From: a virus
IMG/VR virus record: IMGVR_UViG_3300009506_000026
Span: 1 to 63,152 of that record
Strand: one strand, 5' to 3'
Length of the DNA stretch: 63,152 bases
Part shown: piece after piece, positions 1-63,152 of the stretch
Layout of the letters: every line of letters starts with the position of its first letter
Numbering within the stretch: position 1 is the first letter of the stretch
Position numbers and translations under genes: made by a program
The notes under the pieces: model-generated
Database searches by the model: none
Seen by the model: the letters and a program-made list of their open reading frames with translations, nothing else
What the model was told of the DNA's origin: nothing

Positions 1-165
1 ACCTTCGGAACGCCAACCTTCGGGGAGCCGAACTTCGGGAAGCCAACCTTCGGGGAGCCTACCTTTGGGGAGCCGACCTTCGGAACGCCAACCTTCGGGG
101 AGCCGACCTTCGGGAAGCCGACCTTCGGGGAGCCGACCTTCGGGAAGCCGACCTTCGGGGAGCCG
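1..165 (+). repeat. Eleven tandem 15-bp repeats
   Basis: Eleven head-to-tail 15-bp units begin at 1, 16, 31 and so on to 151, with consensus ACCTTCGGGGAGCCG. Variants alternate (GGAACG, GGGGAG, GGGAAG in the middle). There are no spacers, so this is not a CRISPR array. The period is a multiple of three and the frame is open, so it encodes the pentapeptide repeat of the gene that ends at 213. The array continues leftward out of the window. Confidence 0.9.
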
Positions 166-213
166 AAATACAGTTCACATTTTTCCCATCAATTCGATTT
201 ATCTCTCAAATAA
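1..213 (+). CDS. C-terminal end of a pentapeptide-repeat protein (5' truncated by window edge)
   Basis: Frame 1 is open from the window edge to a TAA at 211-213. It reads eleven consecutive five-residue units of the form TFG(E/K/T)P, then a 15-residue tail that starts KYSSHF. Most base differences between units fall in third codon positions (TTC/TTT, GGA/GGG, CCA/CCG/CCT) and the remainder exchange E, K and T at one position, which is what a translated repeat shows. The start lies outside the window, so the N-terminal domain is unknown. Repeats of this kind usually form an extended linker or stalk, but I do not recognise the family. The next gene starts 12 bases downstream. The opposite strand is also open across the repeat, so the strand call rests on the codon pattern and on the neighbours' direction. 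Confidence 0.6.
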
Positions 214-224
214 ACCTTAACAAA

Positions 225-473
225 ATGTCGGATAAACTAACATTGGAATTAATGAGGAGAGATGCCTGGAACCATCCTAATCCGGAGAAATTTGATATAT
301 GGGCAAAAGGGGGACCGTGTCCCTATATAACCGAAGAAAGATTCTGGTTTTTCCATGAGAAAAGGGAACTATGGAGGAAGGGCAAACCCAAAATGAAAGA
401 TTCCGACCTTATTCTTGCAATATGTAAAGATAAAGGTTGGAAAATAAAGGGATATTTAGAAGGGGGTGATTAA
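225..473 (+). CDS. Hypothetical protein, 82 aa
   Basis: Small acidic/basic mixed protein with many aromatic residues ([18 protein letters not shown]). There is no signal peptide or membrane segment. I do not recognise a family. It sits 12 bases after the preceding stop and its stop lies inside the ribosome binding region of the next small gene, so it appears to be co-transcribed with the early operon that leads into primase. The upstream region lacks a strong Shine-Dalgarno sequence, which leaves the start slightly uncertain. Confidence 0.6.
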
Positions 474-474
474 C

Positions 475-651
475 TTGAAAAAGTTGATTTGCAGATGTGG
501 AAATAAGGAGTTTATTTTCAGAAACTTTGGATTCAGAGTGGAGGTGACATGCCCAAAATGCAAGGACGTCCTGACCATCACGCTAAAACCAAAGTCCCTA
601 AGATCCAAATCGAAGCATGTTTTTTTAATGGGGAACTCTATTTTTGGATAG
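475..651 (+). CDS. Small zinc-ribbon protein (TTG start), competes with the gene at 549
   Basis: About 58 residues with a CxC and a CPKC pair (KLICRCGNKEF and VTCPKCKD), the pattern of a two-knuckle zinc ribbon. I chose the TTG at 475 because AGGGGG lies 8 bases upstream. A GTG at 466 in the same frame would have its SD directly abutting. The 3' third overlaps the next gene (549-782) in another frame by about 100 bases, which is unusual. Either the two genes truly overlap, or a frameshift joins the zinc ribbon to the downstream frame. Role unknown; such small ribbons are common early phage proteins. Confidence 0.45.
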   Translation: MKKLICRCGNKEFIFRNFGFRVEVTCPKCKDVLTITLKPKSLRSKSKHVFLMGNSIFG

Positions 652-782
652 GGAAATACCATTATAAATGCTTATTAGATGCAGGAGTGATAGCAGAATT
701 TCAAAAGCTTTCCCAGCGTTCTCCCGGCAAAGCTTTGAAGTACCTAAAATCAAAAGGGGTTGAATGGGTAAGATTAAACTAA
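549..782 (+). CDS. Hypothetical protein, 77 aa
   Basis: Basic N-terminus (MPKMQGRPDHHAK), then a compact segment ending in KGVEWVRLN. A GGAGG sequence precedes the ATG with a short spacer. It overlaps the zinc-ribbon frame by about 100 bases. If a +1 or -1 shift occurred in this region, the two would form one protein of about 100 residues with an N-terminal ribbon. No family recognised. Confidence 0.5.
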   Translation: MPKMQGRPDHHAKTKVPKIQIEACFFNGELYFWIGKYHYKCLLDAGVIAEFQKLSQRSPGKALKYLKSKGVEWVRLN

Positions 783-791
783 GGAGGAAAG

Positions 792-1124
792 ATGACCCTA
801 TGTCGCTATTGTACTTACTGGCACGATCCTCAAGAAATCATCGATGTTAATACCAGAATCTGTAGAAAGGGAAAACAAACAACACATAAGGATTCCTGCT
901 TCTACTTCCATCATAGAAGACAGTATGTCTGCCCCAAGGATGGACAGACCAAGAACTGGGTGGAATGTGTGTCAGGAACCGATCCCCACTTCGGGCCAAA
1001 GCCCTTTTGTGAAAATTGTCCCCTGTTTTTCCCTTCCGATGAATCCCCTAAAAAGGAGAAACCAAAACTGATTAGAAAAGACAAACCAAAACTGATTAGA
1101 AACCAGCAGAGTTCACTTTGGTGA
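792..1124 (+). CDS. Cys/His-rich protein with duplicated KPKLIR C-terminal motif
   Basis: The 110-residue protein starts at an ATG behind AAGGAGGAAAG. The first 80 residues hold about ten cysteines in CxxC-type pairs (CRYC, CENC) with several histidines, so it probably binds one or more zinc ions. The C-terminus repeats KPKLIRK and KPKLIRN. The same motif ends two unrelated proteins of this genome (22967-23383 and 59003-59326). Function unknown. It lies directly upstream of primase with a 4-base gap, so it may belong to the replication operon. Confidence 0.65.
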   Translation: MTLCRYCTYWHDPQEIIDVNTRICRKGKQTTHKDSCFYFHHRRQYVCPKDGQTKNWVECVSGTDPHFGPKPFCENCPLFFPSDESPKKEKPKLIRKDKPKLIRNQQSSLW

Positions 1125-1128
1125 AAAG

Positions 1129-2049
1129 ATGATTGACCTTTACACCATCGATATCGAAAAATATCTGGATCACAGAGGGATTTTGTATTCCTATTCAGGG
1201 AAGAATGTCCAGCAAGGCTGGATAGGAATTCAATGTGTTTGGTGCGACGATCATTCTAACCACTTAGGAATAAATCTAAGCAGTAAAACCATCAGTTGTT
1301 GGAAATGTGGTCAGAAGGGAACGATCTTAAAGCTGATCATGAAATTGGAGAGATGCAATCTGGACAAAGCGAACCAGATAGCTAAAAATTTTCAGAACGT
1401 CATCATAAGCGACAGCGAGAGATCGTTCGGGAGAGAGCAGGACAGAGCGGCGGATTTCGATATTCAAAAGTATTCTTTGCTTGAAAATTCATTGCTTGAA
1501 ACACACCGTCGCTTCCTTGAGTCTCGAAACTTCGACCCTGAGTTGGTATTCCAAAAGTATGGACTCAAGTGTTGCGGTCCTATTGGGAGATTCCGGCAGA
1601 GGCTAATCATCCCCGTGTTTTACAACTACAGAATGGTGACCTTTGTTACCAGAAGTGTAATCAATGAGGAGCCCCACTATTGGAATCTCCCAAAAAAGGA
1701 TAGCATATTACACGCAAAGGAGGTGGTGTACGGGGGCGACAAAGTGGAAGAAACCCTCTTAGTTGTAGAAGGTCCACTTGATCAATGGAGAATAGGAGAT
1801 GGATGTGTCTGCACTTTTGGGTCAAAGTGGACCTTAGAACAATTTGCTTTACTGAAAAGGTTCAGAAGGGTGTTTGTGCTTTATGATTCACAGGAGGAAG
1901 AGGCACAAAGGAGCGCCAAGAAATTAGTCTATGATTTGTCCCCTTATGTGGACCATGCCGAGAGACTGGAATTAGAAAAGGGGGATCCTGCAGATTTAAA
2001 CGAGCAGGAGGTTAAATGGCTGAGGAAAGAAATCTTCGGTAAATTATGA
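1129..2049 (+). CDS. DNA primase (zinc finger plus TOPRIM domain)
   Basis: The 306-residue protein has an N-terminal zinc-binding motif (C36, C39 ... C57, C60, with a histidine at 42) like the CHC2 domain of DnaG. It has a C-terminal TOPRIM fold with the catalytic glutamate in LVVEG (E214) and an aspartate in LYDS (D253). These families synthesise RNA primers at the fork. The middle region (about 100-200) is the likely RNA polymerase core. It is short compared with bacterial DnaG, as is usual in phages. It should work with the DnaB-type helicase at 3630 and the polymerase at 15045. The start follows the preceding stop by 4 bases. Confidence 0.88.
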   Translation: MIDLYTIDIEKYLDHRGILYSYSGKNVQQGWIGIQCVWCDDHSNHLGINLSSKTISCWKCGQKGTILKLIMKLERCNLDKANQIAKNFQNVIISDSERSFGREQDRAADFDIQKYSLLENSLLETHRRFLESRNFDPELVFQKYGLKCCGPIGRFRQRLIIPVFYNYRMVTFVTRSVINEEPHYWNLPKKDSILHAKEVVYGGDKVEETLLVVEGPLDQWRIGDGCVCTFGSKWTLEQFALLKRFRRVFVLYDSQEEEAQRSAKKLVYDLSPYVDHAERLELEKGDPADLNEQEVKWLRKEIFGKL

Positions 2050-2089
2050 CCAAAATCGTTATAAATCAGAGGGTTATGAAAATTTTTTC

Positions 2090-2118
2090 TTGACAGAACA
2101 TTATGAATCGACTAAACA
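2090..2118 (+). promoter_or_regulatory. Sigma70-like promoter
   Basis: TTGACA at 2090-2095, a 17-base spacer, and TAAACA at 2113-2118. The -35 box is embedded in a T-rich context (TTTTTTCTTGACAGAACA) that recurs almost exactly at 7351-7370. Expected transcript start is about 2125, downstream of primase and upstream of two hairpins. Confidence 0.6.
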
Positions 2119-2201
2119 TAAGACATAGTATCAACAAAAGTGTGGGGGATAAAGAACGCGATGTGGATGGAGCAAATAAAGGTGCCAACCGCAGTGAAAG
2201 T

Positions 2202-2246
2202 AAACTGACATGCGCCCCTAATTCATCGTGTTCCGCATGTCAGTTT
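2202..2246 (+). other. 13-bp perfect stem-loop
   Basis: AAACTGACATGCG at 2202-2214 pairs exactly with CGCATGTCAGTTT at 2234-2246, leaving a 19-base loop. It lacks a following T-run, so it is a structural element rather than a terminator. It lies 5 bases before the terminator stem. Confidence 0.85.
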
Positions 2247-2251
2247 CAACT

Positions 2252-2290
2252 AACCCCTGAAGGCTCTTCCTCCCCTTCAGGGGTTTCTTT
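2252..2290 (+). terminator. Intrinsic terminator
   Basis: AACCCCTGAAGG (2252-2263) pairs over 12 bp with CCTTCAGGGGTT (2274-2285) around a 10-base loop and runs into TTTCTTTTT. This is a classic rho-independent terminator on the plus strand. Confidence 0.85.
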
Positions 2291-2332
2291 TTGGGCAAGA
2301 GGTGAATTTTTCCACTTAAAGAAAATATCTTC

Positions 2333-2351
2333 GAATTTACTTCGTAAATTC
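2333..2351 (+). other. AT-rich hairpin in the intergenic leader
   Basis: GAATTTAC / GTAAATTC forms an 8-bp stem with a 3-base loop. It is flanked by AAAATAT and ATATTTT, which could extend it through a small internal loop. It lies in the 160-base AT-rich stretch (2291-2450) between the terminator and the next gene. Apart from this I see nothing coding there. Confidence 0.6.
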
Positions 2352-2450
2352 TCAATATTTTCTAGTATTTGTCTTTTTTCTAGTTTTTTATTTCTTTATC
2401 TTCATCTAGTAGCTGTGAAAAATAATGTATCCTTTGGAGAATAAAAAATT

Positions 2451-3209
2451 ATGTTGGTACGATATGTTCCCGCAAAGATACAGAGGTGCCTTGATGCTTG
2501 GAGTGACAGAGGATTTAGAAACCACAACAGACCAAAGACAAAAATATTTCAGGAGACTATTAGATCACTAGACAGATTAATGAGGGGATCATTCTTTGAT
2601 CCCAAACATACTCCTGTTATTCCTGAGCAATACTTTTATCAGCCATTCACTTCCAATGATTTCTTATTATCTCTTGATAATTTTCACAAAGCCTCGTTCG
2701 ATCCACTGTATAAACCATCTTCCAAGAAATTCCTACAGAAAATAACCTTAGTTGATTTTCTTTATCTTGACCTGCTAAGAAACAACGAAAACCGCAGCTT
2801 TTTCCTACAATTCTTTGAAAATCCACCAGAGCTTATACATTTCCCTCTTGATCGTTATCCTGATACCGTAAAAGCCTTAGTGAATGAGTTTAACAGAATC
2901 AGTGGTGGGATGTATGAGTTCAAGAGAGGGGGTGAGGATCACAAGAATTTTGTATTTGCATCGAGGAAATTAGAGGAATTCTTAAAGGAACACGGTAAAT
3001 TGATTGAAAATGGGTGTCTTAGGACACCCGCCCAAAAAGCCGAACTTCTATTTCGATCGGCATTGATCACTATCCATGATGATAGCAAAAAAATCAACCC
3101 TTATTTGTTAGGAGCACCTTGGGTGATTCAAAAAATGGCACAGGTGATGTATAACAGAGGGTATCTAAAGCAGGAAATACCCGAAAGGGATTTAGGGAGG
3201 AAAACATGA
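2451..3209 (+). CDS. Hypothetical protein, 252 aa, between primase and helicase
   Basis: Basic, aromatic-rich, apparently soluble and mostly alpha-helical protein with no motif I recognise. Position between primase and helicase genes suggests a replication role, for example a helicase loader or initiator, but the sequence shows no Walker motif or clear helix-turn-helix to support this. The stop overlaps the next start (ATGA), so it is translationally coupled to 3206-3658. Confidence 0.7.
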   Translation: MLVRYVPAKIQRCLDAWSDRGFRNHNRPKTKIFQETIRSLDRLMRGSFFDPKHTPVIPEQYFYQPFTSNDFLLSLDNFHKASFDPLYKPSSKKFLQKITLVDFLYLDLLRNNENRSFFLQFFENPPELIHFPLDRYPDTVKALVNEFNRISGGMYEFKRGGEDHKNFVFASRKLEEFLKEHGKLIENGCLRTPAQKAELLFRSALITIHDDSKKINPYLLGAPWVIQKMAQVMYNRGYLKQEIPERDLGRKT

Positions 3210-3658
3210 ATCCTATAGCCGAGGAAAGATACAAAACTCTAAGAGAAAATATCAGCAGATGGGGGGATTTCTTAGATTTGCTATTGAGGGGGAAAAAAAT
3301 AAGGTGTAAAAATTGGTACAGTGAAATTGACGAAACTGTGTATCCAAAATATATTCGACTAAATTTTAATGAATATTTACAAATGGGGTCAATTTTTTGT
3401 ATCGATGATAAAGGAGATAGGTTTAAAATGGACCCCTTATCGGGGATAAAATATGAGTGGGAGGAATACAGTGGATTTGTAGATGAATTTCAAAAACCTT
3501 TTGAAAAGATAGCAAATCATATAGGAGTGATGAAAGCTCATTGGACTAAATACCATAACGATGAAATTTTAAAACATATCCATGAAATCCATGATGAAAT
3601 AACATCTCTATATCGGGAGATGAAGGAATATGCTGAAACTGAAAAGGGAAGTCGCTGA
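3206..3658 (+). CDS. Hypothetical protein, 150 aa
   Basis: The N-terminal half looks beta-rich (RCKNWYSEIDETVYPKYI, GDRFKMDPLSG). The C-terminal half, from about residue 90, is helical and charged. It resembles the small phage proteins that pair a short beta domain of about 60 residues with a helical tail, but I cannot name a family. It is coupled to the upstream gene by a 4-base overlap and overlaps the helicase gene by 29 bases, so it belongs to the replication operon. Confidence 0.7.
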   Translation: MNPIAEERYKTLRENISRWGDFLDLLLRGKKIRCKNWYSEIDETVYPKYIRLNFNEYLQMGSIFCIDDKGDRFKMDPLSGIKYEWEEYSGFVDEFQKPFEKIANHIGVMKAHWTKYHNDEILKHIHEIHDEITSLYREMKEYAETEKGSR

Positions 3659-5138
3659 TACAAATCTGGAAAAGAGAATCATAACTGGGTTGATCGTATC
3701 AAAAAAATATCTACAGGAGGTGTACCCTTACCTAAACCTGGCATACCTTAGAAATGACTTTACAAGAAGAATAGCAACCTGGGCGATCAGCTTTTATGAA
3801 TACTATGAGGAAGCACCTTTCACACATATACAGGATATCTACAACAAGGAATCAGTTAATCTTAAGGAGGAAGAAACCGAACTGATAAAACAGCTCCTTC
3901 TCGACATCAGCAAGAGGTATGAGTATGAGAAGGGGCTAAACGTGCCCTATCTTGTGGATGAAACTGTGGAGTTCTGCAAGCAAAGGGAATTGGAGATTAG
4001 AGCAGGAAACATACAGTCTCTTTTGGAAAGGGGGGATGTTAAGGGAGCGGAGGATCAGATTAGTCAATTCAGAAAGGTGCAGAAGATCACTTCCAAATGG
4101 GTAAATCCTTTTGAGGAAAGCGAAGTACTGAAAACCTTCTCTGAAATGGAGGACCCTTTAATGACCTTCCCCGGACAGTTGGGAGAATTTTTGGGCCCTT
4201 TTAGAAGGGAATGGTTAGTAGGGATATCCGCTCCCTTCAAAAGGGGGAAGACCTGGGCTGCTCTGGATTTCTGTATTATGGGAATGATGCAGGATTTGAA
4301 TGTTGTATTCATATCGCTGGAAATGAACGATGTTCAAATGAAGGACAGGTTCTATAAGAGAATGACAGCAGCGGCATCGGAGGGGGAAGGCTATTACTTA
4401 TATCCCTGTTTTGACTGTTACAAAAATCAAGATGGTTCCTGCTTGTTACCTCAACGCACAAGTCACATACGCTTGTTAAATGACAACTTCGAAAAACCTC
4501 GTTTCAATCGTGATTCCAACTATAAACCCTGCACGGCTTGTCGTGCCCTAAGAAATGGGGAGTATGAGAGGGCAACTTGGTTTACAGAATTACAAAGACC
4601 TGAGTACACGACGCAGTTGGTATCTAAAAAGATGGGAGATTTCTACGATATACTGGGAACAAGGTTCAGAATGAAGTCCTACCCCCGATTTTCCGCTAAC
4701 ATCGCTGATATTAGACGTGATTTGGACCTCCTACAAAACTTGGAAGATGTAGTTCCTGATCTAATTGTCATTGATTATGCCGATATCTTGAAACCTGAGA
4801 CTGAGGGACTAAGTGGAGTGGAGAAGGAGGACAGAAGCTGGATAGCCTGTGCCCAACTTGCCAGTACTCAGAAAGCTTTAGTAGTAGTTCCAACACAGCT
4901 AACAAAGGAGGCTCTTGAAGCCGAGAAAATCAGGACTCGTCATACGGCAAGATGGGTGGGAAAGTTGGGTCATGTGGATTCCATGATAGCATTGAATCAA
5001 ACTGAGGTAGAGAAGGAAGCAGGAATAATGCGAGTAAGTATCTTAGTACACAGACACCAAGATTTTCATGAAAGCGATTCCTGTACGATTTTGCAACTAC
5101 TGGAACTTGGTCAAACAAATTTAGATTCACAAAGGTGA
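3630..5138 (+). CDS. Replicative DNA helicase, DnaB family, with Cys-rich insertion
   Basis: 502 residues. An N-terminal helical domain (about 1-150) is followed by a RecA-fold ATPase: Walker A SAPFKRGKT at 200-208, the SLEM segment typical of DnaB around 229-232, and Walker B DLIVIDYADIL around 377-387. It should unwind DNA ahead of the polymerase and bind the primase. Unusually, residues 258-310, between the SLEM segment and Walker B, contain C260, C263, C271, C301 and C304, including a CTAC pair. This looks like an inserted zinc-binding loop not present in E. coli DnaB. No intein splice motifs are seen. Confidence 0.85.
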   Translation: MLKLKREVADTNLEKRIITGLIVSKKYLQEVYPYLNLAYLRNDFTRRIATWAISFYEYYEEAPFTHIQDIYNKESVNLKEEETELIKQLLLDISKRYEYEKGLNVPYLVDETVEFCKQRELEIRAGNIQSLLERGDVKGAEDQISQFRKVQKITSKWVNPFEESEVLKTFSEMEDPLMTFPGQLGEFLGPFRREWLVGISAPFKRGKTWAALDFCIMGMMQDLNVVFISLEMNDVQMKDRFYKRMTAAASEGEGYYLYPCFDCYKNQDGSCLLPQRTSHIRLLNDNFEKPRFNRDSNYKPCTACRALRNGEYERATWFTELQRPEYTTQLVSKKMGDFYDILGTRFRMKSYPRFSANIADIRRDLDLLQNLEDVVPDLIVIDYADILKPETEGLSGVEKEDRSWIACAQLASTQKALVVVPTQLTKEALEAEKIRTRHTARWVGKLGHVDSMIALNQTEVEKEAGIMRVSILVHRHQDFHESDSCTILQLLELGQTNLDSQR

Positions 5139-5158
5139 AAGGAGGAAGAAAAGGTTAC

Positions 5159-5223
5159 GTGCGCGAGAGTTTTTTGGAAAAATTCTTGGAACGATTTTAC
5201 TTTTCAAAGGAGGAAGGAAAATG
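5159..5223 (+). repeat. Leader repeat, copy 1
   Basis: An imperfect 65-base direct repeat shared with 5373-5437: GTGYGCGAGA, then TTGGAAAAATT, then a shared AAAGGAGGAAGGAAAATG ribosome binding site and start codon. Copy 1 also holds a weak promoter-like pair (TTGGAA 5174-5179, TTACTT 5197-5202). Both copies precede short genes. Confidence 0.6.
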
Positions 5224-5403
5224 ATTACAATTAAGGAAAATGCTCAAGTAAAAGTGGTTTCTCAGGATGAACATAATGTCCGAATTGTGGTTTATTTTAG
5301 AGAAAGTGAAGGAGAATGGTTGCAGGTCAAACTAAGGGTTCCTAAAAACGCTTTGAGAGTAGTTGGGGCACCGTGTGCGAGAAATTCTTGGAAAAATTTT
5401 TAA
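5221..5403 (+). CDS. Hypothetical protein, 60 aa
   Basis: Small beta-rich protein (VKVVSQDEHNVRIVVYF, EWLQVKLRVPKNALRVV) behind a strong AAAGGAGGAAGGAAA site. Its last ten residues (PCARNSWKNF) are encoded by the second copy of the leader repeat, so the C-terminus may have been acquired by the duplication that made the repeat. No family recognised. A beta-barrel regulatory protein is possible. Confidence 0.55.
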   Translation: MITIKENAQVKVVSQDEHNVRIVVYFRESEGEWLQVKLRVPKNALRVVGAPCARNSWKNF

Positions 5404-5437
5404 CAGGTTTACAATCTAAAAAGGAGGAAGGAAAATG
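5373..5437 (+). repeat. Leader repeat, copy 2
   Basis: Second copy of the element at 5159-5223. It overlaps the 3' end of the 60-residue gene and supplies the promoter-like sequence, ribosome binding site and start codon of the next gene. Confidence 0.6.
5388..5415 (+). promoter_or_regulatory. Possible promoter in leader repeat
   Basis: TTGGAA at 5388-5393, a 16-base spacer, and TACAAT at 5410-5415. The -10 match is good and the -35 match moderate. The transcript would begin just upstream of the AAAAGGAGG ribosome binding site at about 5420-5428. Confidence 0.4.
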
Positions 5438-5647
5438 GTATGTTTAAGAAAAGATTTTTTTTCGTTACCCATCACATTGTCCTATTACGCAGATAGAGGT
5501 GACTTAGTACACCCACCAGATAAAGGAAGATATCCTTCAGTAAAACAAAGAGGACACGTGTTTCGATATACGGTGTTTCTCACTCCTATAAAAATAACGA
5601 GAAAAGCGTTTATTGAAGAGGTCGAAAATGAGAGAAGTAAAGTTTAG
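5435..5647 (+). CDS. Hypothetical protein, 70 aa
   Basis: Short basic protein with a conserved-looking centre (YYADRGDLVHPPDKGRYPS) and no membrane segment. It starts at an ATG with an excellent ribosome binding site (AAAAGGAGGAAGGAAA). Its 3' end overlaps the start of the YopX-like gene by 20 bases. Function unknown. Confidence 0.6.
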   Translation: MVCLRKDFFSLPITLSYYADRGDLVHPPDKGRYPSVKQRGHVFRYTVFLTPIKITRKAFIEEVENERSKV

Positions 5648-5993
5648 GTGTTGGCATCTTTTAGGAGAAGACTTGGACAAAAAAAAATTTAGACCAGCGA
5701 TGCTTTATGATACAAAACCAGGAGATTGTTTACGATGGCTTTCAGATGGACAAAAAATAGAGGCCATCATGCAATACACCGGTCTCAATGACCGCAACGG
5801 GAAAGAGATTTTTGAGGGTGATATTTTAAGGCATGAATATTCTTATGATATTTTCGTCGTCAAATGGGACGATGAAGAAGCCGGATTCAACTTGTTCAAT
5901 CGCTTTAACAAATTTGTATGGGGTAACATCGGGTTTGGTACAGAAATCATCGGCAATATCTATGAAAGCCAGGAATTATTGGAGGAGAAATGA
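5628..5993 (+). CDS. YopX-family protein, 121 aa
   Basis: The sequence opens MREVKFRCWH and carries QYTGLNDRNGKEIFEGDIL, ending IIGNIYESQELLEEK. This is the full signature of the YopX family (small beta-rich proteins found in many phages; function unknown, proposed to be regulatory). I chose the ATG at 5628, not the upstream TTG at 5613, because the family always begins M-(K/R)-E-(I/V)-KFR and GAGGTCGAAA precedes it. Coupled to the next gene by a 4-base overlap. Confidence 0.85.
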   Translation: MREVKFRCWHLLGEDLDKKKFRPAMLYDTKPGDCLRWLSDGQKIEAIMQYTGLNDRNGKEIFEGDILRHEYSYDIFVVKWDDEEAGFNLFNRFNKFVWGNIGFGTEIIGNIYESQELLEEK

Positions 5994-6262
5994 TAAAAAA
6001 AGATGAATTTACACAAAAGGTTCTAACATTCGTTGTGGATGAAGAGGATTTGTGTCATATTTTAATAACACATTTAAAAAGTAAAGGGGAACCTGTTCCC
6101 GAAGGCTGGCGTTCCATGATTTTGGAAAAGAACGCGAACGTGGAGGAAGTGTATTTCACTTTGGAACTACGCTATGAGGAAGAAACACAAACTACAATCA
6201 ACGGAAAAATGAAAACAGCGGAAGAATGGAGGAAATCCCATGAAGATCACGAAAATATTTGA
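5990..6262 (+). CDS. Hypothetical protein, 90 aa
   Basis: Acidic soluble protein with a beta-rich centre (VEEVYFTLELRYEEE) and a lysine/glutamate-rich tail. Begins within the stop of the YopX-like gene (ATGA) and overlaps the start of queD by 23 bases, so it is co-translated with the modification cluster. I do not recognise it, and no catalytic motif is visible. Confidence 0.6.
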   Translation: MIKKDEFTQKVLTFVVDEEDLCHILITHLKSKGEPVPEGWRSMILEKNANVEEVYFTLELRYEEETQTTINGKMKTAEEWRKSHEDHENI

Positions 6263-6665
6263 GTTCGAGGCGGCCCACCGATTGCCTTTTCACAAAGGGA
6301 AGTGCCAATATCTACACGGACACACATACAAACTGGAAGTGACGGTGGGGGGGTCGGTCGATATTAAATCGAATTCCTCCACTAAGGGGATGGTGATCGA
6401 TTTCGGCATGTTAAAGGGTATGGTGGAGGATTTAATCATTAGCAAGTATGATCATTCCTTGTTGAATGATTGGGATACAAATCCAACAGTTGAGAATTTA
6501 GCACAGGCTATCTTTGTGGTCCTTAATGATTCGATAAAGGCTACAAACGAAATGAATGAGAAGATGGCAGGGAAATATTCTTATATACCTGACGGCCCGG
6601 GCGATTTGTATCTGCATCGAATCAGACTTTGGGAAACATCAACCAGCTATGTGGAGGTGCCATGA
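6240..6665 (+). CDS. queD: 6-carboxytetrahydropterin synthase (QueD)
   Basis: 141 residues, normal for the family. Zinc ligands H13 (AAHRL) and H26/H28 (LHGH), catalytic Cys22 (KCQYLHGH), the MVIDF strand, DHSLLND (D71-H72) and PTVENLA are all present. QueD converts 7,8-dihydroneopterin triphosphate, the FolE product, to 6-carboxytetrahydropterin, the second step toward preQ0. It lies next to queE with a 4-base overlap. Because folE, queE and queC are also here, the phage appears able to make preQ0 by itself. Confidence 0.93.
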   Translation: MKITKIFEFEAAHRLPFHKGKCQYLHGHTYKLEVTVGGSVDIKSNSSTKGMVIDFGMLKGMVEDLIISKYDHSLLNDWDTNPTVENLAQAIFVVLNDSIKATNEMNEKMAGKYSYIPDGPGDLYLHRIRLWETSTSYVEVP

Positions 6666-7342
6666 GAGTTTACAGCATTTTCAATTCAATCAGTGGAGAA
6701 GTAGGATCAATCCCTCAGGGAGCATTGACAACCTTTGTAAGACTTTCCGGGTGCAATTTGAAGTGTACTTGGTGTGATGCGGCTTATGCTCAGGATTCCT
6801 TCGGGGGAACACAAATGACAGTCAATGAGGTTATGTCACAAATAAAGGAGATAGGATGCAAGAGGGTGCTAATCACAGGAGGAGAACCACTCATACAAAA
6901 GGGGGAGGTAGAGGATCTAGTGGAGCAATTGGATCAGTTCGGTTTTATGATAGGCTTGGAAACTAATGGGTCCATTATGGTTCCAGAAGAAATGCATTAT
7001 CTTTGTTTTGTCGTTATGGACTATAAACTGCCTTCTTCGGGCTGCTATTCTCCTAAGCTTCAAAATGAAGTGGTTGAAGAATCCACAATGTATTTCACAG
7101 ATTGGTTAAAATTTGTGATCTTCTCGGAGGAGGACTACCTTGTTGCTAAGGAGAGAGCATTACATTGGAAAGAAAGAAACTTCCACATCGCTTTCTCTCC
7201 CATGCTTTTCTCAAATGGTATTTATGCCGATGATCGTTTAAGAATAAACAGATTGGTACAGAGGATGAAGGAGGATGAACTTTACCATGTAGTTTTAAAT
7301 CTACAGATACACAAGCTTGCCCAAATCGAGGAGCCCAAGTAG
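6662..7342 (+). CDS. queE: 7-carboxy-7-deazaguanine synthase (QueE), radical SAM
   Basis: 226 residues from the ATG that overlaps the queD stop. The CxxxCxxC cluster (C31, C35, C38 in GCNLKCTWCDA), which binds the 4Fe-4S cluster and S-adenosylmethionine, is followed by TGGEP. QueE makes 7-carboxy-7-deazaguanine from the QueD product by a ring contraction. An upstream in-frame start at 6629 would lie inside queD and adds residues absent from the family. The C-terminal portion is longer than in minimal QueE proteins. Works between QueD and QueC. Confidence 0.92.
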   Translation: MRVYSIFNSISGEVGSIPQGALTTFVRLSGCNLKCTWCDAAYAQDSFGGTQMTVNEVMSQIKEIGCKRVLITGGEPLIQKGEVEDLVEQLDQFGFMIGLETNGSIMVPEEMHYLCFVVMDYKLPSSGCYSPKLQNEVVEESTMYFTDWLKFVIFSEEDYLVAKERALHWKERNFHIAFSPMLFSNGIYADDRLRINRLVQRMKEDELYHVVLNLQIHKLAQIEEPK

Positions 7343-7360
7343 GGAACGCGATTTTTTCTC

Positions 7361-7389
7361 TTGACAGAACACGAAACAAGACGTAGATT
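7361..7389 (+). promoter_or_regulatory. Sigma70-like promoter within the deazaguanine cluster
   Basis: TTGACA at 7361-7366, a 17-base spacer, and TAGATT at 7384-7389. The -35 context (TTTTTTCTCTTGACAGAACA) is nearly the same as at the 2090 promoter. It lies between queE and 7424, so it likely drives the second half of the cluster (folE, gat-queC, queC, dpdA-like). Confidence 0.6.
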
Positions 7390-7423
7390 AACAATAACTG
7401 CAAAATACCTCAGGAGGAAGATC

Positions 7424-7696
7424 ATGGATACTCTTTTTCGGATTCATACAAAGAGTGACGAAAATGGGAAATCTCACACTATTTTGGTCTCACCTTTTGT
7501 TTTCGGAAGACTAGAGGCAGAAAGGAGGTGTCAATCTTTAAACGATCTATGCAAGACGGGAAGATTTTATCATGAACCGGTGCCGGACTCCAACTACAAA
7601 CCATCCGAAGTCTGGGAACCAACAATGACCCTTTTTGAGGTCAAACAACATCTCGGGATGATCCCGAAGGAAGAGGAGAAGAAATGGCTGATATAG
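7424..7696 (+). CDS. Hypothetical protein, 90 aa
   Basis: I chose the ATG at 7424 behind CAGGAGGAAGATC; an earlier in-frame TTG at 7361 would be the -35 box. Basic protein without recognisable motifs (HTILVSPFVFGRLEAERRCQ; later PSEVWEPTMTLFEVKQHLG). It overlaps the following gene by 13 bases. It is the first gene after the promoter in the modification cluster, but nothing in it ties it to the pathway. Confidence 0.6.
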   Translation: MDTLFRIHTKSDENGKSHTILVSPFVFGRLEAERRCQSLNDLCKTGRFYHEPVPDSNYKPSEVWEPTMTLFEVKQHLGMIPKEEEKKWLI

Positions 7697-8301
7697 ATTA
7701 CAGCAAGATGGATCAAAAGGAATTGAAAGAGATTTGCAAAGCCCTGAACTCTTTGGAATGGGAAACGGAGGAAGGAAAACAATCTCCAAAGATCAAGTTG
7801 GTAGGAATCACCAAGATGGATCAACTGACTGCCTTTGCGGAAGCCGTCGAATTGATTGACAGTGACAAGTTGGCGCCCTTGCCGGACCAAGCGGTGGCTT
7901 TCTACAACAAATGGATTTCAGGTGAGAATGCCCCCTTGGTGGAGGAGGAGCCCGCAAAGGAGGAGCCCGCAAAGAAGGAGCCCGCAAAGAAGGAGCCCGC
8001 AAAGACCAAGGCAACGGGGGGCCCTATTGGTAAGAAGGTGGATTCATGGGAAGAGTTGGTCAAAATCTTGGAGAATCCCCCAAATCCTACCCGTCACTTT
8101 GATGCTCTGTGTTTGAAGGGGGGAAAAATCGAAGACCTTGTAAAGGAACAGTCCGACTTCATGGCTGAAAAGCACCCGCAAATGACAGCCATGAGAACAA
8201 AGAACTATCTTTTGGGTCACATCAAATACCGCGAAACCACGGGGTATGTTTACGAGAGGGGGGAAGAGGGGTACATCAAGCTGGTGGGGCTTGAGAAGTA
8301 A
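7684..8301 (+). CDS. Two-domain protein with EPAKK linker repeats, 205 aa
   Basis: The N-terminal domain (about 1-85) is helical and acidic. Residues about 92-110 contain four to five copies of EPAK(K/E), a flexible charged linker. The C-terminal domain (about 115-205) has SWEELVKILENPPNP and a segment that looks DNA-binding-like (HPQMTAMRTKNYLLGHIKYRE). I do not recognise either domain by name. It lies between the promoter at 7361 and folE, separated from folE by a strong hairpin. A modular DNA-associated protein is plausible but unproven. Confidence 0.6.
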   Translation: MADIDYSKMDQKELKEICKALNSLEWETEEGKQSPKIKLVGITKMDQLTAFAEAVELIDSDKLAPLPDQAVAFYNKWISGENAPLVEEEPAKEEPAKKEPAKKEPAKTKATGGPIGKKVDSWEELVKILENPPNPTRHFDALCLKGGKIEDLVKEQSDFMAEKHPQMTAMRTKNYLLGHIKYRETTGYVYERGEEGYIKLVGLEK

Positions 8302-8309
8302 CAATCTAT

Positions 8310-8337
8310 AGAGAAGGGGGTTCTTTCCCCCTTCTCT
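8310..8337 (+). other. Strong hairpin immediately upstream of the folE ribosome binding site
   Basis: AGAGAAGGGGG (8310-8320) pairs perfectly over 11 bp with CCCCCTTCTCT (8327-8337) around a 6-base loop. The folE ribosome binding site GGAGA starts right after the stem and the ATG is at 8348. There is no T-run, so it is unlikely to be a simple terminator. An RNase processing site, a transcript-stabilising stem or translation control are alternatives. Confidence 0.75.
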
Positions 8338-8347
8338 GGAGAAAAAG

Positions 8348-8917
8348 ATGGATAAAAACAAGGTGCAATTCTATTTTCGTTTGTTAATGACAAAGGGATT
8401 GGGACTAGATTTGAATGATCCCGTCCTTAAAAATACTCCTGAGAGGGTGGCAAGAATGTACTGTCAGGAGTTTTTTTGTGGGGTGAATTGTGAGTTCGAA
8501 GACTTTCAAATGGATCCTAATACCGATTCGTATGATCAAATTATTATTTCGGATGAAATCTACTTCGTGTCCATGTGTGCCCATCATTTCTTACCCTTCT
8601 CTGGTTATGGGTATTTCGCATACATCCCTGGAGAGCATATCATTGGTGCCTCAAAGATGTCCCGAATTATAAACCACTACGCCAAACGTCCACAAAAACA
8701 AGAAACGCTTTGCCACGAGGCTCTTAGGTGTTTTGCTGAAAAAGTTAAACCAATAGGAGCAATGGTAGCTTTGTTCGGAACACATGGTTGCATGTCTTGT
8801 AGAGGAGTAAAGCAAACCGAATCAAAACTGCTGACCTCCGCTGTTATGGGATGTTTTTCCGAACCCTCCATAAAGAATGAAGCCTTATCATTGATAAGTA
8901 TTTCTAGAACAAAATAG
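8348..8917 (+). CDS. folE: GTP cyclohydrolase I (FolE)
   Basis: 189 residues. Zinc-site residues Cys77 and His80 in CAHHF and Cys148 in THGCMSCRGV are present, with the substrate-loop motif GASKMSRI at 100-107. FolE opens GTP to 7,8-dihydroneopterin triphosphate, the entry compound for QueD. Phage copies supply precursor for 7-deazaguanine DNA modification rather than folate. It is about 30 residues shorter than E. coli FolE at the N-terminus, which is common in phage forms. The next gene follows after 7 bases. Confidence 0.93.
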   Translation: MDKNKVQFYFRLLMTKGLGLDLNDPVLKNTPERVARMYCQEFFCGVNCEFEDFQMDPNTDSYDQIIISDEIYFVSMCAHHFLPFSGYGYFAYIPGEHIIGASKMSRIINHYAKRPQKQETLCHEALRCFAEKVKPIGAMVALFGTHGCMSCRGVKQTESKLLTSAVMGCFSEPSIKNEALSLISISRTK

Positions 8918-8924
8918 GTGCCCC

Positions 8925-9590
8925 ATGTATAACCCATTTCTGATAAAAGAAATTAATGGTCAGTTTGAGAGGGATGAATTTGATGATGATTTCCAAAACG
9001 AAGATTTACATGAGGGAAGAGAATCCCCAGAAGTTAATTTCATTCTTCGAAACGTAAAGGGTGACATATTGGACATAGGATGTGGGAGTGGAAGTTTCTC
9101 CTGCAAATTCCCTATTGTGGCTATATTGGAGCCTAACCCTGTAAGGTTTGAGAAGGCAAAGGTAAAATTTAAAGGGATAGAGGAGAGAATGAAACAGAGG
9201 GGATTTATGGAGAATATCCCCTTTCCTGCGAATTACTTCAATAGTGTTCTAATGTGGGGTGCTTTTTGTTATGCCCGTAGTCATATGGAAGCATTGTCGG
9301 AGGTGAACAGAGTCCTTATTACCGGAGGGCATTTTGTATTGGACATAGTAACCTGGTCCAATATGCCCATTCATCAAACTTTACATGATAGATCCTTTAT
9401 TAAATTTGCTGAGGTATTTGGTTTTGAACTACTAGAAGTTAGGAAATTTGATGATCTTAATTATTATGGTAAGACTGGATTGGCTTTTAGAAAATATGAG
9501 AACTTAAATCTTGATCGTCTAAGGATCCCTCAATGCACAAAGGAGGGTGTAAGGAACTATTTGGAAAAAAGAGATTGGTTTTTGAGGTGA
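8925..9590 (+). CDS. Class I SAM-dependent methyltransferase in the modification cluster
   Basis: 221 residues with a Rossmann-fold SAM site (ILDIGCGSGSF, about 48-58), the acidic end of strand 2 (LEPNPVRF), and the later MENIPFPANYFNSVLMWG and VNRVLITGGHFVLDIV strands. These features fit the Methyltransf_11/UbiE-type class; no DPPY-type DNA adenine or cytosine-5 motif is present. Its location between folE and gat-queC suggests it could methylate a 7-deazaguanine intermediate or product, but the sequence alone does not show the substrate. Confidence 0.8.
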   Translation: MYNPFLIKEINGQFERDEFDDDFQNEDLHEGRESPEVNFILRNVKGDILDIGCGSGSFSCKFPIVAILEPNPVRFEKAKVKFKGIEERMKQRGFMENIPFPANYFNSVLMWGAFCYARSHMEALSEVNRVLITGGHFVLDIVTWSNMPIHQTLHDRSFIKFAEVFGFELLEVRKFDDLNYYGKTGLAFRKYENLNLDRLRIPQCTKEGVRNYLEKRDWFLR

Positions 9591-9593
9591 ACC

Positions 9594-11186
9594 ATGTGTG
9601 GAATATTTGCATTCTGGGCTAGAGAGGGATCATGTCACCCTGATATTATTAGTCATCTTATAGGGATGACTGTAAGTAGAGGAGAAGATGGTTTTGGAAT
9701 TTGGGTAGATGGAAAAACCCATAAATCTGATGAACATCGTTGCCCTTATAGGTTATGTTACAATAAAAAAGGATCCTTATTAATGTGTTGTTCCAGGGCC
9801 ACCCCTGAAACTGAAAATATTACAAGAGAATCTGACATTCAACCCATCATCACAGATGATTTGATTCTAATACACAATGGTGGCGTGACGGATAGTATGG
9901 CGAAAGAATTTCCACTTGAATCCCGAACATCAACTCTCGACAGTGAGTTGATACTAGCAGCATATAGAAAGCACTCAGGGAATCTCAAGGCAGCTATGGA
10001 GAATCTTTCGGGCAGCTTTGCTTTTGTACTGTTCGACAGAGAAAAAAATCGTCTTTACGCCTGCTGCTCCTTCAATCCTCTTGCCCATATGTATGTAAGA
10101 GGTATAGGATATTTTATCCATAGTGACGTGAATGCACTAAAAGAAGCCCTAACAATGATAAATGGGATTAGTAGAAATGTAGTGAACGTATGGGAAGATT
10201 GGTATTATCATGACATCCCTGGGTACACAATTGTGGAAACAGATTTGGATAGTGGGATGCAAAGAATCGAAGAATTCAACCCAAGATTTCTACACCCCAC
10301 TTTTGATAGAAATGATCCCCCTAAAGAGGACCCCATGACTTATGTAATAGCTTCGGGGGGGATTGATAGCGGACTAACTGCTTGGACACTGCAAAAAGCG
10401 GGACACAATGTTTCCTTAGTACATTTCATGTATGGACAAAAAGCACAGGCAGCGGAAGAATGGGCTGTAGATAGAATCGCGGAAAGGATGGATGTAACGG
10501 CACACAAATTTGATCTTAGGGATATTTATAAATACTTTGTGGACAGCAGTATGTTATTGCAGGATTTAATAAAAGTAGATTCAGGAGGAGAAAACATAAA
10601 ATCTACAATAGCATGGGTTTCAGGGAGAAATGCTATCTTTGCATCAATTGTTTTGGGATTAGCAGAGGCACGGATTCTATCAAACTATTATACTTCGGTG
10701 AACATTGCGGCAGGGTGGGCACAACTGTCTGAGGAAACAGGAGGGTACCCTGATAACTCCTACAAGTTTGTAAAAGCCATTGAGGAACTCAAAAAGTTTG
10801 GGTACATAGCGGGGGATAGGATAAAAATTCTTTCCGTAATGCAAAGAATAACTAAAACGGAAGAATGGATATTAGGAGATGCCTTAAGGTTTCCTTTCGA
10901 ATTGACCGTTAGTTGTGATTGCCCCAGTGTTACTCCCTATCTGAGGGCCGAAGAAAAATGGGCAGTGGAGTATAGGCCCAGTCTTTGTATAGAATGTGGA
11001 AGTACCAAATTGTCGATAATTGCAGCGGACAGAGCAGGGGTGCATGATCCGAGACTTTTTACTTCCCCAAGACCTACTTTATCCCCCGTGATGTCAACGG
11101 CTTCTCCGAAACAAATCATTCAACGTCTAATGTTGACGGACGAAGAAAAGGAAATCCTATGTCAGAAAATAAATCAAAAGTGGTAG
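9594..11186 (+). CDS. Gat-QueC: class II glutamine amidotransferase fused to a QueC-like PP-loop domain
   Basis: 530 residues. Met1 is followed by Cys2 (MCGIFAFW), the N-terminal nucleophile of class II amidotransferases. That domain covers about 1-240. A QueC-type PP-loop ATPase follows: SGGIDSG at 254-260, WVSGRNAIF at 341-349, and Cys pairs 441/443 and 465/468 for zinc. Gat-QueC proteins are known from archaea that make archaeosine and from phages with deoxyarchaeosine-type DNA. The family is predicted to use glutamine-derived ammonia to convert preQ0 to the formamidine of archaeosine. Its presence beside a separate queC argues for this second step rather than a duplicated first one. Confidence 0.87.
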   Translation: MCGIFAFWAREGSCHPDIISHLIGMTVSRGEDGFGIWVDGKTHKSDEHRCPYRLCYNKKGSLLMCCSRATPETENITRESDIQPIITDDLILIHNGGVTDSMAKEFPLESRTSTLDSELILAAYRKHSGNLKAAMENLSGSFAFVLFDREKNRLYACCSFNPLAHMYVRGIGYFIHSDVNALKEALTMINGISRNVVNVWEDWYYHDIPGYTIVETDLDSGMQRIEEFNPRFLHPTFDRNDPPKEDPMTYVIASGGIDSGLTAWTLQKAGHNVSLVHFMYGQKAQAAEEWAVDRIAERMDVTAHKFDLRDIYKYFVDSSMLLQDLIKVDSGGENIKSTIAWVSGRNAIFASIVLGLAEARILSNYYTSVNIAAGWAQLSEETGGYPDNSYKFVKAIEELKKFGYIAGDRIKILSVMQRITKTEEWILGDALRFPFELTVSCDCPSVTPYLRAEEKWAVEYRPSLCIECGSTKLSIIAADRAGVHDPRLFTSPRPTLSPVMSTASPKQIIQRLMLTDEEKEILCQKINQKW

Positions 11187-11470
11187 CAGTGGATTTAGAT
11201 GGAACTCTATGTTTAGAACCTGAAAACTTTAATCCCTACAATCCAGACTACAGGAATAGAAAACCATTCAAGCAGACCATTCTAAAAATAAATGAACTAT
11301 ATAAAGAAGGATGGTTTGTTATTATTTATACCTCAAGATACAAAGAGGATCTATTCGAAACGAGGGCTTGGTTGAATGAGAACCATGTGAAATATCATCA
11401 CATCGAATTGGGGAAACTCAGGGCAGACCTTTACATCGACCAATTAGCAAAGAGGCCGGAGGAGCTATGA
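11159..11470 (+). CDS. HAD-superfamily hydrolase-like protein, 103 aa
   Basis: The N-terminal motif VAVDLDGTL holds the DxD nucleophile pair of HAD phosphatases. IIYTSRYKEDLFETRAWL matches motif II (Thr/Ser after a strand) with the following helix. The conserved tail (HIELGKLRADLYIDQLA) ends with the motif-IV-like aspartate pair. It is close to the minimal size for the fold and lacks a cap domain. It begins 28 bases inside gat-queC and ends 4 bases inside queC, so it belongs to the cluster. The substrate is unknown; a nucleotide or pterin phosphate is possible. Confidence 0.75.
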   Translation: MSENKSKVVAVDLDGTLCLEPENFNPYNPDYRNRKPFKQTILKINELYKEGWFVIIYTSRYKEDLFETRAWLNENHVKYHHIELGKLRADLYIDQLAKRPEEL

Positions 11471-12177
11471 TATTACTATTTTCTGGGGGTTTGGATAGTT
11501 ACATTGCATATCATTATTTAGGATGGTATAATCCCGGGATTAAAATTTCCACTTTGTACTGTGATTTAGGACACAGATACGCGGTACACGAAGTAGAGAA
11601 AGTGAAGGAATTGATCCCTACAACTATCATTGATACAAGGTTAAATCTAGCGGATTGGGAAGAAAAAGATGCAAATATCCCAATGAGAAATGCCTTCCTC
11701 AGCATGATTGCCTCTCATTATGACAGAGAAATAATTCTTGTGGTACAGAAGGGTGAGATGGAAATCCCCGACAGAACACAAAAATTTATGGAAGATATTT
11801 CTAAATTAATCACCAGATTAAAAGTCCCATCACGAGCCTGTAAAATATGGTCACCCTTCACTCAAATGACTAAGGCATCCATGGTACAATGGTATTTAAT
11901 TACAGGTCTATCTGAGCAAAAGCTGTTGAAAACAAGGAGTTGTTATTCAGCGGGGGAGAAACCTTGCGGGAAGTGCTCCGCTTGTTTCAGAAGGTGGGTT
12001 GCTATGTCGTTGAATGATCTGCATGAGGAGTACGAAAGCCCCATTTTATTAAACGAGAAAATCCCAGATTACATTCGAAAAATGATGAAGGGGAAATATG
12101 ATGCACAAAGGACAGCGGAAACTTTGGCAGCTCTGATAAAGGCAGGGTATGATGTCGATAGATATATTACTGGATAG
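11467..12177 (+). CDS. queC: 7-cyano-7-deazaguanine (preQ0) synthase-like protein (QueC)
   Basis: 236 residues, starting within the previous stop. PP-loop FSGGLDS at 5-11, IPMRNAFL at 71-78 (the QueC IPxRN motif), and a zinc-binding set C159, C167, C170, C173 (CYSAGEKPCGKCSAC) match QueC. QueC uses ATP and ammonia to convert 7-carboxy-7-deazaguanine to preQ0. Spacing is slightly divergent from bacterial QueC, and the residues between the PP-loop and IPMRN are shortened. It overlaps the dpdA-like gene by 29 bases. Confidence 0.87.
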   Translation: MILLFSGGLDSYIAYHYLGWYNPGIKISTLYCDLGHRYAVHEVEKVKELIPTTIIDTRLNLADWEEKDANIPMRNAFLSMIASHYDREIILVVQKGEMEIPDRTQKFMEDISKLITRLKVPSRACKIWSPFTQMTKASMVQWYLITGLSEQKLLKTRSCYSAGEKPCGKCSACFRRWVAMSLNDLHEEYESPILLNEKIPDYIRKMMKGKYDAQRTAETLAALIKAGYDVDRYITG

Positions 12178-12934
12178 TGGGGCATGGTCGGCTTTTACAC
12201 AGAACAACCCTATTGACATTTATCAGTATATTTCCTTCATAAAATCTAAGGGTAGTAATTTGACAGGGTACTTCAACTTGGATGTTGTGGAAGACAGTGT
12301 GAACAGCTATAAAAATTTTTTGATTATGAAGGAGGAGGGACTAAATCCTATCCCTGTATTTCATGTTCAAGCAGGGATAAAGGACATAAATTATCTTTTA
12401 AAATATATGGAAACTGAGGAATACATTGCAATAGGTTCCATTGCTAACATCTCCACAAAAAGGAGAATCGAAAATCTGGACATGATCTGGAGAGACTATT
12501 TGGTAGACGATAAAAAAATGCCCAAAGTAAAAGTGCATGGGCTCGGTCTACTGTCCCCAGAACTTCTATCTCGTTACCCTTGGTATAGTGTAGATAGCAG
12601 TAGTTGGGTACAGTTTGCAAAATTTGGAGCTATCTTGGTTCCACGAAAGAGAAATGGAATTAGAGTTTTTGACTGTCCCCCCGAAGTTATATTTGTATCC
12701 GATCGTAGTCCTAAGAGGTCCGAACTAGAAGGGAAACACATCGAATCATTTAAAAAATTGGAGAAGGAGAAGATCGTTGAATACATAAATGAGAAAGGTT
12801 TTAACTTGGGGGAACTGTCAAAGGATCATAAGCTGAGGGACAAATTTAATCTGATCTTCTTTCTTGACTTGGAGAGAAGTATTCCAGAATGGCCCTGGCC
12901 ATTTATAGCCAACCGACAGGAGAGCTTATGGTAG
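12149..12934 (+). CDS. dpdA: DpdA-like DNA transglycosylase (TGT superfamily)
   Basis: 261 residues. The opening LLDSGAWSAF holds the first conserved aspartate (D9) of phage DpdA/TGT-like proteins; NLDVVED gives the second (D45). GSIAN at 97-101 and HGLGLL at 130-135 match the substrate-loop regions of the barrel, and SVDSSSW (about 148-154) is the typical third aspartate segment. DpdA exchanges guanine in DNA for a 7-deazaguanine base. With QueC, Gat-QueC and FolE/QueD/QueE next to it, this is the insertion enzyme of the set. An alternative start one codon later (12152) is equally possible. Confidence 0.8.
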   Translation: MMSIDILLDSGAWSAFTQNNPIDIYQYISFIKSKGSNLTGYFNLDVVEDSVNSYKNFLIMKEEGLNPIPVFHVQAGIKDINYLLKYMETEEYIAIGSIANISTKRRIENLDMIWRDYLVDDKKMPKVKVHGLGLLSPELLSRYPWYSVDSSSWVQFAKFGAILVPRKRNGIRVFDCPPEVIFVSDRSPKRSELEGKHIESFKKLEKEKIVEYINEKGFNLGELSKDHKLRDKFNLIFFLDLERSIPEWPWPFIANRQESLW

Positions 12935-13101
12935 TCGCCTTTATTATTCTTTACACATTGATTGGAACTTTTCTATTTAACTGGGCAAATAGCACAAGGG
13001 ATTTAGAGTACCCAAAATTGTGTTTCATTATCTTTGTGCTTATCTGGCCCATACAACTATTGGCTGCATTTGTTATGGTTTTATATGGGAGAAGTAAGTG
13101 A
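12928..13101 (+). CDS. Small two-helix membrane protein, 57 aa
   Basis: Starts at the ATG that overlaps the dpdA-like stop (ATGGTAG) with AGGAGAG upstream. Two hydrophobic helices are visible: VVAFIILYTLIGTFLF and CFIIFVLIWPIQLLAAFVMV, separated by a short polar loop with NWANSTRDLEYPK. It is likely an integral inner-membrane peptide. Role unknown; small membrane proteins in this position could be host-takeover or superinfection-exclusion proteins. Confidence 0.6.
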   Translation: MVVAFIILYTLIGTFLFNWANSTRDLEYPKLCFIIFVLIWPIQLLAAFVMVLYGRSK

Positions 13102-13280
13102 AAATCTACTTCGCTGGTAATTTCCCACAAATGAAGAAACCAGAGTTGGAGAAGTCCGTAGCTGAGTTTGTTCAAGAAAGATACGGGATTTACAGAAGAT
13201 TGATTTCCTTTTACTTTGTTCCAGACATTGAAAACGTATTGAAACTAAAGGGGGAAAACAATGGGAAAACCAAAATGTAA
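13098..13280 (+). CDS. Hypothetical protein, 60 aa (GTG start)
   Basis: GTG start overlapping the previous stop. Sequence opens KIYFAGNFPQMKKPE and continues YRRLISFYFVPDIENVLKLKG. Its KIYFAGNF start looks like the first strand of a Rossmann-like or TIM-barrel protein, as if only the N-terminal part of a larger enzyme were present. I cannot assign it. It lies just downstream of the dpdA-like gene, so a remnant of, or accessory to, that enzyme is possible. Confidence 0.5.
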   Translation: MKIYFAGNFPQMKKPELEKSVAEFVQERYGIYRRLISFYFVPDIENVLKLKGENNGKTKM

Positions 13281-13452
13281 ACTGTCAGGGAGGGATGGAA
13301 ATATTTTCAATCTTATTGGGATAGCTAAAGCGGCATTAGTAAAAGCAGGACAGAAAGAAGAGGCAAAGTTTTTAGTGGATGATATTTTAAAGAAGGCTCA
13401 CTCCTATGACGAATCCCTACAAATCATTATGAATTATGTGGAGGTAGAATGA
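13261..13452 (+). CDS. Conserved small phage protein, 63 aa
   Basis: KCKLSGRDGNIFNLIGIAKAALVKAG matches a widespread, unnamed phage family in which a Cys-Lys-Leu strand is followed by GxDGNxFxxxG and a helix. Function is unknown. It begins within the previous gene and ends 4 bases into the sliding-clamp gene. Expressed with the replication proteins. Confidence 0.65.
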   Translation: MGKPKCKLSGRDGNIFNLIGIAKAALVKAGQKEEAKFLVDDILKKAHSYDESLQIIMNYVEVE

Positions 13453-14486
13453 AAATCGAAACGATTGAACTATTAAAGGCACTATCATCGGTAAGACCCG
13501 GCTTGGCACAGAAGGAAATCGTGGAGGAAATGGTTCATTTCATTTTCACTGGGGAGGAGGTAGCCACCTACAACGACGAAATATGTGTTATCGTCCCTTT
13601 CAAAACTGACTTCTCCTGTTCGGTAAAAGCGGATACCTTATTTAAGTATCTTTTAAAGCTCCCGCAGCCTGAAATTGATATGGATCTTAAAGAGGGACAA
13701 CTGCTGATCAGAGCAGGAAAGTCAAAAGCAGAATTTCCTATTTCTGCCAACGAAGGAATCTTCTCCTATTTAGAGAAGGTAGCGGATTCTTTAGAAGAGG
13801 GAGAATGGAAGAAAACACCAGAGAATTTCTTCAACGGGATTAAGCTGTGCAGTTTTAGTGCGGCGAAGGATAGAACTATGGGAACTCTTACTTGTGTTCA
13901 TGTGGTGAGAGATTCCATTTATAGTAGTGATCAAACGCGAATGAGCAGGTTTAGAATGAAGGGGGAAATGGAGGGATTCCTAATAGAAGCTGCCACACTA
14001 CAAAAGCTTTACGGAATACACCTTAACTTTGATGAATATATGGTTACAAAAAGTTGGATAAACTTTCGAACCAGGGACGATGTGCTGTTTAGTGCAAGGA
14101 GGGTGCTATCACAGGAAGATTTGAAATGGGATGAGAAGGAAAAGCAGTTCATTCTTAAAGGAACACAGGTGGAGATTCCCCCAAAACTTAAGGATGCATT
14201 GGACAAGATATCTATTGTTCTAAGTAACCTGCAAATGATCGACAAGTCGGTTAATATCTCCTTGAGAAAGGGAAAGATGCTTTGCTCTGGAGGGAGTGCT
14301 GCTTCTGGGTTTATAGAGGAAGAGGTAGAACTGGATTATTCATTGGATAATAAAGATTTCTCAATAAATGTGGTTTATTTGCAGGAAGCTCTTGACAAAT
14401 CGCAGAAGTTTGCTGTATCAGATAGACATGCACAGTTCGAAAGTGAAAATTTCCTGCATTTTAGTGCACTTATGATTGAGAGGTAG
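13449..14486 (+). CDS. DNA polymerase sliding clamp (DnaN-fold)
   Basis: 345 residues with the repeated beta-alpha-beta-beta-beta pattern of the beta clamp: an N-terminal domain ending near LIRAGKSKAEFPI, a second domain with VHVVRDSIYSSDQTRMSRF (the clamp LYATDGHRLA-type hairpin), and a third domain ending SENFLHFSALMIER, comparable to the clamp's C-terminal strand. It should encircle DNA and tether the polymerase at 15045. The clamp loader gene is at 18202. Diverged from cellular DnaN, but the fold features are convincing. Confidence 0.72.
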   Translation: MKIETIELLKALSSVRPGLAQKEIVEEMVHFIFTGEEVATYNDEICVIVPFKTDFSCSVKADTLFKYLLKLPQPEIDMDLKEGQLLIRAGKSKAEFPISANEGIFSYLEKVADSLEEGEWKKTPENFFNGIKLCSFSAAKDRTMGTLTCVHVVRDSIYSSDQTRMSRFRMKGEMEGFLIEAATLQKLYGIHLNFDEYMVTKSWINFRTRDDVLFSARRVLSQEDLKWDEKEKQFILKGTQVEIPPKLKDALDKISIVLSNLQMIDKSVNISLRKGKMLCSGGSAASGFIEEEVELDYSLDNKDFSINVVYLQEALDKSQKFAVSDRHAQFESENFLHFSALMIER

Positions 14487-14488
14487 AT

Positions 14489-14863
14489 GTGAATAATTAC
14501 TCCTTAGACACGGAAGATTATGCAATTTATACCCCTCCTGAAGTACAATATTATTGTTTCGAGGATGACAATGATTCAACTTGTTTTACTTATCAGGAGG
14601 TAAAAACCTTAAAAGGGATGATTGAACAACAAGGAGGATTGCCCATGCCTTCACTTAGTTTGATTATTACAATTGTTGTGGTATGTATAATCACCAACAA
14701 AGTAATTATCCCACGTCTTACGACAATGAAAATACTCAGGTTATTTGCCAGACTAATTTACTGGCCTATAGCTGAGTTGTTTAGATGGTATAAGGATAAA
14801 TGGGAAGATTTTATTGAGGCCGCTGATGAAGCGATAAAAACTCAAAAAAGGAGAAAAAAATGA
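14489..14863 (+). CDS. Membrane-anchored hypothetical protein, 124 aa (GTG start)
   Basis: Acidic N-terminal part (about 1-50), one hydrophobic helix (SLSLIITIVVVCIITNKVII, about 55-74), then a second amphipathic/hydrophobic region (LFARLIYWPIAELFRWY) and a basic tail (TQKRRKK). No catalytic motif. It lies between the clamp and polymerase genes, which is an unusual place for a membrane protein, so a role in membrane attachment of the replisome could be considered. That is speculation. Confidence 0.6.
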   Translation: MNNYSLDTEDYAIYTPPEVQYYCFEDDNDSTCFTYQEVKTLKGMIEQQGGLPMPSLSLIITIVVVCIITNKVIIPRLTTMKILRLFARLIYWPIAELFRWYKDKWEDFIEAADEAIKTQKRRKK

Positions 14864-15021
14864 GGAACGAGGAGGAACAAAAGTGGAAGGATCTTGAAGG
14901 AGGCCTTGTTCATGTTAGAATCAGGAGCGTAATTCCATCGAGTTCCACGGAAGTAAAAGTTATCGGGGAAATCTTGGAAACCGAAGATTACTTTGAGTTA
15001 CTCGTATACATCCAGGAATAA
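14860..15021 (+). CDS. Small protein, 53 aa
   Basis: A 53-codon frame with a clear AAAAGGAGAAAAAA ribosome binding site, starting inside the previous stop (ATGA) and ending at TAA 15019-15021. The product opens MRNEEEQKWKDLEGG and continues with beta-strand-like alternation (VHVRIRSVIPS, EVKVIGEILE, YFELLVYIQE). It resembles a small beta-barrel. Function unknown. Its coupling and good start make it a real gene despite its size. Confidence 0.6.
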   Translation: MRNEEEQKWKDLEGGLVHVRIRSVIPSSSTEVKVIGEILETEDYFELLVYIQE

Positions 15022-15044
15022 GAGGAAGAGGAGCATTACGAATA

Positions 15045-17648
15045 ATGTTCTTCCGAGATGAGGAAATAAAAACACAGGCAGTTAGGAGATATGATCTAAA
15101 AGAGGGTTCTCCTAACTGCATGAAGTGTGGACTGTACCGATTTGTAAAATCCCCTAGGATGCTCTGGTCTGGAAAAGGGGGGATGAAATGTCTGCAACTC
15201 GCGGAAGCTCCAGGAAACGAGGAAGATGAAAGGGGAGAACAGTTTGTTGGCGAAGCGGGATCATTATGGGAGAATCATTTAATGTTTTTAGGACTTGACC
15301 TGAACAGAGATTTCTGGAAGGATAATTCTATAAAGTGTAGACCTTTCGATGTGACCCCAACAGGAACTAAGAACAGGACCCCTAAGAAGGAAGAGATTGA
15401 ACACTGCTACCCCCTACTTGAAGAAACAATAAGACGTTTGAAACCAAGATTCATCTGGTTGCTTGGGGGGAAAGCGGTTGAGGCGTTTTATCTCAATGTC
15501 CCAATAGGGGAGAAGACAATTAATCGTTTTCGTGGTTTGTGTATCCCAGACAGACGCTGGAACTGCTGGGTTCTTCCTTTGTTTCATCCTTCCTATCTAC
15601 TTCGCCAACAAGTTGACAATAATCTTCAATCTGTATTCAGAAGGGACCTTGAAAATGCCGCGGTAAAATTAAATCTGGGGGACATTCCCCCTCTTCCCAA
15701 AGAAAACATCATTCATCTAACTGATTATACCTCACTAATAAACTTTCTTGATAAAATCATCTCTGAAAAATCCCCTATCGTGATCGACTTTGAGACTCTG
15801 GGATACAAGCCCTACTACCCAGAAATGAAAATAGTATCCATTTCAATTTCTCCTATAAATGACGATACCTCTTATGCATTCCCACTGGATTATAATAACT
15901 TTTGGCATGATGCAGATAAATTAGTAATACTCGGGAGATTGCGAGAAATTTTGGAGGATCAAGAAATTCTAAAAATTGCTCAGAATATCAAATTTGAGCA
16001 TGTATGGGCGGCAGTGGCGTTAAACATAATAATTAAAGGGTGGTATTGGGACACGATGCTGGCCTCACACATACAAGACAATCGCTCTCAATTCACCTCG
16101 CTTACCTTTCAGACTTTCATAAATTTTGGTAGAGAACCCTACGACACTGAGATGGAAAGGTATAAACGGGCACAAGGAAAGAGTCAATACAACTCCATGG
16201 ATAAATGCCCTCTAACAAAATTGCTAGACTACAATGCTCTAGACTCTCATTATACAAGGTTGCTTTTACTGAAACAGGAAAAGGAATTCGACAAGGATCC
16301 TGGTCTGATTTTCCCTCGTGATTTCTTCTTCGAAGGTACATTAAAGTTCGCGGATTTGGAAATGAGGGGAATGAACGTGGATGAAGATTACATTGAAAAA
16401 ATGTCGAACTCAGATGGCACGGGGACCATCGATAAAGAAATTCAAACGATAAAGAAGGAGCTATCGGAAGGGGAGGAGTCAAAACGATTTTTTCAGGTCA
16501 AAAGAAAGACCTTAGATATTAACAGCACGAAAGACTTAGGCGAACTGTTCTATAATATATTGGGACACGAAAGGATTTACACGGAGAAAGACAACCTCAG
16601 TGTCGATAAGAACGCACTCTCACTTATGAAAAGTGAGTTCGCGGAAAAGCTTCTCCGATATCGTACCCTGGAGAAAGTAAGGGGAACCTATCTAGCACAA
16701 TTCAAACGCTATGTTTACAAGGGGATGATTCATCCTTTCTTTGATTTAGTTATCCCTGTAACCTATCGTAGCAGTAGTTCAAAATTCAATTTTCACAATC
16801 AACCAAAGAGAGACAAACAAGCTCAAGAGTGGGTTAGAAAAGCGGTAAAACCAAGAAAGGGGCATGGCATTCTAAGTAGTGACTTCTCCGGGATAGAGGT
16901 AGGAATTAGCGCCTGCTACAATAAGGATCCCAATCTGATTGCATACGTCTCGGATAAATCAAAGGACATGCATAGAGATTCAGCTTGTGATCTTTGGATG
17001 TTGCCAAAAGAGGAGATAGAATATTGGATACGATTCTATGCCAAGAACTGTTGGGTGTTCCCACAGTTTTATGGTGATTATTATGTTGGTTGTGCAAGGA
17101 ATCTTTGGCGAAATTGCTTATTATTGAAAACAAATTCGGGGATAATTCTTAAGGATCATCTGTACGAAAAAGGAATAAAGAGGTATGAGGAGTTCGAGGA
17201 GCATTGTAAGGAGCAGCAAGATATTTTTTGGGGCACAAGGTTCCCTATTTATAAACAATGGAAAGAAGATATTCAAATCGAGTATCAAGAAAAGGGGTAC
17301 ATTGAAAGCTATCTTGGATTTAGATTCAGTGGGTATATGAGAAGGAATGAACTGACAAATTATCAGACACAGGGAACGGCGTTTCATGTACTGCTTTGGA
17401 CTTTGATCGAAGTAATGAACGTGGCGGAGGAGGAAGGGTGGGATACACATGCTTTTGGACAGATACATGATGATATGTTGCATGACTGGCACCCGGATGA
17501 ATTGGATCATGTAATTGAGACTATCAACTACTGTGGAACACAAAGGGTGAGAGAGGAATTTGATTGGATTGTTGTACCTCTACGAATCGATCACGAAGTT
17601 TCTGAAATTGATGGAAACTGGTTTGAAATGGAGGAGAAACATAAATGA
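15045..17648 (+). CDS. Family 4/5-type uracil-DNA glycosylase fused to family A DNA polymerase with 3'-5' exonuclease
   Basis: 867 residues, three domains. Residues 1-215: uracil-DNA glycosylase of the iron-sulfur type, with Cys25/Cys28, Cys98 and Cys121 (cluster ligands), EAPGNEED (54-61) and HPSYLLR (181-187). Residues about 235-415: proofreading exonuclease (DFETLG with D248 and E250; QNIKFEH; DALDSHY). Residues about 430-867: family A polymerase, motif A SDFSGIEVGISA (612-623), motif B R663 and K667 with FYG (675-677), motif C HDDML (808-812). The 5'-3' exonuclease is a separate gene at 22105. The fusion suggests replication is linked to uracil removal or recognition. Start: ATG shortly after GAGGAAGAGGAG. 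Confidence 0.88.
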   Translation: MFFRDEEIKTQAVRRYDLKEGSPNCMKCGLYRFVKSPRMLWSGKGGMKCLQLAEAPGNEEDERGEQFVGEAGSLWENHLMFLGLDLNRDFWKDNSIKCRPFDVTPTGTKNRTPKKEEIEHCYPLLEETIRRLKPRFIWLLGGKAVEAFYLNVPIGEKTINRFRGLCIPDRRWNCWVLPLFHPSYLLRQQVDNNLQSVFRRDLENAAVKLNLGDIPPLPKENIIHLTDYTSLINFLDKIISEKSPIVIDFETLGYKPYYPEMKIVSISISPINDDTSYAFPLDYNNFWHDADKLVILGRLREILEDQEILKIAQNIKFEHVWAAVALNIIIKGWYWDTMLASHIQDNRSQFTSLTFQTFINFGREPYDTEMERYKRAQGKSQYNSMDKCPLTKLLDYNALDSHYTRLLLLKQEKEFDKDPGLIFPRDFFFEGTLKFADLEMRGMNVDEDYIEKMSNSDGTGTIDKEIQTIKKELSEGEESKRFFQVKRKTLDINSTKDLGELFYNILGHERIYTEKDNLSVDKNALSLMKSEFAEKLLRYRTLEKVRGTYLAQFKRYVYKGMIHPFFDLVIPVTYRSSSSKFNFHNQPKRDKQAQEWVRKAVKPRKGHGILSSDFSGIEVGISACYNKDPNLIAYVSDKSKDMHRDSACDLWMLPKEEIEYWIRFYAKNCWVFPQFYGDYYVGCARNLWRNCLLLKTNSGIILKDHLYEKGIKRYEEFEEHCKEQQDIFWGTRFPIYKQWKEDIQIEYQEKGYIESYLGFRFSGYMRRNELTNYQTQGTAFHVLLWTLIEVMNVAEEEGWDTHAFGQIHDDMLHDWHPDELDHVIETINYCGTQRVREEFDWIVVPLRIDHEVSEIDGNWFEMEEKHK

Positions 17649-17935
17649 ACGTACAAATGGATGTTAAGTTCGAAGCATTCTTGGTACAGGCTGGGGTTTT
17701 ATTTTTTTCCATTACAAAAGAGGGGTTCAGGGAAATTGAAAAGAGAGAGCCTTATGCCTATGAACACGATGTAAAAAGGAAAGGAAGATACTTAGTGCCT
17801 GCCTTGGATCTATTTGGCCCAAGAAACCTTCTTCACAATAAAAAAATAGTATGTCGCATAACTGTAATGGGAGAAGATGATGAGAATGTGGATGATAAAT
17901 CCAAAAACAATGTGCAGACAACACCTTCTAGGTGA
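17645..17935 (+). CDS. Hypothetical protein, 96 aa
   Basis: Overlaps the polymerase stop by 4 bases (ATGA). Sequence is compact with LVQAGVLFFSITKEGFREIEKRE and a beta-rich centre (GRYLVPALDLFG), ending in an acidic, asparagine-rich tail. A possible regulatory or polymerase-associated protein, but no motif is diagnostic. An ATG at 17657 is an alternative start. The 3' end overlaps the DenV-like gene by 59 bases. Confidence 0.55.
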   Translation: MNVQMDVKFEAFLVQAGVLFFSITKEGFREIEKREPYAYEHDVKRKGRYLVPALDLFGPRNLLHNKKIVCRITVMGEDDENVDDKSKNNVQTTPSR

Positions 17936-18242
17936 GCATGTGGAGTTACACATGATTATTGGATGCTGGAAAAAAATGAAAAGCTTAGAAGGTTACAGGG
18001 ATTTGATCGAACTACATTCAGTTCCACAAAGACACCTTTTCATCTCGGAGGAAATGAAAAGGAGAGGGTATAATCATCATAGTCCTATCACGGTGAATCT
18101 AATAACTAAACTCCCAGTGCTTGGTTACGTTGACAGAAAAAAATCCAGAGAGGCACTGCACGAAAGATGCCCTGTTTGTAAGAGAATGTGGGAGGAATAT
18201 TATGACCTTGCAAGTCGCCTATCGACCACCTTCGCTCGATGA
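17877..18242 (+). CDS. Pyrimidine-dimer DNA glycosylase/endonuclease V-like protein
   Basis: About 120 residues. After the start, WMINPKTMCRQHLLGEHVE matches the subfamily of DenV/T4 endonuclease V-like proteins in which C-R-x-H-LLGEH-x-E is followed by H-x-hydrophobic. RGYNHHSPI is the second signature. These enzymes cut at UV-induced dimers or act as abasic-site lyases. The ATG pair at 17877/17880 leaves the exact N-terminus, important in DenV chemistry, undecided: the second gives M-R-M-W, the form usual for this subfamily. Overlaps the clamp loader gene by 41 bases. Confidence 0.7.
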   Translation: MMRMWMINPKTMCRQHLLGEHVELHMIIGCWKKMKSLEGYRDLIELHSVPQRHLFISEEMKRRGYNHHSPITVNLITKLPVLGYVDRKKSREALHERCPVCKRMWEEYYDLASRLSTTFAR

Positions 18243-19158
18243 ATTTATTGGAAATGAGGAAGCGATAGAAAGTTTAAAATCTGTATTGGACAGAGGAGAT
18301 GTTCCAGCAAGTTTCCTATTTACAGGTCCCCCTGGATGTGGTAAAACCACGTTAGCTTTCGTCATAAAAAATCATCTGAAAATAGACGACATGGATTTTC
18401 GTCATTACAACACGGCTAATACCCGAGGGATAGACACGATCCGAGATATCATCGATACGCTGAATTATTGTGCAGCAGGGGGAGAAAGGAAGCTGTATCT
18501 GCTTGATGAATGTCACCAGATCACGGGCGCCGCAGCCGAGAGCATGTTGAAGATGTTGGAGGAACCCCCAAAACATTGTCACTTTGTTTTATGCACATCG
18601 GAACCCGAGAAAATAAAGCCCAATACTTTACGAGCTATTCGGCGCCGCTGCTTCGAACTGCAACTAAAACCCTTAAGCTTCGACCAACTACAACAGCTTT
18701 TGGAGGAAATACTAGAGGCAGAGGGATTCAATCCGAAAGAATACCCTCAAGAAATTCTGGACAAAATTGTAGCCAACTGTTGGGGAAGTCCAGGGCAGGC
18801 TCTTAAACTTCTGGATTCAGTAATCAATATGGACGATCCAGAAAAGATAATGAAGGCACTGGATCAGTTACAAATAAATGAAGGATCGATTCTGGTGATC
18901 TGTCAAACATTGACGGATATTAGAATAAATGAGGAGACCAGGTGGGAAAGAGTGAGGAAGGAACTCAAAGGATTGCCCGATGAACCGGAAAGCATTCGTT
19001 ATGCCATTTTAGGGTACTTTGAGAAGGCACTAATCAGTAATCCACCTAATCTCACACTAAGAAATGTGACCACCTGTTTCATAGACAGTGTTATGTATTC
19101 GGGCAGAGCAGGTTTGTATTTGGCCTGTCAAATGGCTTGCTTAATAGGAGGGAAGTAG
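18202..19158 (+). CDS. Clamp loader AAA+ ATPase (DnaX/RFC-like)
   Basis: 318 residues from the ATG at 18202, which has GGGAGGAATATT upstream. An earlier in-frame start at 18121 would read out of the DenV-like gene. YRPPSLDEFIGNEEA (the RFC/DnaX box I), Walker A GPPGCGKTT (42-50), Walker B LYLLDECHQ (98-106, with D102 E103), sensor-1-like LCTSEPEKI and the RRRCFEL arginine-finger region are all present. It should load the DnaN-like clamp at 13449. Only one loader subunit is visible, so it probably forms a homo-oligomer. Confidence 0.9.
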   Translation: MTLQVAYRPPSLDEFIGNEEAIESLKSVLDRGDVPASFLFTGPPGCGKTTLAFVIKNHLKIDDMDFRHYNTANTRGIDTIRDIIDTLNYCAAGGERKLYLLDECHQITGAAAESMLKMLEEPPKHCHFVLCTSEPEKIKPNTLRAIRRRCFELQLKPLSFDQLQQLLEEILEAEGFNPKEYPQEILDKIVANCWGSPGQALKLLDSVINMDDPEKIMKALDQLQINEGSILVICQTLTDIRINEETRWERVRKELKGLPDEPESIRYAILGYFEKALISNPPNLTLRNVTTCFIDSVMYSGRAGLYLACQMACLIGGK

Positions 19159-19159
19159 T

Positions 19160-19378
19160 ATGGAATACCTGGTGGCAACGAAGTGGGAAGTGAAGCTTTA
19201 TAGAGTAAAACACCCAAAGGGATTAGATGGCTGGTTTGTTAAAGATGGCCTAATTTGTTTTTATTATGACGGAACTACAAGTGATAGGGTTATACGATTT
19301 ACATTTAATAAGGATGAAGTTGTCTTCATTGAGGAGATTGAAAATGATCAACCAGAACTTAGAGAGGGATCCAACTAG
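19160..19378 (+). CDS. Hypothetical protein, 72 aa
   Basis: Small beta-rich protein (EVKLYRVKHPKGLDGWFVKD, LICFYYDGTT, VIRFTFNKDEVVFIEEIE). Starts one base after the clamp loader stop and overlaps the next gene by 35 bases. The fold could be a small SH3- or OB-like barrel, but the family is unknown. Co-transcribed with replication and recombination genes. Confidence 0.55.
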   Translation: MEYLVATKWEVKLYRVKHPKGLDGWFVKDGLICFYYDGTTSDRVIRFTFNKDEVVFIEEIENDQPELREGSN

Positions 19379-19871
19379 TGACCTGCAAATCAAACTTGAG
19401 TCACTTGAATATGAATGCAAGATTCAGGCGGAGCTTTTTCACTACTGGGGGAAAAAGGCGATAGCCATAAACAGAAAGCTAAGAGAAAAAAAATCAGAAC
19501 TTCAAAAAAAGAAAGGAGAATTGGACTTATATTATCGAAAGAATTGGGAAGAACTTGTCGGGACACGATTGAGTGAGATTCAAGTTCAAACTCATGTGGA
19601 AAAGGATGAGGAATATCTTGAAGTTCAAAAGGAATTTTGGGACTTGGAAGACAAGGCGGCGGAATTGGAATCGATTAAGTGGGCATTGACTCACAAGAAG
19701 GAATCTTTGGGTTTCTTGAGTCACTTATGGGCGAGTGGCTACTTCGCACACCCAAAAGTTAGCCCAGAATTTACAGAGATGATGGATCAATATCGAGAGG
19801 AACAAACCCAGAAGGTATTAGATGGGGACAAAAATTTTCAAAAAATCGTAAGGAGAAAAAAGGATGACTAG
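19344..19871 (+). CDS. Recombination mediator, UvsY-like
   Basis: 175 residues from the ATG at 19344 (GAGGAGATTGAAA upstream). The protein is helical: an early helix ECKIQAELFHYWGKKAIAINR, a charged helix, then KDEEYLEVQKEFWDLEDKAAELESIKWAL and SLGFLSHLWASGYFAHP. This order (short helix, KxxxL..K helix, D..Y..V...L helix, hydrophobic C-terminal helix) is that of T4 UvsY and related mediators. They load the recombinase on SSB-coated single-stranded DNA. The genes for an SSB and RecA-like recombinase follow directly, which strengthens the call. Confidence 0.72.
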   Translation: MINQNLERDPTSDLQIKLESLEYECKIQAELFHYWGKKAIAINRKLREKKSELQKKKGELDLYYRKNWEELVGTRLSEIQVQTHVEKDEEYLEVQKEFWDLEDKAAELESIKWALTHKKESLGFLSHLWASGYFAHPKVSPEFTEMMDQYREEQTQKVLDGDKNFQKIVRRKKDD

Positions 19872-20982
19872 TTTAGCAGACAGAATCCGTCAGATGGAAA
19901 CCGATCTACAAGAACAGGCCATGAAGTCCTTGAAGGATAAGGATGAGTACCCAAGCGATTTCGGGAGCATGTTTATTTCTAACAAGATTCCAAAAGGGGT
20001 TGAGTTCTGGCAGCCCGATCGAAAGCACAAAACTGTGGATGGTAGGCATTTGGTTGATATAATCCCCCACATAGCAGGTCCCAACAATCCAAAATGTGAT
20101 GAGGGAAAGGGAGCGTACAAAGTCGATTATTGGAGACATGCTGGATATGGGCCTAACGCCACACCCTTTTGTTGCACATCAAAAACTTGGAAAGAAAGGG
20201 ATGCAGCCTGTGATTATTTGGCGTTGAGAAACTTGGACAAAGATGTTTGGAACCGTCTTCGATCTAAAAGGTACACTTCCTATCTCGTGTGGCCACACGA
20301 TACCCCGGAATTGGAGAGAGAGGGGATAAAGATTTGGGACGTTGCTCATTGGTTCTTTGAGAATCACATTGCTGAATTGCAGGTTAATCCCGAAGGAGGG
20401 GGGATTCTCTCTTGGTATACTTCTTCTGAGGAAGGGCTGTCCATAGCCTTCTCAATCGATGATTCTGGACACTATGAGGATGATTCTGGACAGAAACGGC
20501 AGTCGTTTACATATAAGGGGCACAGATTCTTTCCCAGGAAGAAGGCTATTCCTTCTTGGGTCCTCGAACAGTCCTTCTCACTTGACGAAGCAATGATCCT
20601 TCGCCCTTCTTACGAAGATACCGAAAAATGGTTCTATGGCGCAGTTGGGAAAAAGAGAATTGATGAAACACAGAATGGGGAGCCCTCCTCAAAAAATGAG
20701 GAAAGAAAATCGGAACCTATAGAAAGACCCTCAAAGGATCATTTACCAGATGAATGCCCCTCAGGACACAGATTCGGGGAAATAAAGGAGCACCCCGAAT
20801 GTGATTCCTGCGTTGTGTTCGACAATTGCAGTGATTTTCACGACATGATGAAGAGGGACAGAATGAAGGACGAAGAACCTCAGAAAACAGAGCCAGAATC
20901 AGCTCCTGCTGAGGAAAGTCCCCGTACCCCTTCCCCTACTACTCAAAGAAAGGGTATAATCAGAAGACGGAGAGATTCATAA
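19864..20982 (+). CDS. Single-stranded DNA-binding protein, gp32-like
   Basis: 372 residues. The first 250 residues resemble the gp32-type core (FISNKIPKGVEFW, VDIIPHIAGPNNP, HAGYGPNATPFCC). A variable acidic linker follows, then a Cys/His cluster near the C-terminus (CPSGHRFGE, then ECDSCVVFDNC), which is characteristic of many gp32-like SSBs of tailed phages. The tail ends KGIIRRRRDS. Expected to coat single-stranded DNA at the fork and in recombination. Overlaps the mediator gene by 8 bases; the recombinase gene follows by 1 base. Confidence 0.72.
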   Translation: MTSLADRIRQMETDLQEQAMKSLKDKDEYPSDFGSMFISNKIPKGVEFWQPDRKHKTVDGRHLVDIIPHIAGPNNPKCDEGKGAYKVDYWRHAGYGPNATPFCCTSKTWKERDAACDYLALRNLDKDVWNRLRSKRYTSYLVWPHDTPELEREGIKIWDVAHWFFENHIAELQVNPEGGGILSWYTSSEEGLSIAFSIDDSGHYEDDSGQKRQSFTYKGHRFFPRKKAIPSWVLEQSFSLDEAMILRPSYEDTEKWFYGAVGKKRIDETQNGEPSSKNEERKSEPIERPSKDHLPDECPSGHRFGEIKEHPECDSCVVFDNCSDFHDMMKRDRMKDEEPQKTEPESAPAEESPRTPSPTTQRKGIIRRRRDS

Positions 20983-20983
20983 A

Positions 20984-22108
20984 ATGGAACTTATTCGAAA
21001 GGGAACCATGCCTGTTAGTGAACAGAAGGAAGAACCACAAGATTCCTTCTTTGAAGAGGATGATGATATCTCAACGGATAAGGAGCACCTTTTACCCACT
21101 GGTAGCACTTTGCTGAACCTTCAATTGTCAGATAGATGGTACGGTGGGTACCCTATTGGTAGGATTATCAGTCTTGTTGGAGAATCGGAGGCAGGTAAAT
21201 CTTTATGTGCTTTGACATGCTTTGCGGAGACCTCTCTCTATGAACGATTTGACAGATATAGATTTATACTCGACCCCGCGGAGCATGGTGTAATGTTTGA
21301 CATAAAGAAAATGTTTGGAGAGGAAATAGCAAGGAGAATTGAAATTCTGCCGGACAAGGATTCCTCCGATACCGTGGAAGATTTCTTCTCTAACTTTCGA
21401 AAAGTTCTAAAGAAAGGGGAGCCCTTTATCTACGTTCTGGATTCACTGGACTCTCTGACATGCTTGGCGGAATTGGCAAGGGCGGATGAAATTGAGGAAA
21501 AAGGAGAGGCATCCGCCTCTTACCAAACAGAGAAAGCAAGGATGATATCACAGCTTCTTAGAGTGACAAAAAAGGACATAAAGACCACAGAAGGGCTGTT
21601 AATTCTTATCCATCAAACCCGTGATCTGATTCAAACGGCAAGTAAATTTAAAGCGAAACCCGTGGTAGAATCTGGAATACCCGGAAAGACTAAGGGAGGG
21701 GGCAGAGCGGCGAAGTTCTATGATTCGGTTGAAATATGGGCAACGGGAAAGCCCATCATACAAACTATAAGAGGGATGGAAAAAATCGTTGGGACCTCGG
21801 CTAAACTAAAAGTAACCAAGAACAGAATCACAGGGAAGAAAGGAAAAGTCAATCTAATTATGAATCATTATTATGGGGGGATTGACGATTTGACCAGCTG
21901 TGTAGAGTTCCTTGTGGAGACAGGCGCTTGGAAAAAGGAAGTTAATTCTATTGTCCCAACTATGGGACTCGAAAAAGGAATGATGCCTAAGATTATCAAC
22001 CAGATAGAAACGAAGTGTTTAGAGGTGGAAGTGCAGAAGTTGGTAGGACAGGTCTGGCAAGAAATAGAGGAAGCTTGCAAACCAAATAGAAAGCCACGAT
22101 ACTCATGA
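20984..22108 (+). CDS. RecA/UvsX-type recombinase
   Basis: 374 residues with LPTGSTLLNLQLSDRWYGGYPIGRI, the N-terminal RecA/RadA strand, and Walker A GESEAGKS (66-73). Walker B is FIYVLDSLDSL, followed by a RecA-like L2 segment (TRDLIQTASKF and GGGRAAKFYDSVEIW). It lacks the extended C-terminal domain of bacterial RecA, as in phage UvsX/Sak4-like proteins. It should catalyse strand exchange with the UvsY-like mediator and SSB. The extreme N-terminus, MELIRKG, resembles the KLIRKG motif found elsewhere in this genome. Confidence 0.85.
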   Translation: MELIRKGTMPVSEQKEEPQDSFFEEDDDISTDKEHLLPTGSTLLNLQLSDRWYGGYPIGRIISLVGESEAGKSLCALTCFAETSLYERFDRYRFILDPAEHGVMFDIKKMFGEEIARRIEILPDKDSSDTVEDFFSNFRKVLKKGEPFIYVLDSLDSLTCLAELARADEIEEKGEASASYQTEKARMISQLLRVTKKDIKTTEGLLILIHQTRDLIQTASKFKAKPVVESGIPGKTKGGGRAAKFYDSVEIWATGKPIIQTIRGMEKIVGTSAKLKVTKNRITGKKGKVNLIMNHYYGGIDDLTSCVEFLVETGAWKKEVNSIVPTMGLEKGMMPKIINQIETKCLEVEVQKLVGQVWQEIEEACKPNRKPRYS

Positions 22109-22965
22109 AAACCTTGATCACCGTTGACTGTCATGCGATGTGTCATAGAATCCGTTACGGTATGGGTGGAATTGAACTATCCACAGATAATTCAAACACC
22201 GAGATAGTTTTTGGTTTCATGGTTCAATTGCATCAATTGGCTACCAAGTTTGAAACTAACCTATTCGCTTTTGCTTGGGACAGCAGCAAAAATTTCAGAG
22301 AGGATATAGATTCAGACTATAAGCGCAATCGAAAAAACGTGGAGAAAACAAAGGAAGAATATGATCAGGATAGAAAAGCACGATGGCAGTTTACTCGTTT
22401 ACGTGTGGATGTACTTCCTCGATTGGGATTTAGGAACAACTTCATCCAAACAGGGCTTGAAGCGGACGACCTTATCGCCAGTATCGTTTGCACCAATGAA
22501 TACAACCATATCATTGTTTCCCGAGACAGCGACCTCTATCAACTCCTACACCCCACAGTCCGAATGTATGATTCTCAGACTAAAAAGGAGTTTACTTATC
22601 CAGACTTCATGCTAAGATATGGGATAAGACCGGGGGTATGGGCGAAGGTAAAGGCAATTGCAGGGTGCCCTACAGACAATGTAATGGGAATACCCGGAGT
22701 AGGAGAAAAGACAGCCATTAGATATTTAAGAGAGGAACTCCCTGCAAAAAACAAAGCTTTTCAATTGATTGTTGACTCCTCTGATAAAATAAATCATAAT
22801 TTAGAATTAGTCGAATTACCCTTCCATGAAACACAGGAAACTCCTATAGTGGAACACGAATTATATCAAAAGGACTTCTTAACCGTGTTCGAAAAACTTA
22901 AATTCAAGTCTTTTCTATCGGCTTCTAATTTCAATGAGTGGGTAAAAGCTTTTAGGTTGGTATGA
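22105..22965 (+). CDS. 5'-3' exonuclease / flap endonuclease (FEN-like)
   Basis: 286 residues. DCHAM at the start, FAWDSSKNFREDI with basic YKRNRK, GLEADDLIASI, SRDSDLYQLL and the helix-hairpin-helix PGVGEKTAIRYL give the metal and DNA-binding set of the PolI N-terminal/T5 flap nuclease family. It should remove RNA primers and flaps, the job of the 5' domain missing from the polymerase at 15045. Overlaps the recombinase stop by 4 bases. Confidence 0.9.
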   Translation: MKTLITVDCHAMCHRIRYGMGGIELSTDNSNTEIVFGFMVQLHQLATKFETNLFAFAWDSSKNFREDIDSDYKRNRKNVEKTKEEYDQDRKARWQFTRLRVDVLPRLGFRNNFIQTGLEADDLIASIVCTNEYNHIIVSRDSDLYQLLHPTVRMYDSQTKKEFTYPDFMLRYGIRPGVWAKVKAIAGCPTDNVMGIPGVGEKTAIRYLREELPAKNKAFQLIVDSSDKINHNLELVELPFHETQETPIVEHELYQKDFLTVFEKLKFKSFLSASNFNEWVKAFRLV

Positions 22966-22966
22966 T

Positions 22967-23383
22967 ATGGATAGAGAAAAGAAAGCCCGAATAGCCCGTC
23001 AGAACAAGCGCAGGAGCAAACAGGATCAAACAAAATCAGCTCAAATGATGGGGATGGAAAATGTAGCAGGACTAGCGGGAGAAGATGCAAGGAGTCATTG
23101 CTTCTCTGGAGAATGGAAATGTCTGAAAAGATTCGCAGGAGAAAAGTATCTGGAACAAGCGGAGAAGAACTGCCCTGAAGGGAAGATTCCATTAGTAAAG
23201 GTACATATAGTTGGTGAGCGTAGAGAGGATGACATTCTGATGTTCCGATTTAGGCATTGGCAGAAGGTTTGCAGACCCGAACTTTATTCTCCTCCAAGAG
23301 AACCCAGCAGAAAGGAGGTCACGAAGGAAGTCAAATTCAACGAACAACCTAAAACCCAACTAAAACTAATAAGAAAGGGGTAA
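22967..23383 (+). CDS. Hypothetical protein with C-terminal LKLIRKG motif, 138 aa
   Basis: Highly basic N-terminus (KKARIARQNKRRSKQDQTK), a cysteine pair further in (SHCFSGEWKC), and a C-terminal tail ending QPKTQLKLIRKG, which resembles KPKLIR tails on proteins at 792 and 59003. A nucleic-acid-binding role fits the charge, but no family is recognised. It is followed by the Hc1-like gene after 2 bases. Confidence 0.6.
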   Translation: MDREKKARIARQNKRRSKQDQTKSAQMMGMENVAGLAGEDARSHCFSGEWKCLKRFAGEKYLEQAEKNCPEGKIPLVKVHIVGERREDDILMFRFRHWQKVCRPELYSPPREPSRKEVTKEVKFNEQPKTQLKLIRKG

Positions 23384-23385
23384 AA

Positions 23386-23571
23386 ATGGGAACAATTGCG
23401 GAGAAAGCCGAAACGATCAAGACATTGGCAGAGGAGGCATTGTTGGATGCTTTGAAGTTTGAGAAAGGGAACAATGCAGCGGGAACCCGATTGACCAAGG
23501 CAATGCAATCCATGAAGAAGATTGCACAGGAGGTCAGGAGCCTTACATTCGAAGCTAAAAAATCTGCTTAA
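23386..23571 (+). CDS. Histone H1-like peptide, Hc1 family
   Basis: 61 residues: IKTLAEEALLDALKFEKGNNAAGTRLTKAMQ... then KKIAQEVRSLT and a Lys/Ala tail. The pattern KxEKGNxAAGxRxxxxxxxLxKxAxxxR is the Hc1/histone-H1-like family known from Chlamydia and many other bacteria. These proteins compact DNA. Here it could condense phage or host DNA or help packaging. It is an uncommon gene in this position, immediately before the split SbcC genes. Good start behind AAAGGGGTAAAA. Confidence 0.7.
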   Translation: MGTIAEKAETIKTLAEEALLDALKFEKGNNAAGTRLTKAMQSMKKIAQEVRSLTFEAKKSA

Positions 23572-23573
23572 TC

Positions 23574-23641
23574 GAAGGGTGCCCCAACCAGCTCCATTCG
23601 CAAAGGGGTTAAACGCTACCTCAGGTGGAAAGCGGCCCTTC
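23574..23641 (+). other. Structured leader between hc1-like and sbcC-like genes
   Basis: The 83-base gap can fold with a closing 7-bp stem (GAAGGGT with GCCCTTC, one G-T pair) and two internal hairpins (CCCC with GGGG at 23582-23607; CGCTACC with GGT...AGCG around 23614-23634). The overall size and three-stem form recall a small riboswitch or a tRNA-like element, but T-loop (GTTCRA) and anticodon features are missing. The ribosome binding site of the next gene (AAAAGGAG) starts right after the closing stem. Confidence 0.45.
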
Positions 23642-23654
23642 AAAAGGAGCCACA

Positions 23655-24731
23655 ATGATCCGTTCAATTGAAATCGAAAACTTTCAATCTCATGAACACT
23701 CGATATTGGAATTTGATAAAGGATTGAACGTGATCATGGGCACCTCCCATTCAGGTAAATCTTCCATCGTAAGGGCCCTGCAGTGGGCCCTACAGAACAG
23801 ACCTCAAGGCTTTTCCTTCCGAAGTCATTTCGCCAAACCTAAAGAGTCCACCCGAGTAGCCATAGAATTTATAGATGATTCCTATATTGTCCGAGAACGC
23901 AATAAAAGTGAGAATAAATATGAACTCCCAGACTGCAAGCTTGAAGCTCTACGAAGCGACGTTCCAGAGGAGGTCCAAAGATTATCACAAATTACCTCTA
24001 CCAACATACAAGCGCAGGGGGAACCTTATTTCCTTTTATCACAAACTCCTGGAGCCGTCGGCAGAGAATTCAATCGCTGCGTTAACCTCCAAATTATCGA
24101 TGAAAAGATCAAAAAGGCGAATTCTATTGTTGACTCTACCAGCAGGAGGAAAAGGGATATTGAGACGGAGCTTAATGATATCAGGGAAAAACTTCCCCGT
24201 TTTTCTCATGTTACTATTGCCGAAAAACTTCTTTCTGAAATTGATTCCCTCCTCCTAAAATCCTCAAACCTACAAAAAGAAATAGATCGTTTGCAGGTTT
24301 ATTTAAAAAAGATAGAGGGAGCAACGGGTGAGATAAAGGAAATAAACGAATGGCTTTCCATTGAGACTCCCTTTAGAGTGCTAAAAGAAAGCTGTTTGGA
24401 GTATCGAAAATTAAATCAGGAAATATCAAAACTTGGTAGGTTATCAGAAAGGGTAAAAGAGGAACAATCAATTATAGAAAGCACAAAAGAATGGCTTAAA
24501 ATTGAGGAACCCTTCCAAGCATTAAAATCTGACATTCAGGCTTTTAAAAACCTATCAAATTCCATCTCTATACTATCTCGCATAGTGACTGATATAGAAC
24601 AGAGAGAGAAAGTGTGGGAGAAGGCAAATGAGAACGTGGAGAAGCTAATTGCTAGACGTTCTGAGATACTAAAATCAGATGAATTTTGTCGGAAGTGCGG
24701 AGCACATCAAAAGTATTGGAGGAAAAGATGA
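23655..24731 (+). CDS. SbcC/Rad50-like N-terminal half (ATPase half, ends at CxxC hook)
   Basis: 358 residues from the ATG at 23655 (AAAAGGAGCCACA upstream). SIEIENFQSHEHS and Walker A GTSHSGKS (29-36) are the Rad50/SbcC N-terminal ATPase. The Q-loop region is in NIQAQGEPYFLLS. A coiled coil occupies about 160-340. The protein ends 10 residues after FCRKCG (C345, C348), which looks like the zinc-hook CxxC. No C-terminal ATPase half follows in this gene; that half lies at 26639-27238. Thus this is one half of a split SMC-like protein. Confidence 0.82.
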   Translation: MIRSIEIENFQSHEHSILEFDKGLNVIMGTSHSGKSSIVRALQWALQNRPQGFSFRSHFAKPKESTRVAIEFIDDSYIVRERNKSENKYELPDCKLEALRSDVPEEVQRLSQITSTNIQAQGEPYFLLSQTPGAVGREFNRCVNLQIIDEKIKKANSIVDSTSRRKRDIETELNDIREKLPRFSHVTIAEKLLSEIDSLLLKSSNLQKEIDRLQVYLKKIEGATGEIKEINEWLSIETPFRVLKESCLEYRKLNQEISKLGRLSERVKEEQSIIESTKEWLKIEEPFQALKSDIQAFKNLSNSISILSRIVTDIEQREKVWEKANENVEKLIARRSEILKSDEFCRKCGAHQKYWRKR

Positions 24732-24820
24732 GATTCCTTTTTTGGTTTGTTGGTATGCTATCAGGGATGGTAAGCGCGGCCTATCTTGTTTCTCATAAAG
24801 AGAGTCCAATTGGGACTTAA
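24728..24820 (+). CDS. 30-aa single-helix membrane peptide
   Basis: ATG at 24728 lies within the previous stop, behind GGAGGAAAAG. The 30-residue product (MRFLFWFVGMLSGMVSAAYL followed by a short polar tail) is one hydrophobic helix, possibly a signal-anchor. The strong ribosome binding site and tight coupling favour a real gene. Function unknown. Confidence 0.5.
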   Translation: MRFLFWFVGMLSGMVSAAYLVSHKESPIGT

Positions 24821-24838
24821 CATTAATGGAAAAGATCA

Positions 24839-25741
24839 ATGAAACTCCTAATAACGGGTGACAAACATCTTGACAATAAGACACCGAGGAACAGACTTGA
24901 TGATCGATGGGAAACATCACAAAGAAAGGAACGATTTATTGCTCAAACTGCCTATGAAAACAAATGCTCCTACGTGCTCCAGCCAGGAGACTTTTTCGAC
25001 AATTACAAAGCAAGCGATTTTCTCAAACAATGGATCATTGATTTTCTACGCCCTATGCCTTTTCACACCCTTACAGTATTTGGGCAACACGACCTCAGAT
25101 ACCATAATTCCAACACGGAAAATACACCTCTTAAAGTCCTCGAAGCCTCCCGTTGTGTAACTATATTGGGGAAAGAATCTTCCGAACTCCCACAAAAATC
25201 AGGGGATATTTCTATTTATGGTTGTAGTTGGTTCGAAGATGTCCCTGGAATAAAATACAAAGATCAGTTCAATGTCCTTGTTATGCACAAAATGGTAATA
25301 AAGGAAAAGCTGTGGCCGGGACAGGAAGCGGAGTATGGTAGTCATTTTTTAGAGAAAACGGAGTTTGATTTGATTGTTAGTGGGGACAATCATCGGACCT
25401 TTATATTGGAGAAAGGTAATAGGTTTCTGATAAACTGTGGTGCCTTGTATCGAAACTCCATAGATTTAATGGATCATAAACCCATTTGTGTAGTTTTTGA
25501 TACCGACAAAAGAGACTATCAAATAATTCATGTTCCGATTGAACCCGCGGACAAAGTGTTCGACCTAACAAAAATAAAAACGGAGAAGGAAGTAAACGAA
25601 AAATTAAAAGTGTTTGTTGATGGATTGAAGGAGCAGGAAGTCAGGGAATTGGATTTTGAGAAGGAGTTGGAAAGGTACATAAGGGAGAATAAAGTGGATG
25701 AATATGTGCAATTAATATTGAATGAGATAATGGAGGACTGA
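24839..25741 (+). CDS. SbcD/Mre11-like nuclease
   Basis: 300 residues. Calcineurin-type metal motifs are in order: GDKH (D8, H10), GDFFD (about 50-54), GQHD (about 80-83), a VMHKM segment, GDNH. LINCGALYRNS matches the SbcD/Mre11 capping region. It should act with the split SbcC pair as a DNA end-processing nuclease. The C-terminal 80 residues are charged and helical, likely the ATPase-interaction part. Lies between the two SbcC halves. Confidence 0.85.
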   Translation: MKLLITGDKHLDNKTPRNRLDDRWETSQRKERFIAQTAYENKCSYVLQPGDFFDNYKASDFLKQWIIDFLRPMPFHTLTVFGQHDLRYHNSNTENTPLKVLEASRCVTILGKESSELPQKSGDISIYGCSWFEDVPGIKYKDQFNVLVMHKMVIKEKLWPGQEAEYGSHFLEKTEFDLIVSGDNHRTFILEKGNRFLINCGALYRNSIDLMDHKPICVVFDTDKRDYQIIHVPIEPADKVFDLTKIKTEKEVNEKLKVFVDGLKEQEVRELDFEKELERYIRENKVDEYVQLILNEIMED

Positions 25742-25742
25742 C

Positions 25743-25982
25743 GTGGAAGACATTTTAAGAGAACTGGATAAGATTGAAAAGGAAATAGGAGAGGCGAAAA
25801 ACGACATTGCAAGAGCAGAGGGAGAATTAAAAGGACTATTCCGAGCTTTAAAGGAGGAATTCGGAGTAGATAGTTTAGAGAAAGCGAACAGGTTGTTGGA
25901 AATCAAAGTTAAAGAAAAAGAAACTTTAAACCCAAGAATCTTAGATCGTTACAAGGAATTAAAGGAGACCTATCAATGGTAA
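25743..25982 (+). CDS. Small coiled-coil protein, 79 aa (GTG start)
   Basis: GTG start one base after the SbcD-like stop. Residues 3-30 and about 38-75 form heptad-like helices (LRELDKIEKEIGEAKNDIARAE; LEKANRLLEIKVKEKETL). Similar small coiled-coil proteins sit next to sbcC-like genes in other phages. Because the C-terminal SbcC half has only a short coiled coil, this protein could supply part of the missing arm; this is inference. Confidence 0.6.
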   Translation: MEDILRELDKIEKEIGEAKNDIARAEGELKGLFRALKEEFGVDSLEKANRLLEIKVKEKETLNPRILDRYKELKETYQW

Positions 25983-26377
25983 AATGGTATAACTCTATAT
26001 ACGAGGATGAGGCGTACACCAAAATTATGTTGACGATTGTAATCTCGGTGCTCTTGGTGGGTGCTTTATTCGTCGGAGTGGCTTTCTCTCAGGAGAGCAA
26101 AGATAGTCCTGAAATCGAATCCTTAAAAAAGGATCTACAGTATTATCAAGCGAATCTGGAAAGAATCAAATATGAACGTGCCTATATGGAAGAGAGGAAT
26201 AGAACTCTAATTCAAGACGCGAGGACACTTCAAAAATTGATCCAAGAGACAAACCAAAAGATCGCTGATATCAAAAAGAAGGAGGAAGATAATGCGAAAA
26301 AGTCTAAGGAACAGATTGGGGAATCGGCACAAGAAAAGTCCCCCTGTACAGGACCAGAGTGCGAAGAGGAAAAGTAG
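25976..26377 (+). CDS. Membrane-anchored coiled-coil protein, 133 aa
   Basis: One N-terminal hydrophobic helix (IMLTIVISVLLVGALFVGVAF, about 17-37) then a long coiled coil (about 46-105) and an acidic Cys-containing tail (CTGPECEEEK). This is a type II topology similar to inner-membrane spanins, but the gene lies inside the sbcCD operon, not a lysis cassette. The next gene overlaps it by 86 bases in a different frame. Confidence 0.6.
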   Translation: MVKWYNSIYEDEAYTKIMLTIVISVLLVGALFVGVAFSQESKDSPEIESLKKDLQYYQANLERIKYERAYMEERNRTLIQDARTLQKLIQETNQKIADIKKKEEDNAKKSKEQIGESAQEKSPCTGPECEEEK

Positions 26378-26651
26378 ACTATCTAAAGTAATAGAGATTG
26401 TCCTGTTGGTTTTGCTTGGTGCTTGTTTGAATTTTGGCTATCATTATCTGGCTAAGGATAAAGAGGAACCCTACCTATCATTCGATATTTCAGAGGAGGA
26501 GTATAAAGCGATATTCCAAGATGATGGGGAAATTATGTCCTTTGATAGAGAATTCTTAAAGAATTATTTGTGGGAGTTAGAACAGGAGTGGAGGGAAAAA
26601 CAATCGGATCCTTTCGATGTGGTGCCGAAGGAGTTCCCGTGGAAGATTTAG
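26292..26651 (+). CDS. Membrane protein, 119 aa, heavily overlapping the previous gene
   Basis: Starts with a strong AAGGAGGAAGATA site inside 25976-26377 (86-base overlap). A basic N-terminus is followed by IEIVLLVLLGACLNFGY. The LGAC could be a lipobox, but it is preceded by a long charged stretch, so a single membrane helix is more likely. The C-terminus is acidic (FDISEEEYKAIFQDDGE). Overlapping frames with a membrane/coiled-coil partner recall embedded Rz/Rz1 spanins, though context argues against it. Confidence 0.6.
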   Translation: MRKSLRNRLGNRHKKSPPVQDQSAKRKSRLSKVIEIVLLVLLGACLNFGYHYLAKDKEEPYLSFDISEEEYKAIFQDDGEIMSFDREFLKNYLWELEQEWREKQSDPFDVVPKEFPWKI

Positions 26652-27238
26652 AACGTATTCGCAGAAAATTTGAGGATCAAAGGAAGGAACGTGATTACCT
26701 AAATCACCGTCTTTCTGACTTAACAGCAGAGTATCAAAGACAATCAGAGAGACTTTTGCAAGCGGAAAAAGCGAGGACGATTGTTCAAATTGTCGCTAAA
26801 AACGTGCAACAGAAGCTAGAATTTAAAATTTCAACACTCGTCACTACTGCCCTTGAAGCCGTCTTTGATAATCCCATTAAGTTCATTGCTCGGTTTGAAA
26901 CAAAAAGGGGACAAACCGAATGCAATCTCCTCTTTGAGGAATACGGTTCTGAATACAATCCATTAGATGGTTCCGGCTATGGACCTGTTGACGTATGCAG
27001 TTTCGCGTTGCGGGTTTCTCTGTGGTCATTGGAACAATCTCGACCTGTGCTAATTTTGGATGAACCCTTCAGAAACGTAAGTCCCGATCTGCATGAGAAG
27101 GTAAGTGAAATGCTGAAAATGATATCGGAGGAACTAAAATTGCAAATCATTATGGTTTCCCATGCAGAGAATATCAATATTGCGGCGGATAAGATTATCA
27201 AAGTGAGGAAGGAGGGGAAGGTGACAACAATCTCTTAG
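26639..27238 (+). CDS. SbcC/Rad50-like C-terminal half (Walker B half)
   Basis: 199 residues from the GTG at 26639 with AAGGAG upstream. A coiled coil covers about 2-48. Then comes the C-terminal ATPase: FEEYGSEYNPLDGSGYG (signature-motif region, 111-116), SFALRVSLWSL, Walker B VLILDEP (137-143, D141 E142), D-loop-like segment and the H-loop VSH (173-175). It pairs with the N-terminal half at 23655. The signature lacks the canonical SGG and reads GSGYG. The coiled coil is far shorter than the N-half's roughly 180 residues. Confidence 0.85.
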   Translation: MEDLERIRRKFEDQRKERDYLNHRLSDLTAEYQRQSERLLQAEKARTIVQIVAKNVQQKLEFKISTLVTTALEAVFDNPIKFIARFETKRGQTECNLLFEEYGSEYNPLDGSGYGPVDVCSFALRVSLWSLEQSRPVLILDEPFRNVSPDLHEKVSEMLKMISEELKLQIIMVSHAENINIAADKIIKVRKEGKVTTIS

Positions 27239-27248
27239 TGGAGGAAAT

Positions 27249-27569
27249 ATGAAAGGCTTATCTTTGATCAGGAGAGATATAAGCACGGAAGATGTTAAGA
27301 GATTTGTTGGAGAGGGAAACACGATAAAAGAAACCGCAAAAAGATTCAAGTGTTCAACACAAACAATCAGCAGGATATTAAAGGGGGAGAGAACAAAAAG
27401 GAGGAAGGGGGGGATAGTAAGAGGAGGGAGGAAAGTGTGTCAATGTTGTCGTATAAACTATGTACCCACCGTCCCCATAAGGGGACATATTCTCACTTGT
27501 CTATGCGAGGAATGTTGGACAAAGGGAGGGTATACCGTAGTGCCAATTGATAATCGATGCTATGTTTAA
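27249..27569 (+). CDS. Putative regulator: helix-turn-helix plus zinc finger, 106 aa
   Basis: A helix-turn-helix (NTIKETAKRFKCSTQTISRIL, residues about 26-46) resembles the resolvase/sigma-type HTH; RTKRRKGGIVRGGRK is a basic linker; a Cys cluster (VCQCCRINYVP then CLCEECW) could bind zinc. These are features of a DNA-binding transcription factor. The stop lies 7 bases from the convergent minus-strand gene, at the boundary of the two arms, a good location for a late-gene switch. Start: ATG behind GTGGAGGAAAT. Confidence 0.65.
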   Translation: MKGLSLIRRDISTEDVKRFVGEGNTIKETAKRFKCSTQTISRILKGERTKRRKGGIVRGGRKVCQCCRINYVPTVPIRGHILTCLCEECWTKGGYTVVPIDNRCYV

Positions 27570-27590
27570 GGAAAAATTAATCCTTTTTTT
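27568..27590 (+). terminator. Weak possible terminator at arm junction
   Basis: AAGGA / TCCTT forms a 5-bp stem with an 8-base AT loop, followed by TTTTTT on the plus strand. It overlaps the stop of the regulator. It is not mirrored by a T-run on the minus strand, so it would stop only plus-strand transcripts. The stem is short, so this is tentative. Confidence 0.3.
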
Positions 27591-27744
27591 CCCTACGATC
27601 ACAATGATCCGAAATCTCTCGATAATAATAGCACTTGTCCCGATATTTTCCCTTTTCAAAATATTCACACTCCTTGCTCTGAGCATCGGGACAAGTGCAG
27701 ATCGTTAGGTTTCCTTCATGATTCTGGCAATTCTTCTTCTCCAT
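27577..27744 (-). CDS. Small Cys-rich protein, 55 aa
   Basis: Minus-strand ATG at 27744, stop at 27579-27577. The product begins MEKKNCQNHEGNLTICTCPD and has seven cysteines (C6, C16, C18, C26, C38, C48 region), with KECEYFEKG and DKCYYYREI. Such densities suggest a small zinc-binding or disulfide-rich protein. It overlaps the holin-like gene by 29 bases and ends 7 bases from the convergent regulator gene. Function unknown. Confidence 0.55.
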   Translation of the reverse strand: MEKKNCQNHEGNLTICTCPDAQSKECEYFEKGKYRDKCYYYREISDHCDRREKKD

Positions 27745-27985
27745 TTTGGGGCCTCTTCAATGCTCTCTGTAAAAGATCATTTTTTTCGGAGGACCCTTGG
27801 GAGGTATGAAAATACCAACCCATTGAGGTAACGTATGATCCAACTAAAGCACCTACAAGTATGTCTATCGTCCTTTGAGCAGGTTCTGGGATACTCGGAC
27901 TAATCAACAGGAAGATAAGAAGTACTGCAAAAAACCCTAACGTATTAAGCAACGCAAACACAAATTGAGCCTTATTTCTAGACAT
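27716..27985 (-). CDS. Holin-like membrane protein, 89 aa
   Basis: Start chosen at the ATG at 27985 (GGGGGTAGC upstream). Two membrane helices: VFALLNTLGFFAVLLIFLLI and TIDILVGALVGSYVTSMGWYF. A polar tail begins HTSQGSSEKNDLLQ. The GSS(E/A)KND tail after a second helix is typical of phage holins and related small membrane proteins. It lies next to a lipoprotein and a membrane coiled-coil protein, which together suggest a lysis-related module. No endolysin is visible nearby. Confidence 0.6.
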   Translation of the reverse strand: MSRNKAQFVFALLNTLGFFAVLLIFLLISPSIPEPAQRTIDILVGALVGSYVTSMGWYFHTSQGSSEKNDLLQRALKRPQNGEEELPES

Positions 27986-27986
27986 G

Positions 27987-28481
27987 CTACCCCCAATATA
28001 GTGCAAATCGTTTCACCTGCACAACCAAATCATCCACACTTAAATAAAGCAAGTTTTGATCATATTCAGGGACGATCTGACCATCAGGCATCGACAAAAA
28101 GAACTCCGACATGACCAAGAACGTACCACCTACCATGCTGTTGAATTTTGTCAGTTGAGCAAAGGCCAAGATTTTCAAATCCCCATAAGTAATCCCCGCT
28201 TCAATCCGTTTCTTTACCTCATTCATCCATTTCTCAAACTGATCAGCTTGCCACAGTTCTAATACCAATCCTTCTTTTGCTGCCACGACCATCATTGCAT
28301 GAACGGCGCAGGGGTTCTGTTTCAGTTTGTCAGCCTGTTCACAAATCGAGGATGTTATCGCTCCTTCCGAAGCCTTCCATTCATCACACACGGAGCAGGG
28401 CCTATCAAAAGGATTGTTTATGTGTAATGTACCACATCCTACCAAAAAAATCAGCAACAAAATAAAACCCAATCGTTTCAT
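27987..28481 (-). CDS. Lipoprotein, 164 aa
   Basis: MKRLGFILLLIFLVGCGTL is a clean lipoprotein signal with lipobox LVGC, mature Cys16. The mature part has Cys pairs (CSVCDEW, CEQAD, NPCAVH) and a helical centre. No known catalytic motif. The gene starts within the stop of the 28478-28921 gene (ATGA), and a holin-like gene follows. Candidates include a spanin-like outer-membrane partner or a surface-exclusion lipoprotein; the sequence does not decide. Confidence 0.7.
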   Translation of the reverse strand: MKRLGFILLLIFLVGCGTLHINNPFDRPCSVCDEWKASEGAITSSICEQADKLKQNPCAVHAMMVVAAKEGLVLELWQADQFEKWMNEVKKRIEAGITYGDLKILAFAQLTKFNSMVGGTFLVMSEFFLSMPDGQIVPEYDQNLLYLSVDDLVVQVKRFALYWG

Positions 28482-28921
28482 TTTCCAATCTCCTTAGATA
28501 AATGTTCAATCGATTTCTTATTGGAATTCATTGTTTCCATTGCTCCCCTCATGAATTCCTCTGTTTTTCCCATATGCCTGTTAATACTTTTGATCAAATC
28601 AAGATATAGACCCTCTGTTTTTTCTTCCCACTTAACCCTCCTTTCCTCGGCTTTGTCCAATTGAATACACAAAGCCGTTATTTTTTTCTCCACGCTACCC
28701 ATACTGTTCGAAAGTGGACAAGTTGCTCGAAATCCCGCACACCTCTCTTCCGAGACAATCTTTTGTGAGGTTAATTTATCCATGTCCTTCTCCAAACCTT
28801 CGATTTTTTCTTTCTGCGCCCCCTTATCTTCATTTATCCTTTTTGAAAATTGGTACCAAGTGAATATCAGACCGCATGCCGTTAAGAAAAATCCGAATAT
28901 TGTTTCCCATCCAAGTGTCAT
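28478..28921 (-). CDS. Membrane-anchored coiled-coil protein, 147 aa
   Basis: Start chosen at 28921, the ATG overlapping the glycosyltransferase stop, preceded by GGAGAAG. One helix (TIFGFFLTACGLIFTWYQF) near the N-terminus followed by a long coiled coil (EKIEGLEKDMDKLTSQK and ITALCIQLDKAEERRVKWEEK) is the topology of an inner-membrane spanin or a small structural anchor. The next gene encodes a lipoprotein. The pair may be an i-spanin/o-spanin-like set; this is inference from topology only. Confidence 0.6.
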   Translation of the reverse strand: MTLGWETIFGFFLTACGLIFTWYQFSKRINEDKGAQKEKIEGLEKDMDKLTSQKIVSEERCAGFRATCPLSNSMGSVEKKITALCIQLDKAEERRVKWEEKTEGLYLDLIKSINRHMGKTEEFMRGAMETMNSNKKSIEHLSKEIGK

Positions 28922-29859
28922 CCATCTTCTCCTTTCCATTTCCTTGCCCACTCTTGAATAGAGATTTTCTGCTGATTGGCGATATGCTTTCTGTGTGGTT
29001 GGCACTTGGCAATGACATCCTGATAGATGTTCTTTAAAGCTTCGGGTTTCCCCTTCATGTTTTCAGAGAACAATCGACATAAATCCTCTCCTCCATAACA
29101 ATATGTTGCAATTAATTTATTCCTTAAATAATCGTCGTACACATAACAATACCCCCTTTTCTCCCCATGATGAAAAAGAGGCTCCGTAGGGAATATCCAT
29201 TTCTTCATTCCCATCACTGCCAATGAAAAATTCAAAAATTGCTCACCCCCAGAATAAATTCCAAGCTCAGGAGGCCATCCCCCCAATTTATTGTAAACCT
29301 CCCTTGACATCATTACTCCACAACAACTCATACAAGGGACCTCATAGGGAGATTCATTCCTCCTGTACCCCGTAAAAGAATAATCTAAATGTCCTTTACT
29401 TAGATTGTTTACCAACTTGTAAATCAATATATGTGATTCTAAGATTTTGTATGTTAAGGGCAAATGAAGGGTACCATTCAGCTCCCTATGATTCTCTTTA
29501 TAAAATTGGAACATATTAAATAGAGAGTCTCGGGAGATAATACAATGGGCATCACAGAACCAAAGAAAATCCCCCGTGGAATGCTTCACTCCTAAATTCT
29601 TTGACTGCCAATGTGACAGCTTCTTTTCATACTTCAAATATTTCAACCAGGGATTGATCCTACCAGAACAGGCATTCACTGCCTCTCCACTTTTGTCATT
29701 TTCATATCCTAACGATTTTACCTGCTCGCAATAATTATCCACTGCAATGACTTCAAAATCAACTCTGCCCCTTAGTTCCTGTGCAATGTTCTGTAGGGTA
29801 AAAAGGACTTGTGGATACTCATTACAAAAAGGAATTATCACGGACAACTTTTCATTCAT
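28918..29859 (-). CDS. Family 2-type glycosyltransferase resembling polypeptide GalNAc-transferase
   Basis: 313 residues. VIIPFCNEYPQVLFTL is the nucleotide-sugar binding start of a GT-A enzyme. The metal-site motif is DAH (103-105, in WFCDAHC), the DxH form used by ppGalNAc-T enzymes rather than the usual DxD. SCCGVMMSREVYNKLGGWP and the later GGE (204-206, in YSGGEQFLNFSLAVMG) correspond to the ppGalNAc-T acceptor-side segment, followed by a histidine pair (230-231). No ricin-like lectin domain is present. A transferase that adds a first sugar to Ser/Thr is suggested; other GT2 roles remain possible. Confidence 0.7.
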   Translation of the reverse strand: MNEKLSVIIPFCNEYPQVLFTLQNIAQELRGRVDFEVIAVDNYCEQVKSLGYENDKSGEAVNACSGRINPWLKYLKYEKKLSHWQSKNLGVKHSTGDFLWFCDAHCIISRDSLFNMFQFYKENHRELNGTLHLPLTYKILESHILIYKLVNNLSKGHLDYSFTGYRRNESPYEVPCMSCCGVMMSREVYNKLGGWPPELGIYSGGEQFLNFSLAVMGMKKWIFPTEPLFHHGEKRGYCYVYDDYLRNKLIATYCYGGEDLCRLFSENMKGKPEALKNIYQDVIAKCQPHRKHIANQQKISIQEWARKWKGEDG

Positions 29860-29862
29860 CCT

Positions 29863-30750
29863 TCACCTCACCAATGATTGCAAATATTTGTCGAAATCCC
29901 TCGCCGACCTCTCTATATTATATCCTATTCTGAATTTATTCCTCCCTGATTTTCTTACTTTATTTAGGATTGTTCCATTCGATAATATCCAATTTAGTTT
30001 ATCAACAAAATCAAATTGAGTGTATCCAATATAATCCTTACCTTCGATTAAATTAGCATAAGGAAAAAGCTTAGTTTCATCTAAACTTTTGTGGGCAAAC
30101 AGAAGGGCTCCCGTTCTTAAAACATCGGTATACATATCGGAACTGGGACCAAATCCAGGACATCCTATAACCACCTTTGTTCTTCTCAATTCTTGTAAAT
30201 ATTGTTCCCTCTGAATCCTCCCATGCACAATCAAATCATTGGTAAAGTTTTTGAATAGTAATTCTTTAACGCTTTCCCGAATATAGTGTGGGTATTTCGG
30301 TTTCGAAAAACTAAAAATGGAACACCGGAAATTGATTACAATCTCCCTATCAAATTCATCCTCATAGATTTCCTCCCCCGAATTGATTGAAACAATAAAG
30401 GCTACAGGGTAATTATTCAGATAAAACTTAGTTGGAGCGCATTTAATTCGTGGAAATAAATTCCCAAATCGTAGGAATCCATTCTGATTCCCATTATCAT
30501 GAGAATCAAGCAATACTTTGGGTCCTTCAAAATCTAAAAACAGCTTGTCGGTCTTTTCAATAACCCACGGCTTGAATTTGTACCCCATAGTCTCATTAGG
30601 AAATGTATTATATACCAACACATCTCCTAAATTTTCTGTGTATTCTGCTAAAGGATTCCATATGATCGTATGCTTATCCTCTAATAAAGACAGCATTTTT
30701 TGGAAGTATTTTTGATTACTGCCCTTAGAAAAACAATATTGAATTTTCAT
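29863..30750 (-). CDS. Glycosyltransferase, GT-B-like, 295 aa
   Basis: Start at 30750 (ATGA overlap with the previous gene; GAGGGAGGA upstream). The second half has VVIGCPGFGPSSDMYTDVLRTG and LFAHKSLDETKLF, the nucleotide-sugar-binding region of a GT-B enzyme, comparable to exostosin/GT1-like phage proteins. The N-terminal half is less conserved. Substrate unknown. Part of the glycan island; ends 4 bases before the ppGalNAc-T-like gene. Confidence 0.65.
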   Translation of the reverse strand: MKIQYCFSKGSNQKYFQKMLSLLEDKHTIIWNPLAEYTENLGDVLVYNTFPNETMGYKFKPWVIEKTDKLFLDFEGPKVLLDSHDNGNQNGFLRFGNLFPRIKCAPTKFYLNNYPVAFIVSINSGEEIYEDEFDREIVINFRCSIFSFSKPKYPHYIRESVKELLFKNFTNDLIVHGRIQREQYLQELRRTKVVIGCPGFGPSSDMYTDVLRTGALLFAHKSLDETKLFPYANLIEGKDYIGYTQFDFVDKLNWILSNGTILNKVRKSGRNKFRIGYNIERSARDFDKYLQSLVR

Positions 30751-31478
30751 TCCTCCCTCTCCCATTCTAAAAAGAAAGCTTTGCTACCTTTCTTCTTGAA
30801 TTTATAATCTGCCATCCATCTCCTCCCTAAATCTTGAATATAATTGGGTGAGTTCGGTTTTCCAAAGACACCGAACTTCCATTTTAATACCTCATCTAGT
30901 AGGGGGGATCCTTTCTCATGAAATTGTTTCTCGGGATTAAAATCTTCTCTAAGATAGGGGAGACAGTTCCTAACAAAATCATGTCTAATTAAGGAGGGAT
31001 GTCCACAAAATCCTACTCCCCCAATCAGCTCCTTCGGACATTCGAAATAATCCCCATTCCAGGGGAAAAACTTATCCCAATTTTTCATTTTATCCTCTGA
31101 GGATTTGAACTGGGGGAGTCGAAGGGAAGCAAGTTCAGGATATTTCTCCATTAAAAATATCATTTTCTTTAAACTCACAAATACTTTTAATTCCCAATCA
31201 TCCTCCAAATGAAAAATAAATTCTGATTCCGTTTGTTCCCATGTCCATTTAAAGGCGGAGGCAAAATTGGGTTTCTCCGCTATTCTATATTTGCCCATGT
31301 GGGGGTAAAACATTTCAACCACATCGATTACTCTTTGTGGATGACTTGTCCCTATAGGATCTACATTTACAATAGGACGAATAGTTGCTTGCCCAAATAA
31401 ATTATTCTCAAAGGAATATAAAGTTCGATACAGAATCTCCGGGCGACAACAAGCCGTTATGGTTACATCGATGATCAT
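30747..31478 (-). CDS. GT-A type glycosyltransferase, 243 aa
   Basis: Start chosen at the ATG at 31478, three bases before the stop of the neighbouring methyltransferase; an in-frame earlier start would read through it. DVTITACCRPEILYRTL opens the GT2-like fold; FIFHLEDDWEL carries the metal-binding EDD. The C-terminal part (GGVGFCGHPSLIRHDF) is the typical acceptor segment. It is close to the sister enzyme at 35328-36059, which has MEDDF at the same place. Donor and acceptor unknown. Confidence 0.75.
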   Translation of the reverse strand: MIIDVTITACCRPEILYRTLYSFENNLFGQATIRPIVNVDPIGTSHPQRVIDVVEMFYPHMGKYRIAEKPNFASAFKWTWEQTESEFIFHLEDDWELKVFVSLKKMIFLMEKYPELASLRLPQFKSSEDKMKNWDKFFPWNGDYFECPKELIGGVGFCGHPSLIRHDFVRNCLPYLREDFNPEKQFHEKGSPLLDEVLKWKFGVFGKPNSPNYIQDLGRRWMADYKFKKKGSKAFFLEWEREE

Positions 31479-31479
31479 T

Positions 31480-32091
31480 TCAGGAGTACCTCCTTTTCTG
31501 AAAATACAATAGATTGTCATAAAAGGCTTTTATGCCTGGTTTTTTCTTCCATGGTTCCCACGCTCTTCGGATTCTATCTACCGGATTGGAATTGAACTCA
31601 TAAGATTTATAATGGAACTTTTCTATCCAATATTCCGCTGGTTGACAATTTACATGGTAATGTCCCCCTTGTCCTGGGGGAGCGGCGGACAAAAGCAATT
31701 TATCGGAAAAGGCGATCAGATTGTCCAATAAGATATCGGAATACTCTTCCTCAATATGCTCCAATACTTCAAAACAAGTGCAAAGATCGAACCTCCCTGG
31801 GAACATATTTTGCACGTCTATGGGGCTTCTTAAATCCATATAAACAATGAATCTGGTCATGGCAAACTGTGAGGCATGTTTCGATCCTTCAAGACCCCAA
31901 GCAACTATCTCCCATTTCTTCCGAAAATGATCCACCAAATCGCCTACCGCACATCCTACATCCATAAGAGTTGTAGGATTAAACTCTTCCATTATTGCAC
32001 GACAGACGTGCTCCGCTCTCCAGGCAAGACGGGTATGAATTTTGAAAAAGTGTGGTTTGTAAATTTCTTCAAGTGGTTTTCTATTCTCCAT
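31480..32091 (-). CDS. SAM-dependent methyltransferase, 203 aa
   Basis: TLMDVGCAVGDLVDHF gives the SAM-binding loop; EVLEHIEEEYSDILLDN is a motif common to the methyltransferases that act on sugars and small molecules; HYHVNCQPAEYWIEKF comes later. Class I fold, 203 residues. Located among glycosyltransferases, so O-methylation of a glycan is the likely job, but the substrate cannot be read from sequence. Confidence 0.75.
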   Translation of the reverse strand: MENRKPLEEIYKPHFFKIHTRLAWRAEHVCRAIMEEFNPTTLMDVGCAVGDLVDHFRKKWEIVAWGLEGSKHASQFAMTRFIVYMDLRSPIDVQNMFPGRFDLCTCFEVLEHIEEEYSDILLDNLIAFSDKLLLSAAPPGQGGHYHVNCQPAEYWIEKFHYKSYEFNSNPVDRIRRAWEPWKKKPGIKAFYDNLLYFQKRRYS

Positions 32092-32355
32092 CTATTGTCT
32101 CCTAAAGATTCTACAAAAAAAGTTCCATACTTTTACAAACCATTTCTCCTCATAGTATTCCACTAAATCAATATACTTCGTTGCTCCACATACTGGACAG
32201 CAAAGACCTATTATTTCATCCTCGCAATCTAATGATGCCATCATAGGCCATAATACAACGTCGATTCTTCCTTCCCTCTCACAATTAACACATATAGGGT
32301 AATACACAAGGTCGTCTTTCCTTGTGAAATCAGGCCGGTATATTTTCGTTGTCAT
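32092..32355 (-). CDS. Small zinc-ribbon protein, 87 aa
   Basis: Start chosen at the ATG at 32355 (GGGTTGGAAC upstream), 25 bases inside the preceding gene. Two CxxC pairs (PICVNCERE and LCCPVCGATK) separated by about 30 residues make a zinc ribbon. The rest is acidic with a hydrophobic/aromatic tail (KVWNFFCRIFRRQ). Function unknown. Confidence 0.55.
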   Translation of the reverse strand: MTTKIYRPDFTRKDDLVYYPICVNCEREGRIDVVLWPMMASLDCEDEIIGLCCPVCGATKYIDLVEYYEEKWFVKVWNFFCRIFRRQ

Positions 32356-32683
32356 GTTCCAACCCTCTTCTCCCCATAAATCGTATCGGCTTTCCCATAG
32401 CTTTGGCAATCGCAATTTCGGTGCAAACCCCCTTAGATTTTCTCCAATCTTTAAAATCTGCTACCCATACCTCATCACACCATTCAATAAATGGTACGTC
32501 TTGAAATAGCCAAAATTCTGTCCCTTCGGGGGGATTCACCATTACACAGGCTATTGGGTGGGTGTGACTAATAGGACTGAAAACCTCATAACCTTGTAGC
32601 ATCAATTCCCCTGCTATTTTATTGGCCATTTCAAAGCTCTCCTGTTCCTGTCCCGTGTAGGGAATTGCTAGGTAAATTTTCAT
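32330..32683 (-). CDS. Nucleoside 2-deoxyribosyltransferase-like protein (DUF1937/DUF4406 type)
   Basis: 117 residues. MKIYLAIPYTG, FEMANKIAGELMLQGYEVFSPISHTHP, and the glutamate segment GVCTEIAIAKAMGKPI match the small DUF1937/DUF4406-type family related to nucleoside deoxyribosyltransferases. These act on N-glycosidic bonds of nucleosides or are signalling-nucleotide hydrolases. It starts within the stop of the metallophosphoesterase gene (4-base overlap). A link to nucleotide precursors or to the modified base is possible but unproven. Confidence 0.65.
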   Translation of the reverse strand: MKIYLAIPYTGQEQESFEMANKIAGELMLQGYEVFSPISHTHPIACVMVNPPEGTEFWLFQDVPFIEWCDEVWVADFKDWRKSKGVCTEIAIAKAMGKPIRFMGRRGLEHDNENIPA

Positions 32684-33867
32684 AATGATCCCGAAAATAG
32701 AGGTTCCTGAATGTCCTCCTCCTCTTTATATGCATGATCATAATTCTTGTAATCATCCTCTATATCTGGGAATATTATAAAGGGCGCCTCAAACCGAAGA
32801 ATATTTCCTTTCTTCAAGGTCGCCTTTATTATGTATCCCCCCACTACAGGGAAATACCCCTTGCGTTTTAGATAATTAGTTCTTCCCTCAAATCCCCCCG
32901 ATTGACAAGCAAATATGGGACCAAATAGAGCCTGCATTTGGATATGTAGATGTCCTGCAAGAAAGAACCTTATCTTTGATTGTTTGCTTGCATACTCATC
33001 CACAGCTTTATAAAGCTCCTGAAAGGCAAGCTGTTCCACTCCTTTCTGTAGACGATAGGAGTAGGCATAGGGGATTCCCCCAGAGGGGTGCCAAAGCTGT
33101 GCCTCGACCTTATCTATTAGAGGAATGTTGGCGACATCTCCCCCCAAATAATGAATATCCTCCCTTCTTTTGCTAATTGCCAAAACGGGATTGTGTCCCG
33201 CCCTTTTAACAAAATCATAATCATGATTGCCTGCAAGCATGTACCAATCGAAACCTGTCGGTAAATTTCTTAGCAGACTTCTTTCCTGTTCCTCCGCACT
33301 ACTAGCATAAATATCATGCTCCTGTCCTTGATACACCTTTATTCCTGCGAATACATCTCCAGGAACAAGGATATGTTTCACCCCCTCCTGTTTAGCCTGC
33401 TTACAAAATTGATTTAACCCAGTGATTTGGCATGCTTTGGAACCAAAATGTAGATCAGATGTTACTCCAAACACAATCTCCTTTGAATCCGAAAGTGGAC
33501 TTTCAATCATTTCTCCGCTCCCTAATGCTTCGGACGAATACACAATCCGATTGTCCTGAATGAACACATCCACACCCCCTACTCGACATTCATCAACGAG
33601 GTTTCTTAGCTCCGTTGGACTACAATCCAAATCAGTCATTACATCCGAACAACTCATTGAGTTCCCATGTCCCTTTAGCATTTCGATTAACAAATTTGCT
33701 CCAATTTTTGCCATAGTTCCTGTATGACCCTCTAATTCGGACATTCCTCTCTCCTCTTTCAAGCGTTCTCGTCTCCGCCTCTCATTGATCCGATGGCGTT
33801 CGAGGCATGATGGACAACGTGTTCTACCCTGTGCCGCCTCCTTTGAGCAATCAATACACCTCATCAT
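32680..33867 (-). CDS. Metallophosphoesterase with N-terminal zinc ribbon, 395 aa
   Basis: MMRCIDCSKEAAQGRTRCPSC opens with a zinc ribbon. A winged-helix-like segment (MSCSDVMTDLDCSPTELRNLVDECR) follows. The second half is a calcineurin-type phosphoesterase: DLHFGS, GDVFAG, GNHDYDF, then GHLHIQ. The enzyme could be a nuclease, a cyclic-nucleotide phosphodiesterase or a phosphatase. It is distinct from the SbcD-like gene at 24839. I chose the ATG pair at 33867/33864. Placement inside the glycan island is unexplained. Confidence 0.78.
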   Translation of the reverse strand: MMRCIDCSKEAAQGRTRCPSCLERHRINERRRRERLKEERGMSELEGHTGTMAKIGANLLIEMLKGHGNSMSCSDVMTDLDCSPTELRNLVDECRVGGVDVFIQDNRIVYSSEALGSGEMIESPLSDSKEIVFGVTSDLHFGSKACQITGLNQFCKQAKQEGVKHILVPGDVFAGIKVYQGQEHDIYASSAEEQERSLLRNLPTGFDWYMLAGNHDYDFVKRAGHNPVLAISKRREDIHYLGGDVANIPLIDKVEAQLWHPSGGIPYAYSYRLQKGVEQLAFQELYKAVDEYASKQSKIRFFLAGHLHIQMQALFGPIFACQSGGFEGRTNYLKRKGYFPVVGGYIIKATLKKGNILRFEAPFIIFPDIEDDYKNYDHAYKEEEDIQEPLFSGSL

Positions 33868-33877
33868 GTCCCCTTTA

Positions 33878-34615
33878 TTATTCAATGTGGTCAACTAGAC
33901 CCCACTCCTTGGCCTTATCAGTACAGAACCAAGTCGTGTGTTTTTCTAGTTCTCCCCATTTGTCCTTGGACAACTTAGAATTTTTTACCAACTTATCAAT
34001 GTAGCGATCACGCAGCAGTTCCATCAACTCATTTTGTGCCCTAATGTCCGAAGCGGATTCCCGTCCTGGCCATTTCCACAAAGCAACCTCGTGAACCATG
34101 AAAATCGTTCCGGGTGCCGCAAAGCGTTTAGAACAAACAGCGAATACAGGAACCGCCGCACTAGCAATGATTCCAGATGCATGTGCCGTGATATGAAATC
34201 CCTTGCGCTTGGCACGTTCGATCTGGTCGGCCAACGCCAGGCCGGAGAATGCATCTCCCCCAGGTGAATTTATGAACAGGTTTACATCTCTTATTTGTGT
34301 ATTGTATTCCAAGAATACAAGATCATTCCAAAGACGGGTGACATCCGCAACCGACAACCCGGAAAAAATCTTGACAAAGGCTTTATCCTTGGCGATGAAA
34401 GACAGTTGAGACAAAGACCCTTCCGGATTGGGAACCTCCATTGATTTATTAATTTGATCCCCTTTATTCACTTCAACGGAAGAGGGACCTTGTGCCCCCA
34501 CTTTGACAAGAATTTCCTGAGGTTTACTTGCAATTTGTGGCATCGAACAACTAAGAAAAAAAATAGCAAAAATTGACAGGATTAAAGCATTGAGGATACT
34601 CGATTTTGTTTTCAT
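33878..34615 (-). CDS. ClpP/SppA-like serine protease lipoprotein, 245 aa
   Basis: A lipoprotein signal (NALILSIFAIFFLSC, lipobox FLSC, Cys23) precedes a ClpP-fold domain: FINSPGGDAFSGLALADQI (SPGGD at 117-121), ASGIIASAAVPVF with the likely catalytic Ser152, and FMVHEVALW with His175. Phage ClpP-like proteins are normally cytoplasmic head-maturation proteases. This one appears anchored to the envelope, away from head genes, and more like SppA or NfeD-type membrane proteases. Its substrate could be a host membrane protein. Good family match, unusual cell location. Confidence 0.75.
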   Translation of the reverse strand: MKTKSSILNALILSIFAIFFLSCSMPQIASKPQEILVKVGAQGPSSVEVNKGDQINKSMEVPNPEGSLSQLSFIAKDKAFVKIFSGLSVADVTRLWNDLVFLEYNTQIRDVNLFINSPGGDAFSGLALADQIERAKRKGFHITAHASGIIASAAVPVFAVCSKRFAAPGTIFMVHEVALWKWPGRESASDIRAQNELMELLRDRYIDKLVKNSKLSKDKWGELEKHTTWFCTDKAKEWGLVDHIE

Positions 34616-34626
34616 CTTCGGTTTCC

Positions 34627-35331
34627 TTAAAAAATTGTTCTTGGATCTTTACCTCGTTCTCTCCAATAGTTAATCCAAATACCCCTTTCTTTCTCTAATA
34701 CAATCTTATATTGCAGCAAGTTGGATACTTGATTGCGCCCTGATTTATGATAGATAAAACAGTCCTTCAATCTAATCCAACTATAATTGCCCGAGGTTCT
34801 CAAATGATAAGAAATCCAATTGTCACCGAAGAATATTCTAAACTTTCTAACAGGAATCGGGGGAATGCGAAAAGCAACTTCCCTTCGCATTAAAATCACC
34901 CCGGCATTTCCCTTCCCTGTTGGTAGTGCCTCCCCAGATAAATCATCCAAAGAAGCACACTTTGGCAATGGTAGTTCCTCTACTACCGTAGCCGTAACAC
35001 ACCCTGTCGTCAATCCCGCATATCTTACCCCTGTGGCCCTTACCGACTTCTCCAAAAGACATTTGCATAATCGCAAATCATCCGCAAGTATCCCTACAAA
35101 GTCGAATCTCATTCCAAGACAGATGTTCCAAACTGCATTGGTACCAATATTACCCTCGTTGGGCTTGTTCACTCGAAATTGAAAATCGTATTTTATGTCC
35201 CTCCCTTCAAATTTCCCCCCATTATCCACCAATAGAACATAATCAGGTTTCATTGTCTGTTTATTCAAATCGCCAAGGACATTTAAAACTTGAGTAGGTC
35301 TCATGCAGGGGATTACAAGTCCTATACTCAT
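34627..35331 (-). CDS. GT2-like glycosyltransferase, 234 aa
   Basis: SIGLVIPCMRPTQVLNVLGDL and VLLVDNGG are the GT-A donor-binding strands; VGILADDLRLC holds the aspartate pair; NAGVILMRREVAFRIPPI and FGDNWISYHL are the acceptor-side segment. Most similar in layout to the family with a MEDDF or HLEDDW motif in this island. Overlaps the next gene upstream (35328) by 4 bases. Substrate unknown. Confidence 0.75.
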   Translation of the reverse strand: MSIGLVIPCMRPTQVLNVLGDLNKQTMKPDYVLLVDNGGKFEGRDIKYDFQFRVNKPNEGNIGTNAVWNICLGMRFDFVGILADDLRLCKCLLEKSVRATGVRYAGLTTGCVTATVVEELPLPKCASLDDLSGEALPTGKGNAGVILMRREVAFRIPPIPVRKFRIFFGDNWISYHLRTSGNYSWIRLKDCFIYHKSGRNQVSNLLQYKIVLEKERGIWINYWRERGKDPRTIF

Positions 35332-36059
35332 AGCTTAAAATCCTCGATTCTCTGTGAAAGTTTATTATGTCGGAACAAATTTGCATGGATTTGTGCCATG
35401 CGAAATACCTTTAATCTGTCTCTCCAAATTGTCTCCGCTATTTTTTCGTTGTAAACATAGTGCTTCCTTGAAGGAAGCATCATTTGTAATACCTCACTTT
35501 TAACAATATGGGGATTAAATACATAGGTATTTTTTACCTCTTCAAAGATCGTTTGTGAGGTATCCAATAAACCCTTTTGATCCCTTTTATAGTCCCAATA
35601 GAAGGGAACTTCTGGCTTAACCAGGTCCTTATGCTTCCCATAAATAACAGTATCATAATTAAAATATTTGCATTCCTTCCATGATCGAAGTCGTATGCAT
35701 CCAAAATCTTTGAACACCTCAAAGAACTTAAAAATAAAATTAAGATAATAGGTCAAAGGCTCGCAACAAATAAAATCATCCTCCATATACATACAAAAAG
35801 GGGTGTCTTCTTTCAGACAGGCCCTCATTACTTGGACGTGTCCCCAGCCCCCTCCTCTATTTTCCTCAAACGAAATTACCTCTTTGAATTGTCCCTCATA
35901 TTTTGCTACCACATCCAATGTATCTTTTTCCACCGACTGAATACAAATTTTAAAGATAAAAGTGTCCAGACAATCTCTATTCAAATGGAAGAACGAGTCC
36001 AAAGTCTTATCCAATATTTGTGGTCGTTTGCACGTAAGAAAACCTACCGCAATTTTCAT
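35328..36059 (-). CDS. GT2-like glycosyltransferase, 243 aa
   Basis: KIAVGFLTCKRPQILDKTL starts the fold; FCMYMEDDFICCEPL contains the metal-site DD. KEVISFEENRGGGWGHVQVMRAC is the typical loop between donor and acceptor parts. The C-terminal third is basic and helical. Coupled by 4-base overlaps to both neighbours. Similar in size and motif to 30747-31478, suggesting a duplicated pair of sugar transferases. Confidence 0.75.
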   Translation of the reverse strand: MKIAVGFLTCKRPQILDKTLDSFFHLNRDCLDTFIFKICIQSVEKDTLDVVAKYEGQFKEVISFEENRGGGWGHVQVMRACLKEDTPFCMYMEDDFICCEPLTYYLNFIFKFFEVFKDFGCIRLRSWKECKYFNYDTVIYGKHKDLVKPEVPFYWDYKRDQKGLLDTSQTIFEEVKNTYVFNPHIVKSEVLQMMLPSRKHYVYNEKIAETIWRDRLKVFRMAQIHANLFRHNKLSQRIEDFKL

Positions 36060-36997
36060 AAAAAATTCCTATGCCTTAATGGAGTGAATCTTTTGTCCCT
36101 AACCTTCTCATACACTTTAGCATAATTTATATATCGACAGGATCCACAGATTCTAAGATCGGGTTTAAATTGATTCCTTCTTGCCCAAATATCTTCCAAG
36201 CTTTCCTCGTTCACATCCCCTATAATAAAATCAGGATTTCCTCTATGAACACAACAATAATAAACCTTGCCATTCGCTCCCACCTGACCTATTAGACCTG
36301 CGATTTGACAAGGGAGATTGGAGTCCAATTCTACCGAATATCTATCAACCTTAAATAACCCCTCATCTGAAATGTTCCTCATTGTACTTTCAATTCCAGA
36401 GATTTTCCAAGCAGGTTTTATTTGTGCATAAGATACTCCCAATGATTCCGCTAGTTCTCTAAACCCCTCAACCTCCTGTTTATTTTTCTCCGTGACTACC
36501 ATACTTAACCCTACATCTGTTTTCCCTACACACATTCTTACATTCTCTATAACCTCATCGAAAACATTGTTTCCTTTTATGGCTTCGTATGTTTTAGGAG
36601 TAGCCGCATCCAAACTAATCCTAATAAATTGAAACTTGTCAAGCACCCCCTCCACCCGATCCAAAAATATTCCGTTTGTTATTAACCCAATTTCTAAACC
36701 TAAATCGTAAGCCGCCCAAATCATCTTCTCCGCAAAAGGATTTGTTAATGGTTCTCCCCCACCCGACAATGTAATGGATTTCGCTTCCATTTGGTACACT
36801 TCAAAAATGACATCACTAAATGTAGACCATGTCATTACCGAACGATCCTTGTTTAGATAATTCTTGTAATGACAAAAATAGCACCTATTCTGACAAGTAT
36901 TAGCAATGTCAATTTCACAGGTTACAAAGGGCTGTCTTTTCCCTTCTATTATCCTATCTGTTTCCTTTAAAAAATTTAGAATCTTGAAATCCATCAT
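36056..36997 (-). CDS. Radical SAM/SPASM-domain enzyme, 313 aa
   Basis: CQNRCYFC (CxxxCxxC) near residue 35 coordinates the 4Fe-4S cluster; SGGGEPLTNP is the SAM-binding GGE region. The C-terminal third has further cysteines (PCQIAG, YYCCVHRG, ICGSCRYI), the SPASM-type auxiliary-cluster region. Such enzymes modify peptides or sugars. In a glycan island it could create an unusual sugar or modify a protein. It overlaps the acyltransferase gene by 44 bases. Confidence 0.78.
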   Translation of the reverse strand: MMDFKILNFLKETDRIIEGKRQPFVTCEIDIANTCQNRCYFCHYKNYLNKDRSVMTWSTFSDVIFEVYQMEAKSITLSGGGEPLTNPFAEKMIWAAYDLGLEIGLITNGIFLDRVEGVLDKFQFIRISLDAATPKTYEAIKGNNVFDEVIENVRMCVGKTDVGLSMVVTEKNKQEVEGFRELAESLGVSYAQIKPAWKISGIESTMRNISDEGLFKVDRYSVELDSNLPCQIAGLIGQVGANGKVYYCCVHRGNPDFIIGDVNEESLEDIWARRNQFKPDLRICGSCRYINYAKVYEKVRDKRFTPLRHRNFL

Positions 36998-37769
36998 CTT
37001 CCCACTCCACGTAATTTTTTCCTTTATGTGAATAATATCGAAATCTAATACCTGCTCTCCTCAACAAGTTTCTAAATCTTTCGGTGTCTCCCGTCACAGG
37101 TCCCACTATTTTACGGTCATACACGCTGAAAAAAGTATCCCCTATTCTAAAAATAGGACCATCTTCCTTAAATTCAAAATCCTTTTTGAATGTTCTCCTT
37201 AAATGAGTAACTAATAAATTAAAATTGACCTCCTCTTTGGGATAAGCATTTTCTTTTTTTATCTCAACTGGGATTCCCGCGGCAAAACAGAAATCAGGTA
37301 AATCTTTATTTACTAAGGACATTGCGGCTACCATCACTCCCTTTCCAATAGTGACCCCAGGATTCACCCAAGCATGTGGCAGCCAGGAAAAATGTCGTAT
37401 CTCTACAGGAGCAAATTGAAAGGGGTATCCCCAATCATAGGGAGCATAAGCACCATGTGTCCAAATATTGGACTGATGTCCTATTCCCACCTCATGCCAT
37501 ATTTTCACTCTACAAGCGGTATTGATATGAGCAAATCGTCCTAAATGCAAAAAGTCCCCTGCGATCAATTCCGATGTTTCCTCGAAACAACTACCCCCTC
37601 CTATCCAACTATATTCATGAATCCAAGCCTCTCTACCGATTATTACCGATCTACCCTCGATCTTAGCATAATCGTTAATCACACTACCATCACCAATTTC
37701 AAAATGTTCGGTGACATTGATCGTGGCTTTCGGACTTATTCTAACATTTTCTCCCTGTTGCCATCTCAT
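36954..37769 (-). CDS. Left-handed beta-helix acyltransferase-like protein, 271 aa
   Basis: Start at the ATG at 37769 (GAGGTGGCTATT upstream). Repeated hexapeptides appear throughout the first 180 residues (ATINVTEHFEIGDGSVI; KIEGRSVIIGREAWI; VNPGVTIGKGVMVAAMSLV), the LbH fold of sugar O- and N-acetyltransferases, followed by a separate C-terminal domain of about 90 residues. The catalytic His may be in IWHEVGIGHQSN. Likely acetylates a sugar in the island's glycan. Confidence 0.78.
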   Translation of the reverse strand: MRWQQGENVRISPKATINVTEHFEIGDGSVINDYAKIEGRSVIIGREAWIHEYSWIGGGSCFEETSELIAGDFLHLGRFAHINTACRVKIWHEVGIGHQSNIWTHGAYAPYDWGYPFQFAPVEIRHFSWLPHAWVNPGVTIGKGVMVAAMSLVNKDLPDFCFAAGIPVEIKKENAYPKEEVNFNLLVTHLRRTFKKDFEFKEDGPIFRIGDTFFSVYDRKIVGPVTGDTERFRNLLRRAGIRFRYYSHKGKNYVEWEDDGFQDSKFFKGNR

Positions 37770-38392
37770 AATAGCCACCTCTTTACTTCAAAGGCTTCGG
37801 CGTATTTACATCCACATTCTGATCCTCTGACCCGAGCTTTTGCTTCTATCGCTTCTATGGATCTTTGATGTGGAAACTCCCTCATCTCACACACAATTTT
37901 TTCCAAAGTGAGTAATTTTTTGTTCATAAATTTTTCAATGTTCACATATAGATTAGGAGCAAATGTTGTGGAACCCCCTAAATATTCACAACATAAAAGA
38001 CCTACCGGTCTTCCATAACACCTTGCTTGCACCAATGCACTCTTAAATACAATCCTATGATCCTCATTTATATCATGCTCAGAATGAGTAATAATTAAAT
38101 CAAATTTCAGCCCCAACGATTCAAATCTTTTATTTAATTCCAACTGACCATATTTATCAAATTCCATTGTAGGGATATTCAAAAAGAAACAATTACTCAA
38201 TGGAACACCTAAACACGTGGCAATCTTTTCCGATTCCTGTCTATAACTTACTCCTGGTCTTCCATGAACAACAATCCCATTATTTGCCCAAACAATAAAT
38301 ACTTGATGATTCTCCGAAATAAATTTGGCTATAGTTCCCCCACAATACAAAATCTCATCATCCACATGAGCCACATATACCACGATGTTCAT
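37766..38392 (-). CDS. PIG-L/LmbE-family deacetylase, 208 aa
   Basis: Start at 38392 (GGTGGA upstream). The metal-binding motif AHVDDE (8-13) and the second motif HSEHDINEDHR are hallmarks of the PIG-L family, which removes N-acetyl groups from GlcNAc-type sugars or their conjugates. In a glycan island it would give a free amine for further substitution, possibly by the neighbouring acyltransferase. Short overlaps with both neighbours. Confidence 0.88.
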   Translation of the reverse strand: MNIVVYVAHVDDEILYCGGTIAKFISENHQVFIVWANNGIVVHGRPGVSYRQESEKIATCLGVPLSNCFFLNIPTMEFDKYGQLELNKRFESLGLKFDLIITHSEHDINEDHRIVFKSALVQARCYGRPVGLLCCEYLGGSTTFAPNLYVNIEKFMNKKLLTLEKIVCEMREFPHQRSIEAIEAKARVRGSECGCKYAEAFEVKRWLL

Positions 38393-38970
38393 TCCACCAA
38401 ACCTTTTCCAATATCGTAATACATTACACAAAACCTACCAAGCTTATCCAATGTGTATTGCTTTATATTCAAATGTGAATAATTATAGTTGCTCATAATC
38501 GTTCCTATCCTACGAGCAATCACCCCTTTGTGAAAATCATCCACAACCAAATAAGTTCCCGTATTAACAAATTGGGATAAAACTGTTTCCAAATACTTAT
38601 GTCTATGCCCAGTAACATCGATATCATAAAAGATCAGATCAAAGGCTTTATTGGCTCCTTTTATCTCTGGCCAAATAAAAAAACCTTCGCTTCCCAATTC
38701 ATGCTTCTTAGAGAAAGCTTTACTTTTCTGTAGCCATCCTTTATTGGCATCCACAGACCAAATATCTGTATCCAAATTATTCCTCTTTTTATACAATCGA
38801 AAGGCACAACTGCTTATTCCACTACCAAGATCCAAGATACTCTCCGCTTGTTTTCTCCTGAACATTCTCATCAAAAATAAACAGCATTCTAAGGATGCCG
38901 CCATTCCTGATATCGTACTTGTATATTCTTCATGAATCGCCGTAAACTCTTCCTTCAATTGTTCATCCAT
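38389..38970 (-). CDS. SAM-dependent methyltransferase-like protein, 193 aa
   Basis: SILDLGSGISSCAFRL is the SAM loop and IWSVDANKGWLQ the acidic second strand; IFYDIDVTGHRHKYLE and YLVVDDFHKG fit the Methyltransf_24-type family. Target likely a sugar hydroxyl or a small metabolite. It lies between a GT-B enzyme and the PIG-L deacetylase with overlaps at both ends. Confidence 0.72.
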   Translation of the reverse strand: MDEQLKEEFTAIHEEYTSTISGMAASLECCLFLMRMFRRKQAESILDLGSGISSCAFRLYKKRNNLDTDIWSVDANKGWLQKSKAFSKKHELGSEGFFIWPEIKGANKAFDLIFYDIDVTGHRHKYLETVLSQFVNTGTYLVVDDFHKGVIARRIGTIMSNYNYSHLNIKQYTLDKLGRFCVMYYDIGKGLVE

Positions 38971-40096
38971 TGATCATCTCATATTCTTCTAGTAAAGATT
39001 GAATTCCTTGTGATGGGTCACTCGCCGTCAACATGGTGAAAAGTTTTTTCATTTGGGGCAAAACGACCTGCTCTATCCCGAACGATCTTTCATAATACAT
39101 ATACACACTCGTTTTGTCTGAGAAGTCTCGGGATCCAAGTTCTCCTTTAATCACACGGGCTATTTGTCTAAAGTCATCACTGTTATTTATGACTGTGCAA
39201 ACATCGGGGTTGGAAGATATTAAAGGATGGTGTCTATGTGGGAAGGACATAATCACTCGGGTTCCACATCGGAGAGCCTCAAGAGGTCCTCTATCATTTT
39301 GTCCATGTCCCCCTAAAAATAACGCCAACTTGGATTTATTCAAAATCTCACAAACTTCATTTCGGGGAACCATCCCTGTCATTCTAATTCTCAAATCATG
39401 ATCCAAAATATCCTGTAGGATTCCATTTGTAAATGTACCATGAGTTTTTCTGCCCGGGAGAATACAATTAAGCTTTTCCCCATATAACTTTTGGTACTCA
39501 ATCGCCACCTTCACCCCTCTCCATTGAGCCTTCTTGTCATGAATATGTGAACACCCAATACACACATCATAAATCTTAGGGGTCTTGATTGGACGAAAAA
39601 TGTAAGGATTCACTGGCTTTCTAAAATCTAAAAACAATCTGTTGTTCCTTCGGTCATACCAGTCCTTGCCACTTAAATCATCAAACACAATATCCCAAAA
39701 TTTCCACCTTTGTCTTCCCGTATTTGCAGCATATAAAAGTAACCAATGCTTTCCCTTCAATTCATTCAACAGATTAAACCAACTACGAAATCCCCCTCTT
39801 GCCCAAATAATATCTCCCTCCTTCAAAAACTCTCTCAGAACTTCAAAATGAGGGATCACATAACACTGGTGTCCTTCCAACGATGTTTGTCCTGTATTTC
39901 TTCCTGACTCCGCAAAGATCAAAACATCGTCAACGATTGCCTCCTCCTTCATCCTTTTTATTATTTGGAAGTATCCTTCAGTACCAAGACCGGAGTTCTC
40001 TCTTAGATACTCACAATGGGATTTCTTTCGTCTATCCCAAGGTTGATTCACCTCTCCACAACTGCCCCCCATATATATAAAAATCAACCTATTCAT
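38963..40096 (-). CDS. GT-B glycosyltransferase, 377 aa
   Basis: Start at 40096, the ATG that overlaps the sulfotransferase stop. The C-terminal Rossmann domain shows IYDVCIGCSHIH, LNCILPGRK, then a donor-binding helix region (KLALFLGGHGQNDRGPLEALRCGTRVI), with the GPLEAL corresponding to the GT4 EX7E region. Probably transfers from a nucleotide sugar. N-terminal domain diverged. Substrate unknown. Confidence 0.72.
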   Translation of the reverse strand: MNRLIFIYMGGSCGEVNQPWDRRKKSHCEYLRENSGLGTEGYFQIIKRMKEEAIVDDVLIFAESGRNTGQTSLEGHQCYVIPHFEVLREFLKEGDIIWARGGFRSWFNLLNELKGKHWLLLYAANTGRQRWKFWDIVFDDLSGKDWYDRRNNRLFLDFRKPVNPYIFRPIKTPKIYDVCIGCSHIHDKKAQWRGVKVAIEYQKLYGEKLNCILPGRKTHGTFTNGILQDILDHDLRIRMTGMVPRNEVCEILNKSKLALFLGGHGQNDRGPLEALRCGTRVIMSFPHRHHPLISSNPDVCTVINNSDDFRQIARVIKGELGSRDFSDKTSVYMYYERSFGIEQVVLPQMKKLFTMLTASDPSQGIQSLLEEYEMING

Positions 40097-40839
40097 TTCA
40101 TCCACGTATTTTTTATTACTCTTTCTTCTAATTTTCTGTAATCCAACAAAGGTAAAGGCGCTTTTATTCTATTTTTATGATTATAGATTCTACCACAAAT
40201 GAACCGATGGTCTCTTAGTTTTATTTTCTCTGGGTCTCCCAACTCTAAAAAATTAGCAATCCTGTTAAAATTCCCTTTATCCTTTATCATATTCGCTGAA
40301 ATGTAGATCGCCTTCCCACCCCCTCTCTCCACCTCTCTTTTATATTTTCTCATACGATGCTCAATCTCCAAAGTATACCAATAACAAAGCTCGTAAGGAG
40401 TTCTTCTTTTCCAATCACCCAGTCTTGTTACATTCTCAGGGTGAGAAGGCGATATCGCAAATATATTTCCCCTTTCAGTCGTCCCTGGAATTAGATCCAA
40501 TGATAAAAAACTTTTTGCTATCTTCCTTCGATTTCTCTTGATCAATAATAAATCAGGCACATAACCTAAATCCAATAAGGGGTAGAAAAAATACTTACAA
40601 AATCCATGACTCATTTCCATGTAAATTTCTCTCCCCTCTACCAAATTCTCAATGGAGGGAAGTTTCTCTGTCCTTAAAAAGGTTCTGAAATCATCAAAAG
40701 TTTTGTTTTCATGAGAGAAGTGGATAAAAGAGGGGAAGGGCTCGTGGTAGGAAGCGACTTTTCGAAAAAGACCAAAAAGAATAGACAAGAATCTTGTCCC
40801 TGTTCTCCCAGCCGTTACTGTAAAGATCATTCTTTTCAC
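40093..40839 (-). CDS. Sulfotransferase-like protein, 248 aa (GTG start)
   Basis: FTVTAGRTGTRFLSILF is the 5'-phosphosulfate-binding loop (the sulfotransferase version of a P-loop, 7-23); HEPFPS and LLIKRNRRKIAKSFLS (3'-phosphate-binding region, Arg/Ser) follow. Enzymes of this fold transfer sulfate from PAPS to sugars, proteins or lipids. In this setting sulfation of a glycan is likely. Follows a 90-base gap with a long hairpin. Start at GTG 40839 (AAAGGAAAG upstream); an ATG nine bases later is possible. Confidence 0.75.
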   Translation of the reverse strand: MKRMIFTVTAGRTGTRFLSILFGLFRKVASYHEPFPSFIHFSHENKTFDDFRTFLRTEKLPSIENLVEGREIYMEMSHGFCKYFFYPLLDLGYVPDLLLIKRNRRKIAKSFLSLDLIPGTTERGNIFAISPSHPENVTRLGDWKRRTPYELCYWYTLEIEHRMRKYKREVERGGGKAIYISANMIKDKGNFNRIANFLELGDPEKIKLRDHRFICGRIYNHKNRIKAPLPLLDYRKLEERVIKNTWMK

Positions 40840-40857
40840 GGTCTTTCCTTTATTGGG

Positions 40858-40929
40858 CCCCTCCCTACCGACGGTATTGGGTGACTGCCTTTTATTGTTC
40901 CACCTGCTTTCCTATCGTGTAGGGAAGGG
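40858..40929 (-). other. Long-range stem in the intergenic region before the sulfotransferase
   Basis: On the minus strand the 5' part (40929-40919) and the 3' part (40868-40858) pair over 11 bp with only one G-U pair; about 50 bases, including a GGTG/CACC pair, lie inside. The first arm begins just after the stop codon of the GT4 gene. There is no T-run after the stem. It is likely an RNA structural element (processing or translation control). Confidence 0.5.
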
Positions 40930-42195
40930 TTACCAAGCCTGTATTGCCTCCTGCATTACTGGAGCATAATATCTAAAATAAAGTGAATCCATGTTATAGG
41001 TCTGTCGGCAAAATGTCTTTACCTTTAACACCTCACTTTGTCTCAGTCTCGCCACAATTGTATGAGCAATGGCGGCCCAATATTGCTCATTAGGGGGATT
41101 AAAATTTCTATGGAAACTACCAAACTCAAAATACAGAGCCTCGTGATTTGTAATCTCCACTTGGTTATCTAAGGATCTATTTAAAACTAACAAGGTGCCC
41201 GAGGCGGCGGCTTCGGGCACCACTAAACCAAAACTCTCCTCTCTTGTTGGAAAAATGAAAAGATTACTTAATAGAAATAGTTGGGATATCATGTGTTTGG
41301 GAATGCCTACATCATATTTGGGTGACTCAAATTCAGAAGTAAATATAATCTCCTTTCCCACAAACAATCCCTTTTCCTTTGCAATTTGCTTGTACCTATC
41401 AACATCTTCCTTCTGTTGTTTCCCTGTTGCCCATTGACAAGCTACTACTAAACAAATCGAAAAACCCATTGCCTTTAACTCACTAAAGATGGTGATTACT
41501 TCGGCAACCCTTTTAGCCTCAAGTCTATCAACGGAAGCAGGGAGCAATTGCACAATATCCGCTTGCATTACGGAAGGGTTTTGATCTATGAATCGCAGGG
41601 TATCTTCGTGGAAATCAAAGAAGGTTCTTGGATCTTTTATGTGTGGGATTATTCTCACATTATCATCCATCCCCCTGTACTGCTCCGCCACTCTTGTTCT
41701 ATAGGAAGCAGTAGGGAATACCAACTTATGATTTTTTCCATATGTCTGGATGTTCCACCAATCTCTCGCCACGGAGGGCATACTGTGAATCCAATGTAAC
41801 CACCGGGTATCAGGCATTCTTCTACCCACTTCAATGCAGGCTAAACCATAAGGCAAATTCCACCCAGTGAACACAAAATCATGTGTAAAGATGATTTTAA
41901 TCCCCGTTGATTCCAGTTCTTTGCAAAGAGCATTTGCAGTAGTATTAACAAGGAGCTTATGCTCGGCGGACATTTTGTATTGACTTTTGTAATCAACAAG
42001 GTGAGAGAAGGGAATTGATTTGTGCAAGGTTACTTCGGCAGGGAAAGTTTCTCCATTGTACCCCGAATTTACGAATAAGTGAACCTCATGCCCATGCCTG
42101 TTGAGCATCATTACTTGATCCTTCACGATGCCTGTTAGACTGTAGCCGGGCTGAAATTCCATGAACGTGGTTAGAATCGCAACTTTTTCTTTCAT
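40930..42195 (-). CDS. GT4-type glycosyltransferase, 421 aa
   Basis: I chose the ATG at 42195 behind AAGGAGAAAAAA; the ATG at 42210 lacks a clear site. EVHLFVNSGYNGE is the N-terminal Rossmann region; VVACQWATGK, FIFPTREESFGLVVPEAAASG (EX7E) and the later DNQVEITNHEALYFEF give the GT4 C-terminal domain. It is the first gene of the island after the predicted promoter (42266-42238). Sugar unknown. Confidence 0.85.
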   Translation of the reverse strand: MKEKVAILTTFMEFQPGYSLTGIVKDQVMMLNRHGHEVHLFVNSGYNGETFPAEVTLHKSIPFSHLVDYKSQYKMSAEHKLLVNTTANALCKELESTGIKIIFTHDFVFTGWNLPYGLACIEVGRRMPDTRWLHWIHSMPSVARDWWNIQTYGKNHKLVFPTASYRTRVAEQYRGMDDNVRIIPHIKDPRTFFDFHEDTLRFIDQNPSVMQADIVQLLPASVDRLEAKRVAEVITIFSELKAMGFSICLVVACQWATGKQQKEDVDRYKQIAKEKGLFVGKEIIFTSEFESPKYDVGIPKHMISQLFLLSNLFIFPTREESFGLVVPEAAASGTLLVLNRSLDNQVEITNHEALYFEFGSFHRNFNPPNEQYWAAIAHTIVARLRQSEVLKVKTFCRQTYNMDSLYFRYYAPVMQEAIQAW

Positions 42196-42237
42196 TTTTT
42201 TCTCCTTCATTATGATTGAATTCCTAAGTTTATTTTC

Positions 42238-42266
42238 TTATTAATTGGGCGTTTATGTTTAGTCAA
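42238..42266 (-). promoter_or_regulatory. Sigma70-like promoter for the glycan island (minus strand)
   Basis: On the minus strand TTGACT (42266-42261), a 17-base spacer, and TAATAA (42243-42238). It lies directly after the stop of the tail-tip gene and upstream of the GT4 gene, with a predicted transcript start near 42231. The spacing and both boxes are good. It would let the island be expressed separately from the late structural genes. Confidence 0.55.
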
Positions 42267-42269
42267 GCG

Positions 42270-45200
42270 TTATGAATAGCCCTGACATTCATACATTGAT
42301 ATTTCGGCGCACCCCGACTGGTAACTTCCTCCTCCCTGAGCTTCCGTGATTCTCCATCTATAATATTCATAATTTATCCCATTCGGAAATATCCAAGACT
42401 TTTCCTCTCCTTGTGCCCACGATAGTCCAGATTGACTATAGACGGTTGATTCCTCTCCTGAAAAATCTCCTGTACTTGAACCCTCCAGTACCCAAGACTT
42501 GGGAGCATACCCTATCGGTAATGGAGCCCATCTAATTACCAACCGCTCAATGTTCTTTGAGGCTGTTAAATGAAGTTTAATCCATGCATCTGCCGTTCCT
42601 ATGGTATCATAGGACATCCAAGCAGTTGTCTGATTGTCATCCGTCGCATTATCATCAATATAGGTGAGATATTCACTGCTGCTGCTAATTGTACTGCCTG
42701 TGGCACAATCCGATCCCCAGTCCGTACAATCCTCTGGTCCATAAAGAGTTGTTGTAGTAGTTGAGGAACAGGTGCTAGTACTCATCGTGGAACTTGTAGT
42801 TGAAAGTGTGGAACTTGTCGAGCTTGTAGTGGACAAAGTGCTGGTGGTTGAAGCTGTGGAACTGGAAGAACTGGTCGAACTCTGTGTAGAAGTGGTAGAC
42901 AAAGTGGAACTGCTAGAGCTTGTTGTAGACAACGTGCTTGTAGTTGAGGCTGTGGAACTGCTAGTAGTCGAACTTGAAGTGGTAGTTGTGGAACTTGTCG
43001 TTGTTGAAGTTGAACTAGTGGTGGACAAAGTGCTGGTTGTCGAAATTGTGGAACTGCTGGAGCTTGTTGTGGAGGCTGTGGAACTGCTGGTCGTAGTTGT
43101 TGAAGTAGTGGAACTTTGTGTTATAGATGTTGTGGTAGTCGAACTGCTTGAACAGGTCGTGGTGGTAGATGTAGTAGTGCTTGTGGTTGTAGAAGGATAC
43201 GTTGTTTCTGTTGTGGTAGTCGAACTGCTTGAACAGGTGGTTGTCGTACTGGAACTGGTCGTTGATAGGGTGCTTGTCGTGGACAAAGTGCTTGTGGTTG
43301 AAATCGTACTTGTGGTGGTAGATGTTGTGGATGTTGTCGTTGCCCCCGTTTCAGTCCAAGACTGATTATATAATTCAATATTAAATAGATACATTGGGTT
43401 GTGGTTACCGAGAGGTGTTGCAAATTCCAAATATTGCAAATCTCCTCTATTAAGCCAATTAAGATCAATCGTCCAATATTGAGTCCATTGAGGTAAAAGT
43501 ACATTGTAAATTACAGGACCAGAAGTGGTTCCTATCGTTAACCACGTATCCGCAGTAGGTGTTTCTAAGGGGTAAAAGGTTAATCTTATCTTTGCAGGTC
43601 TTAAATTATTTGCCCAATTTCCCTTTACCGACAACTTTGATACATGCATATCCCCCAAATGTGCATCTGGGTTATCATTAAATTCCCAATAATCATAATC
43701 ACCGTGCCAGGAAACCGATATGGGAGTTTCGGGTCCAGCTTGAACAGGCTCCCAACGATGATTGTCAAAAAATGAGGACCAGGGTCCTGCATACTCCACG
43801 TGTAGTTCCGCAGCATTGGTGGAATCGTAATTCTCATCCCCTGTCGCTGAATCTACCGTCATTCCCCCCCATTCATCCTCATTTAAAACTACATCTCTAT
43901 CCGATTTTACAATAACAATTAAATTTCCCCCATATCCTGGTCTGTTTATCACCTCCTGCAAAGATTCTGAAAAATCCACAGACCAAAACCATTCATGTTC
44001 ATTGGCACTTCGTATAAAAGACCATTTGGTACTAGCTGAGGTCAAAGGAAGAGCGTTATACTCCGCAATAGAAGTAGGGGCGACAGGATCATCCGCATCC
44101 ACCAAAAAGATTTCGGCAAAGGCGGAGCCCCCCTCAAGAACTGAGGAATAAGAAAAAGCACTTAATTTTAATCTTGAAGAAATAATAAGACTTTCCGGTT
44201 CAATATCTACATTTATGAATCTAAAAAAGGCATCATAATTATGAACAGTACCAGAATCGTTATCAGGACCAAAAATGATATTCCCAGTGGAGTTAAATGT
44301 TAGTTCTGTAATATGTCCATCATTTGCATTTCCTCTAACTTCCCAATAATCACTTGTCGAAGCGATTATCTTCAAAGAGGAGGAAGTCTGCCGACACTCT
44401 ATTTTTGCCCCCCTCGTACTTTGCACTATTCGGGTAACTCTGAACTTAGTGTACTCACTTATACATTGATTCAGTAGATCACGATCAAAGATTTCAAAAG
44501 GGGTAAACTCAAATTGGATAATATCCCCTTTATCAATTTCTGATAAATAGTCCCCACCATCAAATTCACAAATCAATCGAGGTTGTCTGTTTTCTCCAAG
44601 TACCCACCCTGCAAAAGATAGGGCCTGTGATTCCCCAACAACAAAATCTAAATCTATTGGTTCCCCTGTTAATTGACCATAAATATCTTGACTATCTGCA
44701 TCCTCTACCTCTATTACACTTTTTGACTTCTCAAGTTCTGATTTATTTCTTTCGGACCACTCTTTGGCATAGCTAATTAAAAATCGATTTCTAAGTTCGG
44801 AACGCTTGGTAAAACGCGATCTTGCGGTATTAAGAAAAATTCTCCCCTCATTGATCGTCTTATCGGAAGTGGTATTATCTGGGATATACTTTAGATGGTG
44901 CTCACCTAAACTATGGAACCAAGCACTCTTAGCTTGAAAAGCTATATTGGATACTAATTCCAGGACGTTCGGCGCTTCCGTTATAACTACTCCAAGAACA
45001 ATCGCTTCCGCCACGTAATTGGTGTGTGCGGTATTAAAATCAGCATTAAAATTATCTACCGACTCTCCACAATAATTAATCAAAAAATGTTGAATAATTT
45101 TCCCTGGGTATTCCAATAACTGACCCGATATTCCATACCCCCTACTTTGAATATCTGCTGATACTCTACCCCCTAATACTGTGTCCGCCACACTGTTTCC

Positions 45201-46736
45201 CGTTATATCCACAGTGCCAACTTTTGTGACATTCGAGGTTGTTTCTAATGGCTCAGTCTTAAATTCTATCCAAGCCAAAGAAACAAATACATATCCTAAG
45301 GAATTGCTCCCCCCTCTTAATAGGTCTCCTGTTAAATTATTTATTTTATCCCATGTGTCACACAAAGAATTAACATTATACCAATTACTTTTGAAGGTTC
45401 CCGTTGTACTTTCTTGAATATATCTATTAGCCCATGTAAATTTCATGTTGCAGTTGTTATCTATAAATGGAATATGCATACAAAGACGAAATTGAAGGGG
45501 TGTCTTGTCAGGAATCTCATACATTGCCTTACTGAGTTCCACTTCACACCCCGCATTTTTTATTTCCCCCCAATCCGTCAAGTTACCATTAACCAAATTC
45601 TCAGGAAAATTTACCCATCCCCCAGAACTGATTTTTTCAGCTATTTCAAATTCCCAAACTTCATATAAATCCTCGCCATGAGCATGACCCCCATCATTTA
45701 CATCAATGGAATCATCTACCTCTATATTAAACTGCTTTTCTATAGAGGGTTTCGCCGTAAATTTAATTACAGCCATCCCGGGGTAATCCTCATGTTCATC
45801 CCCCGTTTGCCCCGTATAAGCCACAAAGTTAGTAATCTGTCGTACCCATTCACCCGTGGTTCGATTCTCAATATAAATGGCATCAAACGATTTTATTGGG
45901 TGGTCCATAGCGAAAAGATACTCAGTTTGTATTTCCGCTATAGTCGTGCCTGCTTTATGTTCCGCCTGTGTAGTTTCCGCATACCCTCGAGAGCACCCCA
46001 TAAAAGAATTTCCTGAAATGTAGCTATAACTGATTTGTTCAAAATCAAGTTGTATAACTCCCCCTCCAACTGGAAACTTTGAGGTGTCCGTCGATTCAAA
46101 AAATGAAACACTGTCGCTAATATCTGCCACCAATGAGGTTAATGATCCCGAATCTACCCCCAAAAAAGGCATCTTTAAAATTCTACCATAAGCGATGGGG
46201 AATAACTTACCAACATCGTCAGGGTCCGCGCCGGGGTAAGACTCGGAAGTACAAAAGTTTCCCTGAAATTTATTTATTAGGGACACCTCGTTGGAAGTCA
46301 AATAGACCCTAACTCTGTCCACTCCTTCATTCTCAACATCCTCTATTTCTCCCTTAAAAATTAAATCCTTATCCTCAGCAGCCGAAGCCCCCTCAAAAAT
46401 TCGATAAATACTAACGGAGGAATACATAGGAGGAGAGGAACCAAATAACAAAGAAAAATTTCCCAAAGTTCCAATACTTACATTATTTGCCACCACAAAA
46501 CTTGCATTGCCTGGATCAGGGGTGCTTCCATCAAATCTAATGTCTCCTGAATCAAGGTCTCCCCATTCGAGTACTAAAGGTTCATAAATTTGTGAATTAA
46601 AAATAAAAGTAGAAGTACCAAACAATCTGTCACATAGATAATAGGTAGAGGAATCAAGAGTGATTTCGACAAGCCAAATAGGCTCCGTATGAGGAGAATC
46701 GATCTTTGTTTGATTAAAGGAACTTAGAGTTTTCAT
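42270..46736 (-). CDS. Tail-tip/receptor-binding protein with mucin-like linker and C-terminal discoidin-like domain, 1488 aa
   Basis: Residues 1-1130: long beta-rich structural region typical of tail-tip proteins, opening with SFNQTKIDSPHTEPIWLVEI. Residues about 1133-1330 are almost all Ser/Thr with a few Leu, Ile, Cys and Ala (42747-43340 in DNA). The C-terminal domain (about 1331-1488) has CTDWGSDCATG and then a jelly-roll resembling F5/8 type C (TAWMSYDTIGTADAWIKLHL; YYRWRITEA), a carbohydrate-binding fold. Cysteines near its ends may pair. It follows the distal tail gene by a 4-base overlap. A receptor-binding function is likely; the Ser/Thr linker is a candidate for O-glycosylation. 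Confidence 0.72.
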   Translation of the reverse strand: MKTLSSFNQTKIDSPHTEPIWLVEITLDSSTYYLCDRLFGTSTFIFNSQIYEPLVLEWGDLDSGDIRFDGSTPDPGNASFVVANNVSIGTLGNFSLLFGSSPPMYSSVSIYRIFEGASAAEDKDLIFKGEIEDVENEGVDRVRVYLTSNEVSLINKFQGNFCTSESYPGADPDDVGKLFPIAYGRILKMPFLGVDSGSLTSLVADISDSVSFFESTDTSKFPVGGGVIQLDFEQISYSYISGNSFMGCSRGYAETTQAEHKAGTTIAEIQTEYLFAMDHPIKSFDAIYIENRTTGEWVRQITNFVAYTGQTGDEHEDYPGMAVIKFTAKPSIEKQFNIEVDDSIDVNDGGHAHGEDLYEVWEFEIAEKISSGGWVNFPENLVNGNLTDWGEIKNAGCEVELSKAMYEIPDKTPLQFRLCMHIPFIDNNCNMKFTWANRYIQESTTGTFKSNWYNVNSLCDTWDKINNLTGDLLRGGSNSLGYVFVSLAWIEFKTEPLETTSNVTKVGTVDITGNSVADTVLGGRVSADIQSRGYGISGQLLEYPGKIIQHFLINYCGESVDNFNADFNTAHTNYVAEAIVLGVVITEAPNVLELVSNIAFQAKSAWFHSLGEHHLKYIPDNTTSDKTINEGRIFLNTARSRFTKRSELRNRFLISYAKEWSERNKSELEKSKSVIEVEDADSQDIYGQLTGEPIDLDFVVGESQALSFAGWVLGENRQPRLICEFDGGDYLSEIDKGDIIQFEFTPFEIFDRDLLNQCISEYTKFRVTRIVQSTRGAKIECRQTSSSLKIIASTSDYWEVRGNANDGHITELTFNSTGNIIFGPDNDSGTVHNYDAFFRFINVDIEPESLIISSRLKLSAFSYSSVLEGGSAFAEIFLVDADDPVAPTSIAEYNALPLTSASTKWSFIRSANEHEWFWSVDFSESLQEVINRPGYGGNLIVIVKSDRDVVLNEDEWGGMTVDSATGDENYDSTNAAELHVEYAGPWSSFFDNHRWEPVQAGPETPISVSWHGDYDYWEFNDNPDAHLGDMHVSKLSVKGNWANNLRPAKIRLTFYPLETPTADTWLTIGTTSGPVIYNVLLPQWTQYWTIDLNWLNRGDLQYLEFATPLGNHNPMYLFNIELYNQSWTETGATTTSTTSTTTSTISTTSTLSTTSTLSTTSSSTTTTCSSSSTTTTETTYPSTTTSTTTSTTTTCSSSSTTTTSITQSSTTSTTTTSSSTASTTSSSSSTISTTSTLSTTSSTSTTTSSTTTTSSSTTSSSTASTTSTLSTTSSSSSTLSTTSTQSSTSSSSSTASTTSTLSTTSSTSSTLSTTSSTMSTSTCSSTTTTTLYGPEDCTDWGSDCATGSTISSSSEYLTYIDDNATDDNQTTAWMSYDTIGTADAWIKLHLTASKNIERLVIRWAPLPIGYAPKSWVLEGSSTGDFSGEESTVYSQSGLSWAQGEEKSWIFPNGINYEYYRWRITEAQGGGSYQSGCAEISMYECQGYS
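42747..43340 (-). repeat. Ser/Thr-rich low-complexity tract, tail-tip protein
   Basis: About 198 codons of Ser and Thr with a few Cys, Leu, Ile, Glu, Pro and Ala. Synonymous codons (ACA, ACC, ACG, ACT, TCC, AGC, AGT and others) are mixed, so the DNA is a degenerate repeat rather than a simple trinucleotide run. This argues that amino-acid composition is under selection. The segment TTTTCSSSSTTTT occurs twice. Confidence 0.9.
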
Positions 46737-47476
46737 AACATTTCCAATAATTGTACCTGGGTTTCAGCCGTCCCCTCTGTGGTATAATTTTCATCAGGAA
46801 TAGGTGAAAAACGAGCAAGCCAATAATCCCCCTCATGATCTTTAAAGTAAAAGGGCTTTGAATAATCATCCAAATAAGAAAGCAGTTCTCTAAAACTGCT
46901 AAGAGTGAACACGGTATTGGCATGAAACAAATGATAGGAACGAGTTCTCTTTTTAGGAGAACGCTTGGAGGAAATCTCAAGGCCCCCATAAGTCGCCTGC
47001 CATTCTACAAAATCTTGGTCTTTCCCTATCGGCACATTATCAAACACCACCTGGTATTCATACCCTGCGGACATGTAAATCTCGGTGCATTGAGGGGCAA
47101 CCGCGCTTGTCGCCACCACTCTCCAATATCGTTTCGTCAAAGGGGAAGAAATCGTTTTTATAATTTGGGTATTTCCACTCTGTGTCCAACTTTCAACATT
47201 CGTCCAACTGCTACCATTAGTAGACCAATCCCAAGTCATTGCGAGACCATTAAAATTATGGCGTTCAATGGCGAGGAAATCAACCGCAAGGTCTCCTGCT
47301 GCACCCTGATCCACCTGAAATGTGATCGTTCCTCCCGTTGTATATTTCCAATAAAAATCAATTGACCTATCATAGAGTCTTGATTCGGGGTACCCGCTAT
47401 CCGCATCCCCTGTTACCGAAACACTGACCCCAGATTCCGATAGTAGATTATAAGGGAAGAATTTGATCTTAGCCAT
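46733..47476 (-). CDS. Probable distal tail protein with discoidin-like N-terminus, 247 aa
   Basis: The first 140 residues resemble a jelly-roll (IDFYWKYTTGGTITFQVD; AVDFLAIERHNFNGLAMTWDW; YWRVVATSAVAPQCTEIYM), similar to F5/8-type C domains. The C-terminal part is compact and aromatic (YWLARFSPIPDENYTTEG). Lies between the tape measure and the tail tip, the place of the distal tail (Dit) or tail-hub partner. Overlaps the tail-tip start by 4 bases. Confidence 0.6.
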   Translation of the reverse strand: MAKIKFFPYNLLSESGVSVSVTGDADSGYPESRLYDRSIDFYWKYTTGGTITFQVDQGAAGDLAVDFLAIERHNFNGLAMTWDWSTNGSSWTNVESWTQSGNTQIIKTISSPLTKRYWRVVATSAVAPQCTEIYMSAGYEYQVVFDNVPIGKDQDFVEWQATYGGLEISSKRSPKKRTRSYHLFHANTVFTLSSFRELLSYLDDYSKPFYFKDHEGDYWLARFSPIPDENYTTEGTAETQVQLLEML

Positions 47477-50400
47477 TTTTTCCTAATCCTTTATCCACAT
47501 TCTCTATTGCTTTCTTTACCTCGGTAGCCAATTTTCTCATGCTATTCCTGTCCCCCGTCAAAAACTGTGGGGACACGGTTATATTATATGTTCGGTTGAT
47601 CGGAGAGGGGGTGGCAAACTCAGGCTGCATTTCATACCTGGGAGCCAAAGATTTTACCAAACCCCCCATCCTTGCCTTGATCACCTTTGTGGCACTCTCA
47701 ACAGGGACCGTCATGCTGTTAATAGAGGACATAAAATTGGTACCATATTTTTTCACGGCTTCCGAACGCATGACATACTCACCATGTGATAACCAAGCAG
47801 CAATCTTGTCAATTCCCCTTGCTCCTATTACTGATCCACCACTTCCATATTTCCTTGTTTGCCTCTGCTTCTTTTTCAATCTTCGAATTAAATCTAAGGT
47901 GTAACCACCCTCAGCCATCCCTTCGTCCGTCCTAATATATTCACCAGAACCCAATTGGGGCTCCTCTCCCCCCTCTATTGCTGGCACTCCCCCTTCCTGT
48001 GTAATCTTTACCTTCAGCGTGATTTCCTTGCTTTCAATCTGATCCCACTTCTCTTGAAACTTGTCAACCAACTGGTAAGTTCTATCTAAATCCTGTAATG
48101 CTTGTTCAGTTTGAAGAACAAGCTCCTTTCTAGAAACATCATCGATTTTCTTTCCATATGCATCGATCAAACGATCCAGCTTTTCGATGTCCGATTGAGC
48201 ATCCTGAGCCTGTTTCTTCGTCGCCTCCCTTTGATTCTTATACAAAGCCTCAATCTCATTCGCAATTCGTTTCATGTAGCTTTCGGCTTCATCGGAAGTG
48301 GATCGAAGGTCTCTCACAGTTTCTCCACTTGAATCCTTTACTTCTCTTGCCAGCCCCTCCGCTAAATCATACGCCTGCTTGTAGGTATCATAGTCATGCT
48401 TTGCCCTCGCCTCATTCATCAGCTTATTAATCCTGCTGATATCGTCATTGTATTTCTGTTCATCGGAGAAATCTCTTTGACGAATCTCTCGGAGGTTGTC
48501 AGAATGTTCTTTTCTAAACTTCTTTAAATCTCTGGATAATTCACGGAATTTACTTTTAGACTCGGTTATTATACTTTTTAATTCGGTCTTGTAATCTTTG
48601 GCAAGATCAATCCATGCTTCGGCTTGCTTTCGGGAAGACTCTCTGGCTAAATCTTCCAAAACATCATTCTTTGCCTGTTCAATCGCTATCAGTTCCTCTT
48701 TCCTGGCTTGAGATTCCCTCAATAAAGCTCCCGTATAGTCCTTCTGAATATCTTTTAATTTGCTCGCATTATTCTCCGCCAGCTCCTTTTCCTTTTCATA
48801 CACACTCTCTAAACCTTTGGTCCTTTCTTGGTATGTTTTTTCCACTTGCTTTGCCAATGAATCCAATATCTTTATTTCCCAATCTGCCCTTTCCTTCAAG
48901 GACATCTTCTCTTTTTCATTTTTCTCTATAAAGTCAACCAAAGTTTTCGCTCTGATAGCCATTATATTTTTCGCTATCTTTTCTTCCTCAATATTATAAT
49001 CCTCCGCTTTTTTCTTTAAAGCCTCGATCTCTTTATCCATATTTGCCAATGAATCAATTAAAGCCACTTGAGACTCGGCGCTCAACTGATCATACAATTC
49101 ACGAAAAACCTCAGGCATATCAGAAAGATTTTCTTTAAAATTCTTGGCAATTTCTTTGGAAGATTGTTTTAGAGCCTCCAAAGCCGTGATCACAAGTTCA
49201 ACCTGATCTTTAGTTGCTCCCAACCTTATCAAAGCGACTCTTATTTCCTCAAAAGACAACTTAGATTCATACAAAGTTGTCCCTGTAGCTACCCATTGAT
49301 CATTCATCTCCTGTTGAGTTTTTTCATATTCCTTAGTGTCCCTGCCCAGTTTTTTATAATATTCCGAGACCTCACTTATATACTCCCCAATTAGTTTAAA
49401 ATCATCACGAAGAATATCTAACATTCCTTTTGGGATTATAATCTCAAAAGCTTTGCCCAAAACCTCCGCATTCTTTCCTATATTGTCGATAAAATTCCTA
49501 TATTTAACATCCAGTATAGTAAGTAGTGCATCCCATCCCTTACTTACCCTATTCAAAAGCCCCTGCCAAAAAGCTACCTCCTCCAATTTTTTTCGATATA
49601 GTTCCAAAGTCTTAATATTATTCTGTAGTTTCGTTTCAAGTTCAACCGATAGAGCTTCTCTTATTTTCTGAGCATTCTCCTCGGCTTTCTCGGAGTTCAA
49701 ATCCAATTGACCAGACAATTTCGAATAGGCCGCTTCCACTCTCTTTATCGTGGATTCATGTTGTCTTTGAACATTTTCTCCCTTCTTATATTTTTCCGCC
49801 AACTTATCAAATTTCTCCGCATAAAGAGCCAGAGTTTGCGTAGTTTGTCCCATTTTCTGATCCAACTTAATTGTAACATCTATTGCTCTTTGAGTGGATC
49901 CCCTAAACCAATTAAATACGGCTATGCCCGCCCCAATAGCCGCAAATAACAATCCAATCTTTGCCGCCGCACTCCTCATTATAGTAACTAATCTTGCGAC
50001 ACTAGCAGTCATGGCAATAGAGGATCCCTGAATAAGATTCATAACAATCAGGGCTTTTTTCAGGTCATTGGCAAACTTCACAATTATAGGACCTAATTTT
50101 AACAATAACTGCCCAAGTTTTGTAAATGATACACCAAGGAGTGTTAAACTGGCAACCCAAACGGTGATACTAGTTAAAAATTTCCCAATCGAGGAACTAA
50201 TAAACTGAGCTATTACAGAAGCCAACGATCTTAAAACATCCACTAGTACCTTTAAGCTGTCCGTAACCCCCGCCTCACCGAAAGCAACCGCTATCAATTT
50301 TGCTCTGTCCGCCAAGTTCTTTAATTTTACTCCTAATCCCTCCATCTGAGTGGAGGCCATATCCGCTGCGGACCCTGTTTCATAAACTTTATTGAGCATA

Positions 50401-51497
50401 TCTTGAAAACTGCCAGGACCAGTAGTACCAAAAGCTTTTGATAGTACCGCAACTGCTTGGGCTCCTCTAAGTCCAAACAATCTATACGCCTTTGCCATAT
50501 CTACTGTTCCCGCTTCCGATTCCTGCATAACACGACTTAAATTTTCCATTGCTTTTTGATAACCAACAAGTCGTGGATTAATCTCATTCAAATCAATTCC
50601 TAAAGATCGAAATTCCTCCCTCAAATTCCTACTTGGAGACAACAATCGAGATATTACCTGCCGTAACCCTGTACCAATAGTGCTTGCTCTTAGCCCATTA
50701 TTAGCAAGAACCCCCATCGAAGCCGCGGCTTCCTCTATATCAATTCCCGCCTGAGCAGATGCGGCACCCACATAATTAAACGCGGTCCTTAATTTATCAA
50801 TTGTGAGTTTACTTCTATTGACGGCGTTCGCCATCACATCAGAAACTCTTGAGGACTCAACAGTGCTGAGATTCCAAGCTCGAATTGATGTGGTAACCAG
50901 ATCCGCCACATCCGTCATATCTCCTAAAGTGCCTGTAGCCAAATTAGCCACCGCCGACATAGCCTGCATTGACTCAGTGGCGCTGAAACCTGCCTGACCT
51001 AACAAGACCATCCCATCCGCTACCTCAGCAGTTGAAAACTTAGTATCCTTCGCAACCTGTTTAATCGTTTCTCCCATGCCCATTACTTCGGCATCCGTGG
51101 CACGGGTGATGGCTTGCAAATTCTTCAAAGCCTGATCGAAGTCAACGATTTCTTTGGCTCCCGCCGCAAACGCCCTCATCAACCCATATATACCACTTGT
51201 TGCTATGCCGTAGGTTGCAACTGTTTTTAACGCCAAGGACATGCGGTTGACAACACCCGTGACCCTCGTGGCGGCCCTGGCATACTGTCCTAACGCCGTA
51301 TGTCCTCTTTGAATGGCTTGAGTGGCACCCTGTACGTTGCGCCCAGCTTGAGCAAAGGCTTGTGATCCCCTGCCCATCCCCTGCAACTGTTGATTGAAGT
51401 TTAAAACGGCTTGCCGGGCACGTTGGATACCATTAAGGAGAGCAGTAATATCCGCAGTAAAAATTGTCCCGAGATTAAGAGTCCTTCCGTTAGCCAC
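47469..51497 (-). CDS. Tape measure protein, 1342 aa
   Basis: N-terminal 380 residues carry the TP901-type tape measure signature (VDFDQALKNLQAITRATDAEVMG; FSTAEVADGMVLLGQAG; ASMGVLANNGLRASTIG). Residues about 410-520 hold hydrophobic helices. A very long coiled coil follows to about 1200 (KEKELAENNASKLKDIQKDY; LREIRQRDFSDEQKYNDD), then a C-terminal part with GGEEP and MGGLVKSLAP. The length sets the tail length in this family, so the tail should be about 200 nm by the usual 1.5 A per residue rule. Long, non-contractile tail expected as no sheath gene is seen. Confidence 0.9.
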   Translation of the reverse strand: MANGRTLNLGTIFTADITALLNGIQRARQAVLNFNQQLQGMGRGSQAFAQAGRNVQGATQAIQRGHTALGQYARAATRVTGVVNRMSLALKTVATYGIATSGIYGLMRAFAAGAKEIVDFDQALKNLQAITRATDAEVMGMGETIKQVAKDTKFSTAEVADGMVLLGQAGFSATESMQAMSAVANLATGTLGDMTDVADLVTTSIRAWNLSTVESSRVSDVMANAVNRSKLTIDKLRTAFNYVGAASAQAGIDIEEAAASMGVLANNGLRASTIGTGLRQVISRLLSPSRNLREEFRSLGIDLNEINPRLVGYQKAMENLSRVMQESEAGTVDMAKAYRLFGLRGAQAVAVLSKAFGTTGPGSFQDMLNKVYETGSAADMASTQMEGLGVKLKNLADRAKLIAVAFGEAGVTDSLKVLVDVLRSLASVIAQFISSSIGKFLTSITVWVASLTLLGVSFTKLGQLLLKLGPIIVKFANDLKKALIVMNLIQGSSIAMTASVARLVTIMRSAAAKIGLLFAAIGAGIAVFNWFRGSTQRAIDVTIKLDQKMGQTTQTLALYAEKFDKLAEKYKKGENVQRQHESTIKRVEAAYSKLSGQLDLNSEKAEENAQKIREALSVELETKLQNNIKTLELYRKKLEEVAFWQGLLNRVSKGWDALLTILDVKYRNFIDNIGKNAEVLGKAFEIIIPKGMLDILRDDFKLIGEYISEVSEYYKKLGRDTKEYEKTQQEMNDQWVATGTTLYESKLSFEEIRVALIRLGATKDQVELVITALEALKQSSKEIAKNFKENLSDMPEVFRELYDQLSAESQVALIDSLANMDKEIEALKKKAEDYNIEEEKIAKNIMAIRAKTLVDFIEKNEKEKMSLKERADWEIKILDSLAKQVEKTYQERTKGLESVYEKEKELAENNASKLKDIQKDYTGALLRESQARKEELIAIEQAKNDVLEDLARESSRKQAEAWIDLAKDYKTELKSIITESKSKFRELSRDLKKFRKEHSDNLREIRQRDFSDEQKYNDDISRINKLMNEARAKHDYDTYKQAYDLAEGLAREVKDSSGETVRDLRSTSDEAESYMKRIANEIEALYKNQREATKKQAQDAQSDIEKLDRLIDAYGKKIDDVSRKELVLQTEQALQDLDRTYQLVDKFQEKWDQIESKEITLKVKITQEGGVPAIEGGEEPQLGSGEYIRTDEGMAEGGYTLDLIRRLKKKQRQTRKYGSGGSVIGARGIDKIAAWLSHGEYVMRSEAVKKYGTNFMSSINSMTVPVESATKVIKARMGGLVKSLAPRYEMQPEFATPSPINRTYNITVSPQFLTGDRNSMRKLATEVKKAIENVDKGLGKNG

Positions 51498-51792
51498 GTT
51501 TCTTTACTCCTATGCTAAGAACTTGATTGCCTTTATGAAGACCCTTCATTCTCTCCGTCAAGGCTTTTTTCTCCTCGGGACTGTACTTCTCATTGTAATA
51601 TTCCGGAGATTTGAAGGTGAATATGTCAGAGGTTTCCTCTGCTTTTTCATCGTCCTTTACATGAGCACCATGAATCTTAGCCTGAAACTCCATCATCGAC
51701 ATCATTCTTTTCTGATGGTGCTCAAATAAAACGATAATCTGCTTCTTGGTTAATCCCCCTTCTCTATATGACTTTCTAAAACAATCATCCAA
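51490..51792 (-). CDS. Tail assembly chaperone, downstream part (likely made by frameshift)
   Basis: 100 residues from the first ATG, helical and charged (LTKKQIIVLFEHHQKRMMSMM). That ATG has no ribosome binding site, but the frame is open upstream to about 51840, meeting the end of the 51822-52244 gene at a C5 run. It is therefore probably expressed as a -1 frameshift fusion with the upstream chaperone, the classical G/GT arrangement. Directly precedes the tape measure gene (8-base overlap). Confidence 0.65.
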   Translation of the reverse strand: MDDCFRKSYREGGLTKKQIIVLFEHHQKRMMSMMEFQAKIHGAHVKDDEKAEETSDIFTFKSPEYYNEKYSPEEKKALTERMKGLHKGNQVLSIGVKKRG

Positions 51793-51821
51793 TTTGTAAT
51801 TATATACTTCACAAACAGCCG

Positions 51822-52244
51822 TTACGACCTCTCCGAGGGGGATTCCACTATCTGTGGCTCCTTCCCGAAGAGGGCTTCCAACTTTTTTTCGATTTCCTCC
51901 CTTTTAAAGTTCTGTTGGTAAACATGGCCAACTATCTCCAAAGCCTGATAGTTTGTAATGTCCTTCAGAACTTCTACTGTTTCCTCTTCCATTACCATAG
52001 GGATAATTTTCCCTATATTGTCCGATATCGTGTCAATCAAAAATTGAACTAACTCTGGAGTCAAAGCAGTGGAGTTAGGATCCATCTTTCCAAATTCAAC
52101 CAAAATTTTTGATATCATGTCTTTAAGCGTCAATTCATCCGCTAAGGACAAAGGGTAAATCTTAACCTTCCTGAGATTCCGAATGCCTATGGTGACTTCC
52201 GGAATCTCAGGATTGAGTTCTCGTATTTGTTGATTTTCTGGCAT
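51822..52244 (-). CDS. Tail assembly chaperone (upstream part), 140 aa
   Basis: Helical acidic protein (IRNLRKVKIYPLSLADELTLKDMISKIL; VMEEETVEVLKDITNYQ) located between tail tube and tape measure, the invariable place of tail chaperones. Good start behind AAGGAGAAAATAGC. The 0-frame ends shortly after a CCCCC run (51841-51837), from which ribosomes could shift into the downstream frame. Chaperones of this sort bind the tape measure during tail assembly. Confidence 0.75.
   Translation of the reverse strand: MPENQQIRELNPEIPEVTIGIRNLRKVKIYPLSLADELTLKDMISKILVEFGKMDPNSTALTPELVQFLIDTISDNIGKIIPMVMEEETVEVLKDITNYQALEIVGHVYQQNFKREEIEKKLEALFGKEPQIVESPSERS
51837..51841 (-). other. Putative -1 frameshift slippery site (C5 run)
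   Basis: Minus-strand sequence reads GAA TCC CCC TCG in the 0 frame; moving back one base places CCC again in the decoding site, so re-pairing is possible. After slippage the frame runs open into the downstream chaperone gene (LGEVVTAVCEVYNYKLDDCF) and ends at 51490. Confidence 0.5.
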
Positions 52245-52264
52245 TGCTATTTTCTCCTTACTAA

Positions 52265-52906
52265 TTACGCAGTGGTTGTGGTAGTCGTAGTGGTTGTGGT
52301 AGTTGTGAAGGTCGAGCCGTCATTCCAAACAATTTGTCCCAACGGCTTGTCATCCCAACACGCATTTCCACCACTAATTTCCGAATCAGCCCTTTTAGCC
52401 TCAATTCGAATTGCAACCGCAGCAGGTTCCTCAGGAGCAAAGTCCATCTCAATTGAGGCGGAAACCTGTGCCCTGGGGAAGATAATGTTCATGGTATTGG
52501 TACCATCAGGATAAGTATAAATTGCTTCCATCCTGATATACTCCGCGGATGCCAAAGTACCAAGAGCAATTTTCCCTGTGTGTGCTGCGGAATATGCAGC
52601 ATCAGTGGGATCCAAACCACGAGCAAGCGCCATGTTCTTTGGAGTGATTTCTTTGAAAGCACATTCCAAAGCAGCCTGCTCACGAAGTGGGAAAACAGCA
52701 TCTTCCAACATAGGAAAACCTGATTCCAACTTGAAGAACTCCGTATTACCTACAAAACGAGTGTTTGCAAGTGCTCCAATAGAATCTGTGGAGGACAACC
52801 ATGGAGTTTGTTTTGTCAGATACGTGGCAGAAGCTGCCACTCTGACCTGAGCCAAACCCAATGCTACTGTAGTGGTATCTCTTGTTACAGGACCAGTTCT
52901 TGCCAT
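52265..52906 (-). CDS. Major tail tube protein with poly-Thr C-terminus, 213 aa
   Basis: Position (upstream of chaperones and tape measure) and size fit the tube protein; the body is beta-rich (TRFVGNTEFFKLESGFPMLEDAVF; MNIIFPRAQVSASIEMDF). From residue about 200 the chain is twelve threonines then Ala, ending TTTTTA. The threonine codons are ACA, ACT, ACC and ACG in mixed order, so the tail is not a simple trinucleotide expansion. Two other virion proteins end the same way. The tail could extend from the tube surface as a glycosylation site. Confidence 0.75.
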   Translation of the reverse strand: MARTGPVTRDTTTVALGLAQVRVAASATYLTKQTPWLSSTDSIGALANTRFVGNTEFFKLESGFPMLEDAVFPLREQAALECAFKEITPKNMALARGLDPTDAAYSAAHTGKIALGTLASAEYIRMEAIYTYPDGTNTMNIIFPRAQVSASIEMDFAPEEPAAVAIRIEAKRADSEISGGNACWDDKPLGQIVWNDGSTFTTTTTTTTTTTTA

Positions 52907-52908
52907 AC

Positions 52909-53220
52909 TTACTCACCCCCTTTCTTTTCGTTTGTGCCAGAATAATCTTCTTCCTTGGATTGAATTTTAGGTGGTAGATTAACAGGAAAAAAATTGAACG
53001 TATTCCAATGATCAGGATATTCCAATCTACAAGCCCTTCTAAAACATCTCATTTTTATGGAACCATGAACTAACATCTCTACCATAGGAAACTTCTCCGA
53101 AATAGGGACATCCTCATCTCGGTGACTTCTACCAAATACAAACCTCCAAAGTCCCCCTGGCAGTTTTTCAATCAACCTCTTCCCGCACTTCTCACAATGA
53201 AAAAACATTTTTCCGCTCAT
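52909..53220 (-). CDS. Zinc-finger protein, Com-like, 103 aa
   Basis: MFFHCEKCGKRL and a second cysteine pair (RCFRRAC) suggest a zinc finger. The layout (CxxC, about 40 residues, CxxxxC followed by an aromatic tail) recalls phage Mu Com-like proteins, which regulate translation of the mom DNA-modification gene. Here it lies among tail genes, so a structural or regulatory role is undecided. Confidence 0.5.
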   Translation of the reverse strand: MSGKMFFHCEKCGKRLIEKLPGGLWRFVFGRSHRDEDVPISEKFPMVEMLVHGSIKMRCFRRACRLEYPDHWNTFNFFPVNLPPKIQSKEEDYSGTNEKKGGE

Positions 53221-53678
53221 AGCTTCGATGCCGTCCTTAATCTAACTGAAAGAGTTTTGTATTTGGTGCCATCGGGAGCTAGTAGTTGTCCGGATTCCAA
53301 AACCTCTTGTACCAACAATCCCCCTATTGCTACCCATGCCTGATTCAAATAACTTCTATACAATGTAATACTTTTCATCCCATGAGTTGCATTCTCATCC
53401 GATAGATACCCAAGCACTTTATCTTTTAGCTGTGCCAATCTCCACCCCTCATTGTCCTCCCTGGTACAGCAATGGACATACAGAAAGAAGGTTGACATAG
53501 TAGTGAATTCCATAGCACCAAAATTCACTGATACCCATTGTGTGCTACTAGAGTCAGGCTGTGAAATGCCAATATCAAAAACGGTGGTTATCCCCTCTGT
53601 GGTCTTTAAATTGTCCTTAAAATATTTAATAATGCTATCTCGGACATTGGCTTCTCGGGCAGTAGGATCAAGTGCCAT
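53217..53678 (-). CDS. Tail terminator/completion-like protein, 153 aa
   Basis: Overlaps the zinc-finger gene by 4 bases. TAREANVRDSIIKYFKDNL and TTVFDIGISQPDSSSTQWVSVNFG followed by YVHCCTREDNEGWRLAQLKDKVLGYL is the order seen in tail terminator proteins of siphophages (helix, strand, strand, helix). Position before the tail tube supports this. Moderate confidence because the family diverges quickly. Confidence 0.55.
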   Translation of the reverse strand: MALDPTAREANVRDSIIKYFKDNLKTTEGITTVFDIGISQPDSSSTQWVSVNFGAMEFTTMSTFFLYVHCCTREDNEGWRLAQLKDKVLGYLSDENATHGMKSITLYRSYLNQAWVAIGGLLVQEVLESGQLLAPDGTKYKTLSVRLRTASKL

Positions 53679-53679
53679 T

Positions 53680-53886
53680 TTAAAGTTCCTTAGCCTTCCT
53701 TACGTTTTCACAAATTCCATCCAATCCCTTAAAAAAATCCTCTTTGACGTACTCCACAATTTCCTTATCAATCTTACTTTCATCATACTGGCAGTGATCA
53801 AGGAAGTCGAGAATCATTTCGGCTTGCCTCAAGGACAATTCAAGACCAATAAATGTATCTCTATCCTGCACAAAAATTATTTTCAT
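53680..53886 (-). CDS. Hypothetical protein, 68 aa
   Basis: Small acidic helical protein (MKIIFVQDRDTFIGLEL; ILDFLDHCQYDESKIDKEI). Starts within the stop of the upstream gene (ATGA) and ends 1 base before the tail terminator. In other phages similar small genes lie here with unknown function. Confidence 0.5.
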   Translation of the reverse strand: MKIIFVQDRDTFIGLELSLRQAEMILDFLDHCQYDESKIDKEIVEYVKEDFFKGLDGICENVRKAKEL

Positions 53887-54254
53887 TTTGAAAGAACCTC
53901 ATAAAAAGGATTATCTTTGTCCTTTAAATCCCAAGGATCATTATTAAGTTCCTCAAAAACCAATTTCTTAATATCTTGTCGTTCCTTCGTCCATCTTATT
54001 CTTTTTTTTCTACCTATATACTTTTTCCCAGAATGAAACAGCTCCAATAGTTGCGAGGTCAATAACCAATAAACAAATACATATTTGAGGCGTGTACTTT
54101 CGGGGTCCTTGCTGTCAACCCTTATCCTTATTCCCCTATTCATCTCATGCGACCAAACTCCCCACTCAACATCAAAACGGGACATCTTTTTGTCCATTGC
54201 CTCTTTGAACTTCTCGTCAATAAATTCAATGTACTTCTCTGGGGTCATATCCAT
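53883..54254 (-). CDS. Hypothetical neck/tail protein, 123 aa
   Basis: Start chosen at the ATG at 54254 (TTGGAGCAACA upstream) near the stop of 54245-54808. Helical, basic in the middle (KKYIGRKKRIRWTKERQDIKKL). Unknown family; likely a neck component by location. An ATG at 54248 is also possible. Confidence 0.5.
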   Translation of the reverse strand: MDMTPEKYIEFIDEKFKEAMDKKMSRFDVEWGVWSHEMNRGIRIRVDSKDPESTRLKYVFVYWLLTSQLLELFHSGKKYIGRKKRIRWTKERQDIKKLVFEELNNDPWDLKDKDNPFYEVLSK

Positions 54255-54808
54255 TGTTGCTCCAATCGCTTTAAAGCGGCTTCCGCTTGTCTGATCCAAC
54301 CTGTGTCCGAATACTCGATGCCCGTTGGAATAAACAAGGGTCTTGGTTTTGGGTATGTTCCAAAACCTTCCTCCACCAAGAGTGCATACCAAACAATTAA
54401 CTTCTTAGGTCCATAATCCCCAGCACCGAACCATGATTTTCCCCCACTATCTATTGCAGTGGGATCAACTCCCCCTAAATACCCCTTTGGCATTTTGATA
54501 ATCGTAATCGCATTCAATAGGTCCCTTTTCAGCATCCAAAACTTCATAGGAAACCCATGATCTTTCTTCCAAGATTCATACCTCTCATTATACGTAGGGT
54601 AACTAAATTTCCCCGACACCAAATTCTGCCTAACTAAATTCGTATATTCAAAGGCGCATGTATAGGGAAGTCTGTCCTCTAATATCCTTGCCTCATTCTC
54701 CAATTTATGAGTTGCCACTAACCAACGTCGCAACTGTCCTGGATCTAAAAAGGCCCTCAGCATTGATTCCTCACTGTGCCATTCAATACTTTCATACTTG
54801 TTAAACAT
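54245..54808 (-). CDS. HK97-gp10-like neck/minor tail protein, 187 aa
   Basis: Size, place and pattern (PGQLRRWLVATHKLENEARILED; NLVRQNLVSGKFSYPTYNERYESW; LIVWYALLVEEGFGTY) resemble the HK97 gp10/virion-morphogenesis class that joins head to tail. No catalytic motif. The gene overlaps the preceding 127-residue gene by 52 bases. Confidence 0.5.
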   Translation of the reverse strand: MFNKYESIEWHSEESMLRAFLDPGQLRRWLVATHKLENEARILEDRLPYTCAFEYTNLVRQNLVSGKFSYPTYNERYESWKKDHGFPMKFWMLKRDLLNAITIIKMPKGYLGGVDPTAIDSGGKSWFGAGDYGPKKLIVWYALLVEEGFGTYPKPRPLFIPTGIEYSDTGWIRQAEAALKRLEQQWI

Positions 54809-55140
54809 CCCCCAAATTCATTAGGAGAACCGTCCCCATTTAGGGTTACATACGATTTGAAAAAATAGGGCTTAAATTCAATATACTCTTTTTGTTCCTT
54901 AAACAAAACAATTAGATCATGTTCTATCTGTAAAAAGGAAGGGAAAGCTGAGGAAAGCTCCTCAGGTATTTCCTCCGAGCTTTCGAAAACAGCATACCAT
55001 TTAGTTCCAACATTGTGCCAATTCACTTCCTCATATTTTTTAATTCTGATAATCTCCTTCAAAGACACATACTCCGATATCGATTCAATAATTTTGTTCG
55101 AATCCCCTTTTCCATTTTCCACTATAAATAGAGTTATCAT
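54757..55140 (-). CDS. Hypothetical protein, 127 aa
   Basis: Beta-rich in both halves (MITLFIVENGKGD; HNVGTKWYAVFESSEE; KPYFFKSYVTLNGDG). Starts inside the stop of the 58-residue zinc ribbon gene (ATGA). Likely part of the neck. Family not recognised. Confidence 0.5.
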   Translation of the reverse strand: MITLFIVENGKGDSNKIIESISEYVSLKEIIRIKKYEEVNWHNVGTKWYAVFESSEEIPEELSSAFPSFLQIEHDLIVLFKEQKEYIEFKPYFFKSYVTLNGDGSPNEFGGCLTSMKVLNGTVRNQC

Positions 55141-55313
55141 GTTACTGTCCTTGGATCCACAGATGTTGATTCGCCCTTAGGAAGCCCATTCTTTAAAATA
55201 CCACAATAACCACATTTAGGGCAAACGCAAAGGGTTTCTCCACTTGTATTTTTTTGGTCTTCCACCACAAACTCAGTCTGACAAACAGGACAAATAATAA
55301 TTAGTCCATTCAT
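55137..55313 (-). CDS. Small zinc-ribbon protein, 58 aa
   Basis: ATG 55313, stop at 55139-55137. Starts in the stop of the fiber-tail adaptor gene (ATGA) and ends in the start of the next. The product opens MNGLIIICPVC and continues with LCVCPKCGYCG, giving two Cys pairs for one zinc. Unknown function; the start couples it to the upstream structural gene. Confidence 0.6.
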   Translation of the reverse strand: MNGLIIICPVCQTEFVVEDQKNTSGETLCVCPKCGYCGILKNGLPKGESTSVDPRTVT

Positions 55314-55621
55314 ATTAAATCCTGAACTTTAAAGAAAACCATGTATTCCTTATAATTGTTACCACTACTTTGTACCTTACAAATTACATAGTAACCTTCT
55401 CCGTCGGTTCCATTTTGAACATAGATTCTTACAATTGAACCACTATAGGTACACTTGTTGGAATCTAATATAGTAGTGGAAACATCTACACCGTCTTCGT
55501 CATAGGCTTTAAAAGTTACATCGGAAATAGTTTCTTCGTCTAGCCATGTAGAAATATCAATATCTATATAATATTTTTCCCATGTAGTTTTAGGTTCAGT
55601 TACGGAAAAGCTTTCCCCCAT
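55310..55621 (-). CDS. Fiber-tail adaptor-like protein, 103 aa
   Basis: YYIDIDISTWLDEETISDVTFKAY and SIVRIYVQNGTDGEGYYVICK match the short Ig-like 'phage fiber-tail adaptor' type domains (ISxWLxxETIxxVxF...G.DGxxYxVxC). It directly follows the 729-residue Ser/Thr protein, so together they may form a surface fiber at the neck. Good start behind AAAGGAGATTACA. Confidence 0.65.
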   Translation of the reverse strand: MGESFSVTEPKTTWEKYYIDIDISTWLDEETISDVTFKAYDEDGVDVSTTILDSNKCTYSGSIVRIYVQNGTDGEGYYVICKVQSSGNNYKEYMVFFKVQDLI

Positions 55622-55633
55622 TGTAATCTCCTT

Positions 55634-57823
55634 TCATGCAACAAATCTATTCCTGGCATTCTCCGCAGTAAAAATTGCCCTCGCATTTTCCCCCACAAAT
55701 TCATTTCTATTAGTTTTTCCTTCAAACTCGGTATGTGGTTCTATCGACCAATCCATAGTAACGGTAGTTGTTGTGGTTGAACTACTGGTCGAAGAGGTCG
55801 AGGAACTCGTTGTTGAAGCTGAGGTGCTTGTGGTAGAGGAAGTTGAAGCAAGCTGTGTTACTGTTGTTGTGGTCGTTGAACTACTTGTGGTTGTCGAGGA
55901 AGTTGTTATGGTACTACTCGTCGTTGTGGACAGAGTTGTTGAGGTCGAACTGGACGACGAGGATGAAGTCGAAGTTGAGGAAGTTGTTGTAGTTAAAGTT
56001 GAACTGGATGACGAGGAAGAACTTGAGGATGAGGTTGTTGTGGTCTCACTGGTACTAGTAGAAGTTGAAACAGTTGAACTCGAGGTCGAGGAACCTGTTG
56101 TCGAAGTCGAAGTTGAGGAAGAAGTGCTTGAAGTAGTGGTTGTTGTAGCCGAACTCGAGGTAGTCGTCTCGGTTGAGGAAGTTGAGGTAGATGAAGTTGT
56201 TGTGGTTTCCGTCGTGGACGTACTCGAGGACGTCGAGGTTGAGGTCGTTGAACTAGTAGAAGAACTGGTAGAAGAACTAGTAGAAGAACTGGATGAGGTC
56301 GAACTAGATGAGGTTGTAGTGCTCTGAGTCGTGGCTCCTGGCTCGGTAGTTGAAGTACTTACGGTGGAACTAGTCGTGGTGCTCTGAGTTGTGGTACTTA
56401 TTGTGGAACTTGTCGAACTCAAAGTTGAGGTTGAAGTCTCAGTAGTCGTGGTGCTTGTAGAAGTAGTGGATGAAGTACTTGAACTAGTGGAGGAAGATGT
56501 TGAGGTAGAGGAAGAACTTGTGGTACTTGAAGATGACGAGGTCGTGGTCTCAGTAGTCGTGGTGCTTGTAGAACTCGAGGTGCTGGACGATGTTGTAGAA
56601 GCCGAACTCGAGGTAGTTGATAAAGTAGAAGAGGTTGTAGTGGTTAAAGTGGTAGTAGTTGCAGAGGAGCTTGTAGTTGTTGTAGAGGAAGAGGAGGTCT
56701 CTCCCGGCTCCGTCGTGCTGGTTGTTGTCTCAGTACTGGTTGTGGTTGACGAAGTTCCCGAAGTGCTTGTGGTCGAAGTATGTGAGGTCGAAGTTGTGGA
56801 ACTCGACGTGGTAGACAAAGTTGAGGATGTGGAGGCTGTGGAGCTTGTGGTTGAAAAAGTTGAAGATGTGGTGCTAGTTAGCGTCGAACTAGATGTGGTT
56901 GTGGAAGAGGAGCTTGTGGTTGAACTAGTCGAACTAAAGGAAGTTGAAGTTGTTGTGGTTGAGGTTGATGTTGTCGTACTGGACGTGGACGACGAAGTAG
57001 AGGAGCTTGTGGTTGAAGTTGTCGTACTGGACGTGGACGATGAAGTAGAGGAACTGGTAGTGGACAGAGTGGAGGACGTGGTCGAAAATGAAGAAGTAGT
57101 TGTTGAGGACTGGGTGGTTGTGGAAACCGTTGAACTTGAAGTCGAAAGAGTGGAACTTGTAGTGGACAAAGTTGAGGTTGTGGTTGAGGTGCCCGAAGTT
57201 GATGTTGTCGTACTGGACGTGGACGATGAAGTAGAGGAGCTTGTGGTTGAAACAGAGGTGCTTGAACTAGAGGATGAACTTGTAGTGGTACTACAAGATG
57301 TTGTGCTATACGTTGAACTGGTAGTTGAAGCTGTGGAACTCGAGGTGCTACAAGATGTTGTGGTTGAGGTGGAGGATGAGGTGGTACTAGACGACGAAGT
57401 AGAGGAACTTGTGGTTACTGTTGTAGTTGTGGTTGTAGTGCTGGAAGAACTTGTTTGTGGAGCAGCAACCGTAACATCTACAGGTGTAGTTGTATACTCC
57501 GTTAAATCATCCTCAATTAATTTTATTCTAACTTGAAACGAACCAGTAGTACCATCATTATAAACAGTTAGCTGTTGTTCATCCGTTGTTTGAAGGCCCG
57601 TTATGGGATTGGTTTCGGAGGAAATATTAAGGGCGCCAGAGGAACCAAGACTTGTCCAAGAACCTACTCCTTGGTCCCACTCAAAATACATATCACCCGA
57701 TTCTGCCCAACCACCACTGCCCGAAGTGGTAATCGCACCCCCCATCAAAAAACTGCCACTGGGTTCCAGTTCCGGATCCACCGTGGGGCGGGGCATTGTT
57801 ACGCCGGTGATATTAGTGGACAC
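55634..57823 (-). CDS. Mucin-like Ser/Thr-rich virion protein, 729 aa (GTG start)
   Basis: Residues about 1-120 form a beta-rich globular domain (SGSFLMGGAITTSGSGGWAE; SFQVRIKLIEDDLTEYTTTP). Residues 124-688 are nearly all Ser and Thr with scattered Glu, Gly, Pro, Leu, Val and His. The last 41 residues carry short repeats (NEFVGENARAIF, TAENARNRFVA). The long tract is too simple to fold and resembles eukaryotic mucins, which are densely O-glycosylated. GTG start follows GAGGTAAGAA. Lies between the connectors and the fiber-tail adaptor, so I expect a neck or head fiber. No enzyme motif is present. Confidence 0.75.
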   Translation of the reverse strand: MSTNITGVTMPRPTVDPELEPSGSFLMGGAITTSGSGGWAESGDMYFEWDQGVGSWTSLGSSGALNISSETNPITGLQTTDEQQLTVYNDGTTGSFQVRIKLIEDDLTEYTTTPVDVTVAAPQTSSSSTTTTTTTVTTSSSTSSSSTTSSSTSTTTSCSTSSSTASTTSSTYSTTSCSTTTSSSSSSSTSVSTTSSSTSSSTSSTTTSTSGTSTTTSTLSTTSSTLSTSSSTVSTTTQSSTTTSSFSTTSSTLSTTSSSTSSSTSSTTTSTTSSSTSSSTSSTTTSTSTTTTSTSFSSTSSTTSSSSTTTSSSTLTSTTSSTFSTTSSTASTSSTLSTTSSSTTSTSHTSTTSTSGTSSTTTSTETTTSTTEPGETSSSSTTTTSSSATTTTLTTTTSSTLSTTSSSASTTSSSTSSSTSTTTTETTTSSSSSTTSSSSTSTSSSTSSSTSSTTSTSTTTTETSTSTLSSTSSTISTTTQSTTTSSTVSTSTTEPGATTQSTTTSSSSTSSSSSTSSSTSSSTSSTTSTSTSSSTSTTETTTTSSTSTSSTETTTSSSATTTTTSSTSSSTSTSTTGSSTSSSTVSTSTSTSETTTTSSSSSSSSSSSTLTTTTSSTSTSSSSSSSTSTTLSTTTSSTITTSSTTTSSSTTTTTVTQLASTSSTTSTSASTTSSSTSSTSSSTTTTTVTMDWSIEPHTEFEGKTNRNEFVGENARAIFTAENARNRFVA
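55760..57454 (-). repeat. Mucin-like Ser/Thr tract, 565 codons
   Basis: A run of degenerate 9- to 24-base repeats encoding Ser/Thr with occasional Glu, Gly, Pro, Leu, Val, Ala, Phe, His and Gln. All Thr and most Ser codons occur, in irregular order. The opposite strand is also open and gives Val/Glu-rich polypeptides; those are shadows of this one. Confidence 0.9.
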
Positions 57824-57840
57824 TTCTTACCTCGGACATG

Positions 57841-57858
57841 ACACGGCACCCACCGTGT
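57841..57858 (-). other. Hairpin upstream of the mucin-like gene
   Basis: ACACGG and CCGTGT form a 6-bp stem with a 6-base loop in the 45-base gap between the two structural genes. It lies 10 or more bases upstream of the GTG start and has no T-run. It is possibly an RNA stability or coupling element. Confidence 0.5.
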
Positions 57859-57868
57859 AAGAAAAACT

Positions 57869-58543
57869 CTAAGCTGTGGTTGTGGTGGTAGATGTGGTGG
57901 TGCTTGTAGTAGTGGAAGTAGTCGTCCACTGCCGAGTATCTTCACCCACATCTAAGACATTCATCCCAGAATATCTTCTTTTCTTAATCGTTTCCACCCT
58001 TAGAAACGATCCATCTGAAAGCCTGATTCTATCATTTATTTGAATATCGATAGATTCAGGGAGATACATTTCATGGTTTTCTATCCCAAGAAGACCAATT
58101 TCCTCATCAGTATCCAAACTATTCCCGTATAAGGGGGTAGTCAGTAGAGCATCTACAGAAGAATCGATTAGGGTCCAAATGGTCCTTGATCGATACGAAG
58201 CAGGATCATCTATCTCAGAGGGCCTGAGAATCGAAATAACTTCATTTGTCTTGTAAAGAACGACATCATATTGAATCACGGCATCCTCGAACATTCTTGC
58301 CGTGCGGTTCATCACGTAGAATTTGTCCGAGGTTGTAACAAACTGGATCAGATCACCCCCCACCATTTCAGTATTATAGGCAGCCGCAGCCTCTAAGAAG
58401 AACTCACGTATAAAGGGTTTGGTGACTTGAGCATTTGGCTTGTAAGCCAAATATTCTCCCGTCACATTTCCGGAATCTCGGATAATAATAAAAGAGGTCC
58501 CAACCTCAGGAAGGACCTCGGCTATGTCGGGCCCTATTGTCAA
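57869..58543 (-). CDS. Neck/head-tail protein with Thr/Ser C-terminal tail, 224 aa
   Basis: Beta-rich body (SFIIIRDSGNVTGEYLAY; QFVTTSDKFYVMNRTARMF; SFLRVETIKKRRYSGMNV), then a tail of Thr and Ser from about residue 206, ending STTTTTA. The last six residues are identical to those of the capsid and tube proteins. It overlaps the preceding gene by 4 bases, which is typical of head-tail connectors. Codons in the tail are mixed. A role in the neck is inferred from order. Confidence 0.65.
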   Translation of the reverse strand: MTIGPDIAEVLPEVGTSFIIIRDSGNVTGEYLAYKPNAQVTKPFIREFFLEAAAAYNTEMVGGDLIQFVTTSDKFYVMNRTARMFEDAVIQYDVVLYKTNEVISILRPSEIDDPASYRSRTIWTLIDSSVDALLTTPLYGNSLDTDEEIGLLGIENHEMYLPESIDIQINDRIRLSDGSFLRVETIKKRRYSGMNVLDVGEDTRQWTTTSTTTSTTTSTTTTTA

Positions 58544-59001
58544 CCATCCTCCTCACTGGGATTCATAATCACTTGATTACTATTCAAGTATGTGGTATCA
58601 ATCCCTGTGTGTTCCTGATATTGAAAGCCCGCCGCTATCTGTGTCCCAAACAACTCGTAAGCTTCCACCCCAGCGAATAGATCAGGCCTTTCATCCTTGA
58701 ATTTTTCAAAGTCCCGATCTTCCTGTCTAACCAAAGCCTGATAATGTTCAAATCTCTGTTGAAGTTGAATTCCTTCATACCTAAACTTATGAGCATTTCT
58801 GAGAACCATGTAATGAAATAAATGACGAGTGGCTCTGCGCTTCAACCATTTAATCTGTTCATTATCCGTAACAGGAAAAGACCAACCCGTTTCCCTTTCA
58901 GCCTCATCAAGTGCATCATCCCAATCTGTCCCATCGAATTTGAGAACCATAGCACTCCCAAATTCCCTCTTTAACAAAACCTCCATCTCATCCTGAGTCA
59001 T
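58540..59001 (-). CDS. Head-tail connector-like protein, 153 aa
   Basis: Helical (LLKREFGSAMVLKF; IKWLKRRATRHLFHYMVLRNAHKFRYEGIQLQQRFEHYQAL), which fits the DNA-packaging/connector class (HK97 gp6-like). Located right after the capsid region and before the 57869 gene with 4-base overlap. Assignment is mainly by order and helical content. Confidence 0.55.
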   Translation of the reverse strand: MTQDEMEVLLKREFGSAMVLKFDGTDWDDALDEAERETGWSFPVTDNEQIKWLKRRATRHLFHYMVLRNAHKFRYEGIQLQQRFEHYQALVRQEDRDFEKFKDERPDLFAGVEAYELFGTQIAAGFQYQEHTGIDTTYLNSNQVIMNPSEEDG

Positions 59002-59002
59002 A

Positions 59003-59326
59003 CTACCTCCTGATCAGCTTGGGCTTATCTCTGTTTGTTGGCTCCTTTAAAACGGGTCTTTGAACAACTAAATTCTCCACAAGTGGTTGAACTCCAGGAA
59101 CAATCTTCGATTTCATGTCTGGGGTTTGAAAGGTAGGGGAGAAGTGAATCCCACCTGGGGAAGTCAACTTCTCCCTCCCGTACTCAACAACCTCAATGTT
59201 CGAATTCCCTTCAAAAATATCAGGTAATAGAATGGAAGGAAAGGGACGACGAAGTACCGTCCCTTCTTCCCATACCTGACTCCCAGCCTTAATTGTTCTT
59301 CTCAGTCTGATAGCTTCGATTCTCAT
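59003..59326 (-). CDS. Hypothetical virion-region protein ending KPKLIRR, 107 aa
   Basis: Begins MRIEAIRLRRTIKAGSQVWEEGT, a beta-strand start, then a loop with GGIHFSPTFQTPDMK. Its end, TNRDKPKLIRR, matches the double motif of the protein at 792 and is near the end of the 22967 protein. Possibly a small neck or head protein. Family not known. Confidence 0.55.
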   Translation of the reverse strand: MRIEAIRLRRTIKAGSQVWEEGTVLRRPFPSILLPDIFEGNSNIEVVEYGREKLTSPGGIHFSPTFQTPDMKSKIVPGVQPLVENLVVQRPVLKEPTNRDKPKLIRR

Positions 59327-59346
59327 GATTGTAATCCTCCGCCTAC

Positions 59347-60675
59347 TTAGGCTGTGGTAGTTGTCGTGCTGCTGGACGAAGTTGTAGTGGTTGAGGTCAG
59401 AGTGTCAGTGTAAAGCGACTTGACATCCAACGTGTAGATAGCATCCCTATTTTTGATAATAGGAAGACCTTTATCCTGAACACGAATCCAAACACCTTCA
59501 GGATCCCACTCGTACTTATCGTCCACCTTCTGTCCCCATTGTCGAGGCAAGGAGAAGGGAGCTTCCATGTACTTAGCAATTGGCATTCCATCAACTGTGG
59601 ATGCCATCATCAGGAACTTGTCATTGGGAATGTAATACTCAGGCATGAAGACCTGATCCTCCCCTGCCTTGTAAGACGAAGCAGGAGGATAGGATAGTTG
59701 GATTCTATTGGTTTCCGTCTCCACTGACTTGATATAGCAGTACTCATAGGTTCCTTCAGATACATCCAAGAACCTTACTTTCCCACCAGCCTTAAAATCA
59801 GAAACATCATCCAGTGTTATCCAAGTAGTTGATCCCCCCGTTACCGCTGCAACCAACCAAGCTTTGACCTCATACATTTCATCATAGACGATGAAGTTCG
59901 GGATATTCAAGATTCTTCCCAAGACCTGAACATTCACCCCCACAATTTCATGCAGGTTGCCCCCGTACAAATTCCCAGGGCCACCAGGGCCACCAAAATA
60001 GCTGTTATACAGAAGTTGACGGATAGTGGTATCATTCCCAATGTATTTCAGCACATTACTATTGCACATGGCAACATCGACGACTCCACCACAGTCCTCT
60101 TTGATCTTGGTCTTGCCGTCCTGAATATCACTGAGAATGTTTTTACTTCCACCGTTGTCCCAGTTATAAGCGGAAGCCAAAGTCACACGATGATCGGAGG
60201 GAATACCATAGTCGATAGTAACTTTGTACCCACCTTTCACCGCATAGGAGAAACCATTATTGAAAAGCATTTGGACAAACATCCATTCTTTTCTACGGTC
60301 ACTCCTGTTTTTTAATCCCGCCAGTTCCTCAGCCAATTTTTGCTCCGCAGCATGGTAATCCGCAGTCGTTCCGGGTTTTCGAAGATTGTTAAGGAATTCC
60401 TCATCAAAATACATCTTCTCTTTCCAGAAAGCCGCCGTGGCTGAATGCTGTGCGATTCCATGGGGAGCCGTTACCTGAGCAGGTGCCCCAGGAGCGGCGA
60501 ACGGGGTCATTCCACGCCCTCCCCTTTGGCTTTCCCATTTAATATCGGCAGATGCGGCTTGACTTGCCGTGAACCGATTCATAAAGAACAATTCCGGTGG
60601 AGTCATGAAAGTTCGCATGAAATCTTCCAGGACTTCCAACCTAAGAATAGGAATATCAGCAGTTCCTCTTGGCAT
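59347..60675 (-). CDS. Major capsid protein with Thr/Ser C-terminal tail, 442 aa
   Basis: Position after scaffold and decoration proteins and size fit a major capsid protein. The body includes FMRTFMTPPELFFMNRFTAS, EEFLNNLRKPGTTADYHAAEQ and later GNLYGGNLHEIVGVNVQVLG and the KFLMMASTVDGMPIA segment (similar to phage major capsid proteins of the lambda gpE type). The chain ends TLTSTTTTSSSSTTTTTA. The six final residues are shared with the tube and neck proteins. If displayed on the capsid surface, the tail would give hundreds of Thr/Ser sites per virion. Codons are mixed. Confidence 0.8.
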   Translation of the reverse strand: MPRGTADIPILRLEVLEDFMRTFMTPPELFFMNRFTASQAASADIKWESQRGGRGMTPFAAPGAPAQVTAPHGIAQHSATAAFWKEKMYFDEEFLNNLRKPGTTADYHAAEQKLAEELAGLKNRSDRRKEWMFVQMLFNNGFSYAVKGGYKVTIDYGIPSDHRVTLASAYNWDNGGSKNILSDIQDGKTKIKEDCGGVVDVAMCNSNVLKYIGNDTTIRQLLYNSYFGGPGGPGNLYGGNLHEIVGVNVQVLGRILNIPNFIVYDEMYEVKAWLVAAVTGGSTTWITLDDVSDFKAGGKVRFLDVSEGTYEYCYIKSVETETNRIQLSYPPASSYKAGEDQVFMPEYYIPNDKFLMMASTVDGMPIAKYMEAPFSLPRQWGQKVDDKYEWDPEGVWIRVQDKGLPIIKNRDAIYTLDVKSLYTDTLTSTTTTSSSSTTTTTA

Positions 60676-60692
60676 ATTATCTCACCCCCTTT

Positions 60693-61379
60693 CTATCGAA
60701 TCATCAGATAAATGCCTTTGGATGAGGCACTCAAATCTGTTTTTGCAGCCGAATCAAGGAGTTCCAAAACTCCCTCATACAACATGCAGTTTCCGAGAAT
60801 TAGTGTGGCTACGGCACCCTTAGCGGTGGAGCCGGTTCCCGTATCCCGACTTTGCTCAAGAATGCCCACACAGTCCGAGTAGTTGTTGCTGCTATCCCCC
60901 GCCTCGACACAGATATATGCTTTCCTCGCAGTGGTGAAAGCAGTTCCACCAATACTGCTAGTAAACGTAATCTGCGCCATATGAGGATAGGTTGTACGAT
61001 CAATTGCCGTGATGGCGCCTTTGTTTTCGGCAGCCGTGGTATCGTCATTGATGACCACATCATCGCCTACCGCAAACTTGTAACTGTCATTCATACTGAC
61101 ATACACATATTTGTCGGTAGTTCCAGAATTTGCGACCAGGTAGGCTCGCCCCGGATGATCCTCCGCTCCTGTAAAAGAGGTCGGATTATAGGGAACATAC
61201 CTTTGTGCGCGACTAGACGACGCCGAAAGATTCACAGCCAAACAAGTCCCAGCCTTCAAAATCCCATATCCACTCTGCAACGTGATCTGCATTTTCAGCG
61301 CGGCGATGGGCTCACTAAAATATAGTCGCTTGTAGTCGTCCTGGACACCCCAACTTTGTTGCGGAATATCATAAGGCAT
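60693..61379 (-). CDS. Head decoration-like protein, 228 aa
   Basis: Between scaffold/protease and capsid genes, the standard place of a decoration protein. Contains an N-terminal extended segment (LYFSEPIAALKMQITLQSGYGILKAGTCLAV) and beta-rich repeats (KYVYVSMNDSYKFAVGDDVVI; TFTSSIGGTAFTTARKAYICV). Comparable to lambda gpD/head-fiber-like families. Start behind AGGTGAGAAGAT. Confidence 0.65.
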   Translation of the reverse strand: MPYDIPQQSWGVQDDYKRLYFSEPIAALKMQITLQSGYGILKAGTCLAVNLSASSSRAQRYVPYNPTSFTGAEDHPGRAYLVANSGTTDKYVYVSMNDSYKFAVGDDVVINDDTTAAENKGAITAIDRTTYPHMAQITFTSSIGGTAFTTARKAYICVEAGDSSNNYSDCVGILEQSRDTGTGSTAKGAVATLILGNCMLYEGVLELLDSAAKTDLSASSKGIYLMIR

Positions 61380-61407
61380 ATCTTCTCACCTCCCTTCCTT
61401 TTCGTTT

Positions 61408-62541
61408 TTATGCGGCTTCTTTCGTTGTCTGTCCCACTCTGCTTAGAAGGCGAGAGGTCAGACTTTTGTTTTCTTCGGCGAGGTGAGTCTTTTCCTCAAT
61501 TTCCTTTTCGGAAGCGCCACCCCCCATAATTTCATCGGACTTGGTGCTTTCCTCCCAAAACTTAATCTCTTCCTCCACGGCCTTACAAAACTCAGGTCGA
61601 TCCAAAACATCTTCCTTCACAAACTTATTGTAATCCACATTGTTTCGAATCTTGTCCTGAATCCTCTTTGGCAGAGTACTGGAAGCAAAGCTTTCGGACC
61701 AAATTGAAGCAACCTCGGCTTGAAGCGCCTTCTCTTTAGAAACATCCAACTCCCGGCGCAGCTTGACATTTTCTCCCTGAATATCCTGCATCAATCCTTC
61801 CTGAGTTTCCAATTTTTCAGAAATAGGAGCAAGCAATTCAGAGAAAGCAGCCTTCAGGGGCTCCAAAATGATAGCTACCAATGCATCCTTTTCCTTTTCC
61901 AAATCTTTGATATCAAACGGCATTTCTTCTTCACCTCCTTCTTGCTCTTGATTTAATTTGATCACGGTTTCCTCACACTCAATTTCTTCCATCACCTCCT
62001 TTGAAAATGCTGCGGCTGTAGTTTTTGAATCCCATCCAAATACACACACCGACATTTCCTTAAATTCCGACTTCCTCCAAATCGCTCCAGGGCCTTTAAG
62101 CTTATAGCCATTCACTTCCGCTTCTGCTCCCTCTTCTAACCTCTCTATGGAAGTCGGTTTCGCATAAATACTAGCCTGATAAGGAAAGCCCTCTCCAGAA
62201 AGCTTCTGAAATTCACGACTTTCCTCCGTATCCGCAAAAATAACATCCTCCGGAGCCTCAATTTTACCATTCTCAACTATGGGTTTCCCCATGTGTGCAA
62301 TCTTCCGATCCGTCTGGTGATCCTCTAAAATAGGGAACCTTTTTTGATTAAATGACATACCAGAAAGATCAATCGCCAAATCACCCCAATACCAATGCCC
62401 CTTAATAATTCCCCCCGAGTATCCTACCATTTTAAGCTTTTTAGGTTTGTCCTCTCCCTCCGAAAAAACAAAAGCAGTACACCCTACACCTGTCTCTACT
62501 AAACGAAGGGCTCCTTTCGGTAGTTTCTCTAATTTCATCAT
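61408..62541 (-). CDS. Head maturation protease/scaffold-like protein, 377 aa
   Basis: The N-terminal half (about 1-200) is a beta-rich domain with GGIIKGHWYWGDLAIDLSGMSF, ILEDHQTDRKIAHMGK and ASIYAKPTSIERL, like the phage Mu I-type protease domain. The C-terminal half (about 215-377) is a helical, acidic coiled coil (LVAIILEPLKAAFSEL; VKLRRELDVSKEKALQAEV), the scaffold portion. Such fused protease-scaffold genes are common in this arrangement. Overlaps the preceding gene by 4 bases. Catalytic triad not assigned by eye. Confidence 0.7.
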   Translation of the reverse strand: MMKLEKLPKGALRLVETGVGCTAFVFSEGEDKPKKLKMVGYSGGIIKGHWYWGDLAIDLSGMSFNQKRFPILEDHQTDRKIAHMGKPIVENGKIEAPEDVIFADTEESREFQKLSGEGFPYQASIYAKPTSIERLEEGAEAEVNGYKLKGPGAIWRKSEFKEMSVCVFGWDSKTTAAAFSKEVMEEIECEETVIKLNQEQEGGEEEMPFDIKDLEKEKDALVAIILEPLKAAFSELLAPISEKLETQEGLMQDIQGENVKLRRELDVSKEKALQAEVASIWSESFASSTLPKRIQDKIRNNVDYNKFVKEDVLDRPEFCKAVEEEIKFWEESTKSDEIMGGGASEKEIEEKTHLAEENKSLTSRLLSRVGQTTKEAA

Positions 62542-63020
62542 TTCTTTCCTTTCTTACAGGCATTTAGGTCAGGCCAATGACGACAAACACAGGCTTTTAT
62601 TCCTGAAGGATTGGGGGCGTGTCTCGAATAAGCAATCGCGGAGATTGCCCTGCGACGTGTATTGACTGGGTATGTGCCCTTAGGGGCTCCTCCCGAAGGA
62701 CCACAGAATGGACCTTTCTTGTATTTTCCCGCATTTGATCCACCCGGTCGATCCTGAGGTTTGCTTTCTAAAGAGTATATACCTTTTTCATCACTTGTCA
62801 AGCCGAAAAAATCGTCATGGTCAACAACATCAAAAATTCCTCCTGAATCCAATTCTACAAACTTGGAATTAGCAATCCTAATGGCCTTTCCCTCACAATC
62901 ACTTCCCCCCGACCTTTGACAACTCTCTAAAGCTCCATTTGCAATGCTCACCCATTTCTTTTTTTGAGAAGGAGTCAAACCCTTTTTATGTCCATCGACA
63001 TCCCCCACTGACCAAGGCAT
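62538..63020 (-). CDS. Head-region protein with ChaB/DUF6582-like features, 160 aa
   Basis: DVDGHKKGLTPSQKKKWVSIANG resembles the ChaB-type segment (HxxGLTxxQKxxWVxxAN) found in phage head genes; the C-terminal part (FCGPSGGAPKGTYPVNTRRR; ISAIAYSRHAPNPSGIKACVC) matches the DUF6582-like signature. Good start with AAGGAGATTTGAA. Its place upstream of the protease/scaffold gene suits a minor head or packaging-associated protein. Confidence 0.6.
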   Translation of the reverse strand: MPWSVGDVDGHKKGLTPSQKKKWVSIANGALESCQRSGGSDCEGKAIRIANSKFVELDSGGIFDVVDHDDFFGLTSDEKGIYSLESKPQDRPGGSNAGKYKKGPFCGPSGGAPKGTYPVNTRRRAISAIAYSRHAPNPSGIKACVCRHWPDLNACKKGKK

Positions 63021-63031
63021 TTCAAATCTCC

Positions 63032-63152
63032 TTATTGTTGTATTCCATCAAATTTCATGCCAGTTCGCCCAAAATAAAGCTCACAGGCTCCGATATCTAT
63101 GGTGTTCCAGGGGAATTTGCCGTAAAAATCTGTCTGCCCGCTAATTCCCGTT
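63032..63152 (-). CDS. C-terminal end of a beta-helix-like protein (5' truncated by window edge)
   Basis: Minus-strand frame open from the window edge to a TAA at 63034-63032; 39 residues visible. DFYGKFPWNTIDIGACELYF closely resembles the DIGAYE motif at the end of parallel beta-helix (choice-of-anchor Q) domains, common in bacterial and phage surface proteins. The rest lies outside the window. It would be the gene upstream of the head genes. Confidence 0.55.
   Translation of the reverse strand, partial: TGISGQTDFYGKFPWNTIDIGACELYFGRTGMKFDGIQQ

Follow-up and report, generated by a model that had tools for sequence, protein, structure and literature searches.

A mucin-like protein is encoded among the virion genes

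The window (i.e. the whole 63,152-nucleotide stretch of IMG/VR record IMGVR_UViG_3300009506_000026) contains a minus-strand open reading frame, running from a GTG start at 57823 down to 55634, whose product has 276 Ser and 271 Thr residues (547 of 729). The following features were delineated for this protein and for the gene beside it.

55634..57823, minus strand: mucin-like protein, 729 aa, 75% Ser+Thr; same sequence in locus L045
57455..57823, minus strand: N-terminal domain of the mucin (aa 1-123), a module common to two other phages (L046, L047) and joined there to other repeats
55757..57454, minus strand: Ser/Thr tract of the mucin (aa 124-689), 566 aa, 511 of them Ser/Thr
55637..55756, minus strand: C-terminal short repeats of the mucin, NEFVGENARAIF / TAENARNRFVA
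55310..55621, minus strand: 103-aa protein, directly downstream of the mucin

A preliminary description had reported a 729-residue protein, about three-quarters Ser/Thr, with a repeated tail; these points were confirmed, with the gene on the minus strand and a separate N-terminal domain also present. The repeated tail spans ~40 residues and ends ...EFEGKTNRNEFVGENARAIFTAENARNRFVA; its repeat pattern was absent from every other locus examined except a second contig of the same phage. Only two prolines occur in the 566-residue tract, i.e. the protein has the extended Ser/Thr-rich domain of PTS-domain mucins but not their proline-rich PTS repeats. A scan of the window detected no Rfam family and no tRNA.

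All four Thr codons, as described previously, and all six Ser codons are present in the tract in proportions similar to those of neighbouring structural genes (Thr, P = 0.065; Ser, P = 0.31). This ordinary codon use indicates that composition has been selected at the protein level, as had been proposed. Repeated DNA 18-mers numbered 54 as compared to 0.3 in synonymous shuffles, and 24-mers 23 as compared to 0, indicating that the tract also grew in part by segmental duplication with its composition kept. A DNA-level microsatellite was rejected by the codon use as the main cause of the tract and retained as a partial mode of growth. An assembly artefact was rejected since two assemblies agree across the tract: contig IMGVR_UViG_3300010413_000240 is 99.994% identical over 15.7 kb and carries the same tract, the single mismatch falling outside the mucin gene. 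The claim that this is the longest Ser/Thr tract holds within the window but not among relatives, where tracts of 614 residues (L122) and at least 889 residues (contig of L150) were found. The latter belongs to an incomplete protein of at least 960 aa at the contig end of the L150 record (L185:1-2880, minus strand), in which STFST-type sites dominate (54 Phe).

Two phage contigs unrelated to the window have counterparts of the N-terminal domain at 63-70% identity, with values of 69% for L046 and 66% for L047. The L046 copy precedes a different repeat and stands directly upstream of a portal-like gene; in L047 (9998-14156), the domain is joined to a long serine-rich (SESA)n repeat (647 aa) with a GT2 gene directly after. 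These differing partners indicate a module that carries varied repeat arms. An AlphaFold model of the domain, with three sequences as input, had a pLDDT of 45 and no fold was assigned; a phmmer search against the PDB returned chance-level matches only. The 103-aa protein has a weak 22-aa match (E = 0.002) to a C-terminal domain fused to the Ser/Thr tract in L122, which is treated as a lead only.

Other structural proteins carry Ser/Thr tails or tracts

Examination of all open reading frames of the window identified four further proteins with Ser/Thr tracts.

59347..60675, minus strand: major capsid protein (Phage_cap_E) with Ser/Thr tail TSTTTTSSSSTTTTTA at about 59350-59418
57869..58543, minus strand: putative neck (head-closure/connector) protein with Ser/Thr tail WTTTSTTTSTTTSTTTTTA at about 57872-57934
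52265..52906, minus strand: tail-tube protein with Ser/Thr tail TFTTTTTTTTTTTTA at about 52268-52324
42270..46736, minus strand: 1488-aa tail protein with an internal 208-residue Ser/Thr tract (about 42717-43350), then a C-terminal globular end

By profile matching, the capsid protein belongs to the HK97-fold Phage_cap_E family (Pfam, 100 bits against a curated cut-off of 22.9; also PHROG 29). The putative neck protein matched no family and no PDB profile, and is so named because of gene order only, its gene lying between the capsid and tail genes. This neighbour of the mucin had been described as fibre-tail adaptor-like; nothing supports a fibre adaptor, and the gene is instead a conserved virion gene ending in a Ser/Thr tail. 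The product of 52265-52906 had no sequence family match. Its AlphaFold model (pLDDT 75) matched the Mystique tail tube (Foldseek E = 3.7e-8; VIA Z = 15.7; rmsd 3.5 over 174 residues) and its gene lies ahead of the chaperone and tape measure genes, so that, on modelled fold and gene position together, this is the tail-tube protein. Residues 8-194 of the core fit solved tail tubes, the aligned ranges stopping at ~194-200 where the Ser/Thr tail starts. Lambda gpV aligns only to its residue ~157, ahead of its C-terminal domain, and because the alignment stops there the Ser/Thr tail of the tube is predicted to point outward. In the window, the capsid, putative neck and tail-tube proteins all end ...TTTTTA. 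Homologues of the 1488-aa tail protein with Ser/Thr tracts were found in L107, L108, L123 and L178.

The tails are all-or-none among relatives

Searches of viral contigs retrieved 43 loci by capsid and 80 by tube, with some records common to both; relatives with and without Ser/Thr tails are termed 'tailed' and 'tailless' below. At least two tails could be read in 90 loci, 60 with Ser/Thr tails and 30 without, and all three in 68 loci (51 with and 17 without); these counts take in near-identical contigs. No mixed case was observed in either set. The tails start exactly where the tailless homologues end (capsid ..DV/A; neck ..EDT/R; tube ..W/G). In a tree of 70 distinct tail-tube cores, a single branch (SH-aLRT 98) separated the 35 tailed tubes from all others, indicating that the tail set was gained or lost once. 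Within the tailed clade no loss from capsid, neck or tube was observed, despite divergence of the tubes to about 60-65% identity. Tail lengths range over 13-35 (tube), 16-48 (neck) and 23-73 (capsid) residues, and the codons of the tails are scrambled while their composition stays.

Ends of the tails were found to match within genomes. For the last six residues, agreement in the full set of 30 was 0.83, 0.83 and 0.91 within genomes as compared to 0.75, 0.76 and 0.78 between genomes (permutation P ≤ 0.0004); when the set was cut to 20, taken from separate branches, the values were 0.87, 0.87 and 0.93 as compared to 0.75, 0.74 and 0.75. Sharing of 4-mers and the Ser fraction of the tails mostly agreed with this matching, more weakly and with some comparisons not significant. 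Few DNA 9-mers were common to the tails (6-13% within and 4-5% between genomes). The tails with matching ends are encoded by unlinked genes, which we take to suggest that they have adapted to one partner shared in trans; gene conversion may also contribute to some extent.

The mucin is absent from the corresponding position in the other tailed relatives examined. Relatives have mucin-like proteins at other places, either upstream of the protease gene or among the tail-tip genes, and Ser/Thr proteins are encoded upstream of the capsid genes in L005, L122 and L179. A brush around the neck, which the preliminary description had pictured, is possible for the window mucin, gene order being what points to it; the other positions in relatives and the N-terminal domain common to unrelated phages do not favour this placement.

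No cultured relative was found by tube, and the capsid had identities of only 22-29% to known phages. Five contigs were binned with MAGs; as all of these are of the tailless type and the phyla differ, no host is claimed. A third type of tail was present in L026-L038 on the same three virion proteins, with acidic, Tyr-rich ends (capsid, DLDEY/EPDEY; neck, VYDDG/EYGEY/DYEEEY; tube, GGDMV).

Other features of the window include a 7-deazaguanine DNA-modification set at 6240-12177 (i.e. QueD/PTPS, QueE-like radical SAM, GTP cyclohydrolase I, a glutamine-amidotransferase/QueC fusion and a second QueC-like protein), several genes of which are common to tailless relatives. A family A DNA polymerase (15045-17648) has an N-terminal uracil-DNA-glycosylase-like domain fused to the exonuclease and polymerase, and the contig end (1-166) contains a tandem array of 11 copies of a 15-base unit (83% match).

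A recurrent pattern is present within the tracts

Across 14 tract-bearing proteins from the clade, lone hydrophobic residues were set in S-T-x-S-T in 115 of 170 distinct codon contexts, as compared to about 11 expected if Ser and Thr were placed at random. Before removal of duplicates, 93% of the 234 sites were directly preceded by T (-1) and 91% directly followed by S (+1). The central hydrophobic residue varies while the flanks are constant. The pattern is weaker in the window mucin (13 of 42 sites, counting any non-Ser/Thr centre). S-T-x-S-T could be an enzyme recognition pattern or a remnant of an old repeat.

These data bear on whether the tracts are neutral low-complexity expansions, arising by replication slippage or as assembly artefacts and without function. 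Segmental duplications within the mucin tract are of the kind that such expansion would leave, but the codon usage is ordinary and two assemblies agree; moreover, tails have been retained on three proteins across 35 distinct tubes and S-T-hydrophobic-S-T occurs well above the random expectation. We therefore regard neutral expansion as very improbable and, for the system as a whole, as refuted. The length of the tract in the mucin alone could still be largely neutral.

A glycosyltransferase cassette accompanies the tails

A cassette of glycan-related genes is situated downstream of the tail genes, with GT4 at the end nearest the tail genes and GT2 at the far end.

40930..42210, minus strand: cassette gene 1, GT4-family glycosyltransferase (Glycos_transf_1 above cut-off)
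38963..40105, minus strand: cassette gene 2, GT-B glycosyltransferase (7 of 8 orthologues match Glycos_transf_1)
31480..32091, minus strand: cassette gene 3, methyltransferase
30747..31520, minus strand: cassette gene 4, probable GT-A glycosyltransferase (1 of 9 orthologues matches Glycos_transf_2, E = 0.01)
28918..29859, minus strand: cassette gene 5, GT2-family glycosyltransferase (orthologues at 49-63%)
33878..40839, minus strand: variable accessory genes within the cassette, including the five below
38389-38970: accessory methyltransferase
37766-38431: PIG-L type deacetylase
36954-37778: hexapeptide acyltransferase
36056-36997: radical SAM/SPASM protein
35328-36059: GT25-like protein (weak match)

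The alignment of cassette gene 4 contains a conserved EDDW-type motif. Orthologues of the GT4 gene, at 49-61% identity in tract-bearing records, were found by a record-by-record search; a single-sequence pattern search of viral contigs gave nothing. The ordered set GT4, GT-B, methyltransferase, GT-A-like and GT2 was complete in L006, L015, L107, L116, L122 and L126. In L112, the cassette continues up to the contig end and hence is without GT2, while at least GT4 was present in L003/L020, L147 and L178 and as a cut copy in L108. At its contig start, L110 holds the opposite end of the cassette, with GT2, the GT-A-like gene and part of the methyltransferase. Every tract-bearing contig that extends into the cassette locus has cassette genes; most tailed records without GT4 end before it. 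Two tract-bearing records, L014 and L150, extend >22 kb past the tube without a cassette, and both end inside tail-fibre genes.

No orthologue of the four cassette glycosyltransferase genes was detected in tailless records, including those of 86-92 kb that share replication genes; for GT-B, GT-A-like and GT2 this covers the tailless records examined over their whole length and part of L176, and for the other tailless records GT4 only. The nearest match to GT4 among these was a 27-29% paralogue in L176, a record that also has a 46-residue Ser/Thr tract in a tail protein. Weak matches to the cassette methyltransferase (25-34%) were present in some tailless records. Tails and cassette define a single clade, i.e. 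one change on the tube tree, and their association therefore counts as one evolutionary event. An acceptor/enzyme pair is compatible with this association but not proven by it.

Tailless relatives carry glycosyltransferases of other families, so that glycosyltransferases are not specific to the tailed phages. In several, a cassette lies directly after the neck gene, i.e. in the place of the mucin in the window; such genes were observed in G017/L018, G022/L023, G023/L024, G040/L041 and G042/L043.

The cassette enzymes could act instead on host surface glycans or DNA. Under such a scheme, the tails and mucin would be unmodified, disordered Ser/Thr brushes acting through hydration and entropic exclusion, with the cassette directed at host surface polysaccharide or DNA. 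Composition alone would yield a hydrophilic brush, and the presence of glycosyltransferases in tailless relatives is in keeping with this proposal. A plain brush, however, needs neither a specific cassette nor sequences made almost wholly of hydroxyl residues, in which Gly, Pro, Asn, Lys and Glu are nearly lacking, and we consider this proposal unlikely.

A ClpP-like protease with a lipoprotein-like N-terminus is encoded inside the cassette region (33878-34615). Its presence, together with the matching last residues of the tails within genomes, would also fit tails that act as signals for assembly or processing and are bound or cut off in the course of morphogenesis; alternatively, Ser and Thr might accept another modification such as phosphorylation or acylation. 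No kinase was found among the proteins tested, the ClpP-like gene had no match in the other tract-bearing records examined, and tracts of 100-900 residues in the tail and mucin proteins exceed what a signal needs. Explanations of this type appear more doubtful still than unmodified brushes.

Comparison with known systems

For mycobacteriophages, capsid and tail-tube subunits are reported to bear O-linked glycans, made by phage genes, at their C-termini (Freeman et al. 2023, in the accounts of PMC12619734 and PMC11652166), and, as described in the same two articles, virion glycans shield against antibodies. The same two virion proteins carry Ser/Thr tails here, where glycans are predicted from sequence, and phage-encoded glycosyltransferases are present in both cases. 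In contrast, the capsid, stopper and tail-tube proteins of Che8 lack such tails (0-15% Ser/Thr in the last 40 residues), the capsid ending FNKTGS and the tail-tube protein YSDGS. The window phage also differs in that its predicted acceptors are long and dedicated, in that a third protein, the putative neck protein, has a tail, and in having mucin-like proteins and a non-homologous GT4: with a threshold of E ≤ 1e-5, a tblastn search with the window GT4, which covered that gene alone, found nothing in 50,697 phage records, Che8 among them. In how it would work, the predicted virion glycosylation closely resembles the mycobacteriophage system.

Bacterial serine-rich repeat glycoproteins and animal mucins likewise have long Ser/Thr tracts between globular domains and adjoining glycosyltransferase genes, whereas the window mucin has no proline-rich repeat, lies in a virion gene context and has no homology to known families. 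Lambda gpV and its relatives similarly have a tube core followed by a C-terminal extension, which is a folded domain there and a Ser/Thr tail here. A literature search for Thr-rich or polythreonine phage proteins found nothing relevant within a coverage that excluded most subscription papers.

A predicted sugar coat of the virion

Phage-encoded O-glycosylation of Ser/Thr acceptors across the virion, with the mucin as one of these, is the likely explanation of the tails, tracts and cassette, and a sugar coat probably extends from the head of these virions to the tip of the tail. The 'virion mucin' of the preliminary description is well supported as a reading, favoured by the Ser/Thr tails on three virion proteins, the tracts in structural-region proteins of relatives and the glycosyltransferase cassette; it had been seen as an isolated protein, however, and the system was missed. 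In the proposed mechanism, near-pure Thr/Ser tails would have been added to the C-termini of the capsid, neck and tail-tube proteins, and long Ser/Thr tracts to the 729-aa mucin and a tail-tip protein. We infer that the Ser/Thr residues are glycosylated and that this cassette is responsible: four glycosyltransferases, the methyltransferase and variable sugar-modifying genes would build methylated and otherwise decorated glycans on Ser/Thr, producing a sugar coat along the whole particle. The mucin, if part of the virion, would be an extended bottlebrush anchored by its globular ends, at the neck or elsewhere. Such a coat would probably mask virion proteins, keep the particle hydrated and protected, or adjust its binding to surfaces.

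A more specific proposal, conceivable but somewhat short of an even chance, is a whole-virion glycocalyx with its own acceptor code, in which tails and S-T-(hydrophobic)-S-T tracts would be recognised by one co-evolving cassette, and head, neck, tube, tail tip and free mucins modified as a set. If true, this would be a way of glycosylating proteins, general and transferable, that works through short tags at the C-terminus.

To our knowledge, phage virion glycosylation is known from few systems. Here, sequence alone would predict it across a diverse uncultured clade, naming both the acceptors (head, likely neck, tube and tail-tip) and the enzymes. The all-or-none tails raise the question of why these virions should be coated everywhere or nowhere, and a tool for protein glycosylation could be developed from the five-gene cassette and its short Thr/Ser acceptor tags at the C-terminus.
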